A stretch of 64,000 nt of DNA, from NCBI GenBank assembly GCA_003116975.1, contig BGKB01000008.1:124001-188000 (forward strand), read 5' to 3'. The translations under genes were made by a program, and so were the position numbers. How positions within the stretch are numbered: the stretch's first letter is position 1; the number at the start of each line of letters is the position of its first letter. The notes beneath the pieces are model-generated. The model did not search any database. It worked only from the letters and a program-made list of their open reading frames with translations, and was not told where the DNA came from. Source of the stretch: Aurantiochytrium sp. KH105 (taxonomy: Eukaryota > Sar > Bigyra > Thraustochytrida > Thraustochytriidae). This document shows, in pieces, positions 1 to 64,000 of the stretch.

Positions 1-379
1 AACAGAGAAAACGTTGCGTCCAGGCACGCGTGCACAGAGTTTTACTAAATTGTTGTCCAGCTACTGCGCCCGCTAAAGATAACTTGATTGGCTTCTAGTG
101 AATCCTCGAACAATGGTGGAAACAGGAAGTCATGGCGAAAGCTGGCCTTCGTTTTGCAGACACAAAATTCTCCTTGGCCGTATATTTCCCCTCTACTCTG
201 CTCGGCTCTGCTTTACTCGACGCGACGCAAATCTATCCTTTTCTGCTATTGCTGCTCCTCCTATTGCTTTTCTCTCCTGCTTACGTCCCGTTTCGTGCTG
301 CGCTTATTTTAAAATTGTGTGCGATCTGCACTTCTTGCTTGTCACCGTCCTTGCTAGCTTGCCACAGCTAGCTAGCTCG
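1..379. other. Left-edge intergenic stretch, no gene seen
   Basis: Pyrimidine-rich sequence downstream of the hydroxylase gene stop. Short open frames exist in several phases, but none has coding-like composition or a recognisable motif. It probably holds the 3' untranslated region of the minus-strand gene that ends at 380. Confidence 0.5.
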
Positions 380-1372
380 TCACACAGGTTTAATCTTGTA
401 CGTGCCAAAGAGGCGATCCCATAGTGTGAATCGCTTTGAAAAGTTGCATGCCATTCCTGGAAAGGAGTGATGGAGATCATGGTCGTAAGTTCGCAGCTCA
501 ATGCCCAGAGCCTGAGGCAGTGGCGCGCACTGGGGGAAGGAGGTTGCCGTGCTCTCAACTCCAGCATGTCCCGCAATCTCTACAAAAACCTTATAGCACA
601 TGAGCAGCGTATAATCGAAGCCGCCAAATGTTAATCCCAACACATTTCGTAAAAGGAGGACCGCCGTAACATTCGGGATCAAATTCGTAAACACAATATC
701 ATAAGGGTGCTGCTGGTACGTGGCGAGCGGATTTGGATGCAAAAATTTGTGATGGCTTCGATGAAAGCGGTACAAGCGCGGGAACTCGTGTGATAGACGA
801 TGACCCCAATAGTGGAAAAAGTCAAAAATCACCTCAAAAATGAATGACTTGAGCACAAAGACCAGCCACCATCGAAGAGCCTGCGCAAGAGCCGGTAGGT
901 ATCCGTCGACGCCTCGTGCAAAGCTTGTATTTATATCAGCAATGCCATTCTGGTTGTCGGCGAGAAAGGGCGCCACCACCGCCAATTCCCCGGCCTCGAA
1001 TACACAGGCAGCCAAGGCATATCCAATCAGTCGCAGGTTATCCGCCCGAGAGGGCTCCTTCGTGCGTCGCGGGCCCAGAATTTTGGGCTTGTGTGCGGCA
1101 CTCGTCGTAATAAGAACCACGAACGCTGCCGTCTTGACCAGCGACGATGCGTACAGGCGAAGCCAGTCGCCGGCGCCGAGCTTGCGCATGTCCCCCCTCG
1201 CTGCCACTGCCATGGCCGGCGATGCCACCGCATGCGCCACAGCTCCCACGGCGATCACTGTAGCATTCACGCGCGCAAAGGCCTTCGCATGCCTTGCGTT
1301 GATGCCCATGCTCTCTCCCTCCGCGCCGCCCCACCCCCGCCGGACTTGGCTTCTGTTTGCCGCGTCTGCCAT
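380..1372 (-). CDS. Fatty acid hydroxylase / sterol desaturase superfamily membrane enzyme
   Basis: The ATG-started frame gives 330 residues, normal for this superfamily of di-iron membrane oxygenases, which hydroxylate or desaturate sterols, fatty acids or sphingoid bases, usually in the ER. The histidine clusters are complete: HYWGH (H187, H191), FHRSHH (H204, H207, H208) and HDLHHS (H298, H301, H302), matching the family pattern HX3H, HX2HH, HX2HH. Hydrophobic stretches near residues 40-58, 78-92, 115-137 and 168-186 precede the first cluster, and another lies near 235-262. The C-terminus LWDRLFGTY is typical of the family. Substrate cannot be decided; C-4/C-5 sterol oxidase-like and alkane/fatty-alcohol hydroxylase-like members share these motifs. 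Single exon. Confidence 0.88.
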   Translation of the reverse strand: MADAANRSQVRRGWGGAEGESMGINARHAKAFARVNATVIAVGAVAHAVASPAMAVAARGDMRKLGAGDWLRLYASSLVKTAAFVVLITTSAAHKPKILGPRRTKEPSRADNLRLIGYALAACVFEAGELAVVAPFLADNQNGIADINTSFARGVDGYLPALAQALRWWLVFVLKSFIFEVIFDFFHYWGHRLSHEFPRLYRFHRSHHKFLHPNPLATYQQHPYDIVFTNLIPNVTAVLLLRNVLGLTFGGFDYTLLMCYKVFVEIAGHAGVESTATSFPQCAPLPQALGIELRTYDHDLHHSFPGMACNFSKRFTLWDRLFGTYKIKPV

Positions 1373-2344
1373 TCCTGTTTGCTTGCCGTCGAGCCTGGGT
1401 TGAAGTCAGACTTTGGCGACGTCGTAGGCGTGCCAAGGCCGGGCTCTGCTACGTTGCCTCTCACAGAACGATGAGGTTCTTCTTCGGTTCGAGAGCTACC
1501 GCTCAGCCAGCTCGGATGTGAAGGGTGCAGTACGGTGTCATGCCGTCGAGGAGAGCAATCCATCTTGGCATGATCATGATGAGGGTATGGTGTTGTCCAA
1601 AGTAGTTCTCATTCGTTGTCCGATCCGCAACAACGAGATTTTTCGGATTGATTGTATGAGCTGGAGGGAGGAGTTGCAAAATACAAGGAAGAGACTCTTG
1701 CTCGGTTGCAGACCATTATAAAAGCAAGCAACTAAGCAAGCAACCACGCAAGCAAGAAAGCAAGCACAACTCAGCCACCTTGGGAACGAGCGTGCCAAAC
1801 TAAAATGATCAAGATCCCTTTCTTCGAAATTCTCACAAGCCGTTCTTCAAAGGCCCGCCTTTTCACGGACAAAACAAAACGTGCGCCCTGATCAAGTTTA
1901 CCAATCTCCGATCCTTGCTCATGAGCCTAGTATCTCTTTTATCGAAAAAGGAAGGAGGGGGAGGGACACAGGCAACCTAGGCCAGAATAAGACCCGAGGA
2001 CCAACGGCCTAGATGTGGCTGAGTGGGTCCCGGACTCGGTCTCATCATCTAACCGCAATAGGCCTAATACAAGGCTCAAGCAGGCAGCATATTCAATAGC
2101 CTTCGAGTTGGTCGCAATGGATTGCGCGCGCGGGTGCCGTGACGACACAGCATGGGCGTGCTCGTGCGCGTGGTGCCCAGGCGCGAGCCGGCGCTGGCGG
2201 CGATGTAAGCGGGCCTGCGAGTCGTGTTGGACCTCGTGCCAAGCCTGCGAAGACGGCGGGGCGGGCGCAAGTCCTGCGAGCGATGTGGGGATGACGCCGC
2301 GTTCGAACCGAAGCCGCACGCTGTCGTCTTGGTCGTCAAGCCCG
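1373..2344. other. Divergent intergenic region between hydroxylase and GTPase genes
   Basis: Putative bidirectional promoter region. It contains a degenerate AAGC-type tandem repeat at about 1721-1766 and two copies of a recurring motif, CCTAGGCC at 1976-1983 and TAGGCCTA around 2059-2066. The GTPase frame is open back to about 2015, but the part before 2345 is rich in Cys, Trp and Arg and overlaps the motif region, so it is treated as untranslated. Confidence 0.45.
1721..1766. repeat. Degenerate AAGC/CAAG short tandem repeat
   Basis: About ten imperfect copies of a four-base AAGC unit, interrupted by ACTA and ACCACG. It lies in the intergenic region, with no coding role seen. Confidence 0.6.
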
Positions 2345-2944
2345 ATGGGGCTGCGCGCCTCGCACGAGCGTTTGCTCAGTCTCCCGCAAATTGACGTGCA
2401 GCGCAAGATTGTTGTGCTCGGCTTCCGAGGCGTCGGCAAGAGTGCGCTTATCGCGCGCTTCGTGGATGATAATTTTCTCGACATGTACGAACCCACGATC
2501 GAGTACACTTTCCGGACAACGTTACTGCGAAAGCAAGTGCGCTTCACGTGCGACATTTTAGACACGTCGGCTCAGGATGAATACTCGACGCTCTCGCGAC
2601 AAGCATCTGTAGGCGTGCATGGATACATTCTGGTCTACAGTGCCGTCTCGCGAACCTCCTTTGAGAATGTCAAGCACATCCATGACAAGCTTTTAAGAGT
2701 CATCGGAGGGCAAACGATACCTATGATTCTTGTTGCGACAAAATGCGATCTTGACGATTTCCGCGAAGTGTCCATTGATGAAGGAAAACAGGTTGCAAAG
2801 GCCTGGGGCTACCCTTTCGTGCCGTGCTCTGCGAAGCAGAATTGGAACGTTGAGGAAGTTTTCATTCGCCTCTTGCATGAGGTCGAAGCTGACTCGGGCC
2901 TTCTTGCCGAGGACGATGACGAACCAAACTGCGCGATACTGTAA
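2345..2944 (+). CDS. Rheb-like Ras-family small GTPase with non-canonical G motifs
   Basis: From ATG 2345 the protein is 199 residues. G1 is GFRGVGKS, with Arg at the Ras-12 position as in Rheb. The effector loop is PTIEYTF. G3 is DTSAQDEY, where the near-invariant switch II Gly (Ras Gly60) is Ala. G4 is TKCD instead of NKxD, and G5 is CSAK. The segments GYILVYS, IHDKLL and the spacing to EVEAD align with Rheb. The protein ends in CAIL, a CaaX box predicting geranylgeranylation and membrane attachment. Rheb acts on TORC1, but here that role is inference. Upstream in-frame ATGs lie at 2117 and 2291. I chose 2345 because it gives the normal family length and starts MGLRAS, a possible N-myristoylation signal. 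A poly(A)-signal-like AATAAA lies near 3058. Confidence 0.8.
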   Translation: MGLRASHERLLSLPQIDVQRKIVVLGFRGVGKSALIARFVDDNFLDMYEPTIEYTFRTTLLRKQVRFTCDILDTSAQDEYSTLSRQASVGVHGYILVYSAVSRTSFENVKHIHDKLLRVIGGQTIPMILVATKCDLDDFREVSIDEGKQVAKAWGYPFVPCSAKQNWNVEEVFIRLLHEVEADSGLLAEDDDEPNCAIL

Positions 2945-3758
2945 TTAGGCTTATGCCACTTTTCTTTTCCTTTTCTTCTTTAATTCCTCATCGTCTAAAA
3001 GAGAAATCAATAGCTCCACAACGGAGCTGCACTTAATTTTAATTATCAAAGTCGGCAAATAAATTCTTAGTTGCGAAAGGATTCGTTTGACGAAATCAAT
3101 TCACTTCTCGTGTAGCCTGTTCAGAGCAATAGCGCGTCTCTGCTGCGATGTTAGGGACATCACTGTTTGAAGGCCAGATTCACAGACCGCGAGATAGTGA
3201 TAAGGGAGCAAGTGATGAAGGGCTAAATGGATTGCGAGTTCGCTCTACTGTGTTTTCGACTGCAACAAGGCCTCAAAGCATCAATAAGTGTTTCTTTCTT
3301 TGACTTTGTTTGCAGCTCTTCGCGAATGAGGGGAGGAAGGCAAGAAACGAGGTTATAGAGTGCTGCGGTACTCGCTCGCTCGCTAGCGACTTGGCACCTC
3401 TGCTCAATCCCAGTGGCATTACAAATTGACCCGCATCGACGAAGTGTAGCCAATCCTCTGGTGCACAATTTGGGCAAAACATAGGCCTTGCCCGACATAA
3501 TGTCAAGGAGGGCTGCCAAGAATCAAGTATCAGCATCAGAAGATAATACAAGGAAGGCATCCCTGCACTTGAAATCACGCGCGCGCTTGAAGCCAAACCA
3601 AAGTTGAAAGGCTCAATAGCCCCCATTGCATACGCGACGCCGCCCCCCCCCCCCCCCACCCCCACCACACACACACACCCCAAAAAAAAGGAATAACAAT
3701 ACAATCGAAAGTCACGAAGATCTACCAAAGCTCACGCCAAGACTCCCTGGGAGAAGAA
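2945..3758. other. Convergent intergenic region
   Basis: The region lies between the GTPase stop and the stop of the Gag1-clamp gene. It holds the 3' flanks of both and a C-run/CA microsatellite at 3643-3678. A minus-strand open frame of 98 codons at 3223-3519 has no recognisable domain and is not called. Confidence 0.5.
3643..3678. repeat. Poly-C run followed by CA microsatellite
   Basis: Fifteen consecutive C at 3643-3657, then CCCA units and a short CA run, followed by an A-run. It lies in the intergenic region between convergent genes. Confidence 0.85.
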
Positions 3759-5222
3759 TCAGTATCCATCCTGACTTTCCCAAATGTCGAGGTAAATGTC
3801 AATCAAATCCGAGAGTCGGATAGGTCGTGGGAGATCGTACGTCCGACGCAATGACGCAAGGCCAGCGATTACCTCCTCATATGGTATTGGTGCAGCATGT
3901 GTTGGTTCACTCTCACCCTGCGGGCAAAGCCACACTTCGCGCTGATGTTCCCAATTTTCGAGCCCAACATTGAAAAAGTCCCCATCCATGCCGTCTGGCC
4001 ACCATGGGGACAAGACAGCCCCTACGGTGACTTCTTGACTCGTGAGGGCGGCGTTGCTCAACGATGAGAGTAGTGCGGAACCTGCAGTTGCCTCGGAAGA
4101 AATGCAGCCTTCTTGCCCTGAGGCATCCAAAGCCGTAGATCCATCGCTTCCGTTGACAGCAAGACCACGTCTCAAACGAGGAGCGCCTGCCTCTCCTCCT
4201 TCTAGATCGAGATCGCCCGCGATCACGACGAAGGCAAAGGCGCGTTCCACAAGCTTGGCAATGGGGCTGCCGGACCGGCGCGCATCATCTAGCGTCGCAA
4301 GCAAAGCATCTCCGCTCACACGCCCATACGTGTGCACAGAGGAAAATGCATGAAGCGCCTCTTGAGACGATCCGTTCATGACTGCATCTGGAAGGTCGAG
4401 GATTGACTCGAGTGCACCTGTGCGAATTTGAGTAAAGGGCGGGTGCGCGCCCGCCAGTTCTGTGTCAAGTTCGGCTTGCATTTCGAGTGCGGTATTCTCC
4501 ACATTGTCTGCGAACGCATGGGCTTGCCAGAGGCATTTTTCCCGAGCCATGAAAGCGATTGATCCATAACCGACGGGCGTCTTGCGAGATGCGTCAGCAA
4601 TGAGGCCAACGCGCGCTCGAGCGGACCATGCGCCCGCCCCATTGTCAACGACACCAAAGGCTAGAGGACCAAAAACAATACAGTCGAAGGCATAGTCTGG
4701 GAGGGACCCCAGGGTTGGATAGTCCGCCAACGAGTACGATTCGGCGATCTCAATTTGACGGAGCCCTTCAAAGCGCCTCAGTAGCGCAGCAACAGCCTTT
4801 GAGGCTTTCGTCGTGGGAGTTTCCTCGCAATCTTCCTCTTGAGAGTCACCGCCGGCAGCATCGCTCTTTGTACCTTCAAGACGGGTACCGAAAAGGGGAG
4901 ACTGCCCACCCGCGGCATTTTTGTACAAGTGAACATCATCTCCGAGAGGCTGGTAGAGACTCACACGCAGTCGCGGGCCAAAGGCTGCTGTCACACCTGT
5001 GAGCAGGATGCCCGCCTCGGGGACGGAACATCCAACCAAAAGGATTCGAGCACCGGGGATTTGGCCACCTCGAACATTGAGTGCGTCGGAGTGCTTGGTC
5101 ATCCACACTCGCATCGCCATGGCGAGACTGCATGCCTGCAGCGGCGGCTCATCGCCTTCGCGAGAGGCGGCTTTACCTTGGCGTCGCGCGCCACGTTGAG
5201 CGCCTTGCTGGGTGCGCTGCAT
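3759..5222 (-). CDS. Gag1-like clamp (DUF4050) domain protein
   Basis: From the first in-frame ATG the protein has 487 residues. The last ~75 residues carry the pattern of the Gag1-like clamp domain known from plants and fungi: FNVGLENWEHQREVWL, then PIPYEEVIAGL, RPIRLSDLIDIYLDIWE and a terminal tyrosine. Fungal Gag1 was described in TORC1/glucose-linked signalling and plant members are uncharacterised, so function here is open. Residues ~55-185 look Rossmann-like (GARILLVGCSVPEAGILLTG, then a segment ending DYAFDCIVFGPLAFG), recalling a methyltransferase fold, but no SAM motif is convincing. A low-complexity segment lies near 290-350. The frame stays open to 5792 through a GC-rich, Glu/Gln- and Arg-rich stretch without ATG, so an upstream exon supplying a longer N-terminus is possible. 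Confidence 0.65.
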   Translation of the reverse strand: MQRTQQGAQRGARRQGKAASREGDEPPLQACSLAMAMRVWMTKHSDALNVRGGQIPGARILLVGCSVPEAGILLTGVTAAFGPRLRVSLYQPLGDDVHLYKNAAGGQSPLFGTRLEGTKSDAAGGDSQEEDCEETPTTKASKAVAALLRRFEGLRQIEIAESYSLADYPTLGSLPDYAFDCIVFGPLAFGVVDNGAGAWSARARVGLIADASRKTPVGYGSIAFMAREKCLWQAHAFADNVENTALEMQAELDTELAGAHPPFTQIRTGALESILDLPDAVMNGSSQEALHAFSSVHTYGRVSGDALLATLDDARRSGSPIAKLVERAFAFVVIAGDLDLEGGEAGAPRLRRGLAVNGSDGSTALDASGQEGCISSEATAGSALLSSLSNAALTSQEVTVGAVLSPWWPDGMDGDFFNVGLENWEHQREVWLCPQGESEPTHAAPIPYEEVIAGLASLRRTYDLPRPIRLSDLIDIYLDIWESQDGY

Positions 5223-5930
5223 ATTCAGCGGCGAGCGTAGGCCCGCCACCAAACCTCTTCGCCAAGGCTCCCTTCGCGAAGACGTCCGCCCTGGCCTCTC
5301 CCCGAGCTGTTCCTCCTCAAGCTGCTGCTGCTCCTCGAGCAGCCGCTCGCGTTCCTCCGCGGAGGACTTCTTTTCCTTTCCCTCCTGCTGCTGCTGCTGC
5401 TGGCCTCGCCGCCGCGAGGCCTCGCCCTTGCTGCCGCCCGGGGCGGAGGCCCCACCGCCGAAGAGCCTCGCCCCGAGCCCGAGCACCGTCTCCAGCGTGC
5501 CCGAGCGCGCGCGCGCGCGTGCGCGCGTGGTCGCTCCGCGCACGATCTGCGTCCCGAGGCCTGCCCGGCGCAACGCGGCGCAAGGCGGCGCAAACGCGGA
5601 TCGGGACGAGCCGCCCCCGCGCCTTGCTGCGCCTCGTGCGCGCGCCTCTGCAGACCGCGCTGTCTCGCGCCCCTGCGCCGCGGCCTCGTCCCGCCGCGCG
5701 TGGAGCGGAGGGCGGCCTCCTCGCGAACTGCCTGCCGCCCGCCTTGCCTTTCTTTTTTTTTCGCCCTCCTGCTGCAGGGCGCGAGCGAACAAGAAAGCCT
5801 CTCGGAAGGCCCAGCTGAGGCGTAGAGGCTAGTGATAGGCTGTCTGTTTACAGTTTATTTTATACGTGAGCAACCGAGGAGATCAGAGCGGTAGTAAGGC
5901 GATACGCGGGAGCGACCGACATCGCGCGAG
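5223..5930. other. GC-rich divergent start region with CTG and CG repeats
   Basis: Extremely GC-rich DNA upstream of the Gag1-clamp ATG. It contains a (CTG)6-7 run at about 5383-5402 (Gln codons if the minus frame is translated) and an alternating CG/TG tract at about 5503-5528 with Z-DNA potential. Several frames on both strands are open here because stop codons are AT-rich, so openness alone is weak evidence for coding. The 3' end of the neighbouring GT8 gene is at 5931. Confidence 0.5.
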
Positions 5931-7928
5931 CTAAGGATCGTGGAATGTGTCACTGTTAAATCGTGTTGTGTTCAATGCTGGATCCGGGAAAGCCGCTCCC
6001 TCTTTGTCTAGTTTGACGATTATCTGATTGACAAAATCGCGCTCCGCAGGCGTCACGCCTTCGTAGAGCTCGTTGACGAGTCGAAGGTCAAAGTGCAGAA
6101 TCTTGCCATCCTGGAATCGAGTTGTTCGCTTGGGATCGAAGCCCATAGTGTTAAATTTTGGGTCCACATTACCGTATCGACGATTTGTGAGGAAAAAATT
6201 GATAAAGTCCTGCTCGCAGAGCAATGTCCGGTTTTGATATGTTTCATGGCCCTCCATGACGAAGTCGTAGAATCCCATATCTGGACGCACAAGCAGTACG
6301 CCACCATTTGTGTACGTATACCCTCTTCTCGAAACACCTCCACTCGAGTACGTGTACCCTCTCTCGAAGTAGCGCGGCTCGTCAATGGTGCATAGATTGT
6401 AATCATCGGGACATGAGCTCCAGAGATTCGATATATCCCCAGTAATTAGGGTATCGAGGTCTGTGTAGACAATCATATCCCAGTCTGTGAGGTTCCAGAA
6501 TTGCAGTTTGGTGAACTGATACCTGTAGCGTTTATCGCGGGCCTTATCACAAAGGAGAGGAGGAACTCTAATTACGTGCCCGCCGCGATCCTTCAGCCAT
6601 TGGCGAAAGTCGGGAAAAGCGTCTTCTGTGTAGATGATGGCCTGGTTCTCCCATGGAATTTGTCCCCAGCTGAACTTGCTCACATGGTGTTGCTTAAACA
6701 CAGCAGAGGTGGTGGAGTGCGTATAGCCTTCGGTAGGGGCAGGTGTGAGCAATGCCGCGTAGAGTACACGTTTTGGGATCTGGCCTGCGCGCTGACTCTC
6801 GAAGCTAGCCACAGCCCGATCAACTCGCGCAAGCAGATCGATCACGGCTGCCTTGGGCGGCGACGTCACATCTTTAAAGCTGTATTGGACCACGCGTGAG
6901 TCATCTGCCGAATGTATGGGACGCGCATCGCCCTGCACGCTAAGGAATCGAGAATCCAATAAAGTTCGGTTTACTTGAGTGAAGTAATCATTCAAAAGAT
7001 ATTTTGAACAATATTTCTCCCGAGGCAGGATCTCCTTCGCTCGCGAAATCAATGCCTCGCAGTGGCGTTCCGAAGGATGCGCGACAAACAAATTTGGATC
7101 AATCGTGTACGCGGGATGATCCATTCCTGCAGCTGCACCACAGAAGGCCGCATTGTTAGTGGGACTGCAGAGGCCCACCAACTCACGCACATCCCGCGTA
7201 ATGATCGTATGGACGTCCATAAAAACAACTGCTTTTGATGTAGGCATACACCATGCCTGGAGAATCGTTAAGGAATGCCGCGTTTCTGAAGAGGTGCTTG
7301 ATGGACCGCAGGAAAGTGGCGATACTGGATGCAGCTTGATCCCAAGTTCTTTCGCCCAGGTAAGAAGGTCTGGGGACGAGGAAGGTGTGAAGAGAACGCC
7401 CATTTCGCTCCATGATACCCTGCCAAACAAGTTCTTCGAGATTACATGGCGCTTGAACGCCGTGGCGCCAGCATCGCTTGCAACGCTGTCGTCAAGAAGA
7501 GTCAACCAAACCGCGGGCTTCACCCATAGTCCGGAACTGAGCTTGTTTTGCAGTCTGAGTACTGGGCTGATGTCGGCTTTAGAAGTGGACGTGGTACCTT
7601 TGCCTAAAGATGTGGAGGACGTGCTCTGGTTAATTTTGGAGGTAGAGTGCAGTCTGAGTACTGGGCTGATGTCGGCTTTAGAAGTGGACGTGGTACCTTT
7701 GCCTAAAGATGTGGAGGACGTGCTCTGGTTAATTTTGGAGGTAGATACAGGCGCTGTCTCCCCATCTTGCAATTCTTCCGCTTGCGGGATCTTCAACACG
7801 GTCACGTGAACTGCTACAGCGACGAAAAGGAAAAAGTAAAGAAGACGAAGCAGAGAGGCTCGGGGCATCTTCAGCGGGCTCATATCTCCCTCGCTTTGCG
7901 CCGCTCGCGGTGAAGCACGAGGACTCAT
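5931..7928 (-). CDS. Double-GT8 type II membrane glycosyltransferase, paralog 1
   Basis: ATG at 7928 gives 665 residues and matches the MSPRAS start of paralog 3. A signal-anchor helix at ~26-46 predicts a Golgi type II protein. A Ser/Thr-rich stem follows, then two GT8-like halves. The N-terminal half carries FMDVHT where a DxD would be expected (~residue 238). The C-terminal half has FTKLQFWNLTDWD then VYTDLDTL (~490), NGGVLLVRPD and EQDFINFFL, the glycogenin-type layout that binds metal and UDP-sugar. The HxGxxKPW end is reduced to a lone His (ILHFD). Two duplications are specific to this copy: a 33-residue stem repeat, and a 12-residue repeat of RGYTYSSGG just before the NGG motif. It is divergent to paralog 2. 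Donor and acceptor sugars are unknown. Confidence 0.85.
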   Translation of the reverse strand: MSPRASPRAAQSEGDMSPLKMPRASLLRLLYFFLFVAVAVHVTVLKIPQAEELQDGETAPVSTSKINQSTSSTSLGKGTTSTSKADISPVLRLHSTSKINQSTSSTSLGKGTTSTSKADISPVLRLQNKLSSGLWVKPAVWLTLLDDSVASDAGATAFKRHVISKNLFGRVSWSEMGVLFTPSSSPDLLTWAKELGIKLHPVSPLSCGPSSTSSETRHSLTILQAWCMPTSKAVVFMDVHTIITRDVRELVGLCSPTNNAAFCGAAAGMDHPAYTIDPNLFVAHPSERHCEALISRAKEILPREKYCSKYLLNDYFTQVNRTLLDSRFLSVQGDARPIHSADDSRVVQYSFKDVTSPPKAAVIDLLARVDRAVASFESQRAGQIPKRVLYAALLTPAPTEGYTHSTTSAVFKQHHVSKFSWGQIPWENQAIIYTEDAFPDFRQWLKDRGGHVIRVPPLLCDKARDKRYRYQFTKLQFWNLTDWDMIVYTDLDTLITGDISNLWSSCPDDYNLCTIDEPRYFERGYTYSSGGVSRRGYTYTNGGVLLVRPDMGFYDFVMEGHETYQNRTLLCEQDFINFFLTNRRYGNVDPKFNTMGFDPKRTTRFQDGKILHFDLRLVNELYEGVTPAERDFVNQIIVKLDKEGAAFPDPALNTTRFNSDTFHDP
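6301..6372. repeat. 36-bp imperfect tandem duplication inside GT8 paralog 1
   Basis: Two adjacent units, 6301-6336 and 6337-6372, encode RGYTYTNGGV and RGYTYSSGGV on the minus strand. Paralogs 2 and 3 have a single unit here (HYLNGGM, RYMNGGL), so this is a lineage-specific insertion beside the donor-site NGG motif. Confidence 0.8.
7549..7745. repeat. 99-bp near-perfect tandem duplication in GT8 paralog 1 stem
   Basis: The unit at 7549-7647 is repeated from 7648 with no mismatch seen until the final bases. The period of 99 bp keeps the frame and duplicates 33 Ser/Thr-rich residues (core STSKINQSTSSTSLGKG) between the membrane anchor and the catalytic part. Identity this high implies a very recent duplication. 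Confidence 0.92.
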
Positions 7929-8594
7929 TTTCCGGCTTGCGTGGTGATCAAAGCGTGCGCTGCACACCGGCACGCCACCTCACGACTGACGCGTTTTATG
8001 CGATCACAATTTAGCACCAGCAAGCGTGCGCAGCGCAGATCCACCCCAGCAGTCCTTGCGCCCTTCTTGCAAGTCGCCCGCGCTTCCAGGGGCTGAGCTT
8101 TCTATCCGACAATCCTTTACGAAGCGCCCCCAGCGCGGAAATGAAACAGCGCGAAAGGAAATTCTAGCACGCCAGCCTATGCCTCCAGCCGCTTAGGTCC
8201 AAGACTCTGCTGCAGCAGCTACCCTACGCCTAGTCTTCTACTATTGACAGCCTGGCATTATCTCACCAATTCATGACCCCTCGGCAGTGCGAGAGGGTTA
8301 CAAGTTGTGCAAACGAGCTTCACACGAAGCATTAGCACGCGCTCGAGAGCAAAACGTCGCGGGGGAAACGCCGCCGCTGGGAGCCCGTCGCCGTCGCTTC
8401 TTGCAAAGAGGGGGGGGGGGGGTCACAGCTAGTTGTCAAAGCCTCTCTATACTGCAGGTGGGCGGCGCGAAAGCGTGCAACGTGAAGGGAGCATTGCGTT
8501 GAAGAAGAAATCAAAGTCAGGGAGGCCAAGGGGCGACGGAGAAAAGTTAGCCTATACTCCACGGACTTCCTGCGCTCTGAGCTCTGTATGCACG
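7929..8594. promoter_or_regulatory. Bidirectional promoter region between GT8 paralogs 1 and 2
   Basis: The two ATGs are head to head about 666 bases apart. The interval contains a run of 13 G at 8410-8422. The paralog 2 frame is open upstream to 8433 without an ATG. No specific core element could be assigned. Confidence 0.45.
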
Positions 8595-10304
8595 ATGCAG
8601 CCTCGTCGGCCCATTCTCTTCGTTGCCCTTGGCATAGCAGCTCTGCTGCTGACCCTTATCAATATAACAACTCTTGGGGAGAAATTTCAGGACAGCGTCT
8701 CCCTGGAATATTTTTCCTCCCAAGACGTTGTCAAGGGGTCCACATTAATAACTCCTCCTTTTAGAGGCAGTACATTCTTTTACTCTGCGCACTGGATCAC
8801 CCTTCTCGATGAGACTGCGGCAAGTACAATTGGCGCCAAGATGTTCAAACGCCACATGATTTCCAAATACCTTCACGGGAAAGTTGCATGGGAAACCATG
8901 GGAATCATAGCCACGCCTGGGGCTCCAGATGACCTTCTGGCTTGGGCAAAGGGGCTGGGAGTCACCATTCATGAGATGCCAGTGCTTGAATGCAACGCAA
9001 AAACACCCGATCTTTCGTTGCAGCGCTACAAATTGACCAAACTTCGATCCTGGTGCATGACCGAGTTTGAGAGTGTGGTGTTCATGGACCTTAACACTGT
9101 GGTGTTAGGCGAGGTGCGCGTACTCCCAAACATGTGTAGGAGCTCTCCGCCTGCTGCAATTTGCGGAGCAAGCGCAGGGACAGACCAACCAGCATATACG
9201 ATTGACCCGAATGTTTTTGTCGCCCTGCCCTCCGCAACGCACTGCAACGCATTGCTCACGAAGGCCGGAAACTCTACACCTGCTGCAACAGGGTGCGAAA
9301 AAGAAATTCTCAGCAGCTACTTTCCGCATGTGGATAGAAAAAACATTGATCCTCGGTACAATAATATCGTCTTCGAGGAAAACACCGTGCATCGAGTGGA
9401 CGACTCGATTGTGGTCCAGTATGATCCCACCCATGCAGAATCGATGGAACGGGCAGATGTGAGAGCAGTGCTAGAGACCATTGATCGTGATGTTGAAAGC
9501 TTTGAGTCACAGCGAAAACACGAAGTTCCCAAACGAGTTCTTTACATCACGATGCTCACGCCCTCTCCACCGGATGAGTCGAGCCACTCCACCACTATCG
9601 AAGTCTTCAAACAGCACCACATTAGCAAGTTTGCTATTGGCGGGATACCGTGGGAGAACCAAGCGATCGTCTACACCGAGAACGCCTTTCCCGAATTTCG
9701 TAAATGGCTCGAGGATCGAGGCGGTCATACAATCGAGGTACCTCCTCTTTTTTGTGAAAATGGGCGCGACGCGCGATACAAGTACCAGTTCACAAAACTG
9801 CAGTTCTGGAGCCTCACAGACTGGGACACCATTGTTTACACAGATCTAGACACTCTGATCATGGGAGACATTTCCACTTTATGGAGCTCGTGCATCCCTG
9901 GCGTAAACTTGTGCGGAGTCGAGGAGACTGTATACCTGCCCAAGAAACACTACCTCAACGGCGGAATGCTTATCGCTCGTCCCGATGCTACCTTCTATAA
10001 GTATCTCATCGAAAGTCGCAAGACATACGACAAGTCGACCTTCCTCTGTGAACAGGATTTTCTCAACTACCAGCTTACAACCCGTCGCATCGGAGTCGTT
10101 GACTCCAAGTACAACATCATGAGTTTCGACAAACCGCGACAAGTCCGGTTTCAACAGGCAAAGATCGTTCATTACGTGATGTATCAAGTAGACCACCTTC
10201 AGGGCGGCATCACACCGGACGAGCGTGACTATGTTCACGAAGTTATTGCCAAGGTTGACAAAATCGGCGAGTCTTATCCGGATCCAGTACGTCCTGCATC
10301 TTAG
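8595..10304 (+). CDS. Double-GT8 type II membrane glycosyltransferase, paralog 2
   Basis: The first in-frame ATG gives 569 residues. The signal-anchor helix follows almost at once (residues ~6-26), so the cytosolic tail is far shorter than in the two paralogs. The N-terminal GT8-like half has FMDLNT where a DxD would be (~residue 164). The C-terminal half keeps VYTDLDTL (~417), LNGGMLIARPD and EQDFLNYQL, and ends IVHYV without the GxxKPW tail. The segments shared by all three copies (SKF..G.IPWENQA.[IV]YT, FR.WL.DRGGH) show common descent. It is expected to act in the Golgi lumen using a nucleotide sugar; specificity is unknown. Paralog 3 follows in the same direction after ~590 bases, so the pair is probably a tandem duplicate. 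Confidence 0.85.
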   Translation: MQPRRPILFVALGIAALLLTLINITTLGEKFQDSVSLEYFSSQDVVKGSTLITPPFRGSTFFYSAHWITLLDETAASTIGAKMFKRHMISKYLHGKVAWETMGIIATPGAPDDLLAWAKGLGVTIHEMPVLECNAKTPDLSLQRYKLTKLRSWCMTEFESVVFMDLNTVVLGEVRVLPNMCRSSPPAAICGASAGTDQPAYTIDPNVFVALPSATHCNALLTKAGNSTPAATGCEKEILSSYFPHVDRKNIDPRYNNIVFEENTVHRVDDSIVVQYDPTHAESMERADVRAVLETIDRDVESFESQRKHEVPKRVLYITMLTPSPPDESSHSTTIEVFKQHHISKFAIGGIPWENQAIVYTENAFPEFRKWLEDRGGHTIEVPPLFCENGRDARYKYQFTKLQFWSLTDWDTIVYTDLDTLIMGDISTLWSSCIPGVNLCGVEETVYLPKKHYLNGGMLIARPDATFYKYLIESRKTYDKSTFLCEQDFLNYQLTTRRIGVVDSKYNIMSFDKPRQVRFQQAKIVHYVMYQVDHLQGGITPDERDYVHEVIAKVDKIGESYPDPVRPAS

Positions 10305-10891
10305 AAAAAGTAAACGAAATCTCTTGTTCCTCGATCTGCTCCGATTCGCCTGATACCGCACCAGTATCGCGTGACCTCGTGTCATGATGTCTAGGCAAGG
10401 GCGCGAGCACGCATATGGAAAGTCCCCTTCGAGATCTCCGGCCTTTTACTCTCTTTACGTTTTTACAGGGACCTTAACCGTCTCAGTCTGCAGACAGGAT
10501 TGAAAGCCACCTCAGCATTTGTAGCCAGCAGTTCGACCACACAGTTGGTTTACAAGCTCACGCTTTTTATGGTTCAATGCAGATCTTTCGGAAAGGCGCA
10601 CCTGCCAGCTCTTCGAGCTTGAGATAGGTAAGATCAGCATTGGAGAAACGACTAAATTGAGACATGCTTTCCACTACTTTGAACGGTGAGAGCGACGAGA
10701 AAAAAAAAAAAATAGACCGAGCATCAAACCGAGCAAACAACGTTCACCTTGACTGTCAGTCCTCTTTTCTGAAAGCCCTCGTGGCAGGAAAACTCCGAAA
10801 GGCGAGAAAGGTAGCGCGGAAGCTCTTGCTTGCTTTCACGCGCACGTTGCCTCACGAGGTTGCGCTGGCGTGTGAACACGCATCTTGAAAG
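10305..10891. other. Intergenic region between GT8 paralogs 2 and 3
   Basis: 3' flank of paralog 2 and promoter of paralog 3. An A-run lies near 10701-10712. A short plus-strand frame at 10664-10888 has no recognisable content and ends just before the paralog 3 ATG; it is not called. Confidence 0.5.
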
Positions 10892-12700
10892 ATGGTCATG
10901 AGCCCGCGAGCGTCGGCGGTTGCGCTAAAGAATCTGCCAAGCGCTTCGCCGGTAACAAGCCCGCGCAGACGCTCTTTGCCGAGCAGCGTGTTCTCTCGAC
11001 CCTTGGTGCCTGCCTTTGCTTGCGCCGCTCTCGTCGTGTTGGCTATCACAGGCCTTAACATGCTCCAGGGCGCCCAAATTTTTCAGGACTCGGAGCTAAA
11101 GATTGTAAGAAGCGAAACGTTCATGACCGTGAACTCAAGCTTCTCTCCTACCATTTTGCAGAATGACCCAGCGCCTGCACGCTCCGCAATATGGCTTACC
11201 CTTCTTGATGAAGATTCGACCTCGGAAGAGGGTGCACTAGCTTTCAAGCGCCACATGGTCTCGAAACATGCATACGGTGCGATTGCCTGGGAGAATATGG
11301 GGGTTTTTGTTACACCAGAGGCGCCAGAAGCCCTCGTGACTTGGGCAAAGGACCTCGGTGTTTCAATCCACCGGACGAAGGGCCTCTCTTGCAGCAGCTG
11401 GAGTGGTCGCGCTCCCAAACAGAAGAAATTGACAAAGTTGCAAGCTTGGTGCATGACGGACTTCGAGAGTGTGGTTTTTATGGCAACCAACACGTTGGTC
11501 ACGCATGATGTGCGCGAGCTTGTGACAATGTGCAGCGACGGTGGGATTGGCTTCTGCGGCGCCGCTTCTGCATTGGACCTTCCGTACTATCGAGTCGATA
11601 CTGGGGTTTTTGTGGCTCATCCTTCCGAAGCGCAGTGCAGCGCGCTCACGGAAGAAGCAAAGTCATCAAGGAAGAAATGGTCTATGGGCTGCGAGAAGAG
11701 CATCCTCAACAATCACTTCCCTTACGCAAATCGAGCAAGCATTGATCCTCGCTTCAATGTTATTTGGTCCGCGAAAGACACAGTGCACCGGCTGGAAGAT
11801 GCCTTTGTGATTCAGTACGACGCCTCCCACGTACCTTCTATGACTCGCGTGGAAATTCAAGCTCTACTTGAGAAAGTCGACCGCCTTTTGGACTCTTTCG
11901 AAACGCAGCGTACTCACCTCGTGCCGAAGCGTGTGCTCTACGCAACGATGCTGACACCACCGCCCAAAGATGGCTACACACATTCCACCTCTGCGGACAT
12001 GTTCAAGCAGCATCACGTGAGCAAGTTCCTTTATGGAAACATTCCATGGGAGAATCAGGCGATCATTTACACGGACAATGCCTTCCCCGAGTTTCGCAAG
12101 TGGCTCGAGGACCGCGGCGGCCATACGATTGAAGTCAAACCACTTTTTTGCGAAAAGGGGCGTGATAAACGCTATAAATATCAGTTCACCAAGCTGCAGT
12201 TTTGGAACCTTACGGACTGGGATACCATCGTTTACACGGATCTCGACACCATTGTCGTTGGGGACATATCGCAGCTTTGGAATGCATGCGTCGACACTGT
12301 CAAGGTCTGCGGTGTGGAAGAGCCTCGCTACATGCCGGGCACGCGCTATATGAATGGTGGCTTGCTTCTGGCAAGACCCGACGCTGCATTTTATAAATAC
12401 CTCATCGAGGGTCGCAAAACGTATACGCAGTCCACGTGGTTGTGCGAGCAGGACTATCTCAATAACTTTCTGACTGGACGTCGTTATGGCGTTGTCGACC
12501 CGAAGTACAACGTCATGGGGTTTGACCCGAACCGAAAGATCCCGTTCCAAGCGGCCAGGATCATTCATTACGTACTGGGTCAGGTCGACAGACTTGAGCT
12601 TGGTATCACTGCCTCTGAACGCGATTTTCTGCATGCCATGATGGAAAAGGTGAAGATTAAGGCTGACACGTATCAGGACCCGGCAATCACAAAGCCTTAA
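10892..12700 (+). CDS. Double-GT8 type II membrane glycosyltransferase, paralog 3
   Basis: ATG at 10892 (a second at 10898) gives 602 residues. A basic, Ser-rich cytosolic tail of ~37 residues leads into a signal anchor at ~38-57. The N-terminal GT8-like half is the most decayed of the three at the metal site: FMATNT (~residue 195) has lost both acidic residues. The C-terminal half is intact, with FTKLQFWNLTDWD, VYTDLDTI (~450), MNGGLLLARPD and EQDYLNNFL, and ends IIHYV. The pattern of one degenerate half fused to one intact half is the same as in the neighbours. The sulfotransferase gene starts ~420 bases downstream on the same strand, which suggests, but does not prove, a shared polysaccharide pathway. 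Confidence 0.86.
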   Translation: MVMSPRASAVALKNLPSASPVTSPRRRSLPSSVFSRPLVPAFACAALVVLAITGLNMLQGAQIFQDSELKIVRSETFMTVNSSFSPTILQNDPAPARSAIWLTLLDEDSTSEEGALAFKRHMVSKHAYGAIAWENMGVFVTPEAPEALVTWAKDLGVSIHRTKGLSCSSWSGRAPKQKKLTKLQAWCMTDFESVVFMATNTLVTHDVRELVTMCSDGGIGFCGAASALDLPYYRVDTGVFVAHPSEAQCSALTEEAKSSRKKWSMGCEKSILNNHFPYANRASIDPRFNVIWSAKDTVHRLEDAFVIQYDASHVPSMTRVEIQALLEKVDRLLDSFETQRTHLVPKRVLYATMLTPPPKDGYTHSTSADMFKQHHVSKFLYGNIPWENQAIIYTDNAFPEFRKWLEDRGGHTIEVKPLFCEKGRDKRYKYQFTKLQFWNLTDWDTIVYTDLDTIVVGDISQLWNACVDTVKVCGVEEPRYMPGTRYMNGGLLLARPDAAFYKYLIEGRKTYTQSTWLCEQDYLNNFLTGRRYGVVDPKYNVMGFDPNRKIPFQAARIIHYVLGQVDRLELGITASERDFLHAMMEKVKIKADTYQDPAITKP

Positions 12701-13123
12701 TCAAAGAGTATAGTCCGGCGCTGGCCGACCAAGGCCAGCACTAGGAAGGAAAGGACTTGAGGAAAAGAAATTGGAAAAGGAAATGGGAACAGAAACGGTA
12801 CTGGAAATTGAAAGGCTAAAGGTAAATGGAAACTTCAAATGAACTTTTGAATTGATGGCTAGCGCAATGGAAACGTTGATTCCTCCTCAAGTACACTAGT
12901 ACTAGCCCATTATTTCTTTTTGTGGTGTTTTGTCATAGTAGGACCAGCTGAACCCATCGGTCCCCGATCACTGGGTCGGCGCCGTGATGTCCAACCTCTG
13001 TGGCCTTGAACTTTTTTATCTTTTCATTATACCCGAGGTGACCCAAGGTCATTGAAACGGACTCTAATCTGTTTTGCCTCGAGCGAGACTGCGCGCGTCG
13101 CGCAAGACCGGGGCCGACCCAGT
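12701..13123. other. Intergenic region, AG-rich then promoter-like
   Basis: Purine-rich sequence with many GGAAA-type repeats at about 12745-12840, followed by the upstream region of the sulfotransferase gene. The sulfotransferase frame is open back to 13052 without an ATG. Confidence 0.45.
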
Positions 13124-15757
13124 ATGCGGGCAATGGAGACAGCCCACCGTGCGGTGGCCTGCGTTCTTGCGCTGGGAATAGTTGTCGCGGTTCTCAACCT
13201 GAAACTCGTCGACTCCAGATGGTTTGAGGCAGGCGACGATCTGTTCAACGAGGCCCTGCGCTGGGAAGAGACGTTTACGGTGCCCTTTCAAGAAGCTAGT
13301 AGTGACACAACACTGCTTGGTGCGGATGGTCCCTTCGCTCCGAGCAACGCCGACGGTGTCGCCGGTCCTTCTGTCGTGCTCGTCATGGGCTGGGGCGATG
13401 CTGCTTGCCGCGCCGTGGCAGAAACCTTTGCAGACCACGTAAAATGGGCGGCACCTCTTGCGTACGAAGAGCATTTAGAGACGACAAAGAAGACCCTGCT
13501 TGCAGCACGCGCAGTCGTCGAGTACGTTGGCGACGTGTCTCTTGGCGCAGAAGTAGAAGTTGCGCACAAACTCAAGCCCGAAATACGGCTTGCTGCTCAA
13601 GATGCCATTCGAGCCCTGCTGGCCGAGCTCGAGACCTTGAGCAAAAAGAACGGGCCCCTGGTGGCCGTTGTACCTCACTTGGTCTTTCTCTGGCGCTTTG
13701 TAGATGAAGCTATGCATTCTTCTGCCCCTCCTTCTCCGCTCCCTCCTTCCCCTCCTCCACGCAGCCGAGATCAGGAAAACGCGCACAAAGTATCAAAGAG
13801 ATTGCCCGACGTCGAATCGCCTCGAACAGAGGCGCACATCCGTCCAGTTATCGTCGTGGAAGACGGCCTTGCTGCCTCCTTTCGCGACAACGATCGCCTT
13901 GTAGACATTCTCGGCCCAAGTCTTGTAGACGAAGACGTGCTCGACACGATTTGCATGCTACGGCTTCGACCTCGAGACCGCAACCTCACCGGCGACTTTG
14001 CAAGTACGAATCAGCGCCAATTTCGCGAGGCGCTTTTTGCTGGAGAGATTCACACAAATGCTGCTGCGCAAAAAAACACTTTCGAAACGCCGCCCTGCCA
14101 GATCACAGATCTTCCACTGTTCCGAAACGCGATTATATGGTCAAAGGTTTCAGGCGCACTTTTGCGCGCGCACCACACGCACTTGGTACAGTCCAAATCT
14201 AGCAGAGGTAGCATGAGTACGACACTCCCTCTTATGCGCGTGCCGAGCCGCGATGCATGCAAGAGTATTCTCGAGCACCTTGCATTTCGTGCAGCATCGG
14301 AAGCGCACCCAGCCTCGTCTATAGTCCACCGTTCCAAGCCAGAGGCGACAATCTCGGTATCCAGCCAAACAACTCCGAGTCGTAAGCGCAAGCGTAGTAG
14401 CGGTAGCAGAGCCCAAAATGACGCAGCGAGTGAGCTCGTGAAAACATCTCCGTGCTCTCGCTTCAACGAAGTTGTGGTGGAGCGCCTCACCACGCATCTC
14501 GCAGAGGATCTGGAGTTACTCCTTGACACCTCTATTCTGCAAGCCTTTGGGTATGAAACACCACTTTTGTCTAGATCGGCCCTTGCAAACTTGCCAAAGG
14601 CACTCCTGAGCGAAACACAAATTGACGCAGGGTACTGTGAGGAGCAGGTTAATCTCAAGCGCCTCTCGCTTGAGCAGCGCACCAAGTTAACCTTTTCAGT
14701 TGCGCGCTGTCTTCCATCTTTTCTCATTATTGGGGCACAAAAGGCAGGAACTGATGAACTCGGAGTCTGGCTCAACCAAATCATGTACGCGCGGCGCCTC
14801 GACGGTGGTGTCGAGATTCATTTCTTTGATTGCCTCGGCCGTGGTCGCGGGTGGCGCCGGCCTTCATGCGCTCGCGCGCGTCGAGCGATGATGCAAGCCG
14901 ATACGCACGCAGGTCTGGAAAATCTCACCATCGCGTTGGAAGCAGGGCAGAAGCGAGCGTTCGCCTGGAGCGAGCTTCGTAAGGAGTCCGTTTACCTATC
15001 ATCGTGGTGGAAACAATACCTGTCGCTTTGCAATCTCTTCTACACTGCCTACGCCCGCAGGTCAATGACGTTTGAAAAGTCGCCAGCTTACATGGATCTC
15101 AGCCACCCGATGGACATAGTGCGGATGCTTCCATCGGCAAAACTTGTCTTTATGGTTCGCGATCCCGTCTTGCGATTCGTGTCCTCGTATTTTCAAATGT
15201 GCAGTGGCATGTATCAAGCGCTGGACAATTGCACATATGTTGACCTCCGCTCTCGATTTGATGTACTCCATCGGGAATTCGACCCTGAATCAATCTCTCA
15301 TCAAATTGGTGATGCCTCAGTCGACTATTTTGTGCGTCGCGGCCTGGCTCATTCCATGTATGCCCACTGGCTTCAAAAGTGGAGGGCTGCTTTTCCGGAC
15401 GAGCAGATCATGCTCGTCTTCTCGGAACACTTTCGAAACTTTCCACAAGGCGTCGTTTTTGCAATTGAGTCCTTTCTGGGACTTCGGCTGCCCAGGCAGC
15501 ATCATTACTTCCGGCCACATAAGAACAAACAAGGCTTCTACGTCCTTGGTGAGTATTCGAAGGCGAATAACCCATCGCATAAGTCTGATCCACCCAGCGA
15601 CTTTCTCCACGCAATGCGCGCATTCTACAGGCCGCATAATACGGCCTTGCGCCGTCTCATAGACGAGTCAGCCATCCATTGGCGTCCTCAACAAGAGGTG
15701 CCGAAGGATTACAAGGCTGACTTTTCTCTCCCATCTTGGCTCGCCAAGGCGGACTGA
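13124..15757 (+). CDS. Type II membrane PAPS-dependent sulfotransferase with long N-terminal region
   Basis: The first in-frame ATG gives 877 residues. A signal anchor at ~7-28 predicts a Golgi lumenal enzyme. The catalytic domain is C-terminal: the 5'-phosphosulfate-binding loop FLIIGAQKAGTDEL starts near residue 531 with the expected Lys, then FEKSPAYM, and the 3'-phosphate-binding segment FMVRDPVLRFVSSYF near 675-690 with Arg and Ser. This layout resembles heparan-sulfate-type and protist carbohydrate sulfotransferases, which transfer sulfate from PAPS to sugars. About 500 residues between anchor and catalytic domain are unassigned. They include a Pro-rich linker (~205-220) and a basic patch SRKRKRSSGS, and may contain a decayed second sulfotransferase fold. 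The enzyme likely sulfates wall or scale polysaccharide made by neighbours such as the GT8 proteins (inference). Confidence 0.82.
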   Translation: MRAMETAHRAVACVLALGIVVAVLNLKLVDSRWFEAGDDLFNEALRWEETFTVPFQEASSDTTLLGADGPFAPSNADGVAGPSVVLVMGWGDAACRAVAETFADHVKWAAPLAYEEHLETTKKTLLAARAVVEYVGDVSLGAEVEVAHKLKPEIRLAAQDAIRALLAELETLSKKNGPLVAVVPHLVFLWRFVDEAMHSSAPPSPLPPSPPPRSRDQENAHKVSKRLPDVESPRTEAHIRPVIVVEDGLAASFRDNDRLVDILGPSLVDEDVLDTICMLRLRPRDRNLTGDFASTNQRQFREALFAGEIHTNAAAQKNTFETPPCQITDLPLFRNAIIWSKVSGALLRAHHTHLVQSKSSRGSMSTTLPLMRVPSRDACKSILEHLAFRAASEAHPASSIVHRSKPEATISVSSQTTPSRKRKRSSGSRAQNDAASELVKTSPCSRFNEVVVERLTTHLAEDLELLLDTSILQAFGYETPLLSRSALANLPKALLSETQIDAGYCEEQVNLKRLSLEQRTKLTFSVARCLPSFLIIGAQKAGTDELGVWLNQIMYARRLDGGVEIHFFDCLGRGRGWRRPSCARARRAMMQADTHAGLENLTIALEAGQKRAFAWSELRKESVYLSSWWKQYLSLCNLFYTAYARRSMTFEKSPAYMDLSHPMDIVRMLPSAKLVFMVRDPVLRFVSSYFQMCSGMYQALDNCTYVDLRSRFDVLHREFDPESISHQIGDASVDYFVRRGLAHSMYAHWLQKWRAAFPDEQIMLVFSEHFRNFPQGVVFAIESFLGLRLPRQHHYFRPHKNKQGFYVLGEYSKANNPSHKSDPPSDFLHAMRAFYRPHNTALRRLIDESAIHWRPQQEVPKDYKADFSLPSWLAKAD

Positions 15758-16292
15758 CTTTGTGTAGAATAATTGAACTGACGTGTCTCTGAGTTTTTAA
15801 AGAGTATTTTGGGGGGAAGGGGGGTGCGATAGTTTGTGAATTGACAATGCGCCGTTTGCTATCAACCGAGCCCGAAGGGTCAAGCCTTTGTAAAATGGTA
15901 TAAATCCTCATCACGCTACATATTCTAATGTGTGTGAACCCACGTGGTAGTCACAGGGATGAATTGTGCATGATAACGATGCCGACAAAAATGGGTCTTC
16001 AGCGTCAAGCGAAGTCTCAGCGCACTTGTACGAAGTGATGCACACGAGAACAAAGACAACTTAGGCCAAACGAGAGCGAAATATTACACCGTTAGGCATT
16101 CTTGTCGAAGGAATCTAAAAATTTCTGCAAACAGAAAAGTCTCCCAATGGTCTACGTGACGAACTTGTTCTTCCAAAAAAAATTTATCTCGCGAACAATA
16201 ATCCTACCAGAGTTACCGGTCCAAGAACTGCCGATGCTGAAAGATCATTTCGATGATTCCCTTTTTCTTTTCTATTTTTCCGGATTAGTGGA
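15758..16292. other. Convergent intergenic region
   Basis: 3' flanks of the sulfotransferase and the DLEC1-like gene. It has short homopolymer tracts (G near 15811-15826, A near 16176-16183) and a TTAGGCC motif at 16061-16067. No gene seen. Confidence 0.5.
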
Positions 16293-19200
16293 CTAGAACC
16301 AGGGCGCTGGGAGCGGCCGCACCGACGTGTCGTGACACTCCTCGTATGAGCCTGTTCCGCGCACAACAACGTCAAAATCCAAGCCTGCGTCAACAACAAA
16401 TCTGAATTTGGTCTCGTGGAAACCCTGCCGAGAAGGACTGAAGCAGAGGCTGATAGCCAGTGGTACTCGCTTTCCGTTGGAATCAAAGCCTTTTGGCATG
16501 TAGCCCTGCGCCGAAGCCAGTGGCAGCGTTGGGCCGGCGAGGACCCCGCTTTCGACGTCAAACGACCAGCACGAAGGGTCATCAATTGTCTCTGGGTTGT
16601 TCGGGCTACTGATTCCAGCGCGAGCTTTCTTCGGCACGTGGGATACGCGCCAGATCGCAGGAACCACAGTCGGGTTAGCCATATACAGTACCGTGCGTGT
16701 TGTTGTTTCTACGTGCACATGCCCGAAATCGAAGACTGCAGGTGCTAAAAGCACCGCAGGAGATACAACAGTGCCTTCGAGATCGACGCCCTGGTGCTCT
16801 CCATTGTGAAAATATATATCGAGTGCTCCCGGATACGTCGTTCTGAGCACGTCGTTGGGATCATGCGCCAATTTGTTGACGAGTTCCGCAGGTTGGAAGC
16901 GCAGTGTCAGCGCCAGCGTAGCGCCAGGCGGAAGACCAGCTTCCTGACCCTGTGCAAGAACCTCCGGAGGCACCACTTTGCGGAGCTGAGCGAGTTCGCG
17001 ACCGGGCAGCGCCGCCGTGGAAGCGCTCGTGGTGCGTAGCTCGTCAAGTACGAAGGGTGGCTCCGTGCGTACAACGCAGCATGTGTGCGTGGCTGTAGAA
17101 TTTGTAAATGTCAGCGTTTTGAAGAAGGATCCATGATCTCGTGCTCTGGTAGACCATGCCACAAAACCTAGAAATGCGCGCCCTTGAGGCCCGCGCTTCG
17201 CGCGGTCCAGCTCAAGGCAAGGTTTCGCCGAATGTGCCCCGAGGTGGATCCGTTCAAAGTCTCGCAAAGGTGCCCGTGTTGCAGCACCTGCTGGAGGACT
17301 CATATTTCGAGATGCGCGCGAGTCTCGAGAGGCTGTCCGCTCTCCATCGCAATGCTCTGCACCTTGTACGGTACCTATTGAGCTTGTGAGCAATTCTGTG
17401 GCAAGGTTCTCGAGCGTGATAATTGAAACTGCCGCTCCGTCGTCATCCACGGACTTGAGATGGGCTTCATCGACCCAGTCGGCGTCGGCGATCATAATTG
17501 CTGCGTCCTCTGCCTCCTCGGCTGAATCAGGGAAAAAGGTGACCCGGAAACTTCCGCTTGCATACGGCCTAATTTGCAATATGTGCGGTTCCACCACAAA
17601 AGGTGGGGCTTTACTGAGATCCGCGTGCGGACGGAGCTTTACATGAACGCGTGCGTCGATGTCTTCTGCCATTTTATGCTCATCAAAAGCTATGGATGTC
17701 TCCACGAGATCTGCTTTTGGACCCCGCTTGGCCACGACGCGCCACGAGACCTTGGCAGCCACTGGTCCATTGTTGGAAACCTTGATGACTTTGTAAACAG
17801 GTTCGGTACCCACAAGGGGATGACCAAAATGAAGTCTTGATTCGCCCTGGCGCTTGACAAGACCAACTGTGTTTGAAGCCAGACAGAGGGGTGAACCCTG
17901 AACAGACGCTTTGATTGGCGCCACGCTGGGATTGAGGCCGTCCACAAGGCAATGCAATTCGCTTCTGTATCGACCAGGCATGTTGTTGAAGCAGTAGACG
18001 TCAATGATTACCGACTGCCAGGGGCGCAGCATCCCAGTCTTTGGTAGCGCAAGAAAGGCCACGCCCCGCCCCGCAGAGAGGACCTCGCGATCCTCAAGCG
18101 CTTGTACCTTAGCTTCGATATACTTGCGCCCACTTTTGCTGGCATAGACGCTCCACTCCTCGTGCGCACTGCCAAGCTTTGCCACACTTTGTCCAGTATA
18201 GGAGCTCGGTTTGGAAGATTTTCCAGGCGAAGTTGGAGAATTATTCTCGTCATGGGGTGTTGTAAGCGAGCGGGGTACTGTCTTTGCCGCAAAGGCCTTG
18301 ATGACAACCTCGTACTTTGTAGTGATCGCCGAATGATTTGCAATGCAGAGGCGCAGGCGCTTTCGCTTGCAGAGCTCAAGATCACTGCCGAAATCTAGAG
18401 CAGGGACACCTGTATTGCTCGCGCTGCTGCCACTGGTGCCGGAAGCAGTGGCAGCAGCACCACTACCACTAGTACTGCTTCCTTTCGATGTAGCGGTGCC
18501 GCCAAGAGCGCTCTCTGAAGTCGGTGGGCGACCAGGAGCCATGTCCGCAGCAGACACCTCTGGACCTACTAAGCTATAGGCAACGACGAGCCCGCGCACA
18601 AGCGAGTGCAGAGAAAATCCCAGAGGCACAGGCATGCCTTCAACTTCGCAAGCAAATAAGCTTGCAACGCGTCCTGGTTTGATGCCTTCGAAAGAGACCA
18701 CTATATCACGAGACTCCTTTGGCTCGAGTGTTCCTTCGTGACAAGAGAAACGTACATCATATGCTCGAGATATGGCTCTTTCATTTGCAGCTTTTTCATC
18801 CGCGCTTGGGTCGTCGTCACAAGAGGGTTCTACCCAGCGGAAAGGAGCGGCCAAATTGGACAGATTAACCAGGCGAACTGTGCGCGACACAGGCACAGTA
18901 ACATACGTCGTTCCAAAGTCGAGTTTGCATTGGTGATTGTCCTCACTCACCTGAAGAAACACCTTGGGAGACTGGATCTCTGCTCGAAGATTGATGAAAA
19001 GGGTCGAGCTGTGTTGTACGCGGACGCTCCAACATTTGCGCATGCGCTCTGGCGTATAACTCGCCTCGCAGATAACGCTAACGGTCCGCGCTTCCTGCGG
19101 AGCGAGCGAAAATGTGGACCCGTTGGTGATTGATATGCGTGCCGTGTCTTCCTTGGCGTCTGTGCTACCTTGGGTGACTTCTTGTAGACTCACCTGAGCA

Positions 19201-22200
19201 CTGGAGCTTGTGGACATGTTGCGAATGACGAAGTTTGTCTCTGAGGACTTGCCAACGCCGATCAGTCCAAAATCAACTTCTCTTGCTTCCAGAACGACGC
19301 TCGGGCCGATGACGTCGGCGTTGACACAGAGCCAATGAGTGGAAGGACGCCCATTCAGATTGCAACGAATACTATGGCACAAAACACCCGCCGCTCGTGG
19401 CACGAAGGCAAAGCGTACCTTTGTCTTCTCGTTCGGAGCCAATTGCACGTGTGTAGGAATCGGCGTGAATGTAGTTCTGCCATAATCACCCACGTCGAGA
19501 TTAGACCACGAAATACTCACGACGCAATCGCTCGTGTTGTGTATCATTGTAGATACCTCACCTTGCTGGTCTGCAAGCAAGGGTCGGCGGAGCTTTATTT
19601 GGGCGCTTGGTGCAAAGCTCACACTGGCAGGCTTACTCCCACCCGTCAGAGTCAATCGGGAGCAGGGAACACTGCGGAGACCGTCGTCAGATGCGGAGGC
19701 TCCACGCTTAGTCGATGAACGCTTGAGCTGGCGCGACGAAGCACCGTTCACAGCGCAAGGCGGGATGTTGTCAATGACGAGCTGCGCAAGAGCGCGATGG
19801 ATACAAGCCGCTCTCCCCGTGCCGACGGGGGAAAATCTGAGGGTAAAACTCTGTTCTGCGCCGGGTTCCAGGGTGCCTGCCGTGGGCTCGATGGCGAAAT
19901 CCTCGGAAGCCCTGGCGCGTACGTCTCTAATGGTCCAATGGAAGTTCAATGCAATGGGCGTTGGGTTAAGATACGAGATTGAACTGTGAGTAGTACCACC
20001 ACTCGTGATGCAGCCAAAATCAAGAGCTTGAGGGGGGGGAAGCAATGTCTTTCGGCTTATATCAAGCTGGCGGTCCCCTACGCGAGAGATTTCAATCTTC
20101 ACCTGACAGCTGGCCGCGCGGACTGTCACGAGCTGGACTTGACAATTGTCGCAGACCATTAGAAATGTAGCGCTCATTAATCCAACTGTCTGTGGAGCAA
20201 AACGAACGTGCAAGGCGGTTTCCTCGCCCGTGACGAGATCGAACTGTCTGGGCGAAACTGTGAATACCCCGCCTTGAAGCTGCAAATCATTTCCTGTATC
20301 TTCGTCTGCATTTGCGTGCATACCTTGTGCTGCCCACTCGCCTTCAGAAACAAGGCGAAAGCGCGCGGAACCCCCCTGGTTCGAGAACGGAAATGCGAGA
20401 GACAGGCGCGTGCCGACGAAGCACGAGCCCGCATTCAGATCTCGCGACAGAGAGAGTCTGGGCGGCGTTCGGCGAGCAACAAGTGCAATGCGGAAGCGCT
20501 CAGTCTCTGTACAAACAGTCACAAAGTCGCGATAATCTGCCAGCGAATCGGCACAGAAGGCAATGCGCAGATGGCAAGCCATACCTGGCGCCACGACAGA
20601 GGCTGTCGACGGGAATTCGGCGTCTGCAATCGAAAAGTACTTGCTCGTTGGTGGTAGAAAACGGAGCCCACGAGAGACACACGCCACGTTGACAATCTTC
20701 AGCAAACACTCTTGTGGCTCGTTGACCTCATAGTCTGTAAAGAACGCGAACCCAGGATCGACATTGAAGCTAAAGCTTAGTTCGGGAGATCCGTGCAAGT
20801 TCTCCTTTAGCTTGCTGCCTTCAGCTTTGATGTCAGCAATATGAGTGAGCCCGCACGCGTCGGCGTTTGCAGTACTTGCTTTGTTCGTCTGCAACGCCGA
20901 CGGTTCGTTGAGAAAGCCTACGTCCCAGGACTCTTCAAGCTGCTTTACTTCATCGGCTGCAAACGTCGGCGGCTCGGAAAGGTCTTTGTTAAGTAATGAC
21001 GCGCGCCAATCGCGTGTAGCTCGCGTGGTGAGTGTAAAGCGAGGATTCTTCAGGAAAGCAACTTGCTTTTTCATACGCGCCAAGAGTTCCATGTTGGCTT
21101 GCATAGCCTCCGAGGTCATCTGCGGTGCTTTGCTGAGAAGTTCCCTACGTCGCTTTTCTGCCTCCTCTTGCCGCTGAAATCGTTCTCCCTCTTCGGGCGA
21201 CAATTCGCTTCTCTCGTCCTCGTTGACCTCTTCAAAGCTATCCTGGTTTCCACGAGCTTGCTCTCTCGCACGTGAATCACCCGTGCCGCGAGCTTTGTAC
21301 TTTGCCTTTGCAGCCATCAGCGCCTTCGCCTTGCTTCGCTCTTTTGGCAAAAGGTAGTTGGGTGTGGAAGGACGCATCTCGCAAGCTTTGTCCTCACCCC
21401 GTGTGACCTGTCCACGCTTATAGAGCTCATTTTCTTCGTTGGCATCAAGCAGACGGTTCACATTGATTAGATGAGCGCTCATCTCTCCAAATTCGCGTAG
21501 TTTCGGGGCGTCAATCGCGTAGTGGCTCGGACCGAGTGGAAACTCTGCGCCAACAAGAAGGCCTTTGCTGTAAACCTCATCAGCAGCCTCCTGGTCGGCA
21601 GCAGCGGCCCGACCTCTTTCCGCTTCGAGGAAAATCTCAAGCTGCTTGGCCCGATCAAGTTCGTCGCGCAAGTCGCCTTCAATGACGCCAATTTCAGCTT
21701 GAAGCCCTTCCTCGGCAGGAATCCCGTCGTCGAATCCCAGCACATCCTTGACGCAGCAGTCTTGCTCCGTCAGTAAAGTAGTACTTTGCCGATCCACATT
21801 TGCTGACTCGTCAGACTGCTGATCCTCGACACGCGTCGCTGCATCGCCTGGGTCACTGGAGTCCTCGCTTTCAGGTTGGAGAGACCGCTGATCGAGTGAC
21901 TCTGCAGTGGTATTGTTCTCTTCATTGTCCTCATTGTCTGAAAGCTCGGACTCTGCCTCGTAAACATTGTCATCTTCGTCCGGACTTTCGTCGATGTTTT
22001 CTCGGCTCATACCCATCCCTTGCTCTGGGCTATGCATAGGGAGCTCATCCTCAACATCGTAAAAGTCCTTGAAGGTCTTTTTCAGAACGTGATCAAGTGC
22101 ACCAACAAGGCCTGTGGCAGCGCTTACGGGAGCAGGTGCTATTTTTGGAGAGGTTTCTGGCGCTTCAGCACCTTCTTGAGAATCTCTCTCCTCATTTGCA

Positions 22201-22289
22201 AGCTCCTGGCCTCCTTCCTCTCCCTCAACGACATGAAGAACATTCGCCCCAGCATCGTTCTCTTGGGCCTTGTCCTGCAATCCGTCCAT
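16293..22289 (-). CDS. DLEC1: DLEC1/CFAP81-like ASH-domain axonemal protein
   Basis: One 1,998-residue ATG-started frame. Residues ~1-330 are acidic and charged. A helical segment around 380-420 (LLARMKKQVAFLKNPRF) matches the conserved DLEC1 pre-domain. The first Ig-like ASH/MSP module (~500) reads FFTDYEV, LRFLPPTSKYFSI, VAPGMACHLRI and DSLADYRDF, closely recalling DLEC1. Further ASH modules begin near ~755 (LDFGCITSGGT), ~1005 (VDFGLIGVGKS), ~1122 (LDFGTTYVTVP), ~1298 (LDFGSDLELCK), ~1487 (FGHPLVGTEPV) and ~1853 (FDFGHVHVETT). DLEC1 and the related HYDIN family are ciliary proteins of the axoneme, so this points to a flagellated stage. A low-complexity Ser/Gly/Thr linker sits near 1265-1295. 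HYDIN and CFAP65 are the main alternatives; the first ASH module favours DLEC1. Confidence 0.78.
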   Translation of the reverse strand: MDGLQDKAQENDAGANVLHVVEGEEGGQELANEERDSQEGAEAPETSPKIAPAPVSAATGLVGALDHVLKKTFKDFYDVEDELPMHSPEQGMGMSRENIDESPDEDDNVYEAESELSDNEDNEENNTTAESLDQRSLQPESEDSSDPGDAATRVEDQQSDESANVDRQSTTLLTEQDCCVKDVLGFDDGIPAEEGLQAEIGVIEGDLRDELDRAKQLEIFLEAERGRAAAADQEAADEVYSKGLLVGAEFPLGPSHYAIDAPKLREFGEMSAHLINVNRLLDANEENELYKRGQVTRGEDKACEMRPSTPNYLLPKERSKAKALMAAKAKYKARGTGDSRAREQARGNQDSFEEVNEDERSELSPEEGERFQRQEEAEKRRRELLSKAPQMTSEAMQANMELLARMKKQVAFLKNPRFTLTTRATRDWRASLLNKDLSEPPTFAADEVKQLEESWDVGFLNEPSALQTNKASTANADACGLTHIADIKAEGSKLKENLHGSPELSFSFNVDPGFAFFTDYEVNEPQECLLKIVNVACVSRGLRFLPPTSKYFSIADAEFPSTASVVAPGMACHLRIAFCADSLADYRDFVTVCTETERFRIALVARRTPPRLSLSRDLNAGSCFVGTRLSLAFPFSNQGGSARFRLVSEGEWAAQGMHANADEDTGNDLQLQGGVFTVSPRQFDLVTGEETALHVRFAPQTVGLMSATFLMVCDNCQVQLVTVRAASCQVKIEISRVGDRQLDISRKTLLPPPQALDFGCITSGGTTHSSISYLNPTPIALNFHWTIRDVRARASEDFAIEPTAGTLEPGAEQSFTLRFSPVGTGRAACIHRALAQLVIDNIPPCAVNGASSRQLKRSSTKRGASASDDGLRSVPCSRLTLTGGSKPASVSFAPSAQIKLRRPLLADQQGEVSTMIHNTSDCVVSISWSNLDVGDYGRTTFTPIPTHVQLAPNEKTKVRFAFVPRAAGVLCHSIRCNLNGRPSTHWLCVNADVIGPSVVLEAREVDFGLIGVGKSSETNFVIRNMSTSSSAQVSLQEVTQGSTDAKEDTARISITNGSTFSLAPQEARTVSVICEASYTPERMRKCWSVRVQHSSTLFINLRAEIQSPKVFLQVSEDNHQCKLDFGTTYVTVPVSRTVRLVNLSNLAAPFRWVEPSCDDDPSADEKAANERAISRAYDVRFSCHEGTLEPKESRDIVVSFEGIKPGRVASLFACEVEGMPVPLGFSLHSLVRGLVVAYSLVGPEVSAADMAPGRPPTSESALGGTATSKGSSTSGSGAAATASGTSGSSASNTGVPALDFGSDLELCKRKRLRLCIANHSAITTKYEVVIKAFAAKTVPRSLTTPHDENNSPTSPGKSSKPSSYTGQSVAKLGSAHEEWSVYASKSGRKYIEAKVQALEDREVLSAGRGVAFLALPKTGMLRPWQSVIIDVYCFNNMPGRYRSELHCLVDGLNPSVAPIKASVQGSPLCLASNTVGLVKRQGESRLHFGHPLVGTEPVYKVIKVSNNGPVAAKVSWRVVAKRGPKADLVETSIAFDEHKMAEDIDARVHVKLRPHADLSKAPPFVVEPHILQIRPYASGSFRVTFFPDSAEEAEDAAIMIADADWVDEAHLKSVDDDGAAVSIITLENLATELLTSSIGTVQGAEHCDGERTASRDSRASRNMSPPAGAATRAPLRDFERIHLGAHSAKPCLELDRAKRGPQGRAFLGFVAWSTRARDHGSFFKTLTFTNSTATHTCCVVRTEPPFVLDELRTTSASTAALPGRELAQLRKVVPPEVLAQGQEAGLPPGATLALTLRFQPAELVNKLAHDPNDVLRTTYPGALDIYFHNGEHQGVDLEGTVVSPAVLLAPAVFDFGHVHVETTTRTVLYMANPTVVPAIWRVSHVPKKARAGISSPNNPETIDDPSCWSFDVESGVLAGPTLPLASAQGYMPKGFDSNGKRVPLAISLCFSPSRQGFHETKFRFVVDAGLDFDVVVRGTGSYEECHDTSVRPLPAPWF

Positions 22290-23965
22290 CCTGTCCGCCG
22301 CGAGCTTACAATTGGGAACTGCTATGACCTTGCGGACAACGCGAGCTTATGCCCTGCTGTCTGCTCATCCGCGCCCGCATTCACCGACCATTTCGCATCG
22401 CTTTGATATTGAAATGGTGAAGGATGAAGCTATGTTGCCGTTGCGAGTACACACCACTCACTGCACTATGGTCCAGCCTAGGGCATAGGCCTAGCTAGGC
22501 CTTTGTAGGCCTTGGAACGACAAGGTCTTCGTCGTAATCACAGAAAGAAGAAGCAAGGTATGGGTTTATATCGGATGAGAGAGAGGCGCCACCGGTTGTT
22601 TTATTTAGACGCGCTCTTTCTCTTTTTTTCTTATTTTTTTGGAAGGGAAAGGGCCAGCGCCGTTGTCGATGGTCTCAGATTTGCGTCCTGCTTGGACAGG
22701 TTTTGAACAAGCGTCTTCTCTCAGGAAGACAGGAATTTAAAAAAGAAAATCGACGTCCACGCAATGCGTTGAGAAACGAAAGGTTGCCGCTGGTTCTGTC
22801 TTGCCGCATGTTGAAAAGAGTGAGATTGCGCCGACGGCGAAGCGAAACGTCTTTTCCGCCCACGACGACTGAAGCCACTTTTGTGGCACGTTCGCTCTTT
22901 GGCGATCTAGAGCGAACGGCCGAGCCAAGTTACTTTGATGTGCAAGGAAAACCATAAAGGTTCTGACAGACAAAATAACAAGTTTTTGGTGTTTTGTGAA
23001 TGATCTTCATCTTTCCAGGCCGGATTTACATTAGGCCTATCTCATTGCGAAGGGGAGCAGCGACAAGCCAACGCCAGTATTCTATTACGTGGTGCGTCTG
23101 CTTTCCTCACTTGCTAATCGGCTCGCTCGTCTGCCATCATTGGAATTTCATTGTTCGTTTGTGCTCCCAAGTGGATTTGAAATGACGGAAGATGCTTCGA
23201 TCCTGGACGCAGCGACGGGTTGATCATGGTCCCTTTTTGGAGTTCTCCATCGAGTCATGCTGCAGAGATGGATAGATGCCCAAGGGGCGACGTCGACTCG
23301 TCCCGTCCTTTGCCGCCTGATGGCTCGCTTGAGTCTACGGCTGCTCCGAGTAGCCTAGGCCTAGTTTTTTCCCCTGCCGGATAACTGTTTAAGCCTGAGG
23401 AAGGCAAGATGATTTCAGCAAGTAGGTCTACTAGGCCTTGACTAGGGTGGTTAGGTGAGTTGCCAGTTGGTGCAAAGATCGTATAGTACTTGCAGCGGCG
23501 GGTAGTCAACTTAGGCCGCGGCTTTAGGCGACTTGCGCGCCGTTATTCTCCCTTGTGGTGCGGCCCAGGGCCAGCCACGCCAAGCTACTACTACTCCTAA
23601 TAGGCCGAGGCAACGTGAAGGCACGGGGCAAGGCGGCCTGCCAGCAAGCACGGAAGCCTCGATCGGCGCGGCGCGGTCGGGCTTCGAGGCGGAGGCGGTC
23701 AGGCTTCGCGAAAGCGAGCGACTCGCTCGAGCGGCCGCGGCCGAACACCGGCTGCGCGCGGAAAAGAGGAGAAGAGAATCCATCCATCCAACCACCATCG
23801 ATATCGTCGTCGACGACGTTTGGCGAGCCAAAGCAACGCCAAAGCGACGTCGCGGGCGGAAGCGCGGGCGGAGCTCGCGCGCGCCCTTGGCGGCTTCGTG
23901 TACCGCCGTCGACGGCCCGAGAAGCGCAAGCTTCCTCCCGCCCTTTCCTCCCTCGGCGCGCGAGG
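22290..23965. promoter_or_regulatory. Divergent promoter region of DLEC1-like and giant chromatin genes
   Basis: The interval is about 1.7 kb between two head-to-head ATGs. It carries a dense cluster of AGGCC motifs at 22475-22515, with further copies at 23031-23039, 23353-23363, 23431-23439, 23511-23517 and 23601-23606. The giant gene's frame is open from 23555, but that portion is GC-rich, lacks ATG and contains a motif copy, so it is treated as leader. Pyrimidine tracts lie near 22610-22645. Confidence 0.5.
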
Positions 23966-26900
23966 ATGAAGCGGCGGAGGTCCAAGGCTGCGAACGGGGC
24001 CAGGGCGAGCCGCAACCAAGAGCCCACGCAGGCCCGAGACCCGGACCAAGAGCAGGCAAGCGAAGGCATGGTGAGCGCCTACGTGGAGGGCGACAAAATT
24101 GACGAGGCGTGGAATTGGTCTCTCTCCACGGATGCGGAGATCCAGCGCGCGCTCACCGACTTTGTCGTCCTGGGCGTCCGTGCTGACGGCTCGAGGGACT
24201 TTGTGGCACTCAAGGAGCTCGATGATAAGGAGTCCTCTCAATTTGAGAGGTTTTGCGCGTACGGAAAACTCGTACTGGAACCCGCTGGCGTACGCTCCGG
24301 ACCTCCTCGGGAAGGCGTGTCTGCCCATGCCGTCGCAATGGCGGAAGCTCAGTACCAGACGCGAGAAGTCATTTCGCTCGAGAACGCGCACAAAATTCTT
24401 GACGGTCTTCTTTCGGAACGAGAGAGCGAGCCCTTTAATTCACCTGTGGATGCCGAGGCCCTCGGACTCGCGGACTATCATACCGTCATCAAAGAGCCCA
24501 TGGATCTTGGAACCATTAAAAGCGGCCTCGATAACGGTGAATACAGACCCGAGTTCATGCCGCTCCCTGGCGATAGCAATGGGGAATCGACCGACTCCGC
24601 ATCACGGGCAGGTCAATCAACGCCCTTGCCCTCTCAGCATAGCAAAGGAAAGCAAAAGAAAAAAGGCGGTGGAAAGAAGAAGGGCAAAGGAACGGACCAG
24701 ACGCCTGCAGCTTCGACCGACCAAGGGCTCGACAAGGAAGCTCCCGTTGCCGTGGATACATGCATGGCAGCTTGGGTGGACGCGGAAAAGCTCAATAATC
24801 ACCTCAAGCTAGTCTTCAGCAATTGCGTTGCGTACAACAAGAGTGACTCCCCCATTGTTGCATCTGCGCGATACATGATGGAGCGTCGTTCGAGATTGTG
24901 GTACCGGCACGGATCGAAAACTGCCGTTACGATTGACCGAAAGGGAAATTCGCTTACGAATTCAAAAATTGCCGAAATGCATGGCGCCGCTGCACAGGCA
25001 GTTGCCAACCTTGCTCCAGCGGATCCATCGGACCTCGTGCAAAAGGTTTACATCTCCAACGTCGTTGATTACATGGTGGAGTTCGGCATGGGCGGCGCCA
25101 GTTCTTCGTTGTGGATCGTTGCAGAAGCTCGCGTACCCCCCAAGGTTGCGAAACAGTCCTCCGGACGCCGTGGGCGCGGGTCCTCTTCATCATCATCTAG
25201 CGCCAATCACGCGCATGCCGCCAGAAAGGACGCACGCACTTTCTACTATCGCATCGCCTGCGTTTCCTACATCAATGACTACGTGCCCAAGGTCGAGCCA
25301 TCGCCCCCGTATGCATACTTTGCAGAGCGCACGCTCTCAAACTTTCATTTTTGCGCTCGTCTGGTGCATGAGCTTCGCGCTCGTTTGCAGCTTCAGCAGC
25401 AAGAGGCAATCGTGGCGAGTCAGGAAAGCCCGAGCAAAACTCTCTTACGAGTCGCGCTCTGGTGCTCAGAGATTGGCGCTCCGCTGCGCCCTTCAAGTGT
25501 CTCTTTTCTTCGAACAAACGGTACTTTCATTGAAGAGCAAATTTCATCGGTGAGCCCGCATTTGACCAAGGCCTTTGGGGTTGTCGATTTTCTTTTGCAA
25601 CTTCCTTCCCTCGACGACGCGTATCTAGCCGGCCTGTTCCCGGTTCCCGAGCCAGCCGCCATCTCACCACCGCAACCCTTTGAAGAAGCTTCCCTTTTGG
25701 AAGCTGCTCCTCCCCCCCCAAGCCAAACACTTTTATCCGCGCCCAAGACGGCGGATCTCCCTGATGCTGCTGCAGCCGACCAATCCGTCTCGAAAGCCAT
25801 GAACAGCACCGTAGACGTAGACGGCGACGTGGACATGGCACTGGCCTCAAACGTGGCAGGAGACGAAGGAGAAACCAAAGCTCTCGATCAACGAGATATA
25901 ACCCATGTTCAACGCGAAGCTGACGGCGCAGGGTTAGCGCATGGAACAGAGGTTGACATCTCAGCCCTGCGAAAGGAGCCAGCGCGAGCCTATGCCCTAC
26001 CTAAACCTCAACCCTTTCATGTCCTTGTGGACCCTGTGAAGAGCGCCAGGGCCCTCACGGGGTCTCCAGAGATGCAAAGCTGCCAAGATACAAGCTTGGC
26101 TTCGAGTTCGGCACAAGACTCTTTGCGTACCTCGCTTCGGGGTGAGGGCTTGCTTGGAATGCGTGTGGAAATGCTTTGGCCTGACGACGGCATTTGGTAT
26201 CCAGCAACAGTTGTTCGATACAGGCCCAAGACGGAGATGCATCTTTTGCAGTACGACGACCAAAATGCACTCGAGTGGTGCGACCTGAACTCGGGAAGCA
26301 ACGTGGAAACGACGTGGCGCCGGTTGCCCACACAAGACAAGCTGTCGTACGACACCGCCGCAATCGAAGACCGTATTGTTGCCATTCCTTGCAAGCATGG
26401 ACCTATCGAGCAGGTGGTTGTGCCGCCAAGCTTACTGGGCCCACTCACACGCGTATATACCTTTTTCCAGTGCTTCGCGGACCAACTCGGTTGGAGCATT
26501 CGACCATTCTCACTTTCTGAACTCGCAGCAGCGATCATGGCGAAGACAATTCGCTCTGACCGCAAGCGCGAAGCTGAAGCGATTGCTTCCGAACTTTTGG
26601 TGTGCGTCAATCTGGAGCTCATCAATTTGATCATGACCGAGAATGGACAGGCCTCAGAAGCCTTTGCGTTATTTAAACGATCCCACAAGGACGCGGACGT
26701 GCCTGTGCCAGAAACTCTGCTCCCTCCCACATCTCGCGACGAAGGCTCGGTCGTACGCTGGGCGTTCGACCAGGTCGGGCGTGCTGTGCAGGATATCCCA
26801 ATCCTCTCTCTCATGGAGCGCGACAAAAATTCGTCTCGGTTTCAAGAGGGTGCAAGCTGGCAACTGTTCAAAAGTGAAGTGCATGGGATGCTACGAGACC

Positions 26901-29900
26901 CAGCCTGGTTCGCGACCCGTGCCAACTTCCTTGAAAGCCTTTGTCGCTTTTACGTTGAGGTTATCCAATGGAAACCGCAGGCTGCACCGCGTCTCCAGGG
27001 TGTCCCGATCAACCTTTACACTGTCTATTCGCTCGTCAAGTCTCGCGGCGGCTTTCGCGTCATCGAGAGTCGCCAGTCCTCGGAAGAGATTTGGCATCAA
27101 ATCGCAGCGCAGATCCCGGATTATTTTGAGGAAGAAGTTGACGAGGAGGTACTAGGCCGCGACCTTCGCGACATTTACACACGCTATCTTCTTCTGTATG
27201 AGCGCGCTTACATGGGACGCGCGGCTCATGCTCGCCAGAGAATGGGCTCCAAGATTTTGCTTCGCAACGGCGAATTCGCCGAGGGCGCCGCCATCGGGCT
27301 CTCCCTTGCTGGGCCTGATCCATTAGCCGGCCTTCCTCCGCGGCCTAAGCGGAGCAAAGCACGCAAACGCGTCTCGGCTACAGACGGTGGCCTGGAAGAC
27401 GATGCCGACGACGCACAAGGCGAAGCAGTTGCAGAAGGTGCTACTTCGGTTTCTGTGCAAAATGTGAAGAAGACTTCCGCATATCATTTATTTGCGAGAG
27501 AGCAGTGGGATAAGAGCATGAGCTTCACCGAGTGCGCGCGTCTTGTGAGCGACCGATGGAGGGAGATGTCGCCCGAAGAAAAGGCTATTTATTCCGAAAA
27601 GGCAGCACTCATCGATCAAGAGAACGCCAAAATTAAGGTTGTCACCCGCAAGCTAGGCAAGAAGAAGAAAGTCAAGGTGAACGCGGGGCGCAAAAAGCGC
27701 GTCAAGCTTCGGAAAAAGGGCCGCACCGCCTTTACTTTTTTCGTCAGCGAGGAACTCAAAGGCGCGCACCAGGAGCCTATTGATGGCGAAAAAGATCGAA
27801 CGATCGTGAAGAGCGTTTTCACCGAAATTGCCAAGCAAGCTGCCGACAAGTGGAAACGCATGTCAGCGGAGGAACGCGCCCCATATCAAGAGCTTGCGCA
27901 GGAAGATGCCATTGTGGTCGCCGAGGCTCGGCGCCGTCACGAGGCTCAGCAAGCGGCAATCAGCCAGGGAAGTGCGTCTTCGAACGCCGCTTCTGGACCA
28001 GATAATCAGATGCCTCCGGGGGCGTCCAGGTCTGCTGATGAAGCTGCGGACCCTCCAAACCGAACTGCAAATGTAGTAGGAGCGCTCACTCGCGAGGGGC
28101 CCAAGGCACATCCTGGAGGCTCGGAAGACGTTTTTACTGTTCGCCCGGCGCGTGTGGGGCTTAACTTTCTGTCTATCAACGATTGGACGTGGCAAGAGTT
28201 TCTTGTCGAGGTGTTTTGCAGGCTGGAGGGTGTTGAGAATCCGCATAGTGCGGTGGCTAGCCGTCAAAATGGTCCGGAAAAAGCAAGCGAAGAAAAGACG
28301 GGCGGGCCTCGAAAGGATGGTGCTGCCGAGGCCGAGGCTGACGCCGGGGCGACTTCGGTGCCAGGTTCTTCGGGTGAGGACAAGCCAGCTTCACCCAGTT
28401 CCCATGAACCGACCGCCGCGATGCAAAGAATCAAAGCCCTGCATGACCTCGCGCAAGCGGCGGACGACGACGTGGGCAACTACGATTTGAAGGATGAGGA
28501 GGCGAAGGAAGATGATTTTTGGAAGATCGAACCGAGCACAGAAGGTGCTGCGAGCGTCAACGAGACCAGACACGAAGATGATGAAGGCGACGATGACGGG
28601 GGTGGGGATGGAGTTGCCGAAGAGTGCGAGCGCTTGATCGAAGTTCTCATGGCGCACCCTTTGGCCTCTCCGTTCACTGAGCCAATTGATCTCTCCCAAC
28701 CGGGTATGCGCAACTACACGAAGACAGTAGCGGAGCCCATTTCCCTCAGTGAAATTCTTGAGCGCCTACGAGCAGGGTTTTACCACTCTGATACGGTTCT
28801 GGAGCTCGAGGCTTTTGCGATGGATCTTCGCATGGTGTGGGCAAACGCCAAGGCTTTCCACAAACCTGGCTCTGAGTTGCACGAGGATGCAATACATCTC
28901 GAAGCGCTCTGCGCGGAGCGACTCGACGGTATCTTCGAAATGGACGCTCTTATTGAGGGTCAACGCGAGGGAATGGCCGCTGCCTGCGCAGAACGAGTGC
29001 TTCGAGCATCAGATGCAACTCTTCGCGCACGCTACGAAGGCATTCTAAGCAAGTTCCCTGTCTCACACGGGCCAGGCCCGAGGGGGTCCAAGAGATCCCC
29101 GCAGGAAGAGCTCAAACGCCTACGTCTCCGCTACCCTCGCAAAGTTGTCGGACAATACGCACTCGACAAGCTCATGAAGGAGCCTTTTGCAGAGCCTTTC
29201 CTTGAACCAGTTGACACGTCCCTTCCAGGTCTCGAGGATTATGACGAAGTGATTACAAAGCCTTTGGACCTCGGAACAATTGCAGAAAGACTCCGCAGTG
29301 GACATTATGACTTTTATGCTTCCATTGACAAGTCTTCGCTTGCGCCTAAATTTCTGCGCGACGTCAAGCGTGTCTTTTCGAATTGTGTAGATTACAACGG
29401 GGCGAGCTCGGAAATCGGCAAAGCCGCACGCAAGCTCTCCAGCTCCTTCGAAAAGACTCTCACAGTCGGGACTGCTCCAGGATACTCGGATGCGGAAACG
29501 ATGCCCACCATCGGTTCGCGGCAGATGATTTCGGCAACGGGAGAAGTTCGTCGACCTGTTCAGCGCATTCCCATTGGCATCTATGCCGATATGGACAATG
29601 CCGCTCAAGGTCATGCAGATACCGCACCAGGGAAGACTCTCGAGCCCCGCGGCGGAGCTGATGACGCACGAGACATGCGCTCGCGGCCAAAGATGAGTGA
29701 CGACGTCTCTATGGAAGATGTCTCATTGACGGCTCAGAGTACCGCGGTGCCTGAATCGAAGGCCGCCGACGATGATGGTGCAAGACAAATCTCATCCGCC
29801 GCCTTGCCGCCTGTGATCCCAGATGCCAACGCCGCGGAACACAGCAACGATGTTTTGGCAGCGGGCGCGACAGCCTCTGTGAATGAACGTTCGCAAAGTC

Positions 29901-32900
29901 GAGACCCCCTCCCTACTGACACATCAGCAGACGATGGGGCGGATGTTGCGCCACAGCGCGAGTCTCTCCCAAGTGTTTGCGGCCGAATTCTGACGAATCT
30001 CGTGTCGAGTTCAGGGTTTGCTGCAGCGGTAGCCACGTCTAATTCTCTGCGAGAGGACGTATCGGCCATCCGTACCAAGCTTGAGAATGGCGATTTTAGT
30101 CTAAATGAGAGTGGCGAGATCGGAAACGAGTTCGCAAAGCAAGTGCGTACGCTACTTTCGACAATGGCAGATGCAACTGCCGGGTCTGAGGAGCAAGCAA
30201 AGAGCGTCGCGGCCTGCGCGGAGACCTTTGAGCAGCAGTACGCTCTCGGTCTCCGAGATCATGCCACAAGCAAGTGGGCATGGGTTGGCGAAAAGATCCT
30301 TTGGCTCGATGTGCGAATCCAGCCTCCTACGATCAAGACTGCGCAAATTCAGGATTACTACGCGCTGCCAAAGTACCGGTACAAGCACATGCGCTCAAAG
30401 ACAGACTTTCATCGCCTTCGCGTGCAAGTAGAAGCCGAACCAAGTATGATGCCCTTGAATCTTTGGACCGATCAGACGATGGCGCATCGAGTCACAAAGG
30501 GCATTGGCTCGTATGCGAACACATACGGATTTCATTGGACCTTTGTTGCCGATGTGGAAGGTTCGGGGGCCATGATTAAGGCCAACGAAGTTACTGAGCT
30601 TGGTCTCGAGGACGATCCGGCAGATGACCTCTTGGTTGACGACGACGATGACGACGACGATGACGATGATGACGTCAATGGCGGCGAGGACGACGGCGAG
30701 GATGACGATGGCAACGATGACGATGACGAGGATGACGATGTCGACGAAGCACGCGTTCGAGAAGTTGCCTCTGCCATGGAAAAGGATGAAAGTACAAGGA
30801 CAAGCAGTAGTGCAAACGGCAATATGCGCTCCGGACTGAAAGATGCAGGAAGCATAGAGTCCGCTATGAAGCTTGTCCCCGAGGTTCTTGAGTTTTGGAA
30901 ACCTGAGGAAATCCCTGCATCAGAAAGCATGCTCGCGACCAAGGACCTTTTGGCTGAAATTCTTGATGTCGACTATGCCGCACTCGCGCCGCACGTCAAG
31001 TTGGCGATTCTCGAACGGCTCTGCGAGCAAGTAGTGAATGCTTTTCCCGTGCGTATTGGAATTGCTATGGCTCTTGGTGTGCGAAAGCCTCCCGATCAAT
31101 TCGATCTTGGGCCGAAAGAAGAATCAGACTTGTTGCTGCGTGGTCGCCGCATTGGCCCGTACGCAAATCGAAAGGGGCCAGGAAGACCGCGAAAGAAGGC
31201 TATTGCCAGTGATGATCCAGATAGCGCGGAGGATGAGAACTTTGTGTCCGCAGCAACGCCCGCACTCGGCAGCGCTGTTACGCGGCGAAGGACGAGAGGA
31301 AAGCGAGTCAAGTACCACGAGGTGGAAGAGGTGGACGAAGAAGAGGAGGAGGCTGAAGAAGAAAACAACGGGCATGATGGCGGCGACGTGGACGCAGAGG
31401 ACAAGAAAGTAGTGGCGGCATCGATTCGCGCTTCCCTCAAAGGATCTTCAAAGCCGCGACGCGGGCGCCCTGCAAAACGGGCGCAAGCGACACCCCAACG
31501 CACGCCTGCGAAACGAGGAAAGGCGCGTGCACGCAAGACTAGCGGTGCAGCTTCAGCACCTCCTTCGCGACGATCAAGAAGCCGTACTGCCACGAACTAC
31601 GCGGAGAGTGACTCTGGCGCAGAGCAAGACCCTCCTGAAGAAGAGGACATTGATGAAAATGATGGCGATTTCGCCACACCTTCACGGAGGCAGTCGGGAC
31701 GCAATCGTCAAAAAACGGAGCATTTCGTAGCAGAGCCGCATCGATACTCACGATCTTCCTCAAGGCAGCAGACGTCGCGTATGTCAACTCGCGCGACCCG
31801 CAGCGCGAGCGCACGAAAAGCCACGGAGCCACAACGCCAAACTCGTGGTCGCAAACGTGGTCGTCCTGCTGCTGATGCTCCTGCTAACGCTGGCTTGACC
31901 AATCGAAACGACGATGATGACGATGATGATGATGATGATAACGCAGGCAACAACAATAACAACAACGATCGAGCTGCAAACGTGCTGGAGGAAACCGAAG
32001 ATCAGGACGTTGACATGTCTGACGACATTGATGCCGAAACTTTGAACGCTGTCCAGAAGAAGGAAAAGCTTAAGGCAATCATGGACGCCTATGTTACGCA
32101 GGAGAGCTCTTCTCTGCTCCGCTCGGAATTTGACATGGAGCTTGCTGCATGGAGGGAGTCTTCTCCTATTGTCAAAGCCGCTCCTTTCAATCCCGAGCGC
32201 GCCGCAGCTGGCGAGAGGCCAATGCAAAGTCCTCGCGGATCAGCGCCAGCCGTGAAGGCTACGGAAGGCCCAAGCGTGAATGGAATGGTCGCCGCGTCTT
32301 TGCAAGCTCCTTCGGAAACTGTGGATCTTGTAGGGAACGTCGATTCTAAAATGGCAACGAGTGCCCCGGCATCTCCAAGCGAAACAACTCACGGTGTTTC
32401 TACGGAGAAGCCTTGTGCGGCGGAATTGACTCCTTCACCGGCGCCGTCAGCATCTCAACATCTGAATCAGGCTGTAAAGACTCCCGCGCCCCTGAAACGC
32501 AGTGCAAGCCAGGCAACGAGCGCGAGTCGTCTCAGCAAGGCTGGTGGGGCTGATGGTGCTGCTGTGGAGGACAATAGCGGCCTTAGCCAGCATATTCGAG
32601 CGCCTGCGGATCCTTTTGTAGTCTCTATCGCTGAATGCAAGAAAAGGCTTGGGCAGCTCATGAAGGATCGATCGAGCCAGCCCTTTCGCGAGGCGGTCGA
32701 CACGTCTGCTGCCGGTTTTGAGAGATACAGCAAGTTCGTATCGCGACCGATGGATCTCGGGACAATTCGAGCGCGGCTTGAAAAAGGTGATTACGATGCT
32801 CTGAGCACCGAAGGCAAGCCCATCGTTGGCTCCTCGTTTCTCAAAGACTGCGAGCTCGTTTTTGCAAACGCCGCGCGCTTCTTCGCACCCGGGTCCAAAA

Positions 32901-35900
32901 CGATGAAGCAGGCAGCAAAATGCGAGGCGAAGCTGAACGAGCTACTGGGTATCAAGGATACTCCGCACGCTGTGCAAGGGATTGCCAAGGCTCTTCACGT
33001 GCTTCGTTATCAGCGAGGCTGCCTCGAGCTACTCGACGATATTTTTGCAGAGCATGCGGCAATCGTTCAGCGCCTTGGGGACCTTACCCCTCGCGAGCAA
33101 GCTGGATACGTTCGTGCACTCGGCAAGGAGAACCTGAATTTCGATGCAGTGCGCTCAGAGCTTGTGAACGGGAGCTATGAGCGCGAGGCGGAAGCCGCAT
33201 TTCGTCGCGCAATGCGCAAAGGGTCTGGCGGAGTTGCCAACCCAAAGCAGCGAGGCCTTGGCTTTGGGCGAGACATGCGTGCTGTGATGACGGCCTACCG
33301 CGCAGTGTTCGACCCGGTATCTGCAGAGGCCGAACAAATCACAGCTCTCATGGTATCTTTCGAGCGTCGCTACGCAGTAGTTCTCCGGGAGCACACGGTT
33401 GCCCGTATGGCATGGCTCGGTGAGCGCATTTTCGTCGCGCACGCCTCGCGTTTGCTGGTACCTGCTCTGGTGGCTGGGTCCGCGTACTCAAACAACTCCC
33501 TGGCATTCCGCGTGCTCTTGCAAACTAGCGCTTCGAGCACAACTGAACGGCCCATGTGTTTGTGGACAGCGAGTACGCGTCGCGACTACGAGAGGGATCA
33601 CGGTCGGACGGGAGGGCACAATCGTTCAGCCAAGCAACGTTCACGAGCTGCCCTCGACGTCTCAACACTGCCGCGATCGATGTATGGCGTCCATTGGGTG
33701 TTTGCAGAGGACGTGGAGACCGTCACGAAACTGGAGTCTCGGCTTTTGGATACCTCTGCCAAGGCGGTGCGAGTGCAGAAGCGCGTTGCAAGCGTGATCG
33801 CAGCTCAGCTTCGCCAAGACGTGCAGCAGCTCGAAGGAAGACGAAAGCAAGTTCTTGACGCTGAAAAGAAGGAGGGGCAGCAACTGCGCCGCAACTTGCA
33901 GCAGAATTCAAGTCTGAGCAATGGCGAAGGCGCTGCAGCTCGGCGACACGCCAAGGACCTTACCAAACTTGAGGGTGATGTTGCTGTAGGAGATCGCGCT
34001 GGAGCATCGAGCCTTATCGATGTGATCCCGGTTTCCGACATCCGTCGCGAGGGCCCTACAGAATTGGACCCTGCGCCTCTTCGTGCTTTTGAGAAGGAAT
34101 TTTATGCTCTGCTACGACCCAAGCGGGCACCGCAGCTCGCAGATGAGCTCAAGGTCGAGGATGTGGATAGTGCTGTGGGCCCCCTCGAGGCGGAAAGCTC
34201 ACTGTGCCCGCGCTTCAGCCCGCTTGGGCTTGATCGGCATGGCAGTGCGTATTGGTATTTCCAGAACAACAGTACGAGCGTCATTGAGAGCGACGCTGGT
34301 TCATTTGTGTTTGTGTCCCTGTCTGAGACCGCCCAGAGCGAGCTCGAGGTAGAAATCTCCTCTTTGGGCCCTCGACGCCTGAAACCCAGTTTTGGGGGCA
34401 AATTGGGCGAACAAACCGCTTGGCTCGCTTATGCTGGGCGCGCACAAATCGAGTCCCTGCTTGCTGCTCTTCACAGAGGTACAGAGGAGGAACAGAACAC
34501 TTATGCGAAACTTGTTCCTCACTACACCACACTCGTTTCGTCTTGGCGGCGCTCTGGAAGCGAGTTTTTGTGGACGCCGCTCACCCAGTCTCGCGCCGAG
34601 AGAAAACGCGTGCACACGTTTGAGCTCACCATGGGCCCTGAAATTACAGTGTGTCTCTCCCGCACACCTCTTGCTTTTGGCGGAGCAAGCTTTATCGTGG
34701 ACATCCGGCAACACAAAGTACAACAACAATCGCTCGAGACCGAAATCTTGGAGCAAGGAAACGAAGCGCCCTCATTGCCAAAATTACCATTGCGTGTTGG
34801 GGACGTTTTGCTCAGCGTTGGCGCAACGTCATGCGCGGGGCTCGGTCCTCAGGAGGTCGCAGCTGGGTGGATGGCGGGTCTTCGGAGTACTCAAGGTTCG
34901 CTGACGGTGACTGTGTATCGTCCGCGCCCCGAAGCCGCTCAGCAGGCCATGTCATTTTGTCGAGACGGCGATGTTGCCGTGGCCCACCATGCACCGCAGC
35001 AACTTGTTGCGCGAGTCATGCCTCTCGCGGTGCCAACACACTCGACAATGGTGGATCTCGTTCTCGCGCTTGAAGCGCACCTATGGTCCATGGGGACTGC
35101 AGAGCCGCGCATTCTCAGCGCTGTAGAAGAGTGGCGCTGGCTTCACAACTGGGGCCAGTGGAAATGGCCGTCGCGGCGAGTGCAGTGGCACCGTCGTGTA
35201 TCGGACCTGGGCGAGGACATCGATGCCGGGAAAACACGCGGGCGGGACGCGACCGCCCTTGTGGCTGCCGCACTCCGATCCGTGTGCCGCGCCTATGTAT
35301 CGACTATGCCGCCAGTGTACTTTTACATTGCGAACGAGGATCAGGAGGGTTTCGACGCGGCTTCGGAGTCACTGTTGCGTAGGAGCCAACGACTCTCCAT
35401 CCGCGAGTTGGACTACAGTCGGCCCGCTTTCAAGATATCAAGTGCAATCTATGGCTTGCCAGTTGAGGCAGAGTGGCTTCGTGAATTGCATACTGTGCAC
35501 TCACTCTCGCACTTGGCGCTCTTGGCATCGTGGTTGTATATCGAGGCTGTCGCGCGCTTCACATCGGCAACCTTGGTGGCCAATCTGTCCCAAGCGCGAG
35601 CAGTGCAGTTCGAGCGTCTGAAAACAAGTCTTGCACGCAAAACTCGTCGACAGCGCATTGGCCAGCCGCAAGCATGGCATCGCCTGCGAAAGATGCAAGT
35701 TGAAATTCAAACAAAGCTTCGTGAGGCCCTTACCCCGCAGGAGCTCGCGCAGGTGAAAGATGTAGAGAGCGGCCTGCCATTGCTCCCGGGAACCGGTCTC
35801 CCGCCACCGCGCAAAAGCGAAGAGGATGTTCAGGACTCGAACGTTGCGCCATCGTCATCTTCCGCATCAGAAGCGCGAGCGGCAGCAGCAGCGGCAGCTC

Positions 35901-36946
35901 GCGTCGAGGAGACCGGGGACCGCAAGATCGGTGCAAAACAGAAACGAGTCGCTGCCACCGACGAGGAGGGCAAGGGCAGCAATGCAAAGGTCCCCCGTGC
36001 CGAAGCTAAGGGGTCTCATGCGTCTGGACCGCAGGGAGCCTCCGACCCGAGCAGTGATAGCGAAGAATCCCCCCTCGTGCACGAGCTGCGCGAGATCAAG
36101 GAGCGGGTCTCCAAGGTCGAGGACATCGATTCGGATACAGAGGAGAAGATTCGAGATCTCTTGAGTCAAAAACCAAAGCGTCGCTCCGCTTGGCTGATGT
36201 TTGTCGTCGATGGACGGCGACAGCTGCAAGCCGAGGACGGGGTAAACATGGACATTACGCAAACGACACGTCTTTTGCGCGACAAGTGGCGCTCCCTGTC
36301 GGAACAAGAGAAATCTGCTTGGCAACAGCAGTCCGAGGCTTACAATCGTGCAAATCGGGCCATTTTCAGCGAGTTTGATGACCTGAGCAAAATGGCTGAA
36401 GCCGCCCGCGTTGCGCAAAGATCCGGCCATCGACCGCGCCGTAGCAGCAAGCCTCTTCATCTGCTCGAGAAAACGCGCGTGCTGACCTCGGGAGACTCGA
36501 AGGCTGCGCGAATGGCGAAGAAAAAGCTTGCCAAAGATAATAAAGTGCATAGACCTGTGGGGCGACAGAGCGACTTCCTCGGGCTCTCAAGGTCTCGAGC
36601 GCGATGGAAGGTTGACATTGTCTGTCCCGATGGCGAGGTGCGGCAGGTGGGGCGATTTGACAACGAAGTGGTTGCAGCGCTGGCTTATGACGAGGCCCTT
36701 CGTATGATGTATCCACTGAGGGTGGCCGAGGCTCTTGCGAATTTTCCTTTTGAACAGAGTGTTCGGGCGCTGGAGGGCCAGCTGCCTGATATTCCGGACT
36801 TTGAACGGAGGATACACAGGGCGCTCGAGGATGCTCAGGACGGCGAGGGCGCCGAAGAGGATGACGAAGACGAGGATGACGATGAGGACGACGACGAGGA
36901 CGAAGACGAGGATGTGGAAGATGAAGCTGATGCAAGCAAAGCTTAG
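23966..36946 (+). CDS. Giant multi-bromodomain / ARID / HMG / DDT-WHIM / PDZ-like / AP2 chromatin protein
   Basis: A single uninterrupted frame of 4,326 residues from the first in-frame ATG, encoding a predicted nuclear chromatin regulator. Order: bromodomain 1 (~140-312, with a Lys-rich insert of ~85 residues); Tudor-like GMRVEMLWPDDGIWYPATVV (~731-790); DDT-like (~828-895); ARID (~980-1090); HMG boxes (~1168-1225, ~1249-1318); bromodomains 2 (~1554-1660) and 3 (~1730-1835); degenerate bromodomain (~2004-2090) plus unassigned module A (~2092-2202); acidic tract (~2215-2260); AT-hooks with GRP cores (~2402, ~2496, ~2626); bromodomain 5 (~2890-2995); degenerate bromodomain plus module B (~3010-3254); WHIM2-like PLGLDRHGSAYWYF (~3417); PDZ-like (~3555-3650); HMG (~4069-4130); AP2-like (~4200-4265); acidic tail. 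It merges features of Polybromo, ARID2 and BAZ/ACF1 proteins. Only bromodomains 1 and 3 keep the acetyl-lysine Asn. Confidence 0.88.
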   Translation: MKRRRSKAANGARASRNQEPTQARDPDQEQASEGMVSAYVEGDKIDEAWNWSLSTDAEIQRALTDFVVLGVRADGSRDFVALKELDDKESSQFERFCAYGKLVLEPAGVRSGPPREGVSAHAVAMAEAQYQTREVISLENAHKILDGLLSERESEPFNSPVDAEALGLADYHTVIKEPMDLGTIKSGLDNGEYRPEFMPLPGDSNGESTDSASRAGQSTPLPSQHSKGKQKKKGGGKKKGKGTDQTPAASTDQGLDKEAPVAVDTCMAAWVDAEKLNNHLKLVFSNCVAYNKSDSPIVASARYMMERRSRLWYRHGSKTAVTIDRKGNSLTNSKIAEMHGAAAQAVANLAPADPSDLVQKVYISNVVDYMVEFGMGGASSSLWIVAEARVPPKVAKQSSGRRGRGSSSSSSSANHAHAARKDARTFYYRIACVSYINDYVPKVEPSPPYAYFAERTLSNFHFCARLVHELRARLQLQQQEAIVASQESPSKTLLRVALWCSEIGAPLRPSSVSFLRTNGTFIEEQISSVSPHLTKAFGVVDFLLQLPSLDDAYLAGLFPVPEPAAISPPQPFEEASLLEAAPPPPSQTLLSAPKTADLPDAAAADQSVSKAMNSTVDVDGDVDMALASNVAGDEGETKALDQRDITHVQREADGAGLAHGTEVDISALRKEPARAYALPKPQPFHVLVDPVKSARALTGSPEMQSCQDTSLASSSAQDSLRTSLRGEGLLGMRVEMLWPDDGIWYPATVVRYRPKTEMHLLQYDDQNALEWCDLNSGSNVETTWRRLPTQDKLSYDTAAIEDRIVAIPCKHGPIEQVVVPPSLLGPLTRVYTFFQCFADQLGWSIRPFSLSELAAAIMAKTIRSDRKREAEAIASELLVCVNLELINLIMTENGQASEAFALFKRSHKDADVPVPETLLPPTSRDEGSVVRWAFDQVGRAVQDIPILSLMERDKNSSRFQEGASWQLFKSEVHGMLRDPAWFATRANFLESLCRFYVEVIQWKPQAAPRLQGVPINLYTVYSLVKSRGGFRVIESRQSSEEIWHQIAAQIPDYFEEEVDEEVLGRDLRDIYTRYLLLYERAYMGRAAHARQRMGSKILLRNGEFAEGAAIGLSLAGPDPLAGLPPRPKRSKARKRVSATDGGLEDDADDAQGEAVAEGATSVSVQNVKKTSAYHLFAREQWDKSMSFTECARLVSDRWREMSPEEKAIYSEKAALIDQENAKIKVVTRKLGKKKKVKVNAGRKKRVKLRKKGRTAFTFFVSEELKGAHQEPIDGEKDRTIVKSVFTEIAKQAADKWKRMSAEERAPYQELAQEDAIVVAEARRRHEAQQAAISQGSASSNAASGPDNQMPPGASRSADEAADPPNRTANVVGALTREGPKAHPGGSEDVFTVRPARVGLNFLSINDWTWQEFLVEVFCRLEGVENPHSAVASRQNGPEKASEEKTGGPRKDGAAEAEADAGATSVPGSSGEDKPASPSSHEPTAAMQRIKALHDLAQAADDDVGNYDLKDEEAKEDDFWKIEPSTEGAASVNETRHEDDEGDDDGGGDGVAEECERLIEVLMAHPLASPFTEPIDLSQPGMRNYTKTVAEPISLSEILERLRAGFYHSDTVLELEAFAMDLRMVWANAKAFHKPGSELHEDAIHLEALCAERLDGIFEMDALIEGQREGMAAACAERVLRASDATLRARYEGILSKFPVSHGPGPRGSKRSPQEELKRLRLRYPRKVVGQYALDKLMKEPFAEPFLEPVDTSLPGLEDYDEVITKPLDLGTIAERLRSGHYDFYASIDKSSLAPKFLRDVKRVFSNCVDYNGASSEIGKAARKLSSSFEKTLTVGTAPGYSDAETMPTIGSRQMISATGEVRRPVQRIPIGIYADMDNAAQGHADTAPGKTLEPRGGADDARDMRSRPKMSDDVSMEDVSLTAQSTAVPESKAADDDGARQISSAALPPVIPDANAAEHSNDVLAAGATASVNERSQSRDPLPTDTSADDGADVAPQRESLPSVCGRILTNLVSSSGFAAAVATSNSLREDVSAIRTKLENGDFSLNESGEIGNEFAKQVRTLLSTMADATAGSEEQAKSVAACAETFEQQYALGLRDHATSKWAWVGEKILWLDVRIQPPTIKTAQIQDYYALPKYRYKHMRSKTDFHRLRVQVEAEPSMMPLNLWTDQTMAHRVTKGIGSYANTYGFHWTFVADVEGSGAMIKANEVTELGLEDDPADDLLVDDDDDDDDDDDDVNGGEDDGEDDDGNDDDDEDDDVDEARVREVASAMEKDESTRTSSSANGNMRSGLKDAGSIESAMKLVPEVLEFWKPEEIPASESMLATKDLLAEILDVDYAALAPHVKLAILERLCEQVVNAFPVRIGIAMALGVRKPPDQFDLGPKEESDLLLRGRRIGPYANRKGPGRPRKKAIASDDPDSAEDENFVSAATPALGSAVTRRRTRGKRVKYHEVEEVDEEEEEAEEENNGHDGGDVDAEDKKVVAASIRASLKGSSKPRRGRPAKRAQATPQRTPAKRGKARARKTSGAASAPPSRRSRSRTATNYAESDSGAEQDPPEEEDIDENDGDFATPSRRQSGRNRQKTEHFVAEPHRYSRSSSRQQTSRMSTRATRSASARKATEPQRQTRGRKRGRPAADAPANAGLTNRNDDDDDDDDDDNAGNNNNNNDRAANVLEETEDQDVDMSDDIDAETLNAVQKKEKLKAIMDAYVTQESSSLLRSEFDMELAAWRESSPIVKAAPFNPERAAAGERPMQSPRGSAPAVKATEGPSVNGMVAASLQAPSETVDLVGNVDSKMATSAPASPSETTHGVSTEKPCAAELTPSPAPSASQHLNQAVKTPAPLKRSASQATSASRLSKAGGADGAAVEDNSGLSQHIRAPADPFVVSIAECKKRLGQLMKDRSSQPFREAVDTSAAGFERYSKFVSRPMDLGTIRARLEKGDYDALSTEGKPIVGSSFLKDCELVFANAARFFAPGSKTMKQAAKCEAKLNELLGIKDTPHAVQGIAKALHVLRYQRGCLELLDDIFAEHAAIVQRLGDLTPREQAGYVRALGKENLNFDAVRSELVNGSYEREAEAAFRRAMRKGSGGVANPKQRGLGFGRDMRAVMTAYRAVFDPVSAEAEQITALMVSFERRYAVVLREHTVARMAWLGERIFVAHASRLLVPALVAGSAYSNNSLAFRVLLQTSASSTTERPMCLWTASTRRDYERDHGRTGGHNRSAKQRSRAALDVSTLPRSMYGVHWVFAEDVETVTKLESRLLDTSAKAVRVQKRVASVIAAQLRQDVQQLEGRRKQVLDAEKKEGQQLRRNLQQNSSLSNGEGAAARRHAKDLTKLEGDVAVGDRAGASSLIDVIPVSDIRREGPTELDPAPLRAFEKEFYALLRPKRAPQLADELKVEDVDSAVGPLEAESSLCPRFSPLGLDRHGSAYWYFQNNSTSVIESDAGSFVFVSLSETAQSELEVEISSLGPRRLKPSFGGKLGEQTAWLAYAGRAQIESLLAALHRGTEEEQNTYAKLVPHYTTLVSSWRRSGSEFLWTPLTQSRAERKRVHTFELTMGPEITVCLSRTPLAFGGASFIVDIRQHKVQQQSLETEILEQGNEAPSLPKLPLRVGDVLLSVGATSCAGLGPQEVAAGWMAGLRSTQGSLTVTVYRPRPEAAQQAMSFCRDGDVAVAHHAPQQLVARVMPLAVPTHSTMVDLVLALEAHLWSMGTAEPRILSAVEEWRWLHNWGQWKWPSRRVQWHRRVSDLGEDIDAGKTRGRDATALVAAALRSVCRAYVSTMPPVYFYIANEDQEGFDAASESLLRRSQRLSIRELDYSRPAFKISSAIYGLPVEAEWLRELHTVHSLSHLALLASWLYIEAVARFTSATLVANLSQARAVQFERLKTSLARKTRRQRIGQPQAWHRLRKMQVEIQTKLREALTPQELAQVKDVESGLPLLPGTGLPPPRKSEEDVQDSNVAPSSSSASEARAAAAAAARVEETGDRKIGAKQKRVAATDEEGKGSNAKVPRAEAKGSHASGPQGASDPSSDSEESPLVHELREIKERVSKVEDIDSDTEEKIRDLLSQKPKRRSAWLMFVVDGRRQLQAEDGVNMDITQTTRLLRDKWRSLSEQEKSAWQQQSEAYNRANRAIFSEFDDLSKMAEAARVAQRSGHRPRRSSKPLHLLEKTRVLTSGDSKAARMAKKKLAKDNKVHRPVGRQSDFLGLSRSRARWKVDIVCPDGEVRQVGRFDNEVVAALAYDEALRMMYPLRVAEALANFPFEQSVRALEGQLPDIPDFERRIHRALEDAQDGEGAEEDDEDEDDDEDDDEDEDEDVEDEADASKA

Positions 36947-37199
36947 AGAATACCATTTTCCTTTTCTTCCGGATGACAGAACTGTCGCAAGAAGCATTTC
37001 GTCCCGATCTTATTCTATTCTATTCTATTCTATTCTATTCCAATCAGTCCAGCATGAGTGTTGTGGCCATTTTTCCGACATCACTGTAGGAAATGTAAAT
37101 GGCGGAACATAATAAAATCCCTTTATGCATTTTTTCAATTCGTGTGTCTGGCACGCGAGCCCGTGCTGAATGAATGTCACCTGTCAAGGGTGAGCGCGA
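36947..37199. other. Convergent 3' intergenic region with TATTC repeat
   Basis: Contains six TATTC units and a poly(A)-signal-like AATAAA near 37110, downstream of the giant gene. The roadblock gene stop is at 37200 on the other strand. Confidence 0.55.
37011..37040. repeat. (TATTC)6 pentanucleotide microsatellite
   Basis: Six perfect consecutive TATTC units, 65 bases after the giant gene's stop codon, probably in its 3' untranslated region. Confidence 0.92.
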
Positions 37200-37736
37200 T
37201 CATCCACTCTGTGGCTGGTTGATATTCTGAAGAGAAACGATATGATACTTTGCGTCGCCGCTCTCATCATACTTTGGAGCGCACATAATCTCCTGCTTCT
37301 TTGCCTTTATGCGAAAGTAAAGAAGCTCATTCTGCGGATCCAGGTCGCGCACAACCCCGCGTGCAAGATTTGTGAGCTGACTAAAACGATCAGCGTAGTT
37401 TTGTGCGGTCTCCTTTGCCATGCCCTGACCCTTGCGGTGAATTTCGTAGTGGATTTCACCTTTCTCATCGACTTTCTCAGCGCCACAGATTACAAACCCG
37501 ACGACACCATCTCGGTTTTGAATACGTTCGATCGTGGTCTCCGCGTCTACTGCGCTTCCTGTCGGCTGTTTTAATCGCGCTCACATTTCGTTTTCCCTTG
37601 CGTGTTAGTTTGCAATATTGCGCGAGCTCGCGCGCGCGCGCGCACGCACGCGCGCACGAAGGCTAGCATTCGCGTCCACGTATGCTCAGGTTTTAGTGTC
37701 GAATGTCGAAGGAAGTCGATCATGTCAACGCACCAT
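37200..37736 (-). CDS. DYNLRB: Dynein light chain roadblock/LC7 (DYNLRB), two exons
   Basis: Exon 2 (37565-37200) encodes the whole roadblock fold, including RDGVVGFVICG, YADRFSQLTNLARGVVRDLDPQNELL, cut here as two segments: YADRFSQLTNLARGVVRD and LDPQNELLYFRIKAKKQEIM, then the end HIVSLQNI. These match DYNLRB, which dimerises intermediate chains of dynein-1 and dynein-2. No ATG exists in frame upstream in this exon, and an in-frame stop lies just above it. A GT-AG intron at 37733-37566 solves this: ATG at 37736-37734 is followed directly by donor GTGCGT, a CTAAC branch-like element sits near 37608-37604, and acceptor ACAG joins in phase 0 to give MPTGSAVDAETTIERIQ. The product is 122 residues, close to the usual ~96 plus a short extension. 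The fold is certain; the exon 1 model is inference. Confidence 0.82.
37566..37733 (-). other. Predicted intron directly after the roadblock start codon
   Basis: 168 bases with donor GTGCGT abutting the ATG, branch-point-like CTAAC about 38 bases before the acceptor, and acceptor ACAG. It contains an alternating CG/CA tract at 37619-37658. Splicing in phase 0 restores an ATG-started roadblock protein. Confidence 0.6.
37619..37658. repeat. Alternating CG/CA purine-pyrimidine tract
   Basis: About 40 bases of nearly perfect alternating C/T-G/A sequence inside the predicted roadblock intron. Such tracts can adopt Z-DNA. Confidence 0.75.
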
Positions 37737-37861
37737 CTTTTTTCTTCGTCGCCCACGCAGCACCCTCTTGGCACTCGCTATGTTGGTCTGTTGTCGATGT
37801 CCTCAACAGGGATGGTGGCAAAAAGGAGCGGCAGAGACGTCCTCCTGTGCGGCGAGACTAG

Positions 37862-38236
37862 CTGCCTTCCTTGCACCTTCTTGTCCAATGCCTCGAACAC
37901 GCCCTTTTGCGACGTCGACTACCTCGTGCACCGCAAGTCTTCTTTACTCGCGACGAAGACCTATTCTCTCGCCCGGGCCACGTCTGGGCTCCTCTGACAG
38001 CGCTGACGTTGGTGCTGGCCACCAAGCTCAACTCGGTCGAAGGTACGCAGCTAGACCCTTCGGTTGCAACGGTCTCTTTTACTCTAAGGTTCGAGGTTCT
38101 CCTCGCACTGCAGCTTGCGGAACCCCAAATTGATCAACGGCTCTTTTTGCGCGACGACCATGCGAGTGTGCGTGCGTATGAGCGCTGGTGCGAGTCTATG
38201 AATGTGTCTACGGGGCGTGCCAGGCGAGGTGCCTGA
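37862..38236 (+). CDS. Possible exon of an unidentified spliced gene
   Basis: The frame from 37862 to the stop at 38236 has coding-like codon choice, particularly from VFFTRDEDLFSRPGHVWAP through LFLRDDHASVRAYERWCES. There is no usable ATG: an in-frame TAG at 37859-37861 precedes it and could itself provide the AG of a splice acceptor. An upstream exon, perhaps with an ATG near 37722 or 37812, would have to be joined. The candidate would be divergent to the roadblock gene and just upstream of the coiled-coil gene. No family is recognised, and it may instead be chance openness. Confidence 0.28.
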   Translation: MPSLHLLVQCLEHALLRRRLPRAPQVFFTRDEDLFSRPGHVWAPLTALTLVLATKLNSVEGTQLDPSVATVSFTLRFEVLLALQLAEPQIDQRLFLRDDHASVRAYERWCESMNVSTGRARRGA

Positions 38237-38470
38237 GACACGCGTGACAGGCTTGCTGCGCGGCCCTGCGAAGGTAAGGGGAGAAGTGATCAAACATTGC
38301 ACAAACGGCCTTTTCTCTAAAAACAAAAACAAGTTTATGTAAAAGTAGGCGAAGCAGCGCATAAAGCGAGTGATCTCTACATACAGTGCGCTCAGCATTT
38401 CGCTGGCAAACACAACCCGAAATCTCTTTTGCATGCGCGCGTGAACGTGAGGAGAAGAGTAACACCCTCG

Positions 38471-39415
38471 ATGAAGAAGCGACGAGACATCATGCAAGCG
38501 CTGCAGGAGGACTCGAGGATCAGCTCGCTGGAGGGAAACCTGCGACGACTGACCTCTGAAGTCGAGGCGTATCGTCGATTTTCAGAACGAACCTGCGCTC
38601 AGTCCGGGAGCAAAAATCATCAAGAGGACTTGCAGAAGCTTGTCTTGGATGAACAAGAACGTGTAGCTCGACTTCGTGATGAGCTTGCAAAAGCACACGA
38701 GGCCTTTGCTCGCGAGAGAAAAGAAGAGGCAAACTCCCGCGCTGCAGAGGTCAGCGCATTGCGGGAAGAAGTGCAGCGTCTGCAATTCCCAAGGGATCAA
38801 GACCCGGCCTTGACCTCTAGAGAATTTTCAGGGCCTGCGACTGAAGCAAATGCCACCCGTCGAAAGCAGCTCGAGACGGACATGCGCTTGGAGCAGCTCG
38901 CACGCAAGGATCTCGAACGACGCCTTGAGAGGGCAGCGCGGCGCGCCGAGCGTGCCGAGTCAGAGGTGAAGGAGCTTCGAGAGCAGCTTCAGAATCTTCA
39001 GCGGGAACAACGGGTCAAAGACGCACAGCTTGACGCTGTTCGCGGCGACTTGCAAGACCTGTTGCTATCACATCCTAGTTATGACGACGACAGAAGTCGC
39101 CGCGTGGATCAGACGCACGCTCGTAATTTTTTGCTCGGCGGCGGTCCTGCGGCTCACGCTGCTCTCCCTTCCACTCCTTCTTCTTCCACTGGTGCCCGCG
39201 CTGGTGCTAGTGGTGCTGCTTCTTTTGAGTCCAAAAACGAGGACCTTGCCGCGCTGGAGGGAAAGGGTGACGACTCCGAAAACGAGGAGGACTTTCAGGA
39301 CGTGCTTGCCGCAGAAATGGAGTCCATGCGAGTCTCGTATGAAGAAAAGATGGCCGTACTTCAACAGCGGCTCGAGGACGCCCAGCGAGAGCTCAAGAGC
39401 GCAAGACTAGGCTAG
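38471..39415 (+). CDS. Coiled-coil protein of unknown function
   Basis: From the first in-frame ATG the protein has 314 residues and is dominated by heptad-rich helix. Long coiled coils cover about residues 15-110 and 130-215 (for example LRDELAKAHEAFARERKEEA and ERRLERAARRAERAESEVKE). An Ala/Ser/Gly-rich linker follows at ~240-270, then an acidic patch (GDDSENEEDF), and a final coil at ~290-312. It has no signal peptide or enzyme motif. The TTC9-like gene starts only 72 bases after its stop, an unusually tight spacing here. Its position among flagellar genes suggests a centrosomal or axonemal scaffold, but nothing in the sequence proves this. Similarity to myosin/golgin coils would be compositional. 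Confidence 0.7.
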   Translation: MKKRRDIMQALQEDSRISSLEGNLRRLTSEVEAYRRFSERTCAQSGSKNHQEDLQKLVLDEQERVARLRDELAKAHEAFARERKEEANSRAAEVSALREEVQRLQFPRDQDPALTSREFSGPATEANATRRKQLETDMRLEQLARKDLERRLERAARRAERAESEVKELREQLQNLQREQRVKDAQLDAVRGDLQDLLLSHPSYDDDRSRRVDQTHARNFLLGGGPAAHAALPSTPSSSTGARAGASGAASFESKNEDLAALEGKGDDSENEEDFQDVLAAEMESMRVSYEEKMAVLQQRLEDAQRELKSARLG

Positions 39416-39487
39416 GCGCACTTCGCCCTCGCCAGCGCAACAAACAAACAAACAAACCTTTTATCTCCAAATCTCTTCCGTCGAAGC

Positions 39488-40111
39488 ATGGCCGAGACCG
39501 TCACCGCGGAGGCCAGCAATGCTGGGGTAAGCGCGGGCGCCAGCGCGGAAGCCGGCGCAGGCGGCCTGCCCTCAACCGTCGCGGCCAAGATTGAGGCTGC
39601 GACGGCGCTCAAGAATGAGGGAAATGCGCTCCTCCAGAGCGGCGAGCTTCGCAAAGCTGCACGCAAGTACCGCACGGTGTTCCTGTATGTAAACGGCCTC
39701 GTTGGCTGCGAGGACGAGGTGGCCAAATTCACGCCGAAAGAGGACATTCTTGCGAGCGGTGAGGAGGAAGAAGTAAAGTCACTCAAAGTAGCCACCTACA
39801 CCAACTTGGCCCTTGCCTACCTGAAGCTGGACGAAGCGGGAAAAGCTGTCGACGTGGCGAATCGTGCGCTGCAAATTGATGCTTCGAACATCAAAGCGCT
39901 TGTCCGTAAGGGTCAAGCGTTCACAAAGCTCAAAGATTTTGACAAAGCAAAGGCTGCATTGCTGGATGCTGCCAAGCGAGATCCAGAGAATCGTGCTGTT
40001 CGAGCCGAGCTCGCGGGATGGAAAAAAGCATACAAAACATGGAGCGATGCTCAACACGAAGAGCAAAAGCGTCTTTTTGGAGGTGCTCTCTCCAGCTCGG
40101 CAACCAAATAA
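39488..40111 (+). CDS. TTC9-like tetratricopeptide repeat protein
   Basis: ATG-started, 207 residues. After an Ala/Gly-rich leader (~1-35), TPR 1 reads ALKNEGNALLQSGELRKAAR followed by KYRTVFLYVNGL, the latter characteristic of the TTC9/FKBP-type TPR arrangement with a long inter-helix insert. TPR 2 is ATYTNLALAYLKLDEAGKAV and TPR 3 is IKALVRKGQAFTKLKDFDKA. The C-terminal helix WKKAYKTWSDAQHEEQKRLF matches the usual extension after three TPRs. Such proteins are cytosolic adaptors, often binding Hsp90-type C-termini, though the clamp residues cannot be fully judged here. It follows the coiled-coil gene by 72 bases on the same strand. Confidence 0.82.
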   Translation: MAETVTAEASNAGVSAGASAEAGAGGLPSTVAAKIEAATALKNEGNALLQSGELRKAARKYRTVFLYVNGLVGCEDEVAKFTPKEDILASGEEEEVKSLKVATYTNLALAYLKLDEAGKAVDVANRALQIDASNIKALVRKGQAFTKLKDFDKAKAALLDAAKRDPENRAVRAELAGWKKAYKTWSDAQHEEQKRLFGGALSSSATK

Positions 40112-40644
40112 ATTTCGGGATCACATACACGTACGCAGTTCGGAGTCTTGACTTTTCTCCTTTGCCTTCTTTTACATTGTTTCACTTCCTTATTTCTCTT
40201 TCCCAGCACCTCGCCACCGCGAAACTTCATTTGCTAGACCTCTCGAGTGAGCGATGTTTTAAAGGTGTACCCTTGCTTCTCACATGAGTTTTTTTTTTGG
40301 AAACTTTGCAGAAATGAAGAGTTAAGGTTTTCAGCAAAATATGAAGTATTACAAAGAGAGGGCCTAGGCCTAAGCCTGGACCTGGGCCTTAAAAAATGTG
40401 GGCCTAAACATATGGGCCTTTTAAAAATAGACTTTATGTTGAAGAGGTCCTCCTCCTGAGAAAGCAATCCCGCCACAGAGAGTGTGTAACGTGCATAAAT
40501 GATATTAGAATTGAAAATCTGCGCTCACAATAACAATGGTAAAACGGATGGAAAGTAGCGTAGGGAAATGAGCTGGCTTTACAATCGTTGCTCCTCAATC
40601 TCCAGAGTGCGAGCTCAGCGTATTCAAATTTTCAAAACTTGTAC
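40112..40644. other. Convergent intergenic region with AGGCCT-type repeats
   Basis: 3' flanks of the TTC9-like and WDR60 genes. A cluster of GGCCT motifs lies at 40361-40420, including GGCCTAGGCC at 40361-40370. No gene seen. Confidence 0.5.
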
Positions 40645-43600
40645 TCAAAGACTCTCAAAGATATCTCGTAGACGCTTCAAATCAAAAAAACTCGACAGAG
40701 TTGCGCCTTTGCCTTTCTTTCCTTCTTGCTGCTGCTCTTGGAATCGGTGGTTCTCACGATTGGCATCACGGAGAGTCGATGACATCCCAATGAATGGTTG
40801 CGAAATGCGATCATCCACCTCTGCAAACGAAAGATGAGATCCCCCGAAAACGAAAATGTCAGGACTCAGGCCTGTGTTGAAAGCTCCACTGCCTCGCATC
40901 ATTGTCGTGGCATCAGGAGCGGTCCTAGCCACCAAGGGACCCGAGGTCTGCGTTGCAAGATCCCATACATGAAAGAGAGCCTCTTCGTCTAAAACGAAAA
41001 AGCTGCTCGCGCAGCGACGTGACCATGCGATTGCGCGAACGGCAGCGTAACCAGATCCACGTGAGGTACTTTGTTTAGTCGCTGATTTCCATACTTTGAT
41101 AGGCGACGCACGCTCGATATGAAACAGCGCGATAGCGCCAGAAGAAAAGCCGGCAAGGAAAAAAGGGCTCAAAAAGGGATTAAACGCGAGGGCCGTGACT
41201 CCATCCCCGGACGATTCCGCAAGCGCATCTGAATACGGGAAGGAAAAGGAAGGGCTCAAGCTTGAGGAGAATTCTCGAGGTACAAACCTGAGTCCCGAAC
41301 GCGAGACGTGACGGATGCGCCCGTCTGAGCTTCCCACAACAATACGATCTGCGTTCCCGGGTTGAAAGGCAGCGACTGTTGCGCGGCCAATGACGAGACG
41401 ATCAGGAGCAATTCCGTGTCCTAGCGTGTCGATCATCGCCATGTGGTGTAGCCGGAGCTCTCCACAGAGAGCTCCAAGATCTGCATTCTGTCTCTGATTT
41501 GCGCCTTCGACATCGCTTGTAAATTGCGGCTTGTTGGGATCACTCATGGTCTCATCCTTAGACTTGTCGTCAAGATCCCAGGCCAGTAGTGTGCTTTTAT
41601 GAAGAATGGACCAGATATGGATTCGCCCATCGAGATCGAGAGACGCGACCTGGAACCCAATCTGTGACACTGACGTTGGCGCCGAGGAAACAAGGCTGAT
41701 ATCGCAAATTGGCGCCAAGTGGGTGCGAGCCAGAGCAGTTTCACCCGCTGTAGAGTACGAAGGCGGAAGAAGGCTCTTGAAAGATTGTTTTGAAGAAGCC
41801 TGCAGGTCGCTTGGTTCAAGGCCACGCAAGTCCCACGCAAAGAGTGTGCCATCTTCCATGCCGGCGAGCGCCACCACCGCAGAACCTGGACTGAGAAGTC
41901 CGCAAGTTGCCGCGCCAACGCATGCCATGAAAAATTGAGGCGAGCTTGCGGAAAGCCGAAGATCCCATAAACAAAGAATAGAGCTTTTCGCAATGCGCCG
42001 CGCCTCAATCTTGTTTCCACTCTTTGTCTCCTCAAGGACGTCTTCGAGAGAGCATTGTCCATGCACTGACAAGAACACCTTGTGCAGCGACGAGGACGCA
42101 GTAATGCTCACCACCTTTCGACTTGCCATGGCAAGACCAGGCATGCGGGTACCCAGACGATGATAATCGCGAAAAATTTCCTTGGAAAGCGCGCCTGTGG
42201 CTCTGCTCCTATCAAGGTGAAATTTTTTCATCCAAGAGGTTGCCACATTCTCCTCCAGCGTGGCGACACACATGAGCTCCATCTTTCGCAAGATTGCAGC
42301 CTCGATCTCAATATCAACGGCATGCTTGGCACGCAGATTGGCATCATGTTCGTCCGTGTCCCGCTCCAAAGGTCCAATGCAGTCTTCTCGACCACGATAC
42401 AAACTCCGACGCTCTTCATCATTTTTTCCCGAGATATTTGCAACCCGCCGAGACGATTCTTCCTCGACAGCATGAGAAACTCCGTCTTGATCAATTGCAA
42501 CGGTGCACCTGATGATGTCGTCGGTCTGCGTGTCGACTTCCCGGTTGTCTTCGTTCGTCTGCGCGAAAGCCTGCCGTTTGTTTCCACCAGCAGCCACGCT
42601 ACGCATGTAAAATTCCCACGCGGGAAGAGAGTGCATCTCAAAATGATCAAAGCGGACACTGCGAAACGTGACACGAGAGCGAATATCTGCACCTCGGCCA
42701 CCAGCATTACTCATCCTGATGCCAACCTCGGATCCACCGTGGTCCAGCGTTTGTAGGTCATCGCGGTCATCTTTGCGACTAGATGTGCGCAGCATTGGCT
42801 TTCGTATCTCCCTTTTGAAGGCTCCTCGCTTTGTGCGCATTTCGGGCTGAGACTCGGGATTCCCGTCGTCTTTGGAACTGAGCCTTCGTATCTGTGGTGC
42901 AAAAGGATTTATCTTCTTTTTAACCGGAGCCTTCGGAGACTTGGCTGGGGGCATTGATGCTGAAAATCGCGTGATGTCTTTGGATTCCAGACGAGCAGGA
43001 GGGTGGTCATCAAAGTCATCATCGTAGTCTTCGAAGTCGTCGTCGTACTCGATATCTTCATCTTTCTTGACAGACTTGCCTTGCTCTCCTGTCCCATCAA
43101 GTTCATGCACTTGATCAGAATTGGCTTTTTCGTTAAAGTTCGTATCTTGCTTTGTTTCGTCTCCCTGCATGCCTCCGTGCTGAAAATCGTCATCAGCTCC
43201 AAAGTTAATTGCCTCAACAGCAAGACTTGACTTCTTTTTCTTTTTCACGATTCGCTTTGGCATGGCCAATTGGTTAACCACGGTCTCGTCGCGAGGACCA
43301 TCGCTTGCGTCGTCTGTGTCTTTGGGCGCTGAGTTCGATGCTGGCCTGACGTCATGGTCACTTCGTTCGAACCCGGAGCGACGTCTTTCGCGATTGTGAC
43401 TTCCCATTGCAAGGGGCGACATTGAGGATGAGGAAGACGAAGTTCCGACAGAGAAATCGATCGGCATCTTCTTCTTCTTCTTGATGCTCTTCTTGTTCGG
43501 CTGAAGCGTCTCCGTCGAATTCAAACATGTCTCTGAAGTCAATCCGGATGACCGCCTGGGAAGAGCTTGCGAGTTGAGCGTTCCGCCATCGTGCCGCCTT

Positions 43601-43764
43601 TGCCTTTCAGGCATTCCTGTCTTCGACTCAGCTGCAACAGACGACGAAGACGAGGAGGGTTTTGCGGATAGCTTTGTTGACAAGCTCTTTCGTTTTGAAG
43701 AAGTGGACTTTTTCTTGGTTCGCACTGGGCCCTTGCTCACTGGTGCCTGTGACAAGGAGGACAT
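40645..43764 (-). CDS. DYNC2I1: WDR60/DYNC2I1-like dynein-2 intermediate chain
   Basis: ATG-started, 1,039 residues. The N-terminal third is disordered and basic/acidic, with Lys-rich patches (KKSIKKKKKMP, KRIVKKKKKSS) and the acidic run EYDDDFEDYDDDFDD. At ~370-410 the segment RFDHFEMHSLPAWEFYMRS followed by AFAQTNEDNREVDTQTDDI matches the conserved WDR60 core. The C-terminal half (~560-1000) is a WD40 propeller with blades such as SILCLWDLRLS, GTLFAWDLRG and GRIHIWSILHK. WDR60 is the dynein-2 intermediate chain for retrograde intraflagellar transport and pairs with WDR34 through roadblock and LC8. A roadblock gene lies ~3 kb away in this window. WDR34 is less likely because of the long N-terminus and the conserved core. 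Confidence 0.85.
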   Translation of the reverse strand: MSSLSQAPVSKGPVRTKKKSTSSKRKSLSTKLSAKPSSSSSSVAAESKTGMPERQRRHDGGTLNSQALPRRSSGLTSETCLNSTETLQPNKKSIKKKKKMPIDFSVGTSSSSSSMSPLAMGSHNRERRRSGFERSDHDVRPASNSAPKDTDDASDGPRDETVVNQLAMPKRIVKKKKKSSLAVEAINFGADDDFQHGGMQGDETKQDTNFNEKANSDQVHELDGTGEQGKSVKKDEDIEYDDDFEDYDDDFDDHPPARLESKDITRFSASMPPAKSPKAPVKKKINPFAPQIRRLSSKDDGNPESQPEMRTKRGAFKREIRKPMLRTSSRKDDRDDLQTLDHGGSEVGIRMSNAGGRGADIRSRVTFRSVRFDHFEMHSLPAWEFYMRSVAAGGNKRQAFAQTNEDNREVDTQTDDIIRCTVAIDQDGVSHAVEEESSRRVANISGKNDEERRSLYRGREDCIGPLERDTDEHDANLRAKHAVDIEIEAAILRKMELMCVATLEENVATSWMKKFHLDRSRATGALSKEIFRDYHRLGTRMPGLAMASRKVVSITASSSLHKVFLSVHGQCSLEDVLEETKSGNKIEARRIAKSSILCLWDLRLSASSPQFFMACVGAATCGLLSPGSAVVALAGMEDGTLFAWDLRGLEPSDLQASSKQSFKSLLPPSYSTAGETALARTHLAPICDISLVSSAPTSVSQIGFQVASLDLDGRIHIWSILHKSTLLAWDLDDKSKDETMSDPNKPQFTSDVEGANQRQNADLGALCGELRLHHMAMIDTLGHGIAPDRLVIGRATVAAFQPGNADRIVVGSSDGRIRHVSRSGLRFVPREFSSSLSPSFSFPYSDALAESSGDGVTALAFNPFLSPFFLAGFSSGAIALFHIERASPIKVWKSATKQSTSRGSGYAAVRAIAWSRRCASSFFVLDEEALFHVWDLATQTSGPLVARTAPDATTMMRGSGAFNTGLSPDIFVFGGSHLSFAEVDDRISQPFIGMSSTLRDANRENHRFQEQQQEGKKGKGATLSSFFDLKRLRDIFESL

Positions 43765-44223
43765 GCTGCCTCCAAGCTCGCGCAGTTGCCGTTCGTGGTT
43801 TGTGTCTGCGAATATGAGTCGACAGCTCTGAATCCAAACACTTTCCCGCTACGCTTTGCCGTGCCGTCTCGACCCTGCGCGTCTCGGCCAAACGACCTGT
43901 GCTTTTGTTGATCGAAGCCCATCTTCGTGGACGGATTATGCCGTTGGGCAACCCAAAATCCGAGTCAAGTTCAGGCGTGGAAGATGGGTTGCGCAACTTT
44001 TATTTTTTTACCTCTCGTACCTCTCTCTCTTCGTTTGTAGGTTCTTCATTCCAATTTTCCTTGCTAAGGTGTCTCCGGGTCCAGACAGGCCTACACTGCA
44101 AAAAGTTGATTGTGCTTACTGTTAATCTCAACCAATAGCACGTCGGGACTTCAAACCCCTATTTTTCAAGTAGCGAACCTTTGTAACTTTCAACTTAAGC
44201 TTCTAAAAAAGAAAAGAAAAAGT
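43765..44223. other. Upstream region of the WDR60 gene
   Basis: Promoter and leader of the minus-strand WDR60 gene and the 3' flank of SGNH protein 1. It has several pyrimidine-rich tracts around 44000-44060. No gene seen. Confidence 0.5.
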
Positions 44224-45897
44224 CTATTGCTGTAAAGCTGAGGATGCAAAAACACTATACAATTTGACTTTGCTGCTTCCGTTATCATTTTTCGCGCACA
44301 CGGAAACAAATTTTGCGCAGTCATTGTGCCCCAACTTGGAAAAGTCATGATCGATAAATCGCTCCACGCCAATGGAGACTTGATCATGCCAACGAAGTTT
44401 CAGCTTCTCGACGCCGCCCAAGGTGACAAAGGTATCCTTTGTGGCGGCGCATCTTTCGAGTAACTTGACAAGTGCTGTACCAACATTGTTGTACGAGTGA
44501 AAAAGCTCAAGCGACAAGAGCGAAACGCGCGAGCTGAAGCCTAGCTCTACTGTCACGCACGAGCCGCTCTTCACTGTCATTGCGGTTTTTGGTTTGCCCT
44601 CCATGTCAGTGTCGAAAGACCAGCCAGGTGCGCCGTTTCGAGGCTCCGCACCCACGACATGCTTATCAAAGCTTTCCTGTGTATCAAGCGTGACGCGCGT
44701 GATATCCTCGCTACGCATTGCATCGTCTAGCTTTAGTGTCATGGTGAGAGGATCAGGAAGATCGGAGAGGTCCTGATTATCTGCTTCCCGATATCGTTGC
44801 ACTATATGTTGAGATTGAGTGTGCTCCAGCATTCGGTCAAAGGCAGACGCAACAATCGAAGCAGTAATATTCTGTCCGTATCGGGTCGGGTGAACAAAGT
44901 CGCAAAAGTAGCATTCAGTCCTGAACTCTTGCTCCAAGGGCAAGCCACCGGCACCGAGAGCACGCATGACATCGATCTGGGGAATATCATAATATTGAAG
45001 CACTTCCAGGTGATCCGCGCTTGCATCAGATCGGTAGGGCGCACGTAATTTCCCAGCTTCGGATTGTCCCTTCCAGGCTCGTGTGGACGCCTCGACCCAT
45101 AGGAGCGCAAGATGCGGGAACTTTCCTCGCAAGAGGCGGATGGTTGCCTCGGTCCAAAACTGCAACATGTTGGAGCGAACGCCCAATCCCTTGCCAAAAC
45201 TTTTCAAATGATATGCGCTTGCTACGTCATTGACAGAGGCTTCCATGATCACGATGTCAGCCGATGCAAGAGCTTTCTGCGTATCTGCACGTCGCATCGT
45301 CTGGAAGTGATGGTCAGTTCCGCGATTGCTCATTGCATAATTGATGACAGAGTGCTGGCCATTGCACGGATATCGCGCGTTGAGAATGTACTCCAGTCGA
45401 GGGAGCCATGCTTCAGACTCGCCAAGTGGTTTGTCCGGATCATTGGAACGAATTCTGCAGTTTCCGTTTGAGATGGACCCACCAAAGACGAGTATGGTGA
45501 TGCATTGTCTCGATTGTATTTTTTCCAAAACTGGCAAGAAGCGTGATTCGTCTCCATTGTTGGTAATGCTCCTCAGGCACATGCCGTCTGTAATGCTTTC
45601 TGGTGAGAACCTGCAGTTTGGTTTTCGTGTTTCTAGGTCGATGGGGAAAAGCTCAGGAGCGAAGCAGCTTTGCTTGATCTCACGAGTGCTCGAAACGATA
45701 GCCGGCGATACTATTTCTTCACGCGACGACGAGGCTGACGGGTACGAAATCATAGTGTCCGCGTGAGCTTTCGATTGGGGAAGAACAAAATCAACAAAGC
45801 CAGGAGAGTTGATCGCTGTTAGCGACGCGATCACCAGACCGAGGACCAGGAAGATCATCAGCTTGGCCTTTATAGCCAACCTAGCGATGACGTCCAT
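44224..45897 (-). CDS. SGNH/GDSL-hydrolase-like membrane-anchored protein 1
   Basis: ATG-started, 557 residues. A hydrophobic helix at ~12-30 is a signal anchor or uncleaved signal peptide. The SGNH core is recognisable: block I VFGGSIS with nucleophile-position Ser141, a block II-like NRGTDHH, block III EASVNDV (N223, D224), and block V FCDFVHPTRYGQN (D333, H336). Known SGNH proteins are lumenal or secreted esterases/acetyltransferases, often acting on cell-wall sugars; the substrate here is unknown. Residues ~390-557 form a separate beta-rich region (VTVELGFSSRVSLLSLELF) that may be a lectin-like or jelly-roll module. It is a tandem paralog of the next gene, same strand, ~880 bases apart. 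Confidence 0.78.
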   Translation of the reverse strand: MDVIARLAIKAKLMIFLVLGLVIASLTAINSPGFVDFVLPQSKAHADTMISYPSASSSREEIVSPAIVSSTREIKQSCFAPELFPIDLETRKPNCRFSPESITDGMCLRSITNNGDESRFLPVLEKIQSRQCITILVFGGSISNGNCRIRSNDPDKPLGESEAWLPRLEYILNARYPCNGQHSVINYAMSNRGTDHHFQTMRRADTQKALASADIVIMEASVNDVASAYHLKSFGKGLGVRSNMLQFWTEATIRLLRGKFPHLALLWVEASTRAWKGQSEAGKLRAPYRSDASADHLEVLQYYDIPQIDVMRALGAGGLPLEQEFRTECYFCDFVHPTRYGQNITASIVASAFDRMLEHTQSQHIVQRYREADNQDLSDLPDPLTMTLKLDDAMRSEDITRVTLDTQESFDKHVVGAEPRNGAPGWSFDTDMEGKPKTAMTVKSGSCVTVELGFSSRVSLLSLELFHSYNNVGTALVKLLERCAATKDTFVTLGGVEKLKLRWHDQVSIGVERFIDHDFSKLGHNDCAKFVSVCAKNDNGSSKVKLYSVFASSALQQ

Positions 45898-46778
45898 TCT
45901 TCAGGCCCGTGGGTTCAATCAAGCCAATGATGAATGCTTTCGTAACCGACGCAAGAAAAGAGTGAATCAGCGATGCGTCGCTAGGCCTTGACACGGCTTC
46001 ACGTAGGTCTCCACGCCTCTTGGCCTGGAGAAATGCAGGACTGAATCTCACGCCCTTTGTACAAGTAAAGGTCTTCTTAATCGGCAAATGGTGCTCGCAA
46101 CTGTACTGCAAATGAAGAGCGCCGATTGCCAATGTATAAAGCTTTCTGGATTTGCACAGCAACTTCTGATTTTTTTTCTCTGGAAAAATAAGTAGTAAAA
46201 AGATAGGCCGTGCCGTTGGACCAACTGGCATCCTGACTGCTGCGGCCAGGCTGATGGTCCGCGTGAAACGTTGCCTTTCTCACAGTCGGTGGGCCAATGA
46301 TCGTTGGACCTCCTCTCTCATCGTTGTACATCTGTGGTATCAGGTGACATAAGGGTTCATAGCGCGTAGAATACCGTTGGGATACTGACAGTGAGTGTGA
46401 ATTTCCAAGTTTGACAGACAGTGAAAGCGTGGACGTCCTCACAGCTAAATTGAACATTGGACATCTGTGGGGACTCTTGTTACCGGACGTTGAACATCTG
46501 TGGTACCCAGGTGATGTGAAGCTTTTCCGGTAGGCGTTACGAGGGAGAAGGGGAGGGGTCCGATTCTAGGAGGTAGTCACTCGCGGGGAACGGACCCCCC
46601 ACGAATGCATCTGGCTTTACAGGGAAGACTGACGCGTGCACAGTGTCGACGTTGCGAAACGGGGGTGTCAATCGCCTAGAGACCGGAAGGAAGCGCTTGC
46701 CTTTGACGCTTGCGTGAATGGGTAAACGGCGAAGATGATCTTGCTCTTGGGCTGACAATTGTAAGCGAATTCGGCGTT
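45898..46778. other. Intergenic region between SGNH paralogs 1 and 2
   Basis: Promoter of paralog 1 and 3' flank of paralog 2. It carries three copies of ACATCTGTGG at 46328, 46461 and 46494. The first and third are extended by a further similar segment (GTA then CAGGTGA). A CTAGGCCTTG motif is at 45981-45990. No gene seen. Confidence 0.5.
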
Positions 46779-48482
46779 TCAACGCTTGAAGTTGGAATAA
46801 CTGGCAGCAACTGGCGAAGCAAAGACGCTGTATAACTTGAGTTTGCTGCTGCCTTTTCGTTTCTCTGCGCACACGCGGACGAATTTGGCACAGTCATAAT
46901 GTCCGAGATTAGAAAAGTCATAATCAATGAAACGCTCCACCCCGATTGAAACGCCGTCTCTCCAATGTACGTCGAGGTAGTGAACGGCCCCTAAAGGTAC
47001 GAATGAGCCTTTTGTGGAAGTGCACCTTTCAAACAGCTGTATGAGAGCGATACCAACATTCTTGTAGGAGTGAAACAGCTCGAATGACAAGAGTGAAATA
47101 CGCGTGCTTAGCCCAAGTTGAATCGTCATGCAGGATCCGCTGCTCACAGTCATTGCTGTCTTGGGTTTATTCTCCAGGTCTGTGGCGAAAGACCAGCCAA
47201 TCGCGAGATTGCGCGATTGCGTATCCACCACATGCATGTCAAAATGCTCCTGCGAATCGAATGTGATACGCGTGCCATCTTTGCTGCGCATTGCATTGTC
47301 TAGCTTCACGGTCATTGCGAGTGGCTCAGGAAGTTCTGACGAGTTTTGTTTGTTGCTCTGGAACCACTGTGCGATGTCTTGAATCTGTTGGCGTTCCAGG
47401 ATGCGATCGAATGAGGACGCAATCATCGAGGCAGTAATGTTCTGTCCGTACCGGGTAAGATGCACAAAGTCGCAAAAGAAGCATTCGGTTCTAAATTCCT
47501 TCTCCACAGGCAAGCCGCCTGCCCCCAAAGCGCGAACAACGTCAATCTGTGGGATATCGTAATACTGAAGCACTCTGAGATGATCGAAGCTTGCATCGGA
47601 TCGGTAGGGCGCCCGGAAGCCGCCTGTTGCGGTTTCAAATTGGCCCTTCCAGTCTCGCGTCGACACCTCGACCCAGAGAAGAGCAAGATGCGGGAATTTT
47701 GCTCGTAAAAGGCGAATGGTCGCCTCTGTCCAGAACTGCAGCATATTGGAGCGAACGCCAATGCCTTTGTCGAAATTCTGTGCATGGAATGCGCTTGAGA
47801 CATCATTGACGGATGCTTCCATAATGATGAGGTCAGCCCTGGCGATAGTCTCTTGCATATCGGCACGTCGCATTGCTTGATAGTGATGGTCTGTTCCGCG
47901 ATTGTTCATGGCATGATTTTGGACAAGGTGTCGGCCAATGCACGGGTATCGTAAGTTCAAAACGTGCTCGAGCCGCGAGAGCCAAGCCTCGGACGCGCCA
48001 TGTGGTTTATCAGGGTCTGCAGAATCAGGTTTGCACAATCCCATCGAGATTGAACCTCCGAAGACCAGCACCGTTATGCATTTTTGCGAGCGAAGCTTTC
48101 TCAAGACAGGCAAAAAGCGTGACTCGTCCCCAACGTTGCCGATACTTCGCAGGCACATTCCACTCGTGATGGTCTCCGGCAGGAATCTACACCTGGGTTT
48201 TCGGATCCTGAGATCACTGGGTAATAGCTCTGGCGCGAAGCAGGTCCGCTCCTGCAGGCCCTTGTGTACGTGTGGTGGCTGCGGCAAAGGCTCTCTTATT
48301 CGAAGCTGCAAGCTTGACTTCGTATGCGAAGGAGCGACCGAGTTATCGCGATGCAGAAAGTGTGGGATGTCGGGATCAGCAACGAATCTTAAACTGATTG
48401 CACTCAAGGAAAAGATTGCGAGCGCGCTTCCGAGGAGTAGCATTGACAATGATTTTTTTGTCCTCTCGGCTGATCTCATCAT
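46779..48482 (-). CDS. SGNH/GDSL-hydrolase-like membrane-anchored protein 2
   Basis: ATG-started (two consecutive ATGs), 567 residues. A hydrophobic anchor lies at ~12-31. The conserved blocks are VFGGSISMG (Ser144), NRGTDHH, EASVNDV (N226) and FCDFVHLTRYGQN (D338, H341), so the full Ser/Asn/Asp-His set is kept. Most of the protein aligns with SGNH protein 1 without large gaps, including the Cys-containing pre-domain (CFAPELLPSDLRIRKPRCRF) and the C-terminal beta-rich region (~390-567). It differs mainly in the stem after the anchor. The copies look anciently duplicated, with many substitutions. Substrate is unknown; action on secreted or wall polysaccharide is inference from family and anchor. 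Confidence 0.78.
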   Translation of the reverse strand: MMRSAERTKKSLSMLLLGSALAIFSLSAISLRFVADPDIPHFLHRDNSVAPSHTKSSLQLRIREPLPQPPHVHKGLQERTCFAPELLPSDLRIRKPRCRFLPETITSGMCLRSIGNVGDESRFLPVLRKLRSQKCITVLVFGGSISMGLCKPDSADPDKPHGASEAWLSRLEHVLNLRYPCIGRHLVQNHAMNNRGTDHHYQAMRRADMQETIARADLIIMEASVNDVSSAFHAQNFDKGIGVRSNMLQFWTEATIRLLRAKFPHLALLWVEVSTRDWKGQFETATGGFRAPYRSDASFDHLRVLQYYDIPQIDVVRALGAGGLPVEKEFRTECFFCDFVHLTRYGQNITASMIASSFDRILERQQIQDIAQWFQSNKQNSSELPEPLAMTVKLDNAMRSKDGTRITFDSQEHFDMHVVDTQSRNLAIGWSFATDLENKPKTAMTVSSGSCMTIQLGLSTRISLLSFELFHSYKNVGIALIQLFERCTSTKGSFVPLGAVHYLDVHWRDGVSIGVERFIDYDFSNLGHYDCAKFVRVCAEKRKGSSKLKLYSVFASPVAASYSNFKR

Positions 48483-49429
48483 GACGCAATTTTCTGAGCA
48501 GGCTCAGACTTAGCCAGAAGAACACCTTGGAGCGCCAATCACCGCGCCGATGCAGCAAGAGGGAGCAAGCTTGCAATCCGACAGATGAACTGATCCCCGA
48601 CCTTGCACACTCTTCGGCCTTCGTCTACGAGTCTCGTCCGTGAAGAAGAATTGCGCCCCTGTACGCGCATGTAAAACGATAATGGCGTGACTCAAGCGGG
48701 CGTTTGCCCATTCCGGATCCTCTGCCAGCAGCACTAGCAGGTAGCAAACCCGTGCCTTGCCTTTTGCCGTCGTTGCAGCAGCCCGGGTTTCGAGATTGGT
48801 CGACTTCTTGCAACGGCACTGGAGTTGTGATCGGTGTGGCCCGTGACTGACTGCTGTGACGGTCTGAAGTGTGCCTCGGGGCACCTTCAGCTTGATCCAT
48901 CACTGTCAGCAGTAACAGCTGCACTGCGACTCCAGCAACCGCAACAGGAAAATCAACTATTCGGCAACGGAACGTCTTTTGCCTGTTTTTTAATTTTGAA
49001 AGTCGGCTCGCGCCATTTCTTTTTAGCAGCCACAGCCAGCCCTGCATACAGGCCCAAAATTTAATTTACGCTGCTGCTGCGGTGCATAACAGCTGGCTGG
49101 TCGGCACAGCCAGCAGCTGCCTGTGCCTGGAGATGCGCGAGATTCAATGTGTTTAGGCTGGCCGGTGGCGGCCGTAGGTTCAAAGTATAGAAGCCTTCAC
49201 AGGTCTGCGACCCCTGATGACCAAGATGACACGCACGCAGTGCTCAGCAGGCTCAGAAAGGCGAGGGTTTTTCTCGGACACTCGCAGCGATTTCACGTAG
49301 GTGTGGCTCTTTCCTTCCTCAGCCTCCCAGCAGCAGCAGCGGCAGCTGCAGCCAGCTTCCCACTCACTGCCTGCAGCTGAAGATATTAACAATCTTGCTG
49401 ATGGACTCCCTAGTGGCGGAATAGCCAAT

Positions 49430-49455
49430 CAGCCAGCCAGCCAGCCAGCCAGCCA
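49430..49455. repeat. (AGCC)n tetranucleotide repeat
   Basis: About six consecutive CAGC/AGCC units in the gene-poor block. Confidence 0.9.
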
Positions 49456-49969
49456 CCTCCGGACATACTGCAAGGTCACACGTACAGTCGACCGCTTCTG
49501 AGAACGATGACACTTGTTGCGATACCACCCCAACATCAGCCACTGTTGCAACTGGCAGTGTCTGTTGATGCTGCCACTTACCATGGGCACAGACTCACTG
49601 TAGTAGACGCCTGGCTCTCTCTCTGCTCCGCCACGCGAGTCAGATTCTCGTCGTTCCTTGCATGCCTAGTCTCAGCGCCATGACGGCGGATAACGTATAC
49701 AGCAACGTAGACAAAACCCCTCGGCCTGGGCGGACCTTCTCGAAAGAACACGCCAGTCGGCCGGGCGGCCCGAAAGTGGGGTATGCGGCCGCGCAAGGCG
49801 ACTATCCGCGCGTGTACTGTCGGTTATCCGGCGCGCGCCTCTCGCTACGCCGGCCACTGGCCCTTAGGCAGGCCGTCTTGCCGCGCAAGTGGATAATGCG
49901 TGACCGCAAGTAGGCAAAGACGCGGCGCAAGTTGCGAGAAGTGGCTTACTGACTGCCTGCCACTGACCA

Positions 49970-50052
49970 CTGACTGACTGACTGACTGCAAGAGAGAGAT
50001 ATAGACAGAGACGACACAAGAGAGAGAGAGAGAGAGAGACATGAGAGAGAGC
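49970..50052. repeat. GACT repeat followed by GA-rich tract
   Basis: (TGAC)4-5 at 49970-49989, then purine-rich sequence with a long (AG)n run at about 50020-50039 and more GA beyond it. Confidence 0.85.
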
Positions 50053-50482
50053 GAGAGTGAGGCGCGGCGGCAAGCAAGCCAGAGAGCGATCGGCGGCGGC
50101 TCCGGCTCGGTCGCGCGCGCCCGCCCGCCCGCTCGCCGCCGCGCCGGGAAGGGAGGGAGGGAAGGGGGAGGAGCGGGGCGGCGCGCCTCTCTGCCGCGGC
50201 GCGCGCCTGCCCGCCCGCGCGCGCGGGGTCGTTTGGCTTTTCATCCACCCGTTCATCCGTACATCCGTCCGTCCGTCGGCCGTCTCTGCCTGGCCAGGCC
50301 CCGCTCTCGCGTGAGGGAGGCGAGGGACGCGCTGCTCCAAGAGGAAGGGAGCGCCGAGGCGAAACGAAACGAGGCAACGCGAAGCGTCCCCGGCTCGCGC
50401 CTCGCGCGCGCCGCGCGCGTCGCGCCATCCGCATCGCGCCAGCTTTGTTTGTTTCTTTCATTTCCGTCAGCGTTCCGCAACT

Positions 50483-50545
50483 CCTTTCCTTTCCTTTCCT
50501 TTTCCTTCCTTCCTTTCCTTTCCTTTCCTTTCCTTTCCTTTTCTG
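50483..50545. repeat. CCTTT-type polypyrimidine tandem repeat
   Basis: Roughly ten TTTCC/CCTTT units with small irregularities, forming a long homopyrimidine strand with triplex (H-DNA) potential. Confidence 0.88.
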
Positions 50546-50579
50546 TTCTGACCTGATCTCTCTTTCTTTCTTTCCCTCC

Positions 50580-50580
<1 letters not shown>

Positions 50581-50618
<38 letters not shown>
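50581..50618. repeat. (CAG)n trinucleotide repeat, about 12-13 units
   Basis: An uninterrupted AGC/CAG run of 38 bases. Because it is flanked by non-coding repeats and opens equally in all three phases, it is treated as non-coding. Confidence 0.9.
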
Positions 50619-50619
<1 letters not shown>

Positions 50620-51915
50620 CATCTGTGCGAAACTCTTTTCGCTGCTCGCGCTCGTTCCGCAGAGAGCGCATCGTGATTTGGTCTGCACGAGGCCGGTCCG
50701 CGACAGCGTGCGAGGCGTAACAGCAAGCAAAGGGCTAGTCCTGAACCCTCGGCGGCACGAAGTTGGGTACCGGGTCGATCTCCGTCATCGATTCCTGCTC
50801 TCCAATTCTGTTTCGAATCATCCGCCGGCGCCTGGAGGTTGACATATCGGGTCGATCATCACCAGGGAGAGCGTGTTCGGGACCTTTTGCCTGCATTTGC
50901 TTGCTACTGCAAATCGCGCGCTGTCGTCTGCGACGAGGGAAGCTTCGGCTACCCTGTCACAGCAACTTTCACACATTCCTTATTCTCTCACACATCTTGT
51001 TGTTGTCCCAGGCTGGGACAACTTTTCACCTTTCGGCCAAAGCATTGGACTAGCCTACTGTGTGAGCACTCGGCTCATTCATTTCTTCCCTGCTATATTG
51101 GCCCTTTCTCACCTGTTCTCACGAGAACTCTCTGTTAGTTCATTGCGGGCGCCGAGTGGCCCCGTGGAACAATCAAGTGCTTGCGTCCTCTGTGCGTTGA
51201 GCAGCTATCAAAGGTAAATTTTACCACCTCAGAAACAAAACCAAAAACACATCAAAAAAAAACAAAAAAACATCCAAAAAACACACAAAAATAAAAAGCA
51301 GAAAAAACCAACCCGGAAACTCTTCAACAGGGAGCTAGTCGCGAGCGACCGAAAGCTCAAGGTATGTTTGAAAAGAGCTGCACACCCGCGGGCCGGTACG
51401 GTGGTACTGACAGTGATCTGGAGATTGATTGATGTACAGGTTGTATCGGGCGTGATTGAATCGTTCATTCTTTCTTGCCATCCTCGTCTCTCTGTTGGAG
51501 ATCTTGCTCCTATTCAGTTCGGACCGTTTTTTTTTTCTTTCTCTCCTCATTAGTCTTTCTGTCCCTCTCTGTCCTCTAGCCCAAATCGCACGTTCGCACT
51601 CAGGCCTCGGATATCGCAAGCGCCTTTGCTCTGTTTATAAGGTTGTATAGGCGACCTAGCTGGGACCTTTCCCCCGCATTTTCTCTATTCCATCGCGTGC
51701 CTTTTCTTTTCGCATCCTCATCAAGAGAGAGTCGAAGGTCGAATTTTCCGATCTCCTCGAAAATCCGCAAGGAGTCCAATTTGACGTCAGAGCGGACATC
51801 TCCGCCACTTTTCGGCACCACGTCGCCTCTCAACATTACCGTTCCGGGCACGATTGAGTGCATAGAGGATCTCGACGCCACGCCCAAGGCTAGCCAGAGC
51901 CTTGAGGAGGCGGAG

Positions 51916-52683
51916 ATGCTGGAAGCCATTATGGCCCCGCCGAGTATGCAGTCCTCGCTTATGGACGCGAAACGAGGCGCGTCCTCTGAGGAGGCGCTCC
52001 TTGGCGCTTCGGCTGCTCAGCTGCAACAGAAGAATTCCATCATGCACGCCGACAACTCGCTTTTCATTATCGATTGGGACGACACGCTGTTGGCCACCTC
52101 GTGGCTCGGCGCGCAAGGCCTTCGCCTCGATGCCGCAGAAATCCCCGCAGTTGTGCAAGAGGAACTTCGCGCTCTCGAAGAGTCCATGGTACAGATCCTC
52201 TCGCATGCACTTTCGCTCGGCAAGGTAGCAATTGTGACCAACGCTGAGAGCTCGTGGGTTGAACTATCCGCGCGCAAGTTCGTCCCTGGCGTATGCGATC
52301 TTCTTTCGCAGATTCGAATTCTCTCGGCTCGCTCGAGTTACCAGGATGCTTTCCCGAATCAAGTCGAGCAGTGGAAGATGGAGGCTTATAAATGCGTCTT
52401 TCATGAGGCGTTTCCTGACCTGGCCTCAGGATCGGGAAAGACCCATTATCCACGAGTCCAAGTGCTGAGTCTCGGTGATAGCATTTACGAGCGTAACGCG
52501 CTCATGAGCCTTGCCGAGACGGTTGGTACTGAAAAGCTCTTGCCCAAGTCAGTGAAATTTGTGGAACGCCCGAATCCTGGACAGCTCGTTCGCCAGATTG
52601 AAATCGTGCTTGATAATCTGCACGATGTCTATGCCTCCAGCGCCGATCCTGTGGATCTCATGCTCGAGCTCGAGTACCTTTGA
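51916..52683 (+). CDS. HAD-superfamily-like protein
   Basis: From the first in-frame ATG the protein is 255 residues. HAD motif I is clear: LFIIDWDDTLL (D53 and D55, the nucleophile and general acid positions of DxDxT). A motif II-like Thr follows in KVAIVTNAESSWVE (~107). A lysine-containing helical segment and the motif IV-like VLSLGDSIYERNAL (~183) complete the fold. HAD enzymes are mostly phosphatases acting through an aspartyl-phosphate; the substrate is not predictable. The frame is open another ~110 codons upstream to a possible splice acceptor at 51579, and that stretch contains plausible coding (SPLNITVPGTIECIEDLD), so the real protein may be longer, with a 5' exon. A 13-base A-run follows the stop by three bases. 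Confidence 0.72.
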   Translation: MLEAIMAPPSMQSSLMDAKRGASSEEALLGASAAQLQQKNSIMHADNSLFIIDWDDTLLATSWLGAQGLRLDAAEIPAVVQEELRALEESMVQILSHALSLGKVAIVTNAESSWVELSARKFVPGVCDLLSQIRILSARSSYQDAFPNQVEQWKMEAYKCVFHEAFPDLASGSGKTHYPRVQVLSLGDSIYERNALMSLAETVGTEKLLPKSVKFVERPNPGQLVRQIEIVLDNLHDVYASSADPVDLMLELEYL

Positions 52684-53095
52684 TTTAAAAAAAAAAAAAG
52701 AGCATCAAGGAGGGGCACTTTTAGGCTCACGCTGCACCAATTGGCCCGTGTTGCTCAATGGCGGTGTCCGTGTCTCTCCGACTCGACGCTCGGGCTCCAC
52801 GTTTCCGCAACGCACGGGTCCAAAGGCCGCCGCTTCAAAAATCAATGGAAAGGCTTTATCGGTTTTCTATGCAGCAATCCATCCTCGCTGCAAGCAAAAA
52901 GTATTCGCGAGTTCTACTTTTCCATTTCAAAACACACGCTGTAATTCAATTCACATAAAACAAAAACAAAACAGAACAAAACAAAAAGGTCTAGCGACAG
53001 ATTATCTTGACTTGAAATCGAATCTGAAACGAGAATGACATTCTGATCTGGACTTCCGTCCATTTTCTCTTTTGGGTCTTTCGTACGTATGGCCC
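52684..53095. other. Convergent intergenic region
   Basis: 3' flanks of the HAD-like and ZIP genes, with an A-run at 52687-52699 and AAAACA-type repeats around 52957-52986. No gene seen. Confidence 0.5.
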
Positions 53096-54289
53096 TCAAT
53101 CGTCGTGGCTATGTGAGGCCCCAAGCACCAGAGGAAGGATCGACCCTAGTATGACCACGCCAAGCTGTTTCTGGTCCAAAACTCCTTTCTCGTTGCGTGG
53201 GAGCTCGGCAAGTGCGTGCACCATGCTCACGTAGAGAAAAGTCCCTGCTGAGAAGAGAATTCCAAATCCGATAAAGTTGGGCGACGCGAGACCAATTCCA
53301 ACAAAGTTTGAGTCCAGCAAAGCGAAGATGAGTAGCGCACTTGCAGGTGCAGCGATGGCAAAATAGGCAATGTTTGCGCGCACTGCGCCGATTTCCAAAC
53401 CCGTATTCCGCAGATACACGCTAAGACCGAAGGCCGCTGGGACCTTGTGCATCATAATTGCGAGAAAAACCATGAGCTCCACTCGACGCAAACCACCCGA
53501 AACGCCAGAGACCTTCGTTGCACCGAGAGCAAGTCCGTCCGCCGCAGCGTGAATAAGCAGGCCAATTGTGACGGTCACGCGACGTTTCACTGCTCTCTTC
53601 GACATGTGAAGCTGAGATGGCATTTCGTCCACACCCTGGAGCCAAAAAATCCCTGGCCCATCGTTTTCCGAGACAGCATCATTAGTGGTTGTTGGCGCAA
53701 TTTGCTCCAAGACTTCGTCATGCCCAGAAAGTGCATGATCCATCTCATGGGCATGTGTACCCTGGCCGAGAAGGTGGTCGACGCAGAGCATGAGCAGAAA
53801 TCCAGACAAAAGAGCAAGTCCGATGATCGACTCTGAGGTGAGAAGGTGGTCTTTGCCACTTTGGCTAATCTCTTCTACCTCGTGCAAGCTATGAACGCCT
53901 TCGGGGATGATCACGGTGAGAGCAGTGCCGATGAAAAGCCCAGCTGCAAGTGCATTGACAGCTCGAAGCTGTTTGTGATTCATCGACATGTGCAGAGGTG
54001 CAAGCCCCGCTCCAAAGGCTCCGACAAACATGGCGATGCTCAGCATGCAAAGCTCCAAAAATGGCTGCCACTGCATCGTTGGCTCTTCCTGCTGCACCTC
54101 GACCTCTGCACTTGCTTCGAAAGTGCCCGGGTACTCGTGCACGTGCAGGTGAGCAGGCATTTCTTGTGACGTTTGAATTTGCTCGGCATCCACTCCTCCA
54201 AAAATGACCGCGGAGAAGAAGAAAAAGACGAAGAAAAAGTAGAAGCTACAGCCTGCCCGTGAGCAATTAACGGCCGCCCAGGACGACAT
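53096..54289 (-). CDS. SLC39A9: ZIP-family zinc transporter, ZIP9-like
   Basis: ATG-started, 397 residues. An N-terminal hydrophobic segment (~12-30, Phe-rich) acts as signal peptide or extra helix. Transmembrane helices follow from ~75 onward. The signature helices are GLLIHAAADGLALGA (~237-252) and MVFLAIMMHKVPAAFGLSVYL (~270-290), whose His, Asp/Asn and Glu/Lys positions are the ZIP metal path; the variants AAADG and HKxPAAFG are those of ZIP9, a Golgi/plasma-membrane zinc importer into the cytosol. A His-containing loop (GQGTHAHEMDHALSGHDE, ~175-192) is typical of ZIP regulatory loops, and the protein ends in SHSHDD. No odd features; single exon. Confidence 0.87.
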   Translation of the reverse strand: MSSWAAVNCSRAGCSFYFFFVFFFFSAVIFGGVDAEQIQTSQEMPAHLHVHEYPGTFEASAEVEVQQEEPTMQWQPFLELCMLSIAMFVGAFGAGLAPLHMSMNHKQLRAVNALAAGLFIGTALTVIIPEGVHSLHEVEEISQSGKDHLLTSESIIGLALLSGFLLMLCVDHLLGQGTHAHEMDHALSGHDEVLEQIAPTTTNDAVSENDGPGIFWLQGVDEMPSQLHMSKRAVKRRVTVTIGLLIHAAADGLALGATKVSGVSGGLRRVELMVFLAIMMHKVPAAFGLSVYLRNTGLEIGAVRANIAYFAIAAPASALLIFALLDSNFVGIGLASPNFIGFGILFSAGTFLYVSMVHALAELPRNEKGVLDQKQLGVVILGSILPLVLGASHSHDD

Positions 54290-54972
54290 ATCGCTGTTCC
54301 TCTCTCACTCAATCGTCCTCCCTAGTGGGTTTTCGCAGCGGGGATCTACTTGCCTTGGCCGTCAATTGCTCAAGCTGTCGCTTCAGTCTGCTGCTCGAGC
54401 TCTGGCGGAGCGTCCCTGATCTCCGCAGTGCAGAGTGGTTGTTTTTTCTTCTTCTGGCAAGCGGTCGGGCAGGCCAGGCCACGCAAGGCAAGGCCAGGCA
54501 AGGCCAGGCAAGGCCAGTAAGCTCTACTCTTCGGATCTGCGTACTTGCCTGGGCTTCTTTCTTCCCTGGGGCTGGCTGATTGCACTAGCACGAGCCTCGA
54601 CGCGGCTTTCATCTCCTTCTTGTCTTCGGCTCATCCGAGGAGGCTGCCGGGAGTCCGCTAATTTGCTCCAACCGCTCGGTCATTCAATCAATCACCGGAC
54701 CCGGGGCCACTAGCGGGTTCGAGTCTTTTTTTATTTCCATTCTTTTCCCTGGGTCCTCCTCCCGCCACCCAATCACATCAAACCAGTCGATCGATTCGCG
54801 CGGCACAGAACTGCAAGCCGCCTTGGAGGCCTGAGACGGTCTGCGCAACTGCGGCGGCGACGAAAGCGGTGGCGGTGGTGCCTGGAGGAAGGCGAGGGGA
54901 GACACGGACAACGGGCCACGACTGCGTTCTGGAGTGAAGGTAGAGCGCTCCAGCCTCGGCCCGAGCAAGAAG
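54290..54972. promoter_or_regulatory. Divergent region between ZIP and RRM genes
   Basis: Bidirectional promoter region with a tandem AGGCCAGGCA-type repeat at about 54470-54517. The RRM gene's frame is open from 54934, but its first ATG is at 54973. Confidence 0.45.
54470..54517. repeat. AGGCCAGGCA-type decamer tandem repeat
   Basis: Four to five imperfect copies of a ~10-base unit (GGCCAGGCAA) between the divergent ZIP and RRM genes. Confidence 0.75.
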
Positions 54973-56031
54973 ATGGCCAAGCGCGACCGCAAGCGCGGCA
55001 GGGACCAGGACAAGGACCAGGAGAAGAAAGTCTTGGCCAATATGAAGAGCGATCACGAGGAAGTGGAGTCCAGCGATGGCGATCACGATGAGAAAATTGA
55101 TGATGAAAACTCGGACAGCTCCTCAAATTCGTCGTCGTCGTCATCGTCACAATCGGGAGACGATGATACTGGAGCCGCCGCGCCTCCGAAGTCGAAGAAG
55201 CAAAAGACTGAGTCGAGCATCAGCTCTCACAAGGTCAGCACCAGCACCGGCGACGATGACGACAAGAGCGACGACGAGGACGAAGACGAGGGAAGCGAAG
55301 GTGAACTCGAAGCATGCACCGTGTATATCGAAGGGATTCCTTGGGGTGCTTCTTCAGAAGAGCTCTGGACCCTCTTTTCCAGTGTGGGAACTCTGCTTGA
55401 CCTGCGACTACCGCGGTGGAATGACTCCGGGCGACTTCGCGGGTACGGTCACGCCGACTACGGCTCCGCAGAGGAAATGCAAAAGTGCATCAAGAAGCTG
55501 GACCGTCATGAAATTGGAGGGCGTTACTTGCGCGTGACTGAGGCTAAAACAAAAAGCGCCGCTACACTCCGTCCCGGCGCAAGCGGGCGCCCCGTTTCAG
55601 ACGTTCCGGACACTTGCAAATCTCTCTTTGTGAAAAATCTGCCCTATGATGCCGACGAATCCATGGTCGAAGAAGCCTTCACATCCTTTGGCAAGGTCCA
55701 AAATGTTCGCCTGACTCGATGGAACCACACAGGCCGTCACAAGGGCTTTGGATATGTGGAATTTACCTCGAGCGAGCCAGTCAAAGCCGTGCTTGCTTTG
55801 ACGACGCCTTTGCACGTCGGAGATCGAACTGTTGCTGTCGACGCAGATGTCGAAGGCGGAGGCCGACCGAAAGGAAGCTTTCGCGACGCTTCGGGCCGCC
55901 AGTGGCACAAGACGGATGGACGAAAGCTTCGTCAGCAGCAACAGCAGCAGGGTCGTGGCCGTGGTCGCGGCCGTGGCCGCGGGCGTGGTCGAGGTCGGGG
56001 TCGAGGTCGAGGCCCATCGCTTAATTTCTGA
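54973..56031 (+). CDS. Nucleolin-like protein with two RRMs and RG-rich tail
   Basis: From ATG 54973, 352 residues. Residues 1-113 are Lys-rich then acidic and Ser-rich, as in nucleolin, yeast Nsr1 and fission-yeast Gar2. RRM1 (~115-190) has RNP2 VYIEGI and RNP1 RGYGHADY, the latter with His and Asp in place of the usual aromatic core. RRM2 (~216-293) has RNP2 LFVKNL and canonical RNP1 KGFGYVEF. A Gln run (~313) and at least eleven Arg-Gly pairs (~319-347) form the tail. This layout predicts a nucleolar protein in pre-rRNA processing or ribosome assembly. The weaker RNP1 in RRM1 suggests RRM2 makes the main RNA contact. Single exon. Confidence 0.85.
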   Translation: MAKRDRKRGRDQDKDQEKKVLANMKSDHEEVESSDGDHDEKIDDENSDSSSNSSSSSSSQSGDDDTGAAAPPKSKKQKTESSISSHKVSTSTGDDDDKSDDEDEDEGSEGELEACTVYIEGIPWGASSEELWTLFSSVGTLLDLRLPRWNDSGRLRGYGHADYGSAEEMQKCIKKLDRHEIGGRYLRVTEAKTKSAATLRPGASGRPVSDVPDTCKSLFVKNLPYDADESMVEEAFTSFGKVQNVRLTRWNHTGRHKGFGYVEFTSSEPVKAVLALTTPLHVGDRTVAVDADVEGGGRPKGSFRDASGRQWHKTDGRKLRQQQQQQGRGRGRGRGRGRGRGRGRGRGPSLNF

Positions 56032-56385
56032 TAAAAGAAGATTGTCATCGTCTTCGCCTTGAAAGTTTGACTTCCTTCCCATCTTTTCAATGAATATTCA
56101 GTGGTATATTTTTTACTTTGATTGTGAGTACAACGGAAAGTATCGGACGAGGCTACAGATCAGTCAATTCCTCGCCGTCCCTTTTTTCGAGCAGCACGCC
56201 GAGATGGATAGAAAAAACAATCGAGATTGTCGTCACACCGACGCCTGTGCCGTTTTCGAAAGCAACTTCAACAAACATGTTCCCTTTCTGCTAGCATTTG
56301 GTCCTCGGCCTGGAAGTCATGCTCCAACCCGATTTTTAGGACGCACACACTCATTTTTTTCTCCTACCAGAGAAGGTTTTTCTTT
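56032..56385. other. Convergent intergenic region
   Basis: 3' flanks of the RRM and methyltransferase genes, AT-richer than neighbours. No gene seen. Confidence 0.5.
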
Positions 56386-57192
56386 TCATCGAAAGGGCGG
56401 TCGATAGTGAGAAGCAGCTTCTTTTGCCCGCTGAAGGGCGCCAGAGTCCGGGAAAAACCACTCGAGATGGAAACTACGCTTCTGGCACGCATAGGCAGTG
56501 AACCCTGGGTCAATCGGCACCCCAACCGTGTCAATAGACCACTCAAACTCAGGTCGCATCATATGAGGCAAGCGACAATGACGAGGTGCACTCGAGATGC
56601 TAACATACACGCCGCCTGGTCGAAGAATGCGCGAAATTCCAGCTAATACACGAGCCACCTTACGCACGCCACCCAAGGAAGAGAAGATGGCGTCGAGAAA
56701 ACCCTTGTCCACCACGTACTCGAAAGATGCATCAGGAAAGGCACTCAAATCTGCGCAATCCATACAGAGGAACTGGACACCATGCAGATGGGCGTCTCGC
56801 AACTTTACATGCTCCACAGCAGAACCGCTAAAATCAACGCAAGTTTGATTTGTTCTTCCTTGTTTCCATAATGCTTCAGGAAGTCGAGATACTCCACATC
56901 CAAGATGCAAAAGTGGGTCATGCTTTGAACTCTCTTTAAAAAAAAGGTCCAAGATATCTATAATCTCGTTTGGCTCTCCATACCATTCACTTTCCTGAGC
57001 GCGGCGCTCCTTTCTTTTCTTTGGAGCAATCACACGCCGCGCGAGACTGTCACAACCCGCGCCACCATGAGAATGCGCGGCGTCCTGCTCTTCGATGCGC
57101 TCGGCTTCAGTGTCTGTTGTTGTGCAACCGAGCCCTGCGCGTCGACGGTGCTCGCGCTCCCAGAATGCGAGGCTACCAAAGCTTTCGCTCAT
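56386..57192 (-). CDS. Class I SAM-dependent methyltransferase, EEF1AKMT4/METTL13-like
   Basis: ATG-started, 268 residues. SAM-binding motif I is LLHLGCGVSRL (~95-106), and an acidic residue ends the next strand in TCVDFSGSAVEHV. FEYVVDKGFLDAIF (~160-173) carries the DKGxLDA signature of the EEF1AKMT4/METTL13-N family, whose characterised members methylate lysine or the N-terminus of elongation factor 1A. The post-motif ISRILRPGGVYVSIS is typical of the fold. The N-terminal FGSLAFWEREH echoes the family's YW..RY start. A charged insert (~18-60) is extra. The target here is inferred from the family only. Cytosolic, with no signal sequence. Confidence 0.8.
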   Translation of the reverse strand: MSESFGSLAFWEREHRRRAGLGCTTTDTEAERIEEQDAAHSHGGAGCDSLARRVIAPKKRKERRAQESEWYGEPNEIIDILDLFFKESSKHDPLLHLGCGVSRLPEALWKQGRTNQTCVDFSGSAVEHVKLRDAHLHGVQFLCMDCADLSAFPDASFEYVVDKGFLDAIFSSLGGVRKVARVLAGISRILRPGGVYVSISSAPRHCRLPHMMRPEFEWSIDTVGVPIDPGFTAYACQKRSFHLEWFFPDSGALQRAKEAASHYRPPFR

Positions 57193-57986
57193 CTTGAAGT
57201 TGGTTCTTTGCCTCCAGTTTAGTGCAGTGCAGTGCTGTAGTACGGAGGTTGTTCAAAAGTAGCCGTTACGCGAGGCTCAGTCCGAGTCACGGTCACTGTG
57301 ATCCAAGTCATCTCCCCCGGTGACTCAAAGGCTCAGGACAGGGTGAATCGTAAATGGTTTACCTCAACTTCTTGAGGAAGCCTCAGGTCGTCTTTGGAAC
57401 AGTAAGATCTGATTCTATGCGAACTTCCGTTCGTGCCGGAACACGAGGCAGGTCGTGGCCAGCAGCTCTCTGAGACATTCCATGAGGGTGAATGAAGTAC
57501 TTGACTATCTTGTTCTTTTCATGGTGTTTCTCCCTAGCTGTGTATACCGTTCACAAGGCTTTTCACTCGCTCGCAAGTGCCATGCTTTACCAAACTTTTA
57601 CTGCGTGAAAATGGTCTACAATTCGCTGCTCTCTTTGTTTTTAGGCCTTTTTGAATTTTGATTGAAAAAATAAAAAGCCGGAGTTGAGGAGGATCTCTTG
57701 TTTCCAACGAAGAGAAAACCTGCCAAGGCAAGCCATCGCCAGCAAATTTGGTATAGGGCCGCGCGGACGCCTTGGCGCGGCGGCTTCCACGGCCGCGGCG
57801 AAGGACGGCAGCGCAGCGGAGGTGTGGACCACCTTACGCCGCCCCACTCTAGTCTTTTCGCTTGCCACGGCAAAGCTAACAGAGCACACGAGCCTCGATT
57901 ATTCACCATCAGAAAACAGGAACAGGTTGGGTCGAGCAGAGGGATTTGAAGGGCAACGCCCCCGTTGCTTGAGTTCGCGTGCAGAG
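57193..57986. promoter_or_regulatory. Divergent region between methyltransferase and cathepsin C genes
   Basis: About 0.8 kb between head-to-head ATGs. It contains TTAGGCCTTT at 57641-57650. The protease frame is open from 57684, but no ATG occurs before 57987, where a signal peptide starts. Confidence 0.45.
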
Positions 57987-60053
57987 ATGATGCAGAGGAG
58001 AAATTGCAGGCTTGCAGCAGTTGCGACATTTGCTGTAGCCTGCTTGTTCTGTTTCGTACAAGTGAAGTCAGACCTTCCCGTTCATTGCCTCGGGGATGAG
58101 TTCTTGGGCTCTTGGCACATGAAGGTGACGAAGCCTTTGGCTAAAAATCTGCACAGTGGCGCCGAGGTGTGCGGCCATACGCGGCCTGACGACTTCACGC
58201 TGAGCATGCGAAATAACGACCATTTTGAGGCGTGGTGGTACGATCGTTTGCCTCAGCACGACCGAGCTACCGTGATTGTCGAATCGTACACGCTGTGCGT
58301 GCCCCACGCGAATGGAACAGATGCCCAGCTTTGCGAGGGGGCTTCGGTGACCTGCACACCTCGCCAAGTTGAGCAGAGTGCCGAAGGTTGCCAGGCGATC
58401 AACTTTACAATGCTTTACGACGAAGGCTTTGTCGTGTCGGCCAAAGTTGATGAGGTCGACGTGAAATTTGTTGGATTTTTTCGATACCGACCAAAGGTGC
58501 CTCTGGGTTCAGAAGATGAGTATCCACCACTTGGATCACTCTCCGAGTACGAGTCGCTTTGCGGAGAGACAATTACTGGCGTGTATTCTGCTCGTGGCGA
58601 TGAAGTGCAGCAAGGCGGAAAGTTTTATAATGGCTGCTTTGTAGCGAAAAAGAACTCGCAGGTTCCCGTCCACTCATCTGAAATGCGCAAGAACCTTTTA
58701 AAGACGGTTTCCGAAGAAGCTGTCGTAAGCCCAGAAGCCTCGTTGCTTCAGCTGCAAGAGGATGACTCTGGAGCCATGCGTGCGCGGGATCGCGTTCGTG
58801 CACGTAGCGCAGCACGTGCGCACGAGTCTTTCCTCAGTTTCCTCGACTCTACTGTCATGATTAGTGAAGCCTTTGTTCAGCACGTTAACGAGATGGATGC
58901 CGGATGGATGGCCAATAGCACGTCTGCCTCAAGTTTCACCAAAAGTTCACATCGCAACGCATTGCAGCGAATGGGCATCACCAGTCCATCCATGCTGCAG
59001 TCTTATCAGGGGGACTTTGACGTGATGCGGACGGGTACCTTTTCTGACTCTCGAGCTCACAATAAAGGTGCGATGATTCAGTCTCAAGGTCTGAGCGCTC
59101 AGGCGGGTGACGCGCTTGAGGCCGAGGTCATCGAGCACTCCCTCGAGTACGAAGTTGCAGAGACGAGGAGCGAGGTCAGTGCGGACGTTGCTGCTGTCGA
59201 TTGCGCCATCAAGCATCTGCCAAGGCGATTCGACTGGAGCGACGAACATACGACCCGGTGCCCAGGGGTGGTTGCACCCACTGTGGACCAGGGCTCGTGC
59301 GGTTCATGCTACGCTGTCTCGGCTGCAGACGCAGCAACGTCGCGGCTTCGTATTGCAAAGCATCCCAGTGAAGAATGCCGATTCGGCTTGAACGGGAGCG
59401 ACAGCATCTTGAACACTACGCTCTCGGCGCAAAGTGTCCTCGATTGCTCTTTTGTCAACCAGGGCTGTGAAGGTGGGTATCCTATGCTTGCGGGTTTTCA
59501 CGGTTTTGCAGTAGGTTGGACCACCACGTCATGCGACCCTTACCTTGGAGAAAGCAAAACCTGCAATTTGAACTCAACGTGCCAACGCTACTTTGCACAT
59601 GATTTTACCTATGTTGGAGGTTTGTATGGCTACAAGACGGACATGACGTCAATGATGGTCGACCTCATCATGCATGGGCCCGTCGGAATTGCAATCGACG
59701 CCCCTACTGAGCTTCAAGTATACCAAGAAGGGGTCTTTAGACCACTGTTTGACGCGCGTCATGACACCCTCGAGGGACCACATTCCTACTGGCAAAAAAC
59801 AAATCATGCCGTCTTGGTAGTAGGCTACGACGTCCTTCCTTCCAAGGGGAAGGATGTGCCCGTGTGGCGCATTCAAAATTCGTGGGGGGAAGACTGGGGA
59901 GATCACGGCTTCTTTTACCTCCCTCGCGGCGAAGACCTTATTTCAAGCGAGACGATGCCAGTTAGCATTCGTTTCGCCGACGGTCCTTCTTCCAAAGTTG
60001 GCGAGGAAACCTTACGTTCTTACTATCAGTGCATGGCAGGTCTCTCAGACTGA
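57987..60053 (+). CDS. CTSC: Cathepsin C-like (dipeptidyl peptidase I) papain-family protease
   Basis: Start ATG 57987 (second ATG 57990) opens directly into a signal peptide (CRLAAVATFAVACLFCFVQV), giving 688 residues. Residues ~30-170 resemble the cathepsin C exclusion domain (DLPVHCLGDEFLGSWHMKV, then VKFVGFFRY), which blocks the far end of the cleft and makes the enzyme remove dipeptides. The peptidase C1 domain starts near 415 (LPRRFDWS). The catalytic set is complete: QGSCGSCYA (Cys441), TNHAVLVVGYD (His607), IQNSWGEDWG (Asn631). Tyr after the catalytic Cys matches cathepsin C. Family members are ~460 residues; the excess is a ~200-residue insert (~210-410), Ser-rich and partly helical, between exclusion and catalytic domains. 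Expected in lysosome or secreted. Confidence 0.87.
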   Translation: MMQRRNCRLAAVATFAVACLFCFVQVKSDLPVHCLGDEFLGSWHMKVTKPLAKNLHSGAEVCGHTRPDDFTLSMRNNDHFEAWWYDRLPQHDRATVIVESYTLCVPHANGTDAQLCEGASVTCTPRQVEQSAEGCQAINFTMLYDEGFVVSAKVDEVDVKFVGFFRYRPKVPLGSEDEYPPLGSLSEYESLCGETITGVYSARGDEVQQGGKFYNGCFVAKKNSQVPVHSSEMRKNLLKTVSEEAVVSPEASLLQLQEDDSGAMRARDRVRARSAARAHESFLSFLDSTVMISEAFVQHVNEMDAGWMANSTSASSFTKSSHRNALQRMGITSPSMLQSYQGDFDVMRTGTFSDSRAHNKGAMIQSQGLSAQAGDALEAEVIEHSLEYEVAETRSEVSADVAAVDCAIKHLPRRFDWSDEHTTRCPGVVAPTVDQGSCGSCYAVSAADAATSRLRIAKHPSEECRFGLNGSDSILNTTLSAQSVLDCSFVNQGCEGGYPMLAGFHGFAVGWTTTSCDPYLGESKTCNLNSTCQRYFAHDFTYVGGLYGYKTDMTSMMVDLIMHGPVGIAIDAPTELQVYQEGVFRPLFDARHDTLEGPHSYWQKTNHAVLVVGYDVLPSKGKDVPVWRIQNSWGEDWGDHGFFYLPRGEDLISSETMPVSIRFADGPSSKVGEETLRSYYQCMAGLSD

Positions 60054-60919
60054 GGTACGCAAAACCACATTCGTTGGCGGGATGATGGAGGACCCTAAAC
60101 TGTTTTTTTCCTTTTTGAGAAGCCGGTCGAACTTGCATAAGACTCGGGAAAGCAAAAAGGAAGCGCCAAGAAGAAGAAGAAGAAGAGAAACGAAAGATTT
60201 TGCTGGTGGTATATTTCTCTTTTCAAAAGTGCACGGTGATCTCGTCCGCATTAAAATTAATTTTCGCTCAGAATCTTTTTGCATACACTCAAACGAGTAA
60301 GCCAACTTGAATTGTTTTGAGCTGGCTGAGGTCCATCAAACAAGCAAGCCAGACCATCATATCACCTCGAAGGGTGTCGAGCGTGCTACGAGAAAAGTAA
60401 ATGCGCTAGCGCATGCAAAAAGGGGGGGGGTGGGGGTGAACAGCAGTCCCAGCTGAAGCAAACCCAAGACTTTAGGGAGTCAATAATATTCGAGGCTTCT
60501 TGCTACCAGTACGAATTGACTGTGAAAGAAAGCCAATCGGGCGATCACGTCTTGCTTGCAGCAAAAACAAGACATCGAGTCGCCACAAACCGTTGCGATT
60601 GGCGATTGAACTTAAGAAAAAAGTCCTCTCTAGAAAACGTTCGGTTCGCAATGAGTGTGGCATGAAATGCGGTCCGTTCCTATTCTGGATCTCTTTTTCA
60701 TTTTTTAAAATTTAATTTTGATGAAGACTCAATCATACTGTATCTGTTTCTTTGTTTATTTGCTTCTTTCAAAATCCACCAACGTGATGCTCAATGAGGT
60801 GCACATACTTACACACCTGCTTTACCGTTCCGTTTGGACCGATCCGTCCGTGTCGCCGAACCACCGCACTTCCCACGAGTAGATCGCATGTAGCGTAGAC
60901 GCGTTTGTGTATCTCTCAC
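60054..60919. other. Convergent intergenic region
   Basis: 3' flanks of the protease and SGNH protein 3 genes, about 0.87 kb. It includes G runs at 60422-60430 and 60432-60436 and an AAG-rich tract near 60166-60187. No gene seen. Confidence 0.5.
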
Positions 60920-62842
60920 TCACATCGTCACCACGTGGTCAAGGCGAAGGTTGAACTTTGTCCGGTTCACTTCAGGAATGAGGTCGTCGCGAACAATGAC
61001 GCCAAGGTAGAAGTGACCATTATTGTTGGACAGCCCATTCGGCCACTCATCCATCACCGTGACGCACTTTTCGCCGAATCCCTTTCCAGCAAAGAACTTG
61101 GACTTGTCGAGCTTGTGCTCGCCGTCGAGCTCGAAATCAACCCAGTCTTTGTATTGCTCGAGAAAGTCGATACCCGACTTTTTTCCACAACAAAAGCAGA
61201 CAGAAATGACTCCCATCGACATTTTGGGAAGCCGAAACGCGAGGGTCCCGCTGTCCCAGCTTCCCTGGAAACCGGCGCAGTGGTCAGGAAAGGTGCACTG
61301 GAGAGATGGGTCTCTCTTCATGTACTTGATGTCAGACTTGCTGACCATGTAGTTGGGCCCGCGATCGTTGCGAAATGTGGCCCAATTCTGCTTCGCTTTG
61401 GCATAGAGGTTGAGATCATCACTAGCAGACGCGGGACTCGCTCCGTGGAACCCGAATGTGGGCTCCTCGAGATTGAAACATTCCGAAGGCTCATCCATGG
61501 GACAGAACTTTTCGATGCAGTTCTGGGGCTTCGGAAGGTCGCTTGCCGTGTAAATTGGACGTGCAAATGTTTCGACTGGATCGCTGTCGCTTTCGAGCGC
61601 TTCCTCGATCATGTCGAGCGCGTCAAGAGTGGCTTCCGCGTAACGGTAAACGAAAGCATCCGAAATGTATTGAAAACCGAGCGGGCCCGGGTGCCAATTT
61701 CTAAAAACGACACCAAGGGAGTTACGCCTTTCTTCGTCATCGAGCTTTTCGCCATAGCGCGTTGTGTTATGGTAGCCATCTCCGACCACGCCCCACTTCT
61801 TGCCGGGATAGATGCCGCCTGACTTGAGTCCCTTTTCCAGGCAAAGGTAGGTGAAGCCGAACTTGGCATACGCTTTAGGAAGGGGAGAGTCACCATAACA
61901 GGAGCCAGGGCCTGTGTTCCAAATTTGCGGCACAGGGTGCTTGGGAAGCAGTAGGGCGTTCCGTGCAAAGACTTCGTGGTACGGATAACGGTCTCTACTT
62001 TCAAAGTACGTCCACGTGTAATGAGCCACGTCAATGTCTTGACCAGCCGTCTGCTTTAGGCACCATATCTGGTTCTTGTATGTGTCACCGCATCCACCAC
62101 CCTGGCCTGCGTTTCGGACTTCGAGTTTCATGCCAGCCGCTTCCCACACGGACGACCATGTGCGCTCCATTTGCTTTTCATAGCAGTCGTAAAAACAGTT
62201 GTCATGACCAGCTGCGACGGAGCTGCCAATCACGCCAATCACGAAGCTCTTTTGGGTAGGGTCCACCAGGGCTTCTGCAATCTTTCTTGCCATGGCTGCC
62301 GAGGATTCTTGTGCCATTTTTCGCATCTTGGCGTCGGAGGACTGCTTGCTTGCCATGTATCCATCGTACAGCATCGATTGGTGCTTTCCGTAATATTCCT
62401 CGAGCATGTCCATCAGGTCCTCTGTGGCTTTGCGCATTGCTGCAAGTTGACTCTTTGACACTTTCAAGCCAGCTGGTGCTGGTGCAGGCGTAGCTTTGGA
62501 GGTCGGCGGCGGCGACGACGGTGTCGGTGAGGATCCAGGAGACGACGCCGGCTTTGGCGTCGACAAAGAAGGCGGAGAAGTCGTCGCGGCACTTTTAGAG
62601 CCTTGCTCTTCTTTAGGCTGAGGGATGATGCTGGCTGCGTTCTCGCCAACGAGCGCGCCAAGCAAGAAAATGACCACGAGAAGTAGCGAGCAAAGACAGA
62701 TCGATTTGCATGTCCATCCACCACTTTTGATGCTATGATCCGCCTCTTCTGCACCAACGTATAGATTGGACCGTCGAGGGTTGCTCCTGGCGTCCCCGTC
62801 GTTGTCTGCGAGCGGCCGCAGTTCGTCGTTGGGAGCCGACAT
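60920..62842 (-). CDS. SGNH-hydrolase-like type II membrane protein 3
   Basis: The first in-frame ATG gives 640 residues. A signal anchor at ~46-66 (ICLCSLLLVVIFLLGALVG) is followed by a Pro/Ser/Thr-rich stem (~75-125). The SGNH-like core has block I VIGVIGSSVAAGHDN (~200-213) and block II NAGQGGGCGDTY. Block III lacks a clear Asn (the matching region is VAHYTWTYFES), and block V is FRNWHPGPLGFQ (~380), where His is kept but the Asp three residues before it is Arg. Catalysis may therefore be altered or lost. The C-terminal ~200 residues are Cys-containing and beta-rich. It is only distantly related to SGNH proteins 1 and 2. An extracellular or Golgi role on polysaccharide is inference. Confidence 0.68.
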   Translation of the reverse strand: MSAPNDELRPLADNDGDARSNPRRSNLYVGAEEADHSIKSGGWTCKSICLCSLLLVVIFLLGALVGENAASIIPQPKEEQGSKSAATTSPPSLSTPKPASSPGSSPTPSSPPPTSKATPAPAPAGLKVSKSQLAAMRKATEDLMDMLEEYYGKHQSMLYDGYMASKQSSDAKMRKMAQESSAAMARKIAEALVDPTQKSFVIGVIGSSVAAGHDNCFYDCYEKQMERTWSSVWEAAGMKLEVRNAGQGGGCGDTYKNQIWCLKQTAGQDIDVAHYTWTYFESRDRYPYHEVFARNALLLPKHPVPQIWNTGPGSCYGDSPLPKAYAKFGFTYLCLEKGLKSGGIYPGKKWGVVGDGYHNTTRYGEKLDDEERRNSLGVVFRNWHPGPLGFQYISDAFVYRYAEATLDALDMIEEALESDSDPVETFARPIYTASDLPKPQNCIEKFCPMDEPSECFNLEEPTFGFHGASPASASDDLNLYAKAKQNWATFRNDRGPNYMVSKSDIKYMKRDPSLQCTFPDHCAGFQGSWDSGTLAFRLPKMSMGVISVCFCCGKKSGIDFLEQYKDWVDFELDGEHKLDKSKFFAGKGFGEKCVTVMDEWPNGLSNNNGHFYLGVIVRDDLIPEVNRTKFNLRLDHVVTM

Positions 62843-63469
62843 TGCGGCGGACGTTTGAAGGGAAGGTCGTTCCTCTCCCCTTGCGCTTGTTGCAGGCGCG
62901 AAGCCAGTCGCTAGCTCGCGGCTCGCACCGAGCAACCTTGCCGGTTGTCCACCCACGCCCGAACCCTGCGCCCACCTTTGATGCGCCTGCACGCAGTAAT
63001 TGAGATCTTGGTTCGTTCACCCACTCTCGACCGTCGCTCGTTCACCTCGAAAAAGCGAGGATTTTTTTTGCTTTATTTTTTTTTTTGTTGCTGTTGTTGC
63101 GACGGTTTTGGTTTTGGTTTTGCAGTCATAAACACTCTGCGCACTGCAGTAAGCACAGGCCGGGCCAGGTTCTTCTGAAAGTATTGAGAGCCGTGTTGGA
63201 TCATCGGTAGGTCTAGCGACGACTGGCAGCCAGATGAGATGATATAAAATAAAAATAAAAATAACTAAAATGAGGCTCGGACAGAGAGGGCATATACAGA
63301 ACGGGTCGGTCTATACTAACTGTAAAGACAAGGATGCTCTCTCATCAGGCATGCCCGTGGAAAGTCTCTCTTGCGCCCAAACAAAGTCACTAGGCTGAGA
63401 GGACGACAAAGGAAGCTCTTATCGGATGTGGCACACTTCCAGAAAATGCGCTGTCGCAACCTTTCGCGT
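62843..63469. other. Intergenic region upstream of SGNH protein 3
   Basis: Promoter of SGNH protein 3 and 3' flank of the dehydrogenase. It contains T-rich tracts (63060-63090), TTTTGG repeats (63104-63121) and AAAATAA repeats near 63245-63270. The frame of SGNH protein 3 is open to 62992 without an ATG. No other gene seen. Confidence 0.5.
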
Positions 63470-64000
63470 TCACGACTGTGGCATGCCGCCGTTTGACGCG
63501 CCACTAGGACGCAAAAGCTTGGCCGATGCAAGCTTGGCGAAAATGGGCCGCGAGTCCAAGTTGCGGTTTAGCATTTCGCTCAGCCACTTGACACGTGGAA
63601 TGGCACGCTGAAGATGCTGCTCAGAGGTCTCGAAGAAAGCGACAGCATCACAAAACAAATCGTGCAGTGGATGACCGCATGTTTCGCGAAGCGGAGAGTT
63701 ATGGCCAATGCGACGAAGGACGCCTTCCGCAAACGCGTCAGGAGAGAGAAGAAGAGGGCGGAGCAAAGGACTTGCCCGTTCGATCGGCAGGACGGCAGAC
63801 GTCACAGTCACAGGATGGGCGCAGATCACATCAACATGATCGACAAACTCCTGCGAAATGGCTCTTGAAAATGCGCGTACGAAACTCTTGTTTCCGCTGG
63901 AAACTGCAAAACCGGGCGTGCCTCCTAGTCTGCCAGTAATAGCCCCGCACGTAATGAAAGCGGATCGACATGGTCGTCCAACGAAGCGCGGCAGGAAGGC
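63470..64000 (-). CDS. Short-chain dehydrogenase C-terminal part (HSD17B12/KCR-like), cut by window edge
   Basis: The frame is open from the right edge to a stop at 63470, giving the last ~176 residues; the N-terminal Rossmann half lies outside. LPRFVGRPCRSAFITCGAITG, split here as LPRFVGRP and SAFITCGAITG, then GFAVSSGNKSFVRAFSRAIS, aligns with the active-site strand and helix of very-long-chain 3-ketoacyl-CoA reductases and 17-beta-hydroxysteroid dehydrogenase 12. The later LLLSPDAFAEGVLRRIGHNS matches their C-terminal SPETFVKSAI-type segment. The YxxxK motif reads SSGNK, so the catalytic Tyr position is Ser while Lys is kept; the upstream catalytic Ser position is also changed. Either a pseudoenzyme or a divergent subfamily. 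Confidence 0.65.
   Translation of the reverse strand, partial: AFLPRFVGRPCRSAFITCGAITGRLGGTPGFAVSSGNKSFVRAFSRAISQEFVDHVDVICAHPVTVTSAVLPIERASPLLRPLLLSPDAFAEGVLRRIGHNSPLRETCGHPLHDLFCDAVAFFETSEQHLQRAIPRVKWLSEMLNRNLDSRPIFAKLASAKLLRPSGASNGGMPQS

Follow-up and report, generated by a model that had tools for sequence, protein, structure and literature searches.

The window analysed here, a 64,000-nucleotide stretch of contig C8 in an assembly of 76 Mb and 367 contigs, contains one very large open reading frame on the plus strand, which runs from an ATG at position 23966 to a stop codon ending at 36946 and encodes a chain of 4,326 aa (Table 1). Its neighbours include two adjoining family 8 glycosyltransferase genes on the plus strand (8433–10304 and 10892–12700), apparently a tandem pair, and two adjoining GDSL-lipase-like genes on the minus strand (44224–45897 and 46779–48482), the second of which scored just below Pfam's cut-off. 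Another long gene, a single minus-strand frame of 1,998 aa (16293–22289), contains Ig-like domains of the HYDIN/CFAP65 type, and for that reason suggests that the organism may have a flagellated stage. The PfaA profile (TIGR02813) matched the genome at up to 930 bits, under its cut-off of 1010 and scattered across several frames; 11 of 14 control genomes gave matches too, none of them above the cut-off, so that a thraustochytrid lineage is hinted at but by no means proved.

The extent of the giant frame was assessed from codon-position composition and from a second allele. In the listed open reading frame the start was a GTG at 23555, upstream of the ATG, and the leader so included was devoid of any codon-position pattern (GC content of 0.68, 0.69 and 0.69 by position). 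Such a pattern was present in all nine blocks (up to 500 codons each) of the 4,326-aa frame. For comparison, when the window was shuffled 20 times, plus-strand open frames grew no longer than 230 aa. The second allele, located on contig C132, encodes 4,333 aa and is also open throughout; it lies within a colinear stretch of ~36 kb in which the two contigs share about 94% DNA identity. All seven indels separating the alleles keep the frame, and 4,142 of the 4,322 aligned codons specify an identical residue. Over these aligned codons dN was 0.019 and dS 0.092 (dN/dS = 0.20), with values of 0.5 or lower in each of the 14 full 300-codon blocks as well as in the last partial block. Most matches to the families searched in this genome were likewise paired on two contigs with near-equal frames; we read these pairs as two haplotypes, the alignment test applying to the giant gene only.

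Collectively, these data show a continuous frame under purifying selection, and the single frame of 4,326 residues described in the first-pass annotation is thereby borne out. Long low-complexity linkers, both acidic and basic, could be taken as a sign that two or more genes, or introns, had been read through by chance to give an annotation artefact. We consider this highly improbable in view of the 13 kb without a stop on both alleles, the preservation of frame by every indel, the block-wise dN/dS values and a codon-position pattern that persists throughout.

Constraint between alleles was stronger in domains supported by profiles (dN/dS = 0.115, 893 codons) than in the remainder of the chain (0.224, 3,429 codons). 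The same trend was seen with a wider set of 18 regions (2,146 codons), which took in unconfirmed PDZ-like, WHIM1-like, duplicated and unnamed regions (0.11 versus 0.30 for the remainder). Zero residue changes were observed in the Tudor-type domain, HMG box 1 and the AP2 domain. Two domains ran counter to the trend, namely bromodomain 4, whose six changes gave a dN/dS of 0.62, and HMG box 2, in which one residue change and no silent change separated the alleles.

Table 1. Features of the giant open reading frame, in order of position within the window
Feature	Position	Strand	Evidence
Single open frame, 4,326 aa	23966–36946	+	Open reading frame and allele on C132
Bromodomain 1, interrupted by a Lys-rich insert, YN asparagine kept	24392–24859	+	Pfam, own-genome profile and alignment
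Tudor/Agenet-type domain	26147–26305	+	Agenet 18.5 bits (cut-off 27), E = 0.0028
DDT domain, slightly below the Pfam cut-off	26435–26638	+	21.3 bits (cut-off 22), E = 3e-4
ARID domain	26918–27202	+	47.7 bits (cut-off 24.1)
HMG box 1	27470–27619	+	HMG_box_2 33.1 bits (cut-off 22.4)
HMG box 2	27713–27907	+	HMG_box_2 33.6 bits (cut-off 22.4)
Bromodomain 2, FH replaces YN	28643–28882	+	Own-genome profile 49.3 bits
Bromodomain 3, YN kept	29159–29434	+	Pfam, own-genome profile and alignment
Bromodomain-like helical stretch (by eye) and module with AWVGE, LWT and HWTF, copy 1	29969–30571	+	Alignment with copy 2
Candidate WHIM1 motif, marginal	30938–31063	+	Own-genome profile 5.7 bits
Low-complexity stretch with three AT-hook-like GRP motifs	31175–31870	+	GRP cores
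Bromodomain 4, FF replaces YN	32636–32917	+	Pfam 58.9 bits
Bromodomain-like stretch and module, copy 2	33008–33730	+	Alignment with copy 1
WSD (WHIM2, D-TOX E) motif, GxD signature reads GLD	34211–34492	+	Pfam 32.6 bits (cut-off 25.4)
Region earlier called PDZ-like	34625–34930	+	No PDZ match
Conserved region of no known family, aa 3690–3939	35033–35782	+	dN/dS 0.036 between alleles
HMG box 3	36167–36340	+	HMG_box_2 30.8 bits (cut-off 22.4)
AP2 domain, divergent, C-terminal	36569–36718	+	Own-genome AP2 profile 30.4 bits

Most of the DNA-binding parts named in the first-pass annotation were recovered. Pfam confirmed the ARID domain and placed all three HMG boxes over the cut-off, and the AT-hooks correspond to three AT-hook-like GRP cores. 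The proposed Tudor-like fold was upheld in part: this stretch stayed below Pfam cut-offs but aligned to the solved chain 7de9, which we take to be a Tudor domain, with an E-value of 6.9e-5, the SMN chains coming next at E = 0.4.

The AP2 domain was not found by Pfam's general AP2 profile. We also employed a profile built on 21 AP2 domains taken from 20 loci of this genome, which recognised the C-terminal domain both in a 141-aa segment (the score given in Table 1) and in the whole chain (23.8 bits), the best of 2,000 shuffles reaching 5.2 bits; the AP2-like domain is thus supported and the chain can be counted among AP2 domain proteins. Counting both members of allele pairs, the genome gave 69 AP2 matches at E up to 1. 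Only 13 of them were over Pfam's cut-off, so that the general profile understates the AP2 family in this genome. Against such a background the AP2 domain does not stand out here as a particularly plant-like trait. In an AP2-rich protist, then, the general profile can overlook this domain, and a chromatin protein can harbour it.

All four bromodomains previously called recognisable were confirmed, by Pfam or by a profile iterated on other proteins of the genome, which identified four in the chain at 49 to 68 bits (best of 50 locally shuffled copies, −0.1 bits). According to the alignment, the asparagine of the YN position, presumably the acetyl-lysine asparagine, is kept in two of the four (bromodomains 1 and 3). 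The insert in bromodomain 1 has a counterpart in another chain of the genome, L005, whose bromodomain is split at a similar place. Two additional, degenerate bromodomains had been proposed, and neither received any score from the own-genome bromodomain profile.

Comparison of the chain with itself revealed similarity between aa 2029–2198 and aa 3073–3251 (23% identity, BLASTP E = 3.3e-11, hhalign probability 95%), and the two segments are diverged internal copies. In each copy, which sits after a bromodomain, a helical stretch is followed by a module with AW(V/L)GE, LWT and HW motifs; judged by eye, the helical stretches resemble a bromodomain lacking its signature, although the bromodomain profile gave them no score. 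A third copy was not detectable when the N-terminal stretch 321–560 was compared with copies 1 and 2. AlphaFold predicted only helices for aa 3015–3145 (pLDDT blocks of 37–72), and the models, built from two-row alignments, had mean pLDDT values of 34.6 and 35.8, too poor for fold tests.

The PDZ-like fold of the first-pass annotation was not substantiated, as neither Pfam nor the solved structures offered a PDZ match. Downstream, aa 3690–3939 rank among the regions most constrained between alleles, and yielded no Pfam match, no match in this genome other than the allele, and no relative in a genome contig collection that holds no eukaryote genomes. A scan with the ARID of a viral contig collection, also without eukaryote genomes, found no relative. 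Three Pfam-poor segments, totalling 1,302 of the 4,326 aa, were searched against the genome for relatives. Besides the gene and its allele, the matches listed for the first lay mainly in an acidic low-complexity run and in the internal copy, the second had none, and for the third the Tudor stretch gave two weak ones (E = 0.09 and 0.10). The chain had no match in NCBIfam, and no ATPase was found in it by Pfam.

A WHIM2-like segment had been noticed earlier, and the WSD motif found there by Pfam, a feature of the DDT-WHIM superfamily, was over the cut-off. An own-genome WSD profile of two sequences gave it 15.5 bits, where 3,000 shuffles reached at most 7.9 bits, and its dN/dS between alleles was 0.20. 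The DDT-like segment fared less well against Pfam, scoring 17.4 bits when taken as part of a long segment and reaching the near-cut-off value of Table 1 when the segment was trimmed, and it was missing from the six-frame DDT search of the genome (E up to 1). It was nevertheless the best of 95 chain windows for an own-genome DDT profile of two sequences (7.2 bits, all others at or below 1.7 bits), a score equalled or bettered by 16 of 20,000 shuffles and exceeded in 3 of 3,000. A WHIM1 motif between DDT and WSD is marginal and is not claimed here. The segment concerned (aa 2325–2366) was first chosen by eye; an own-genome WHIM1 profile of four sequences then peaked at about aa 2290–2400, the best of 77 windows, with a score that 22 of 20,000 shuffles equalled or bettered and 4 of 3,000 exceeded. 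Over the whole chain the same profile gave −0.7 bits, pairwise comparisons were weak, and a Pfam search of aa 2080–2420 returned no WHIM1 match. The order along the chain is DDT, the WHIM1 place and WSD, with a distance of ~2,500 residues from DDT to WSD.

Related architectures were found elsewhere in the genome, several of the fetched chains being truncated by the ends of the fetched stretch. There were nine WSD matches (eight over the cut-off), five DDT matches (four over the cut-off) and nine ARID matches, all over the cut-off. L006 is a DDT-WSD chain. L015 resembles BAZ/ACF1, with DDT, WHIM1, a bromodomain and PHD-like matches below cut-offs. L003 is MBD9-like (FYRN, RAMA, bromodomain and WSD, with MBD and WHIM1 below the cut-off), its RAMA domain being one that the Pfam name ties to restriction enzymes and adenine methylases. 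L005 combines FYRN, FYRC, Med26, bromodomain, WSD and WW; L007 combines SNF2, chromo, bromo and ARID. A separate chain, L010, has six bromodomain stretches and shows neither BAH nor HMG. ARID also occurs on KDM5-like, LSD1-like and CHD-like chains of this genome and is therefore not by itself a sign of ARID2; in the LSD1-like amine oxidase (L009) it lies at the N terminus, and SWIRM scored below the cut-off. The SLIDE domain typical of ISWI matched at two places, on contigs C9 and C35, from which we infer that the genome has ISWI.

Polybromo/PBRM1 has six bromodomains, BAH domains and HMG, and ARID2 has ARID, RFX and C-terminal zinc fingers. The giant chain shares with PBRM1 several bromodomains and HMG boxes in a single chain, and with ARID2 the ARID domain. 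Membership in the Polybromo family was rejected: the HMG boxes are present, but there are only four bromodomains and no BAH (the BAH search of the genome gave no match on C8 or C132), and by bromodomain number L010 is nearer to PBRM1, though it too is without BAH and HMG. ARID2 membership was likewise rejected, as neither RFX nor a zinc finger appeared in the Pfam search (E up to 1). A tree of 21 bromodomains was computed after removal of second-allele rows, exact duplicates and rows with fewer than 60 aligned positions; the sixth L010 stretch was not included. Bromodomains 2–4 of the giant chain grouped with that of L015 (support 0.92; 0.10 and 0.81 inside the group), bromodomain 1 adjoined one L010 domain with a support of 0.00, and the four other L010 domains used fell elsewhere. 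This tree is weak evidence, pointing to internal multiplication of the bromodomains and away from a Polybromo origin.

Such results bear on whether the chain could serve one or more other remodelers (SWI/SNF, SWR1) as a targeting scaffold that works through its ARID, HMG boxes and bromodomains. Its bromodomain repeats, HMG boxes and ARID do recall PBRM1 and ARID2, and a bridge between two remodelers has a precedent in Arabidopsis MBD9, a protein with a bromodomain, DDT and WSD that links ISWI and SWR1 (PMC10451976). However, the six-bromodomain chain exists separately, neither BAH nor RFX is found in the giant chain, and three of its bromodomains group, in a weak tree, with that of a BAZ-like chain; we regard this reading as unlikely.

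Nearer parallels are found among DDT-WHIM proteins. BAZ1A/ACF1 and BAZ1B/WSTF, whose DDT/WHIM module docks to ISWI (PMC8536118), carry DDT, then WSD and a bromodomain in one chain, as does the giant chain if its near-cut-off DDT is counted. The giant chain differs from them in having four bromodomains, one ahead of DDT and three between it and WSD, and in the addition of ARID, three HMG boxes, Tudor and AP2; neither WAC nor a PHD by the bromodomain, as in BAZ1/ACF1, was seen in the Pfam search (E up to 1). Plant MBD9 also unites bromodomain, DDT, WSD and other chromatin modules in a large chain (PMC10451976). Unlike MBD9, the giant chain has no MBD, FYRN/FYRC or PHD by Pfam, and the genome's own L003 is nearer to that protein. 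A single chain that combines bromodomain, DDT and WSD is already known, and what appears new to us is its extension, at such size, by ARID, HMG and AP2 together with an internal duplication. Among the titles and opening lines of abstracts listed in literature searches, no chain of such architecture was seen, a weak negative.

Given a WSD and a DDT just below its cut-off in one chain, we lean, by a little over an even chance, towards the giant protein being of the DDT-WHIM type in its broad sense, a subunit that targets an ISWI-family remodeler and contacts DNA for it but has no catalytic role. Linker DNA and the SLIDE region of ISWI are bound by a module built of DDT and WHIM motifs (PMC8536118), and in Paramecium ISWI1 is bound by WSD proteins (PMC11789628). 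This reading is favoured by the WSD with its GLD signature, the DDT score, the DDT-WHIM1-WSD order, the SLIDE domains, the MBD9-like and ACF1-like chains of the same genome, and the lower dN/dS of supported domains. Against it stand a DDT below the cut-off, a WHIM1 place without a Pfam match, the wide separation of DDT and WSD, and the high dN/dS of bromodomain 4. The GxD signature in itself proves little, because its mutation or deletion in Paramecium did not completely abolish ISWI binding (PMC11789628).

The weakness of DDT and WHIM1, the absence of the acetyl-lysine asparagine from two of the four bromodomains and the many DNA-binding domains, AP2 included, would also suit a stand-alone chromatin reader or transcription cofactor without a remodeler partner, in which DDT and WSD are remnants, decayed or repurposed for other contacts. 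The WSD is over its cut-off and constrained between alleles, however, and the DDT and WHIM1 places stand out within the chain; this possibility seems to us rather unlikely. Of the one-chain scaffold merging PBAF and ISWI-type parts that was initially envisaged, the ISWI/BAZ side gained ground through the WSD, the near-cut-off DDT and the SLIDE matches, and the PBAF side lost it to the six-bromodomain chain, the lack of BAH and RFX, and the bromodomain tree.

As an ISWI-type targeting subunit, the protein would be located in the nucleus, with its DDT and WSD parts attaching to ISWI at the SLIDE region and sensing linker DNA. Bromodomains 1 and 3 may read acetylated histone tails and the Tudor-type domain methylated lysine, and the ARID, HMG boxes, AT-hooks and AP2 domain would grip AT-rich or specific DNA beside the nucleosome. 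If the docking is true, one subunit of a remodeler in this lineage would carry both sequence-specific DNA-binding and histone-reading parts, which would offer a direct test of how ISWI machines are aimed and of how far domain shuffling can rebuild nucleosome 'ruler' subunits. A more ambitious proposal, decidedly unlikely in our estimate, is a single-chain hub for several remodelers, in which an ISWI-docking module is joined to an array of acetyl- and methyl-lysine readers and to a sequence-specific AP2 domain. Were that the case, target choice, histone reading and linker-DNA measuring, which are split over subunits in animals, would be fused in this lineage.
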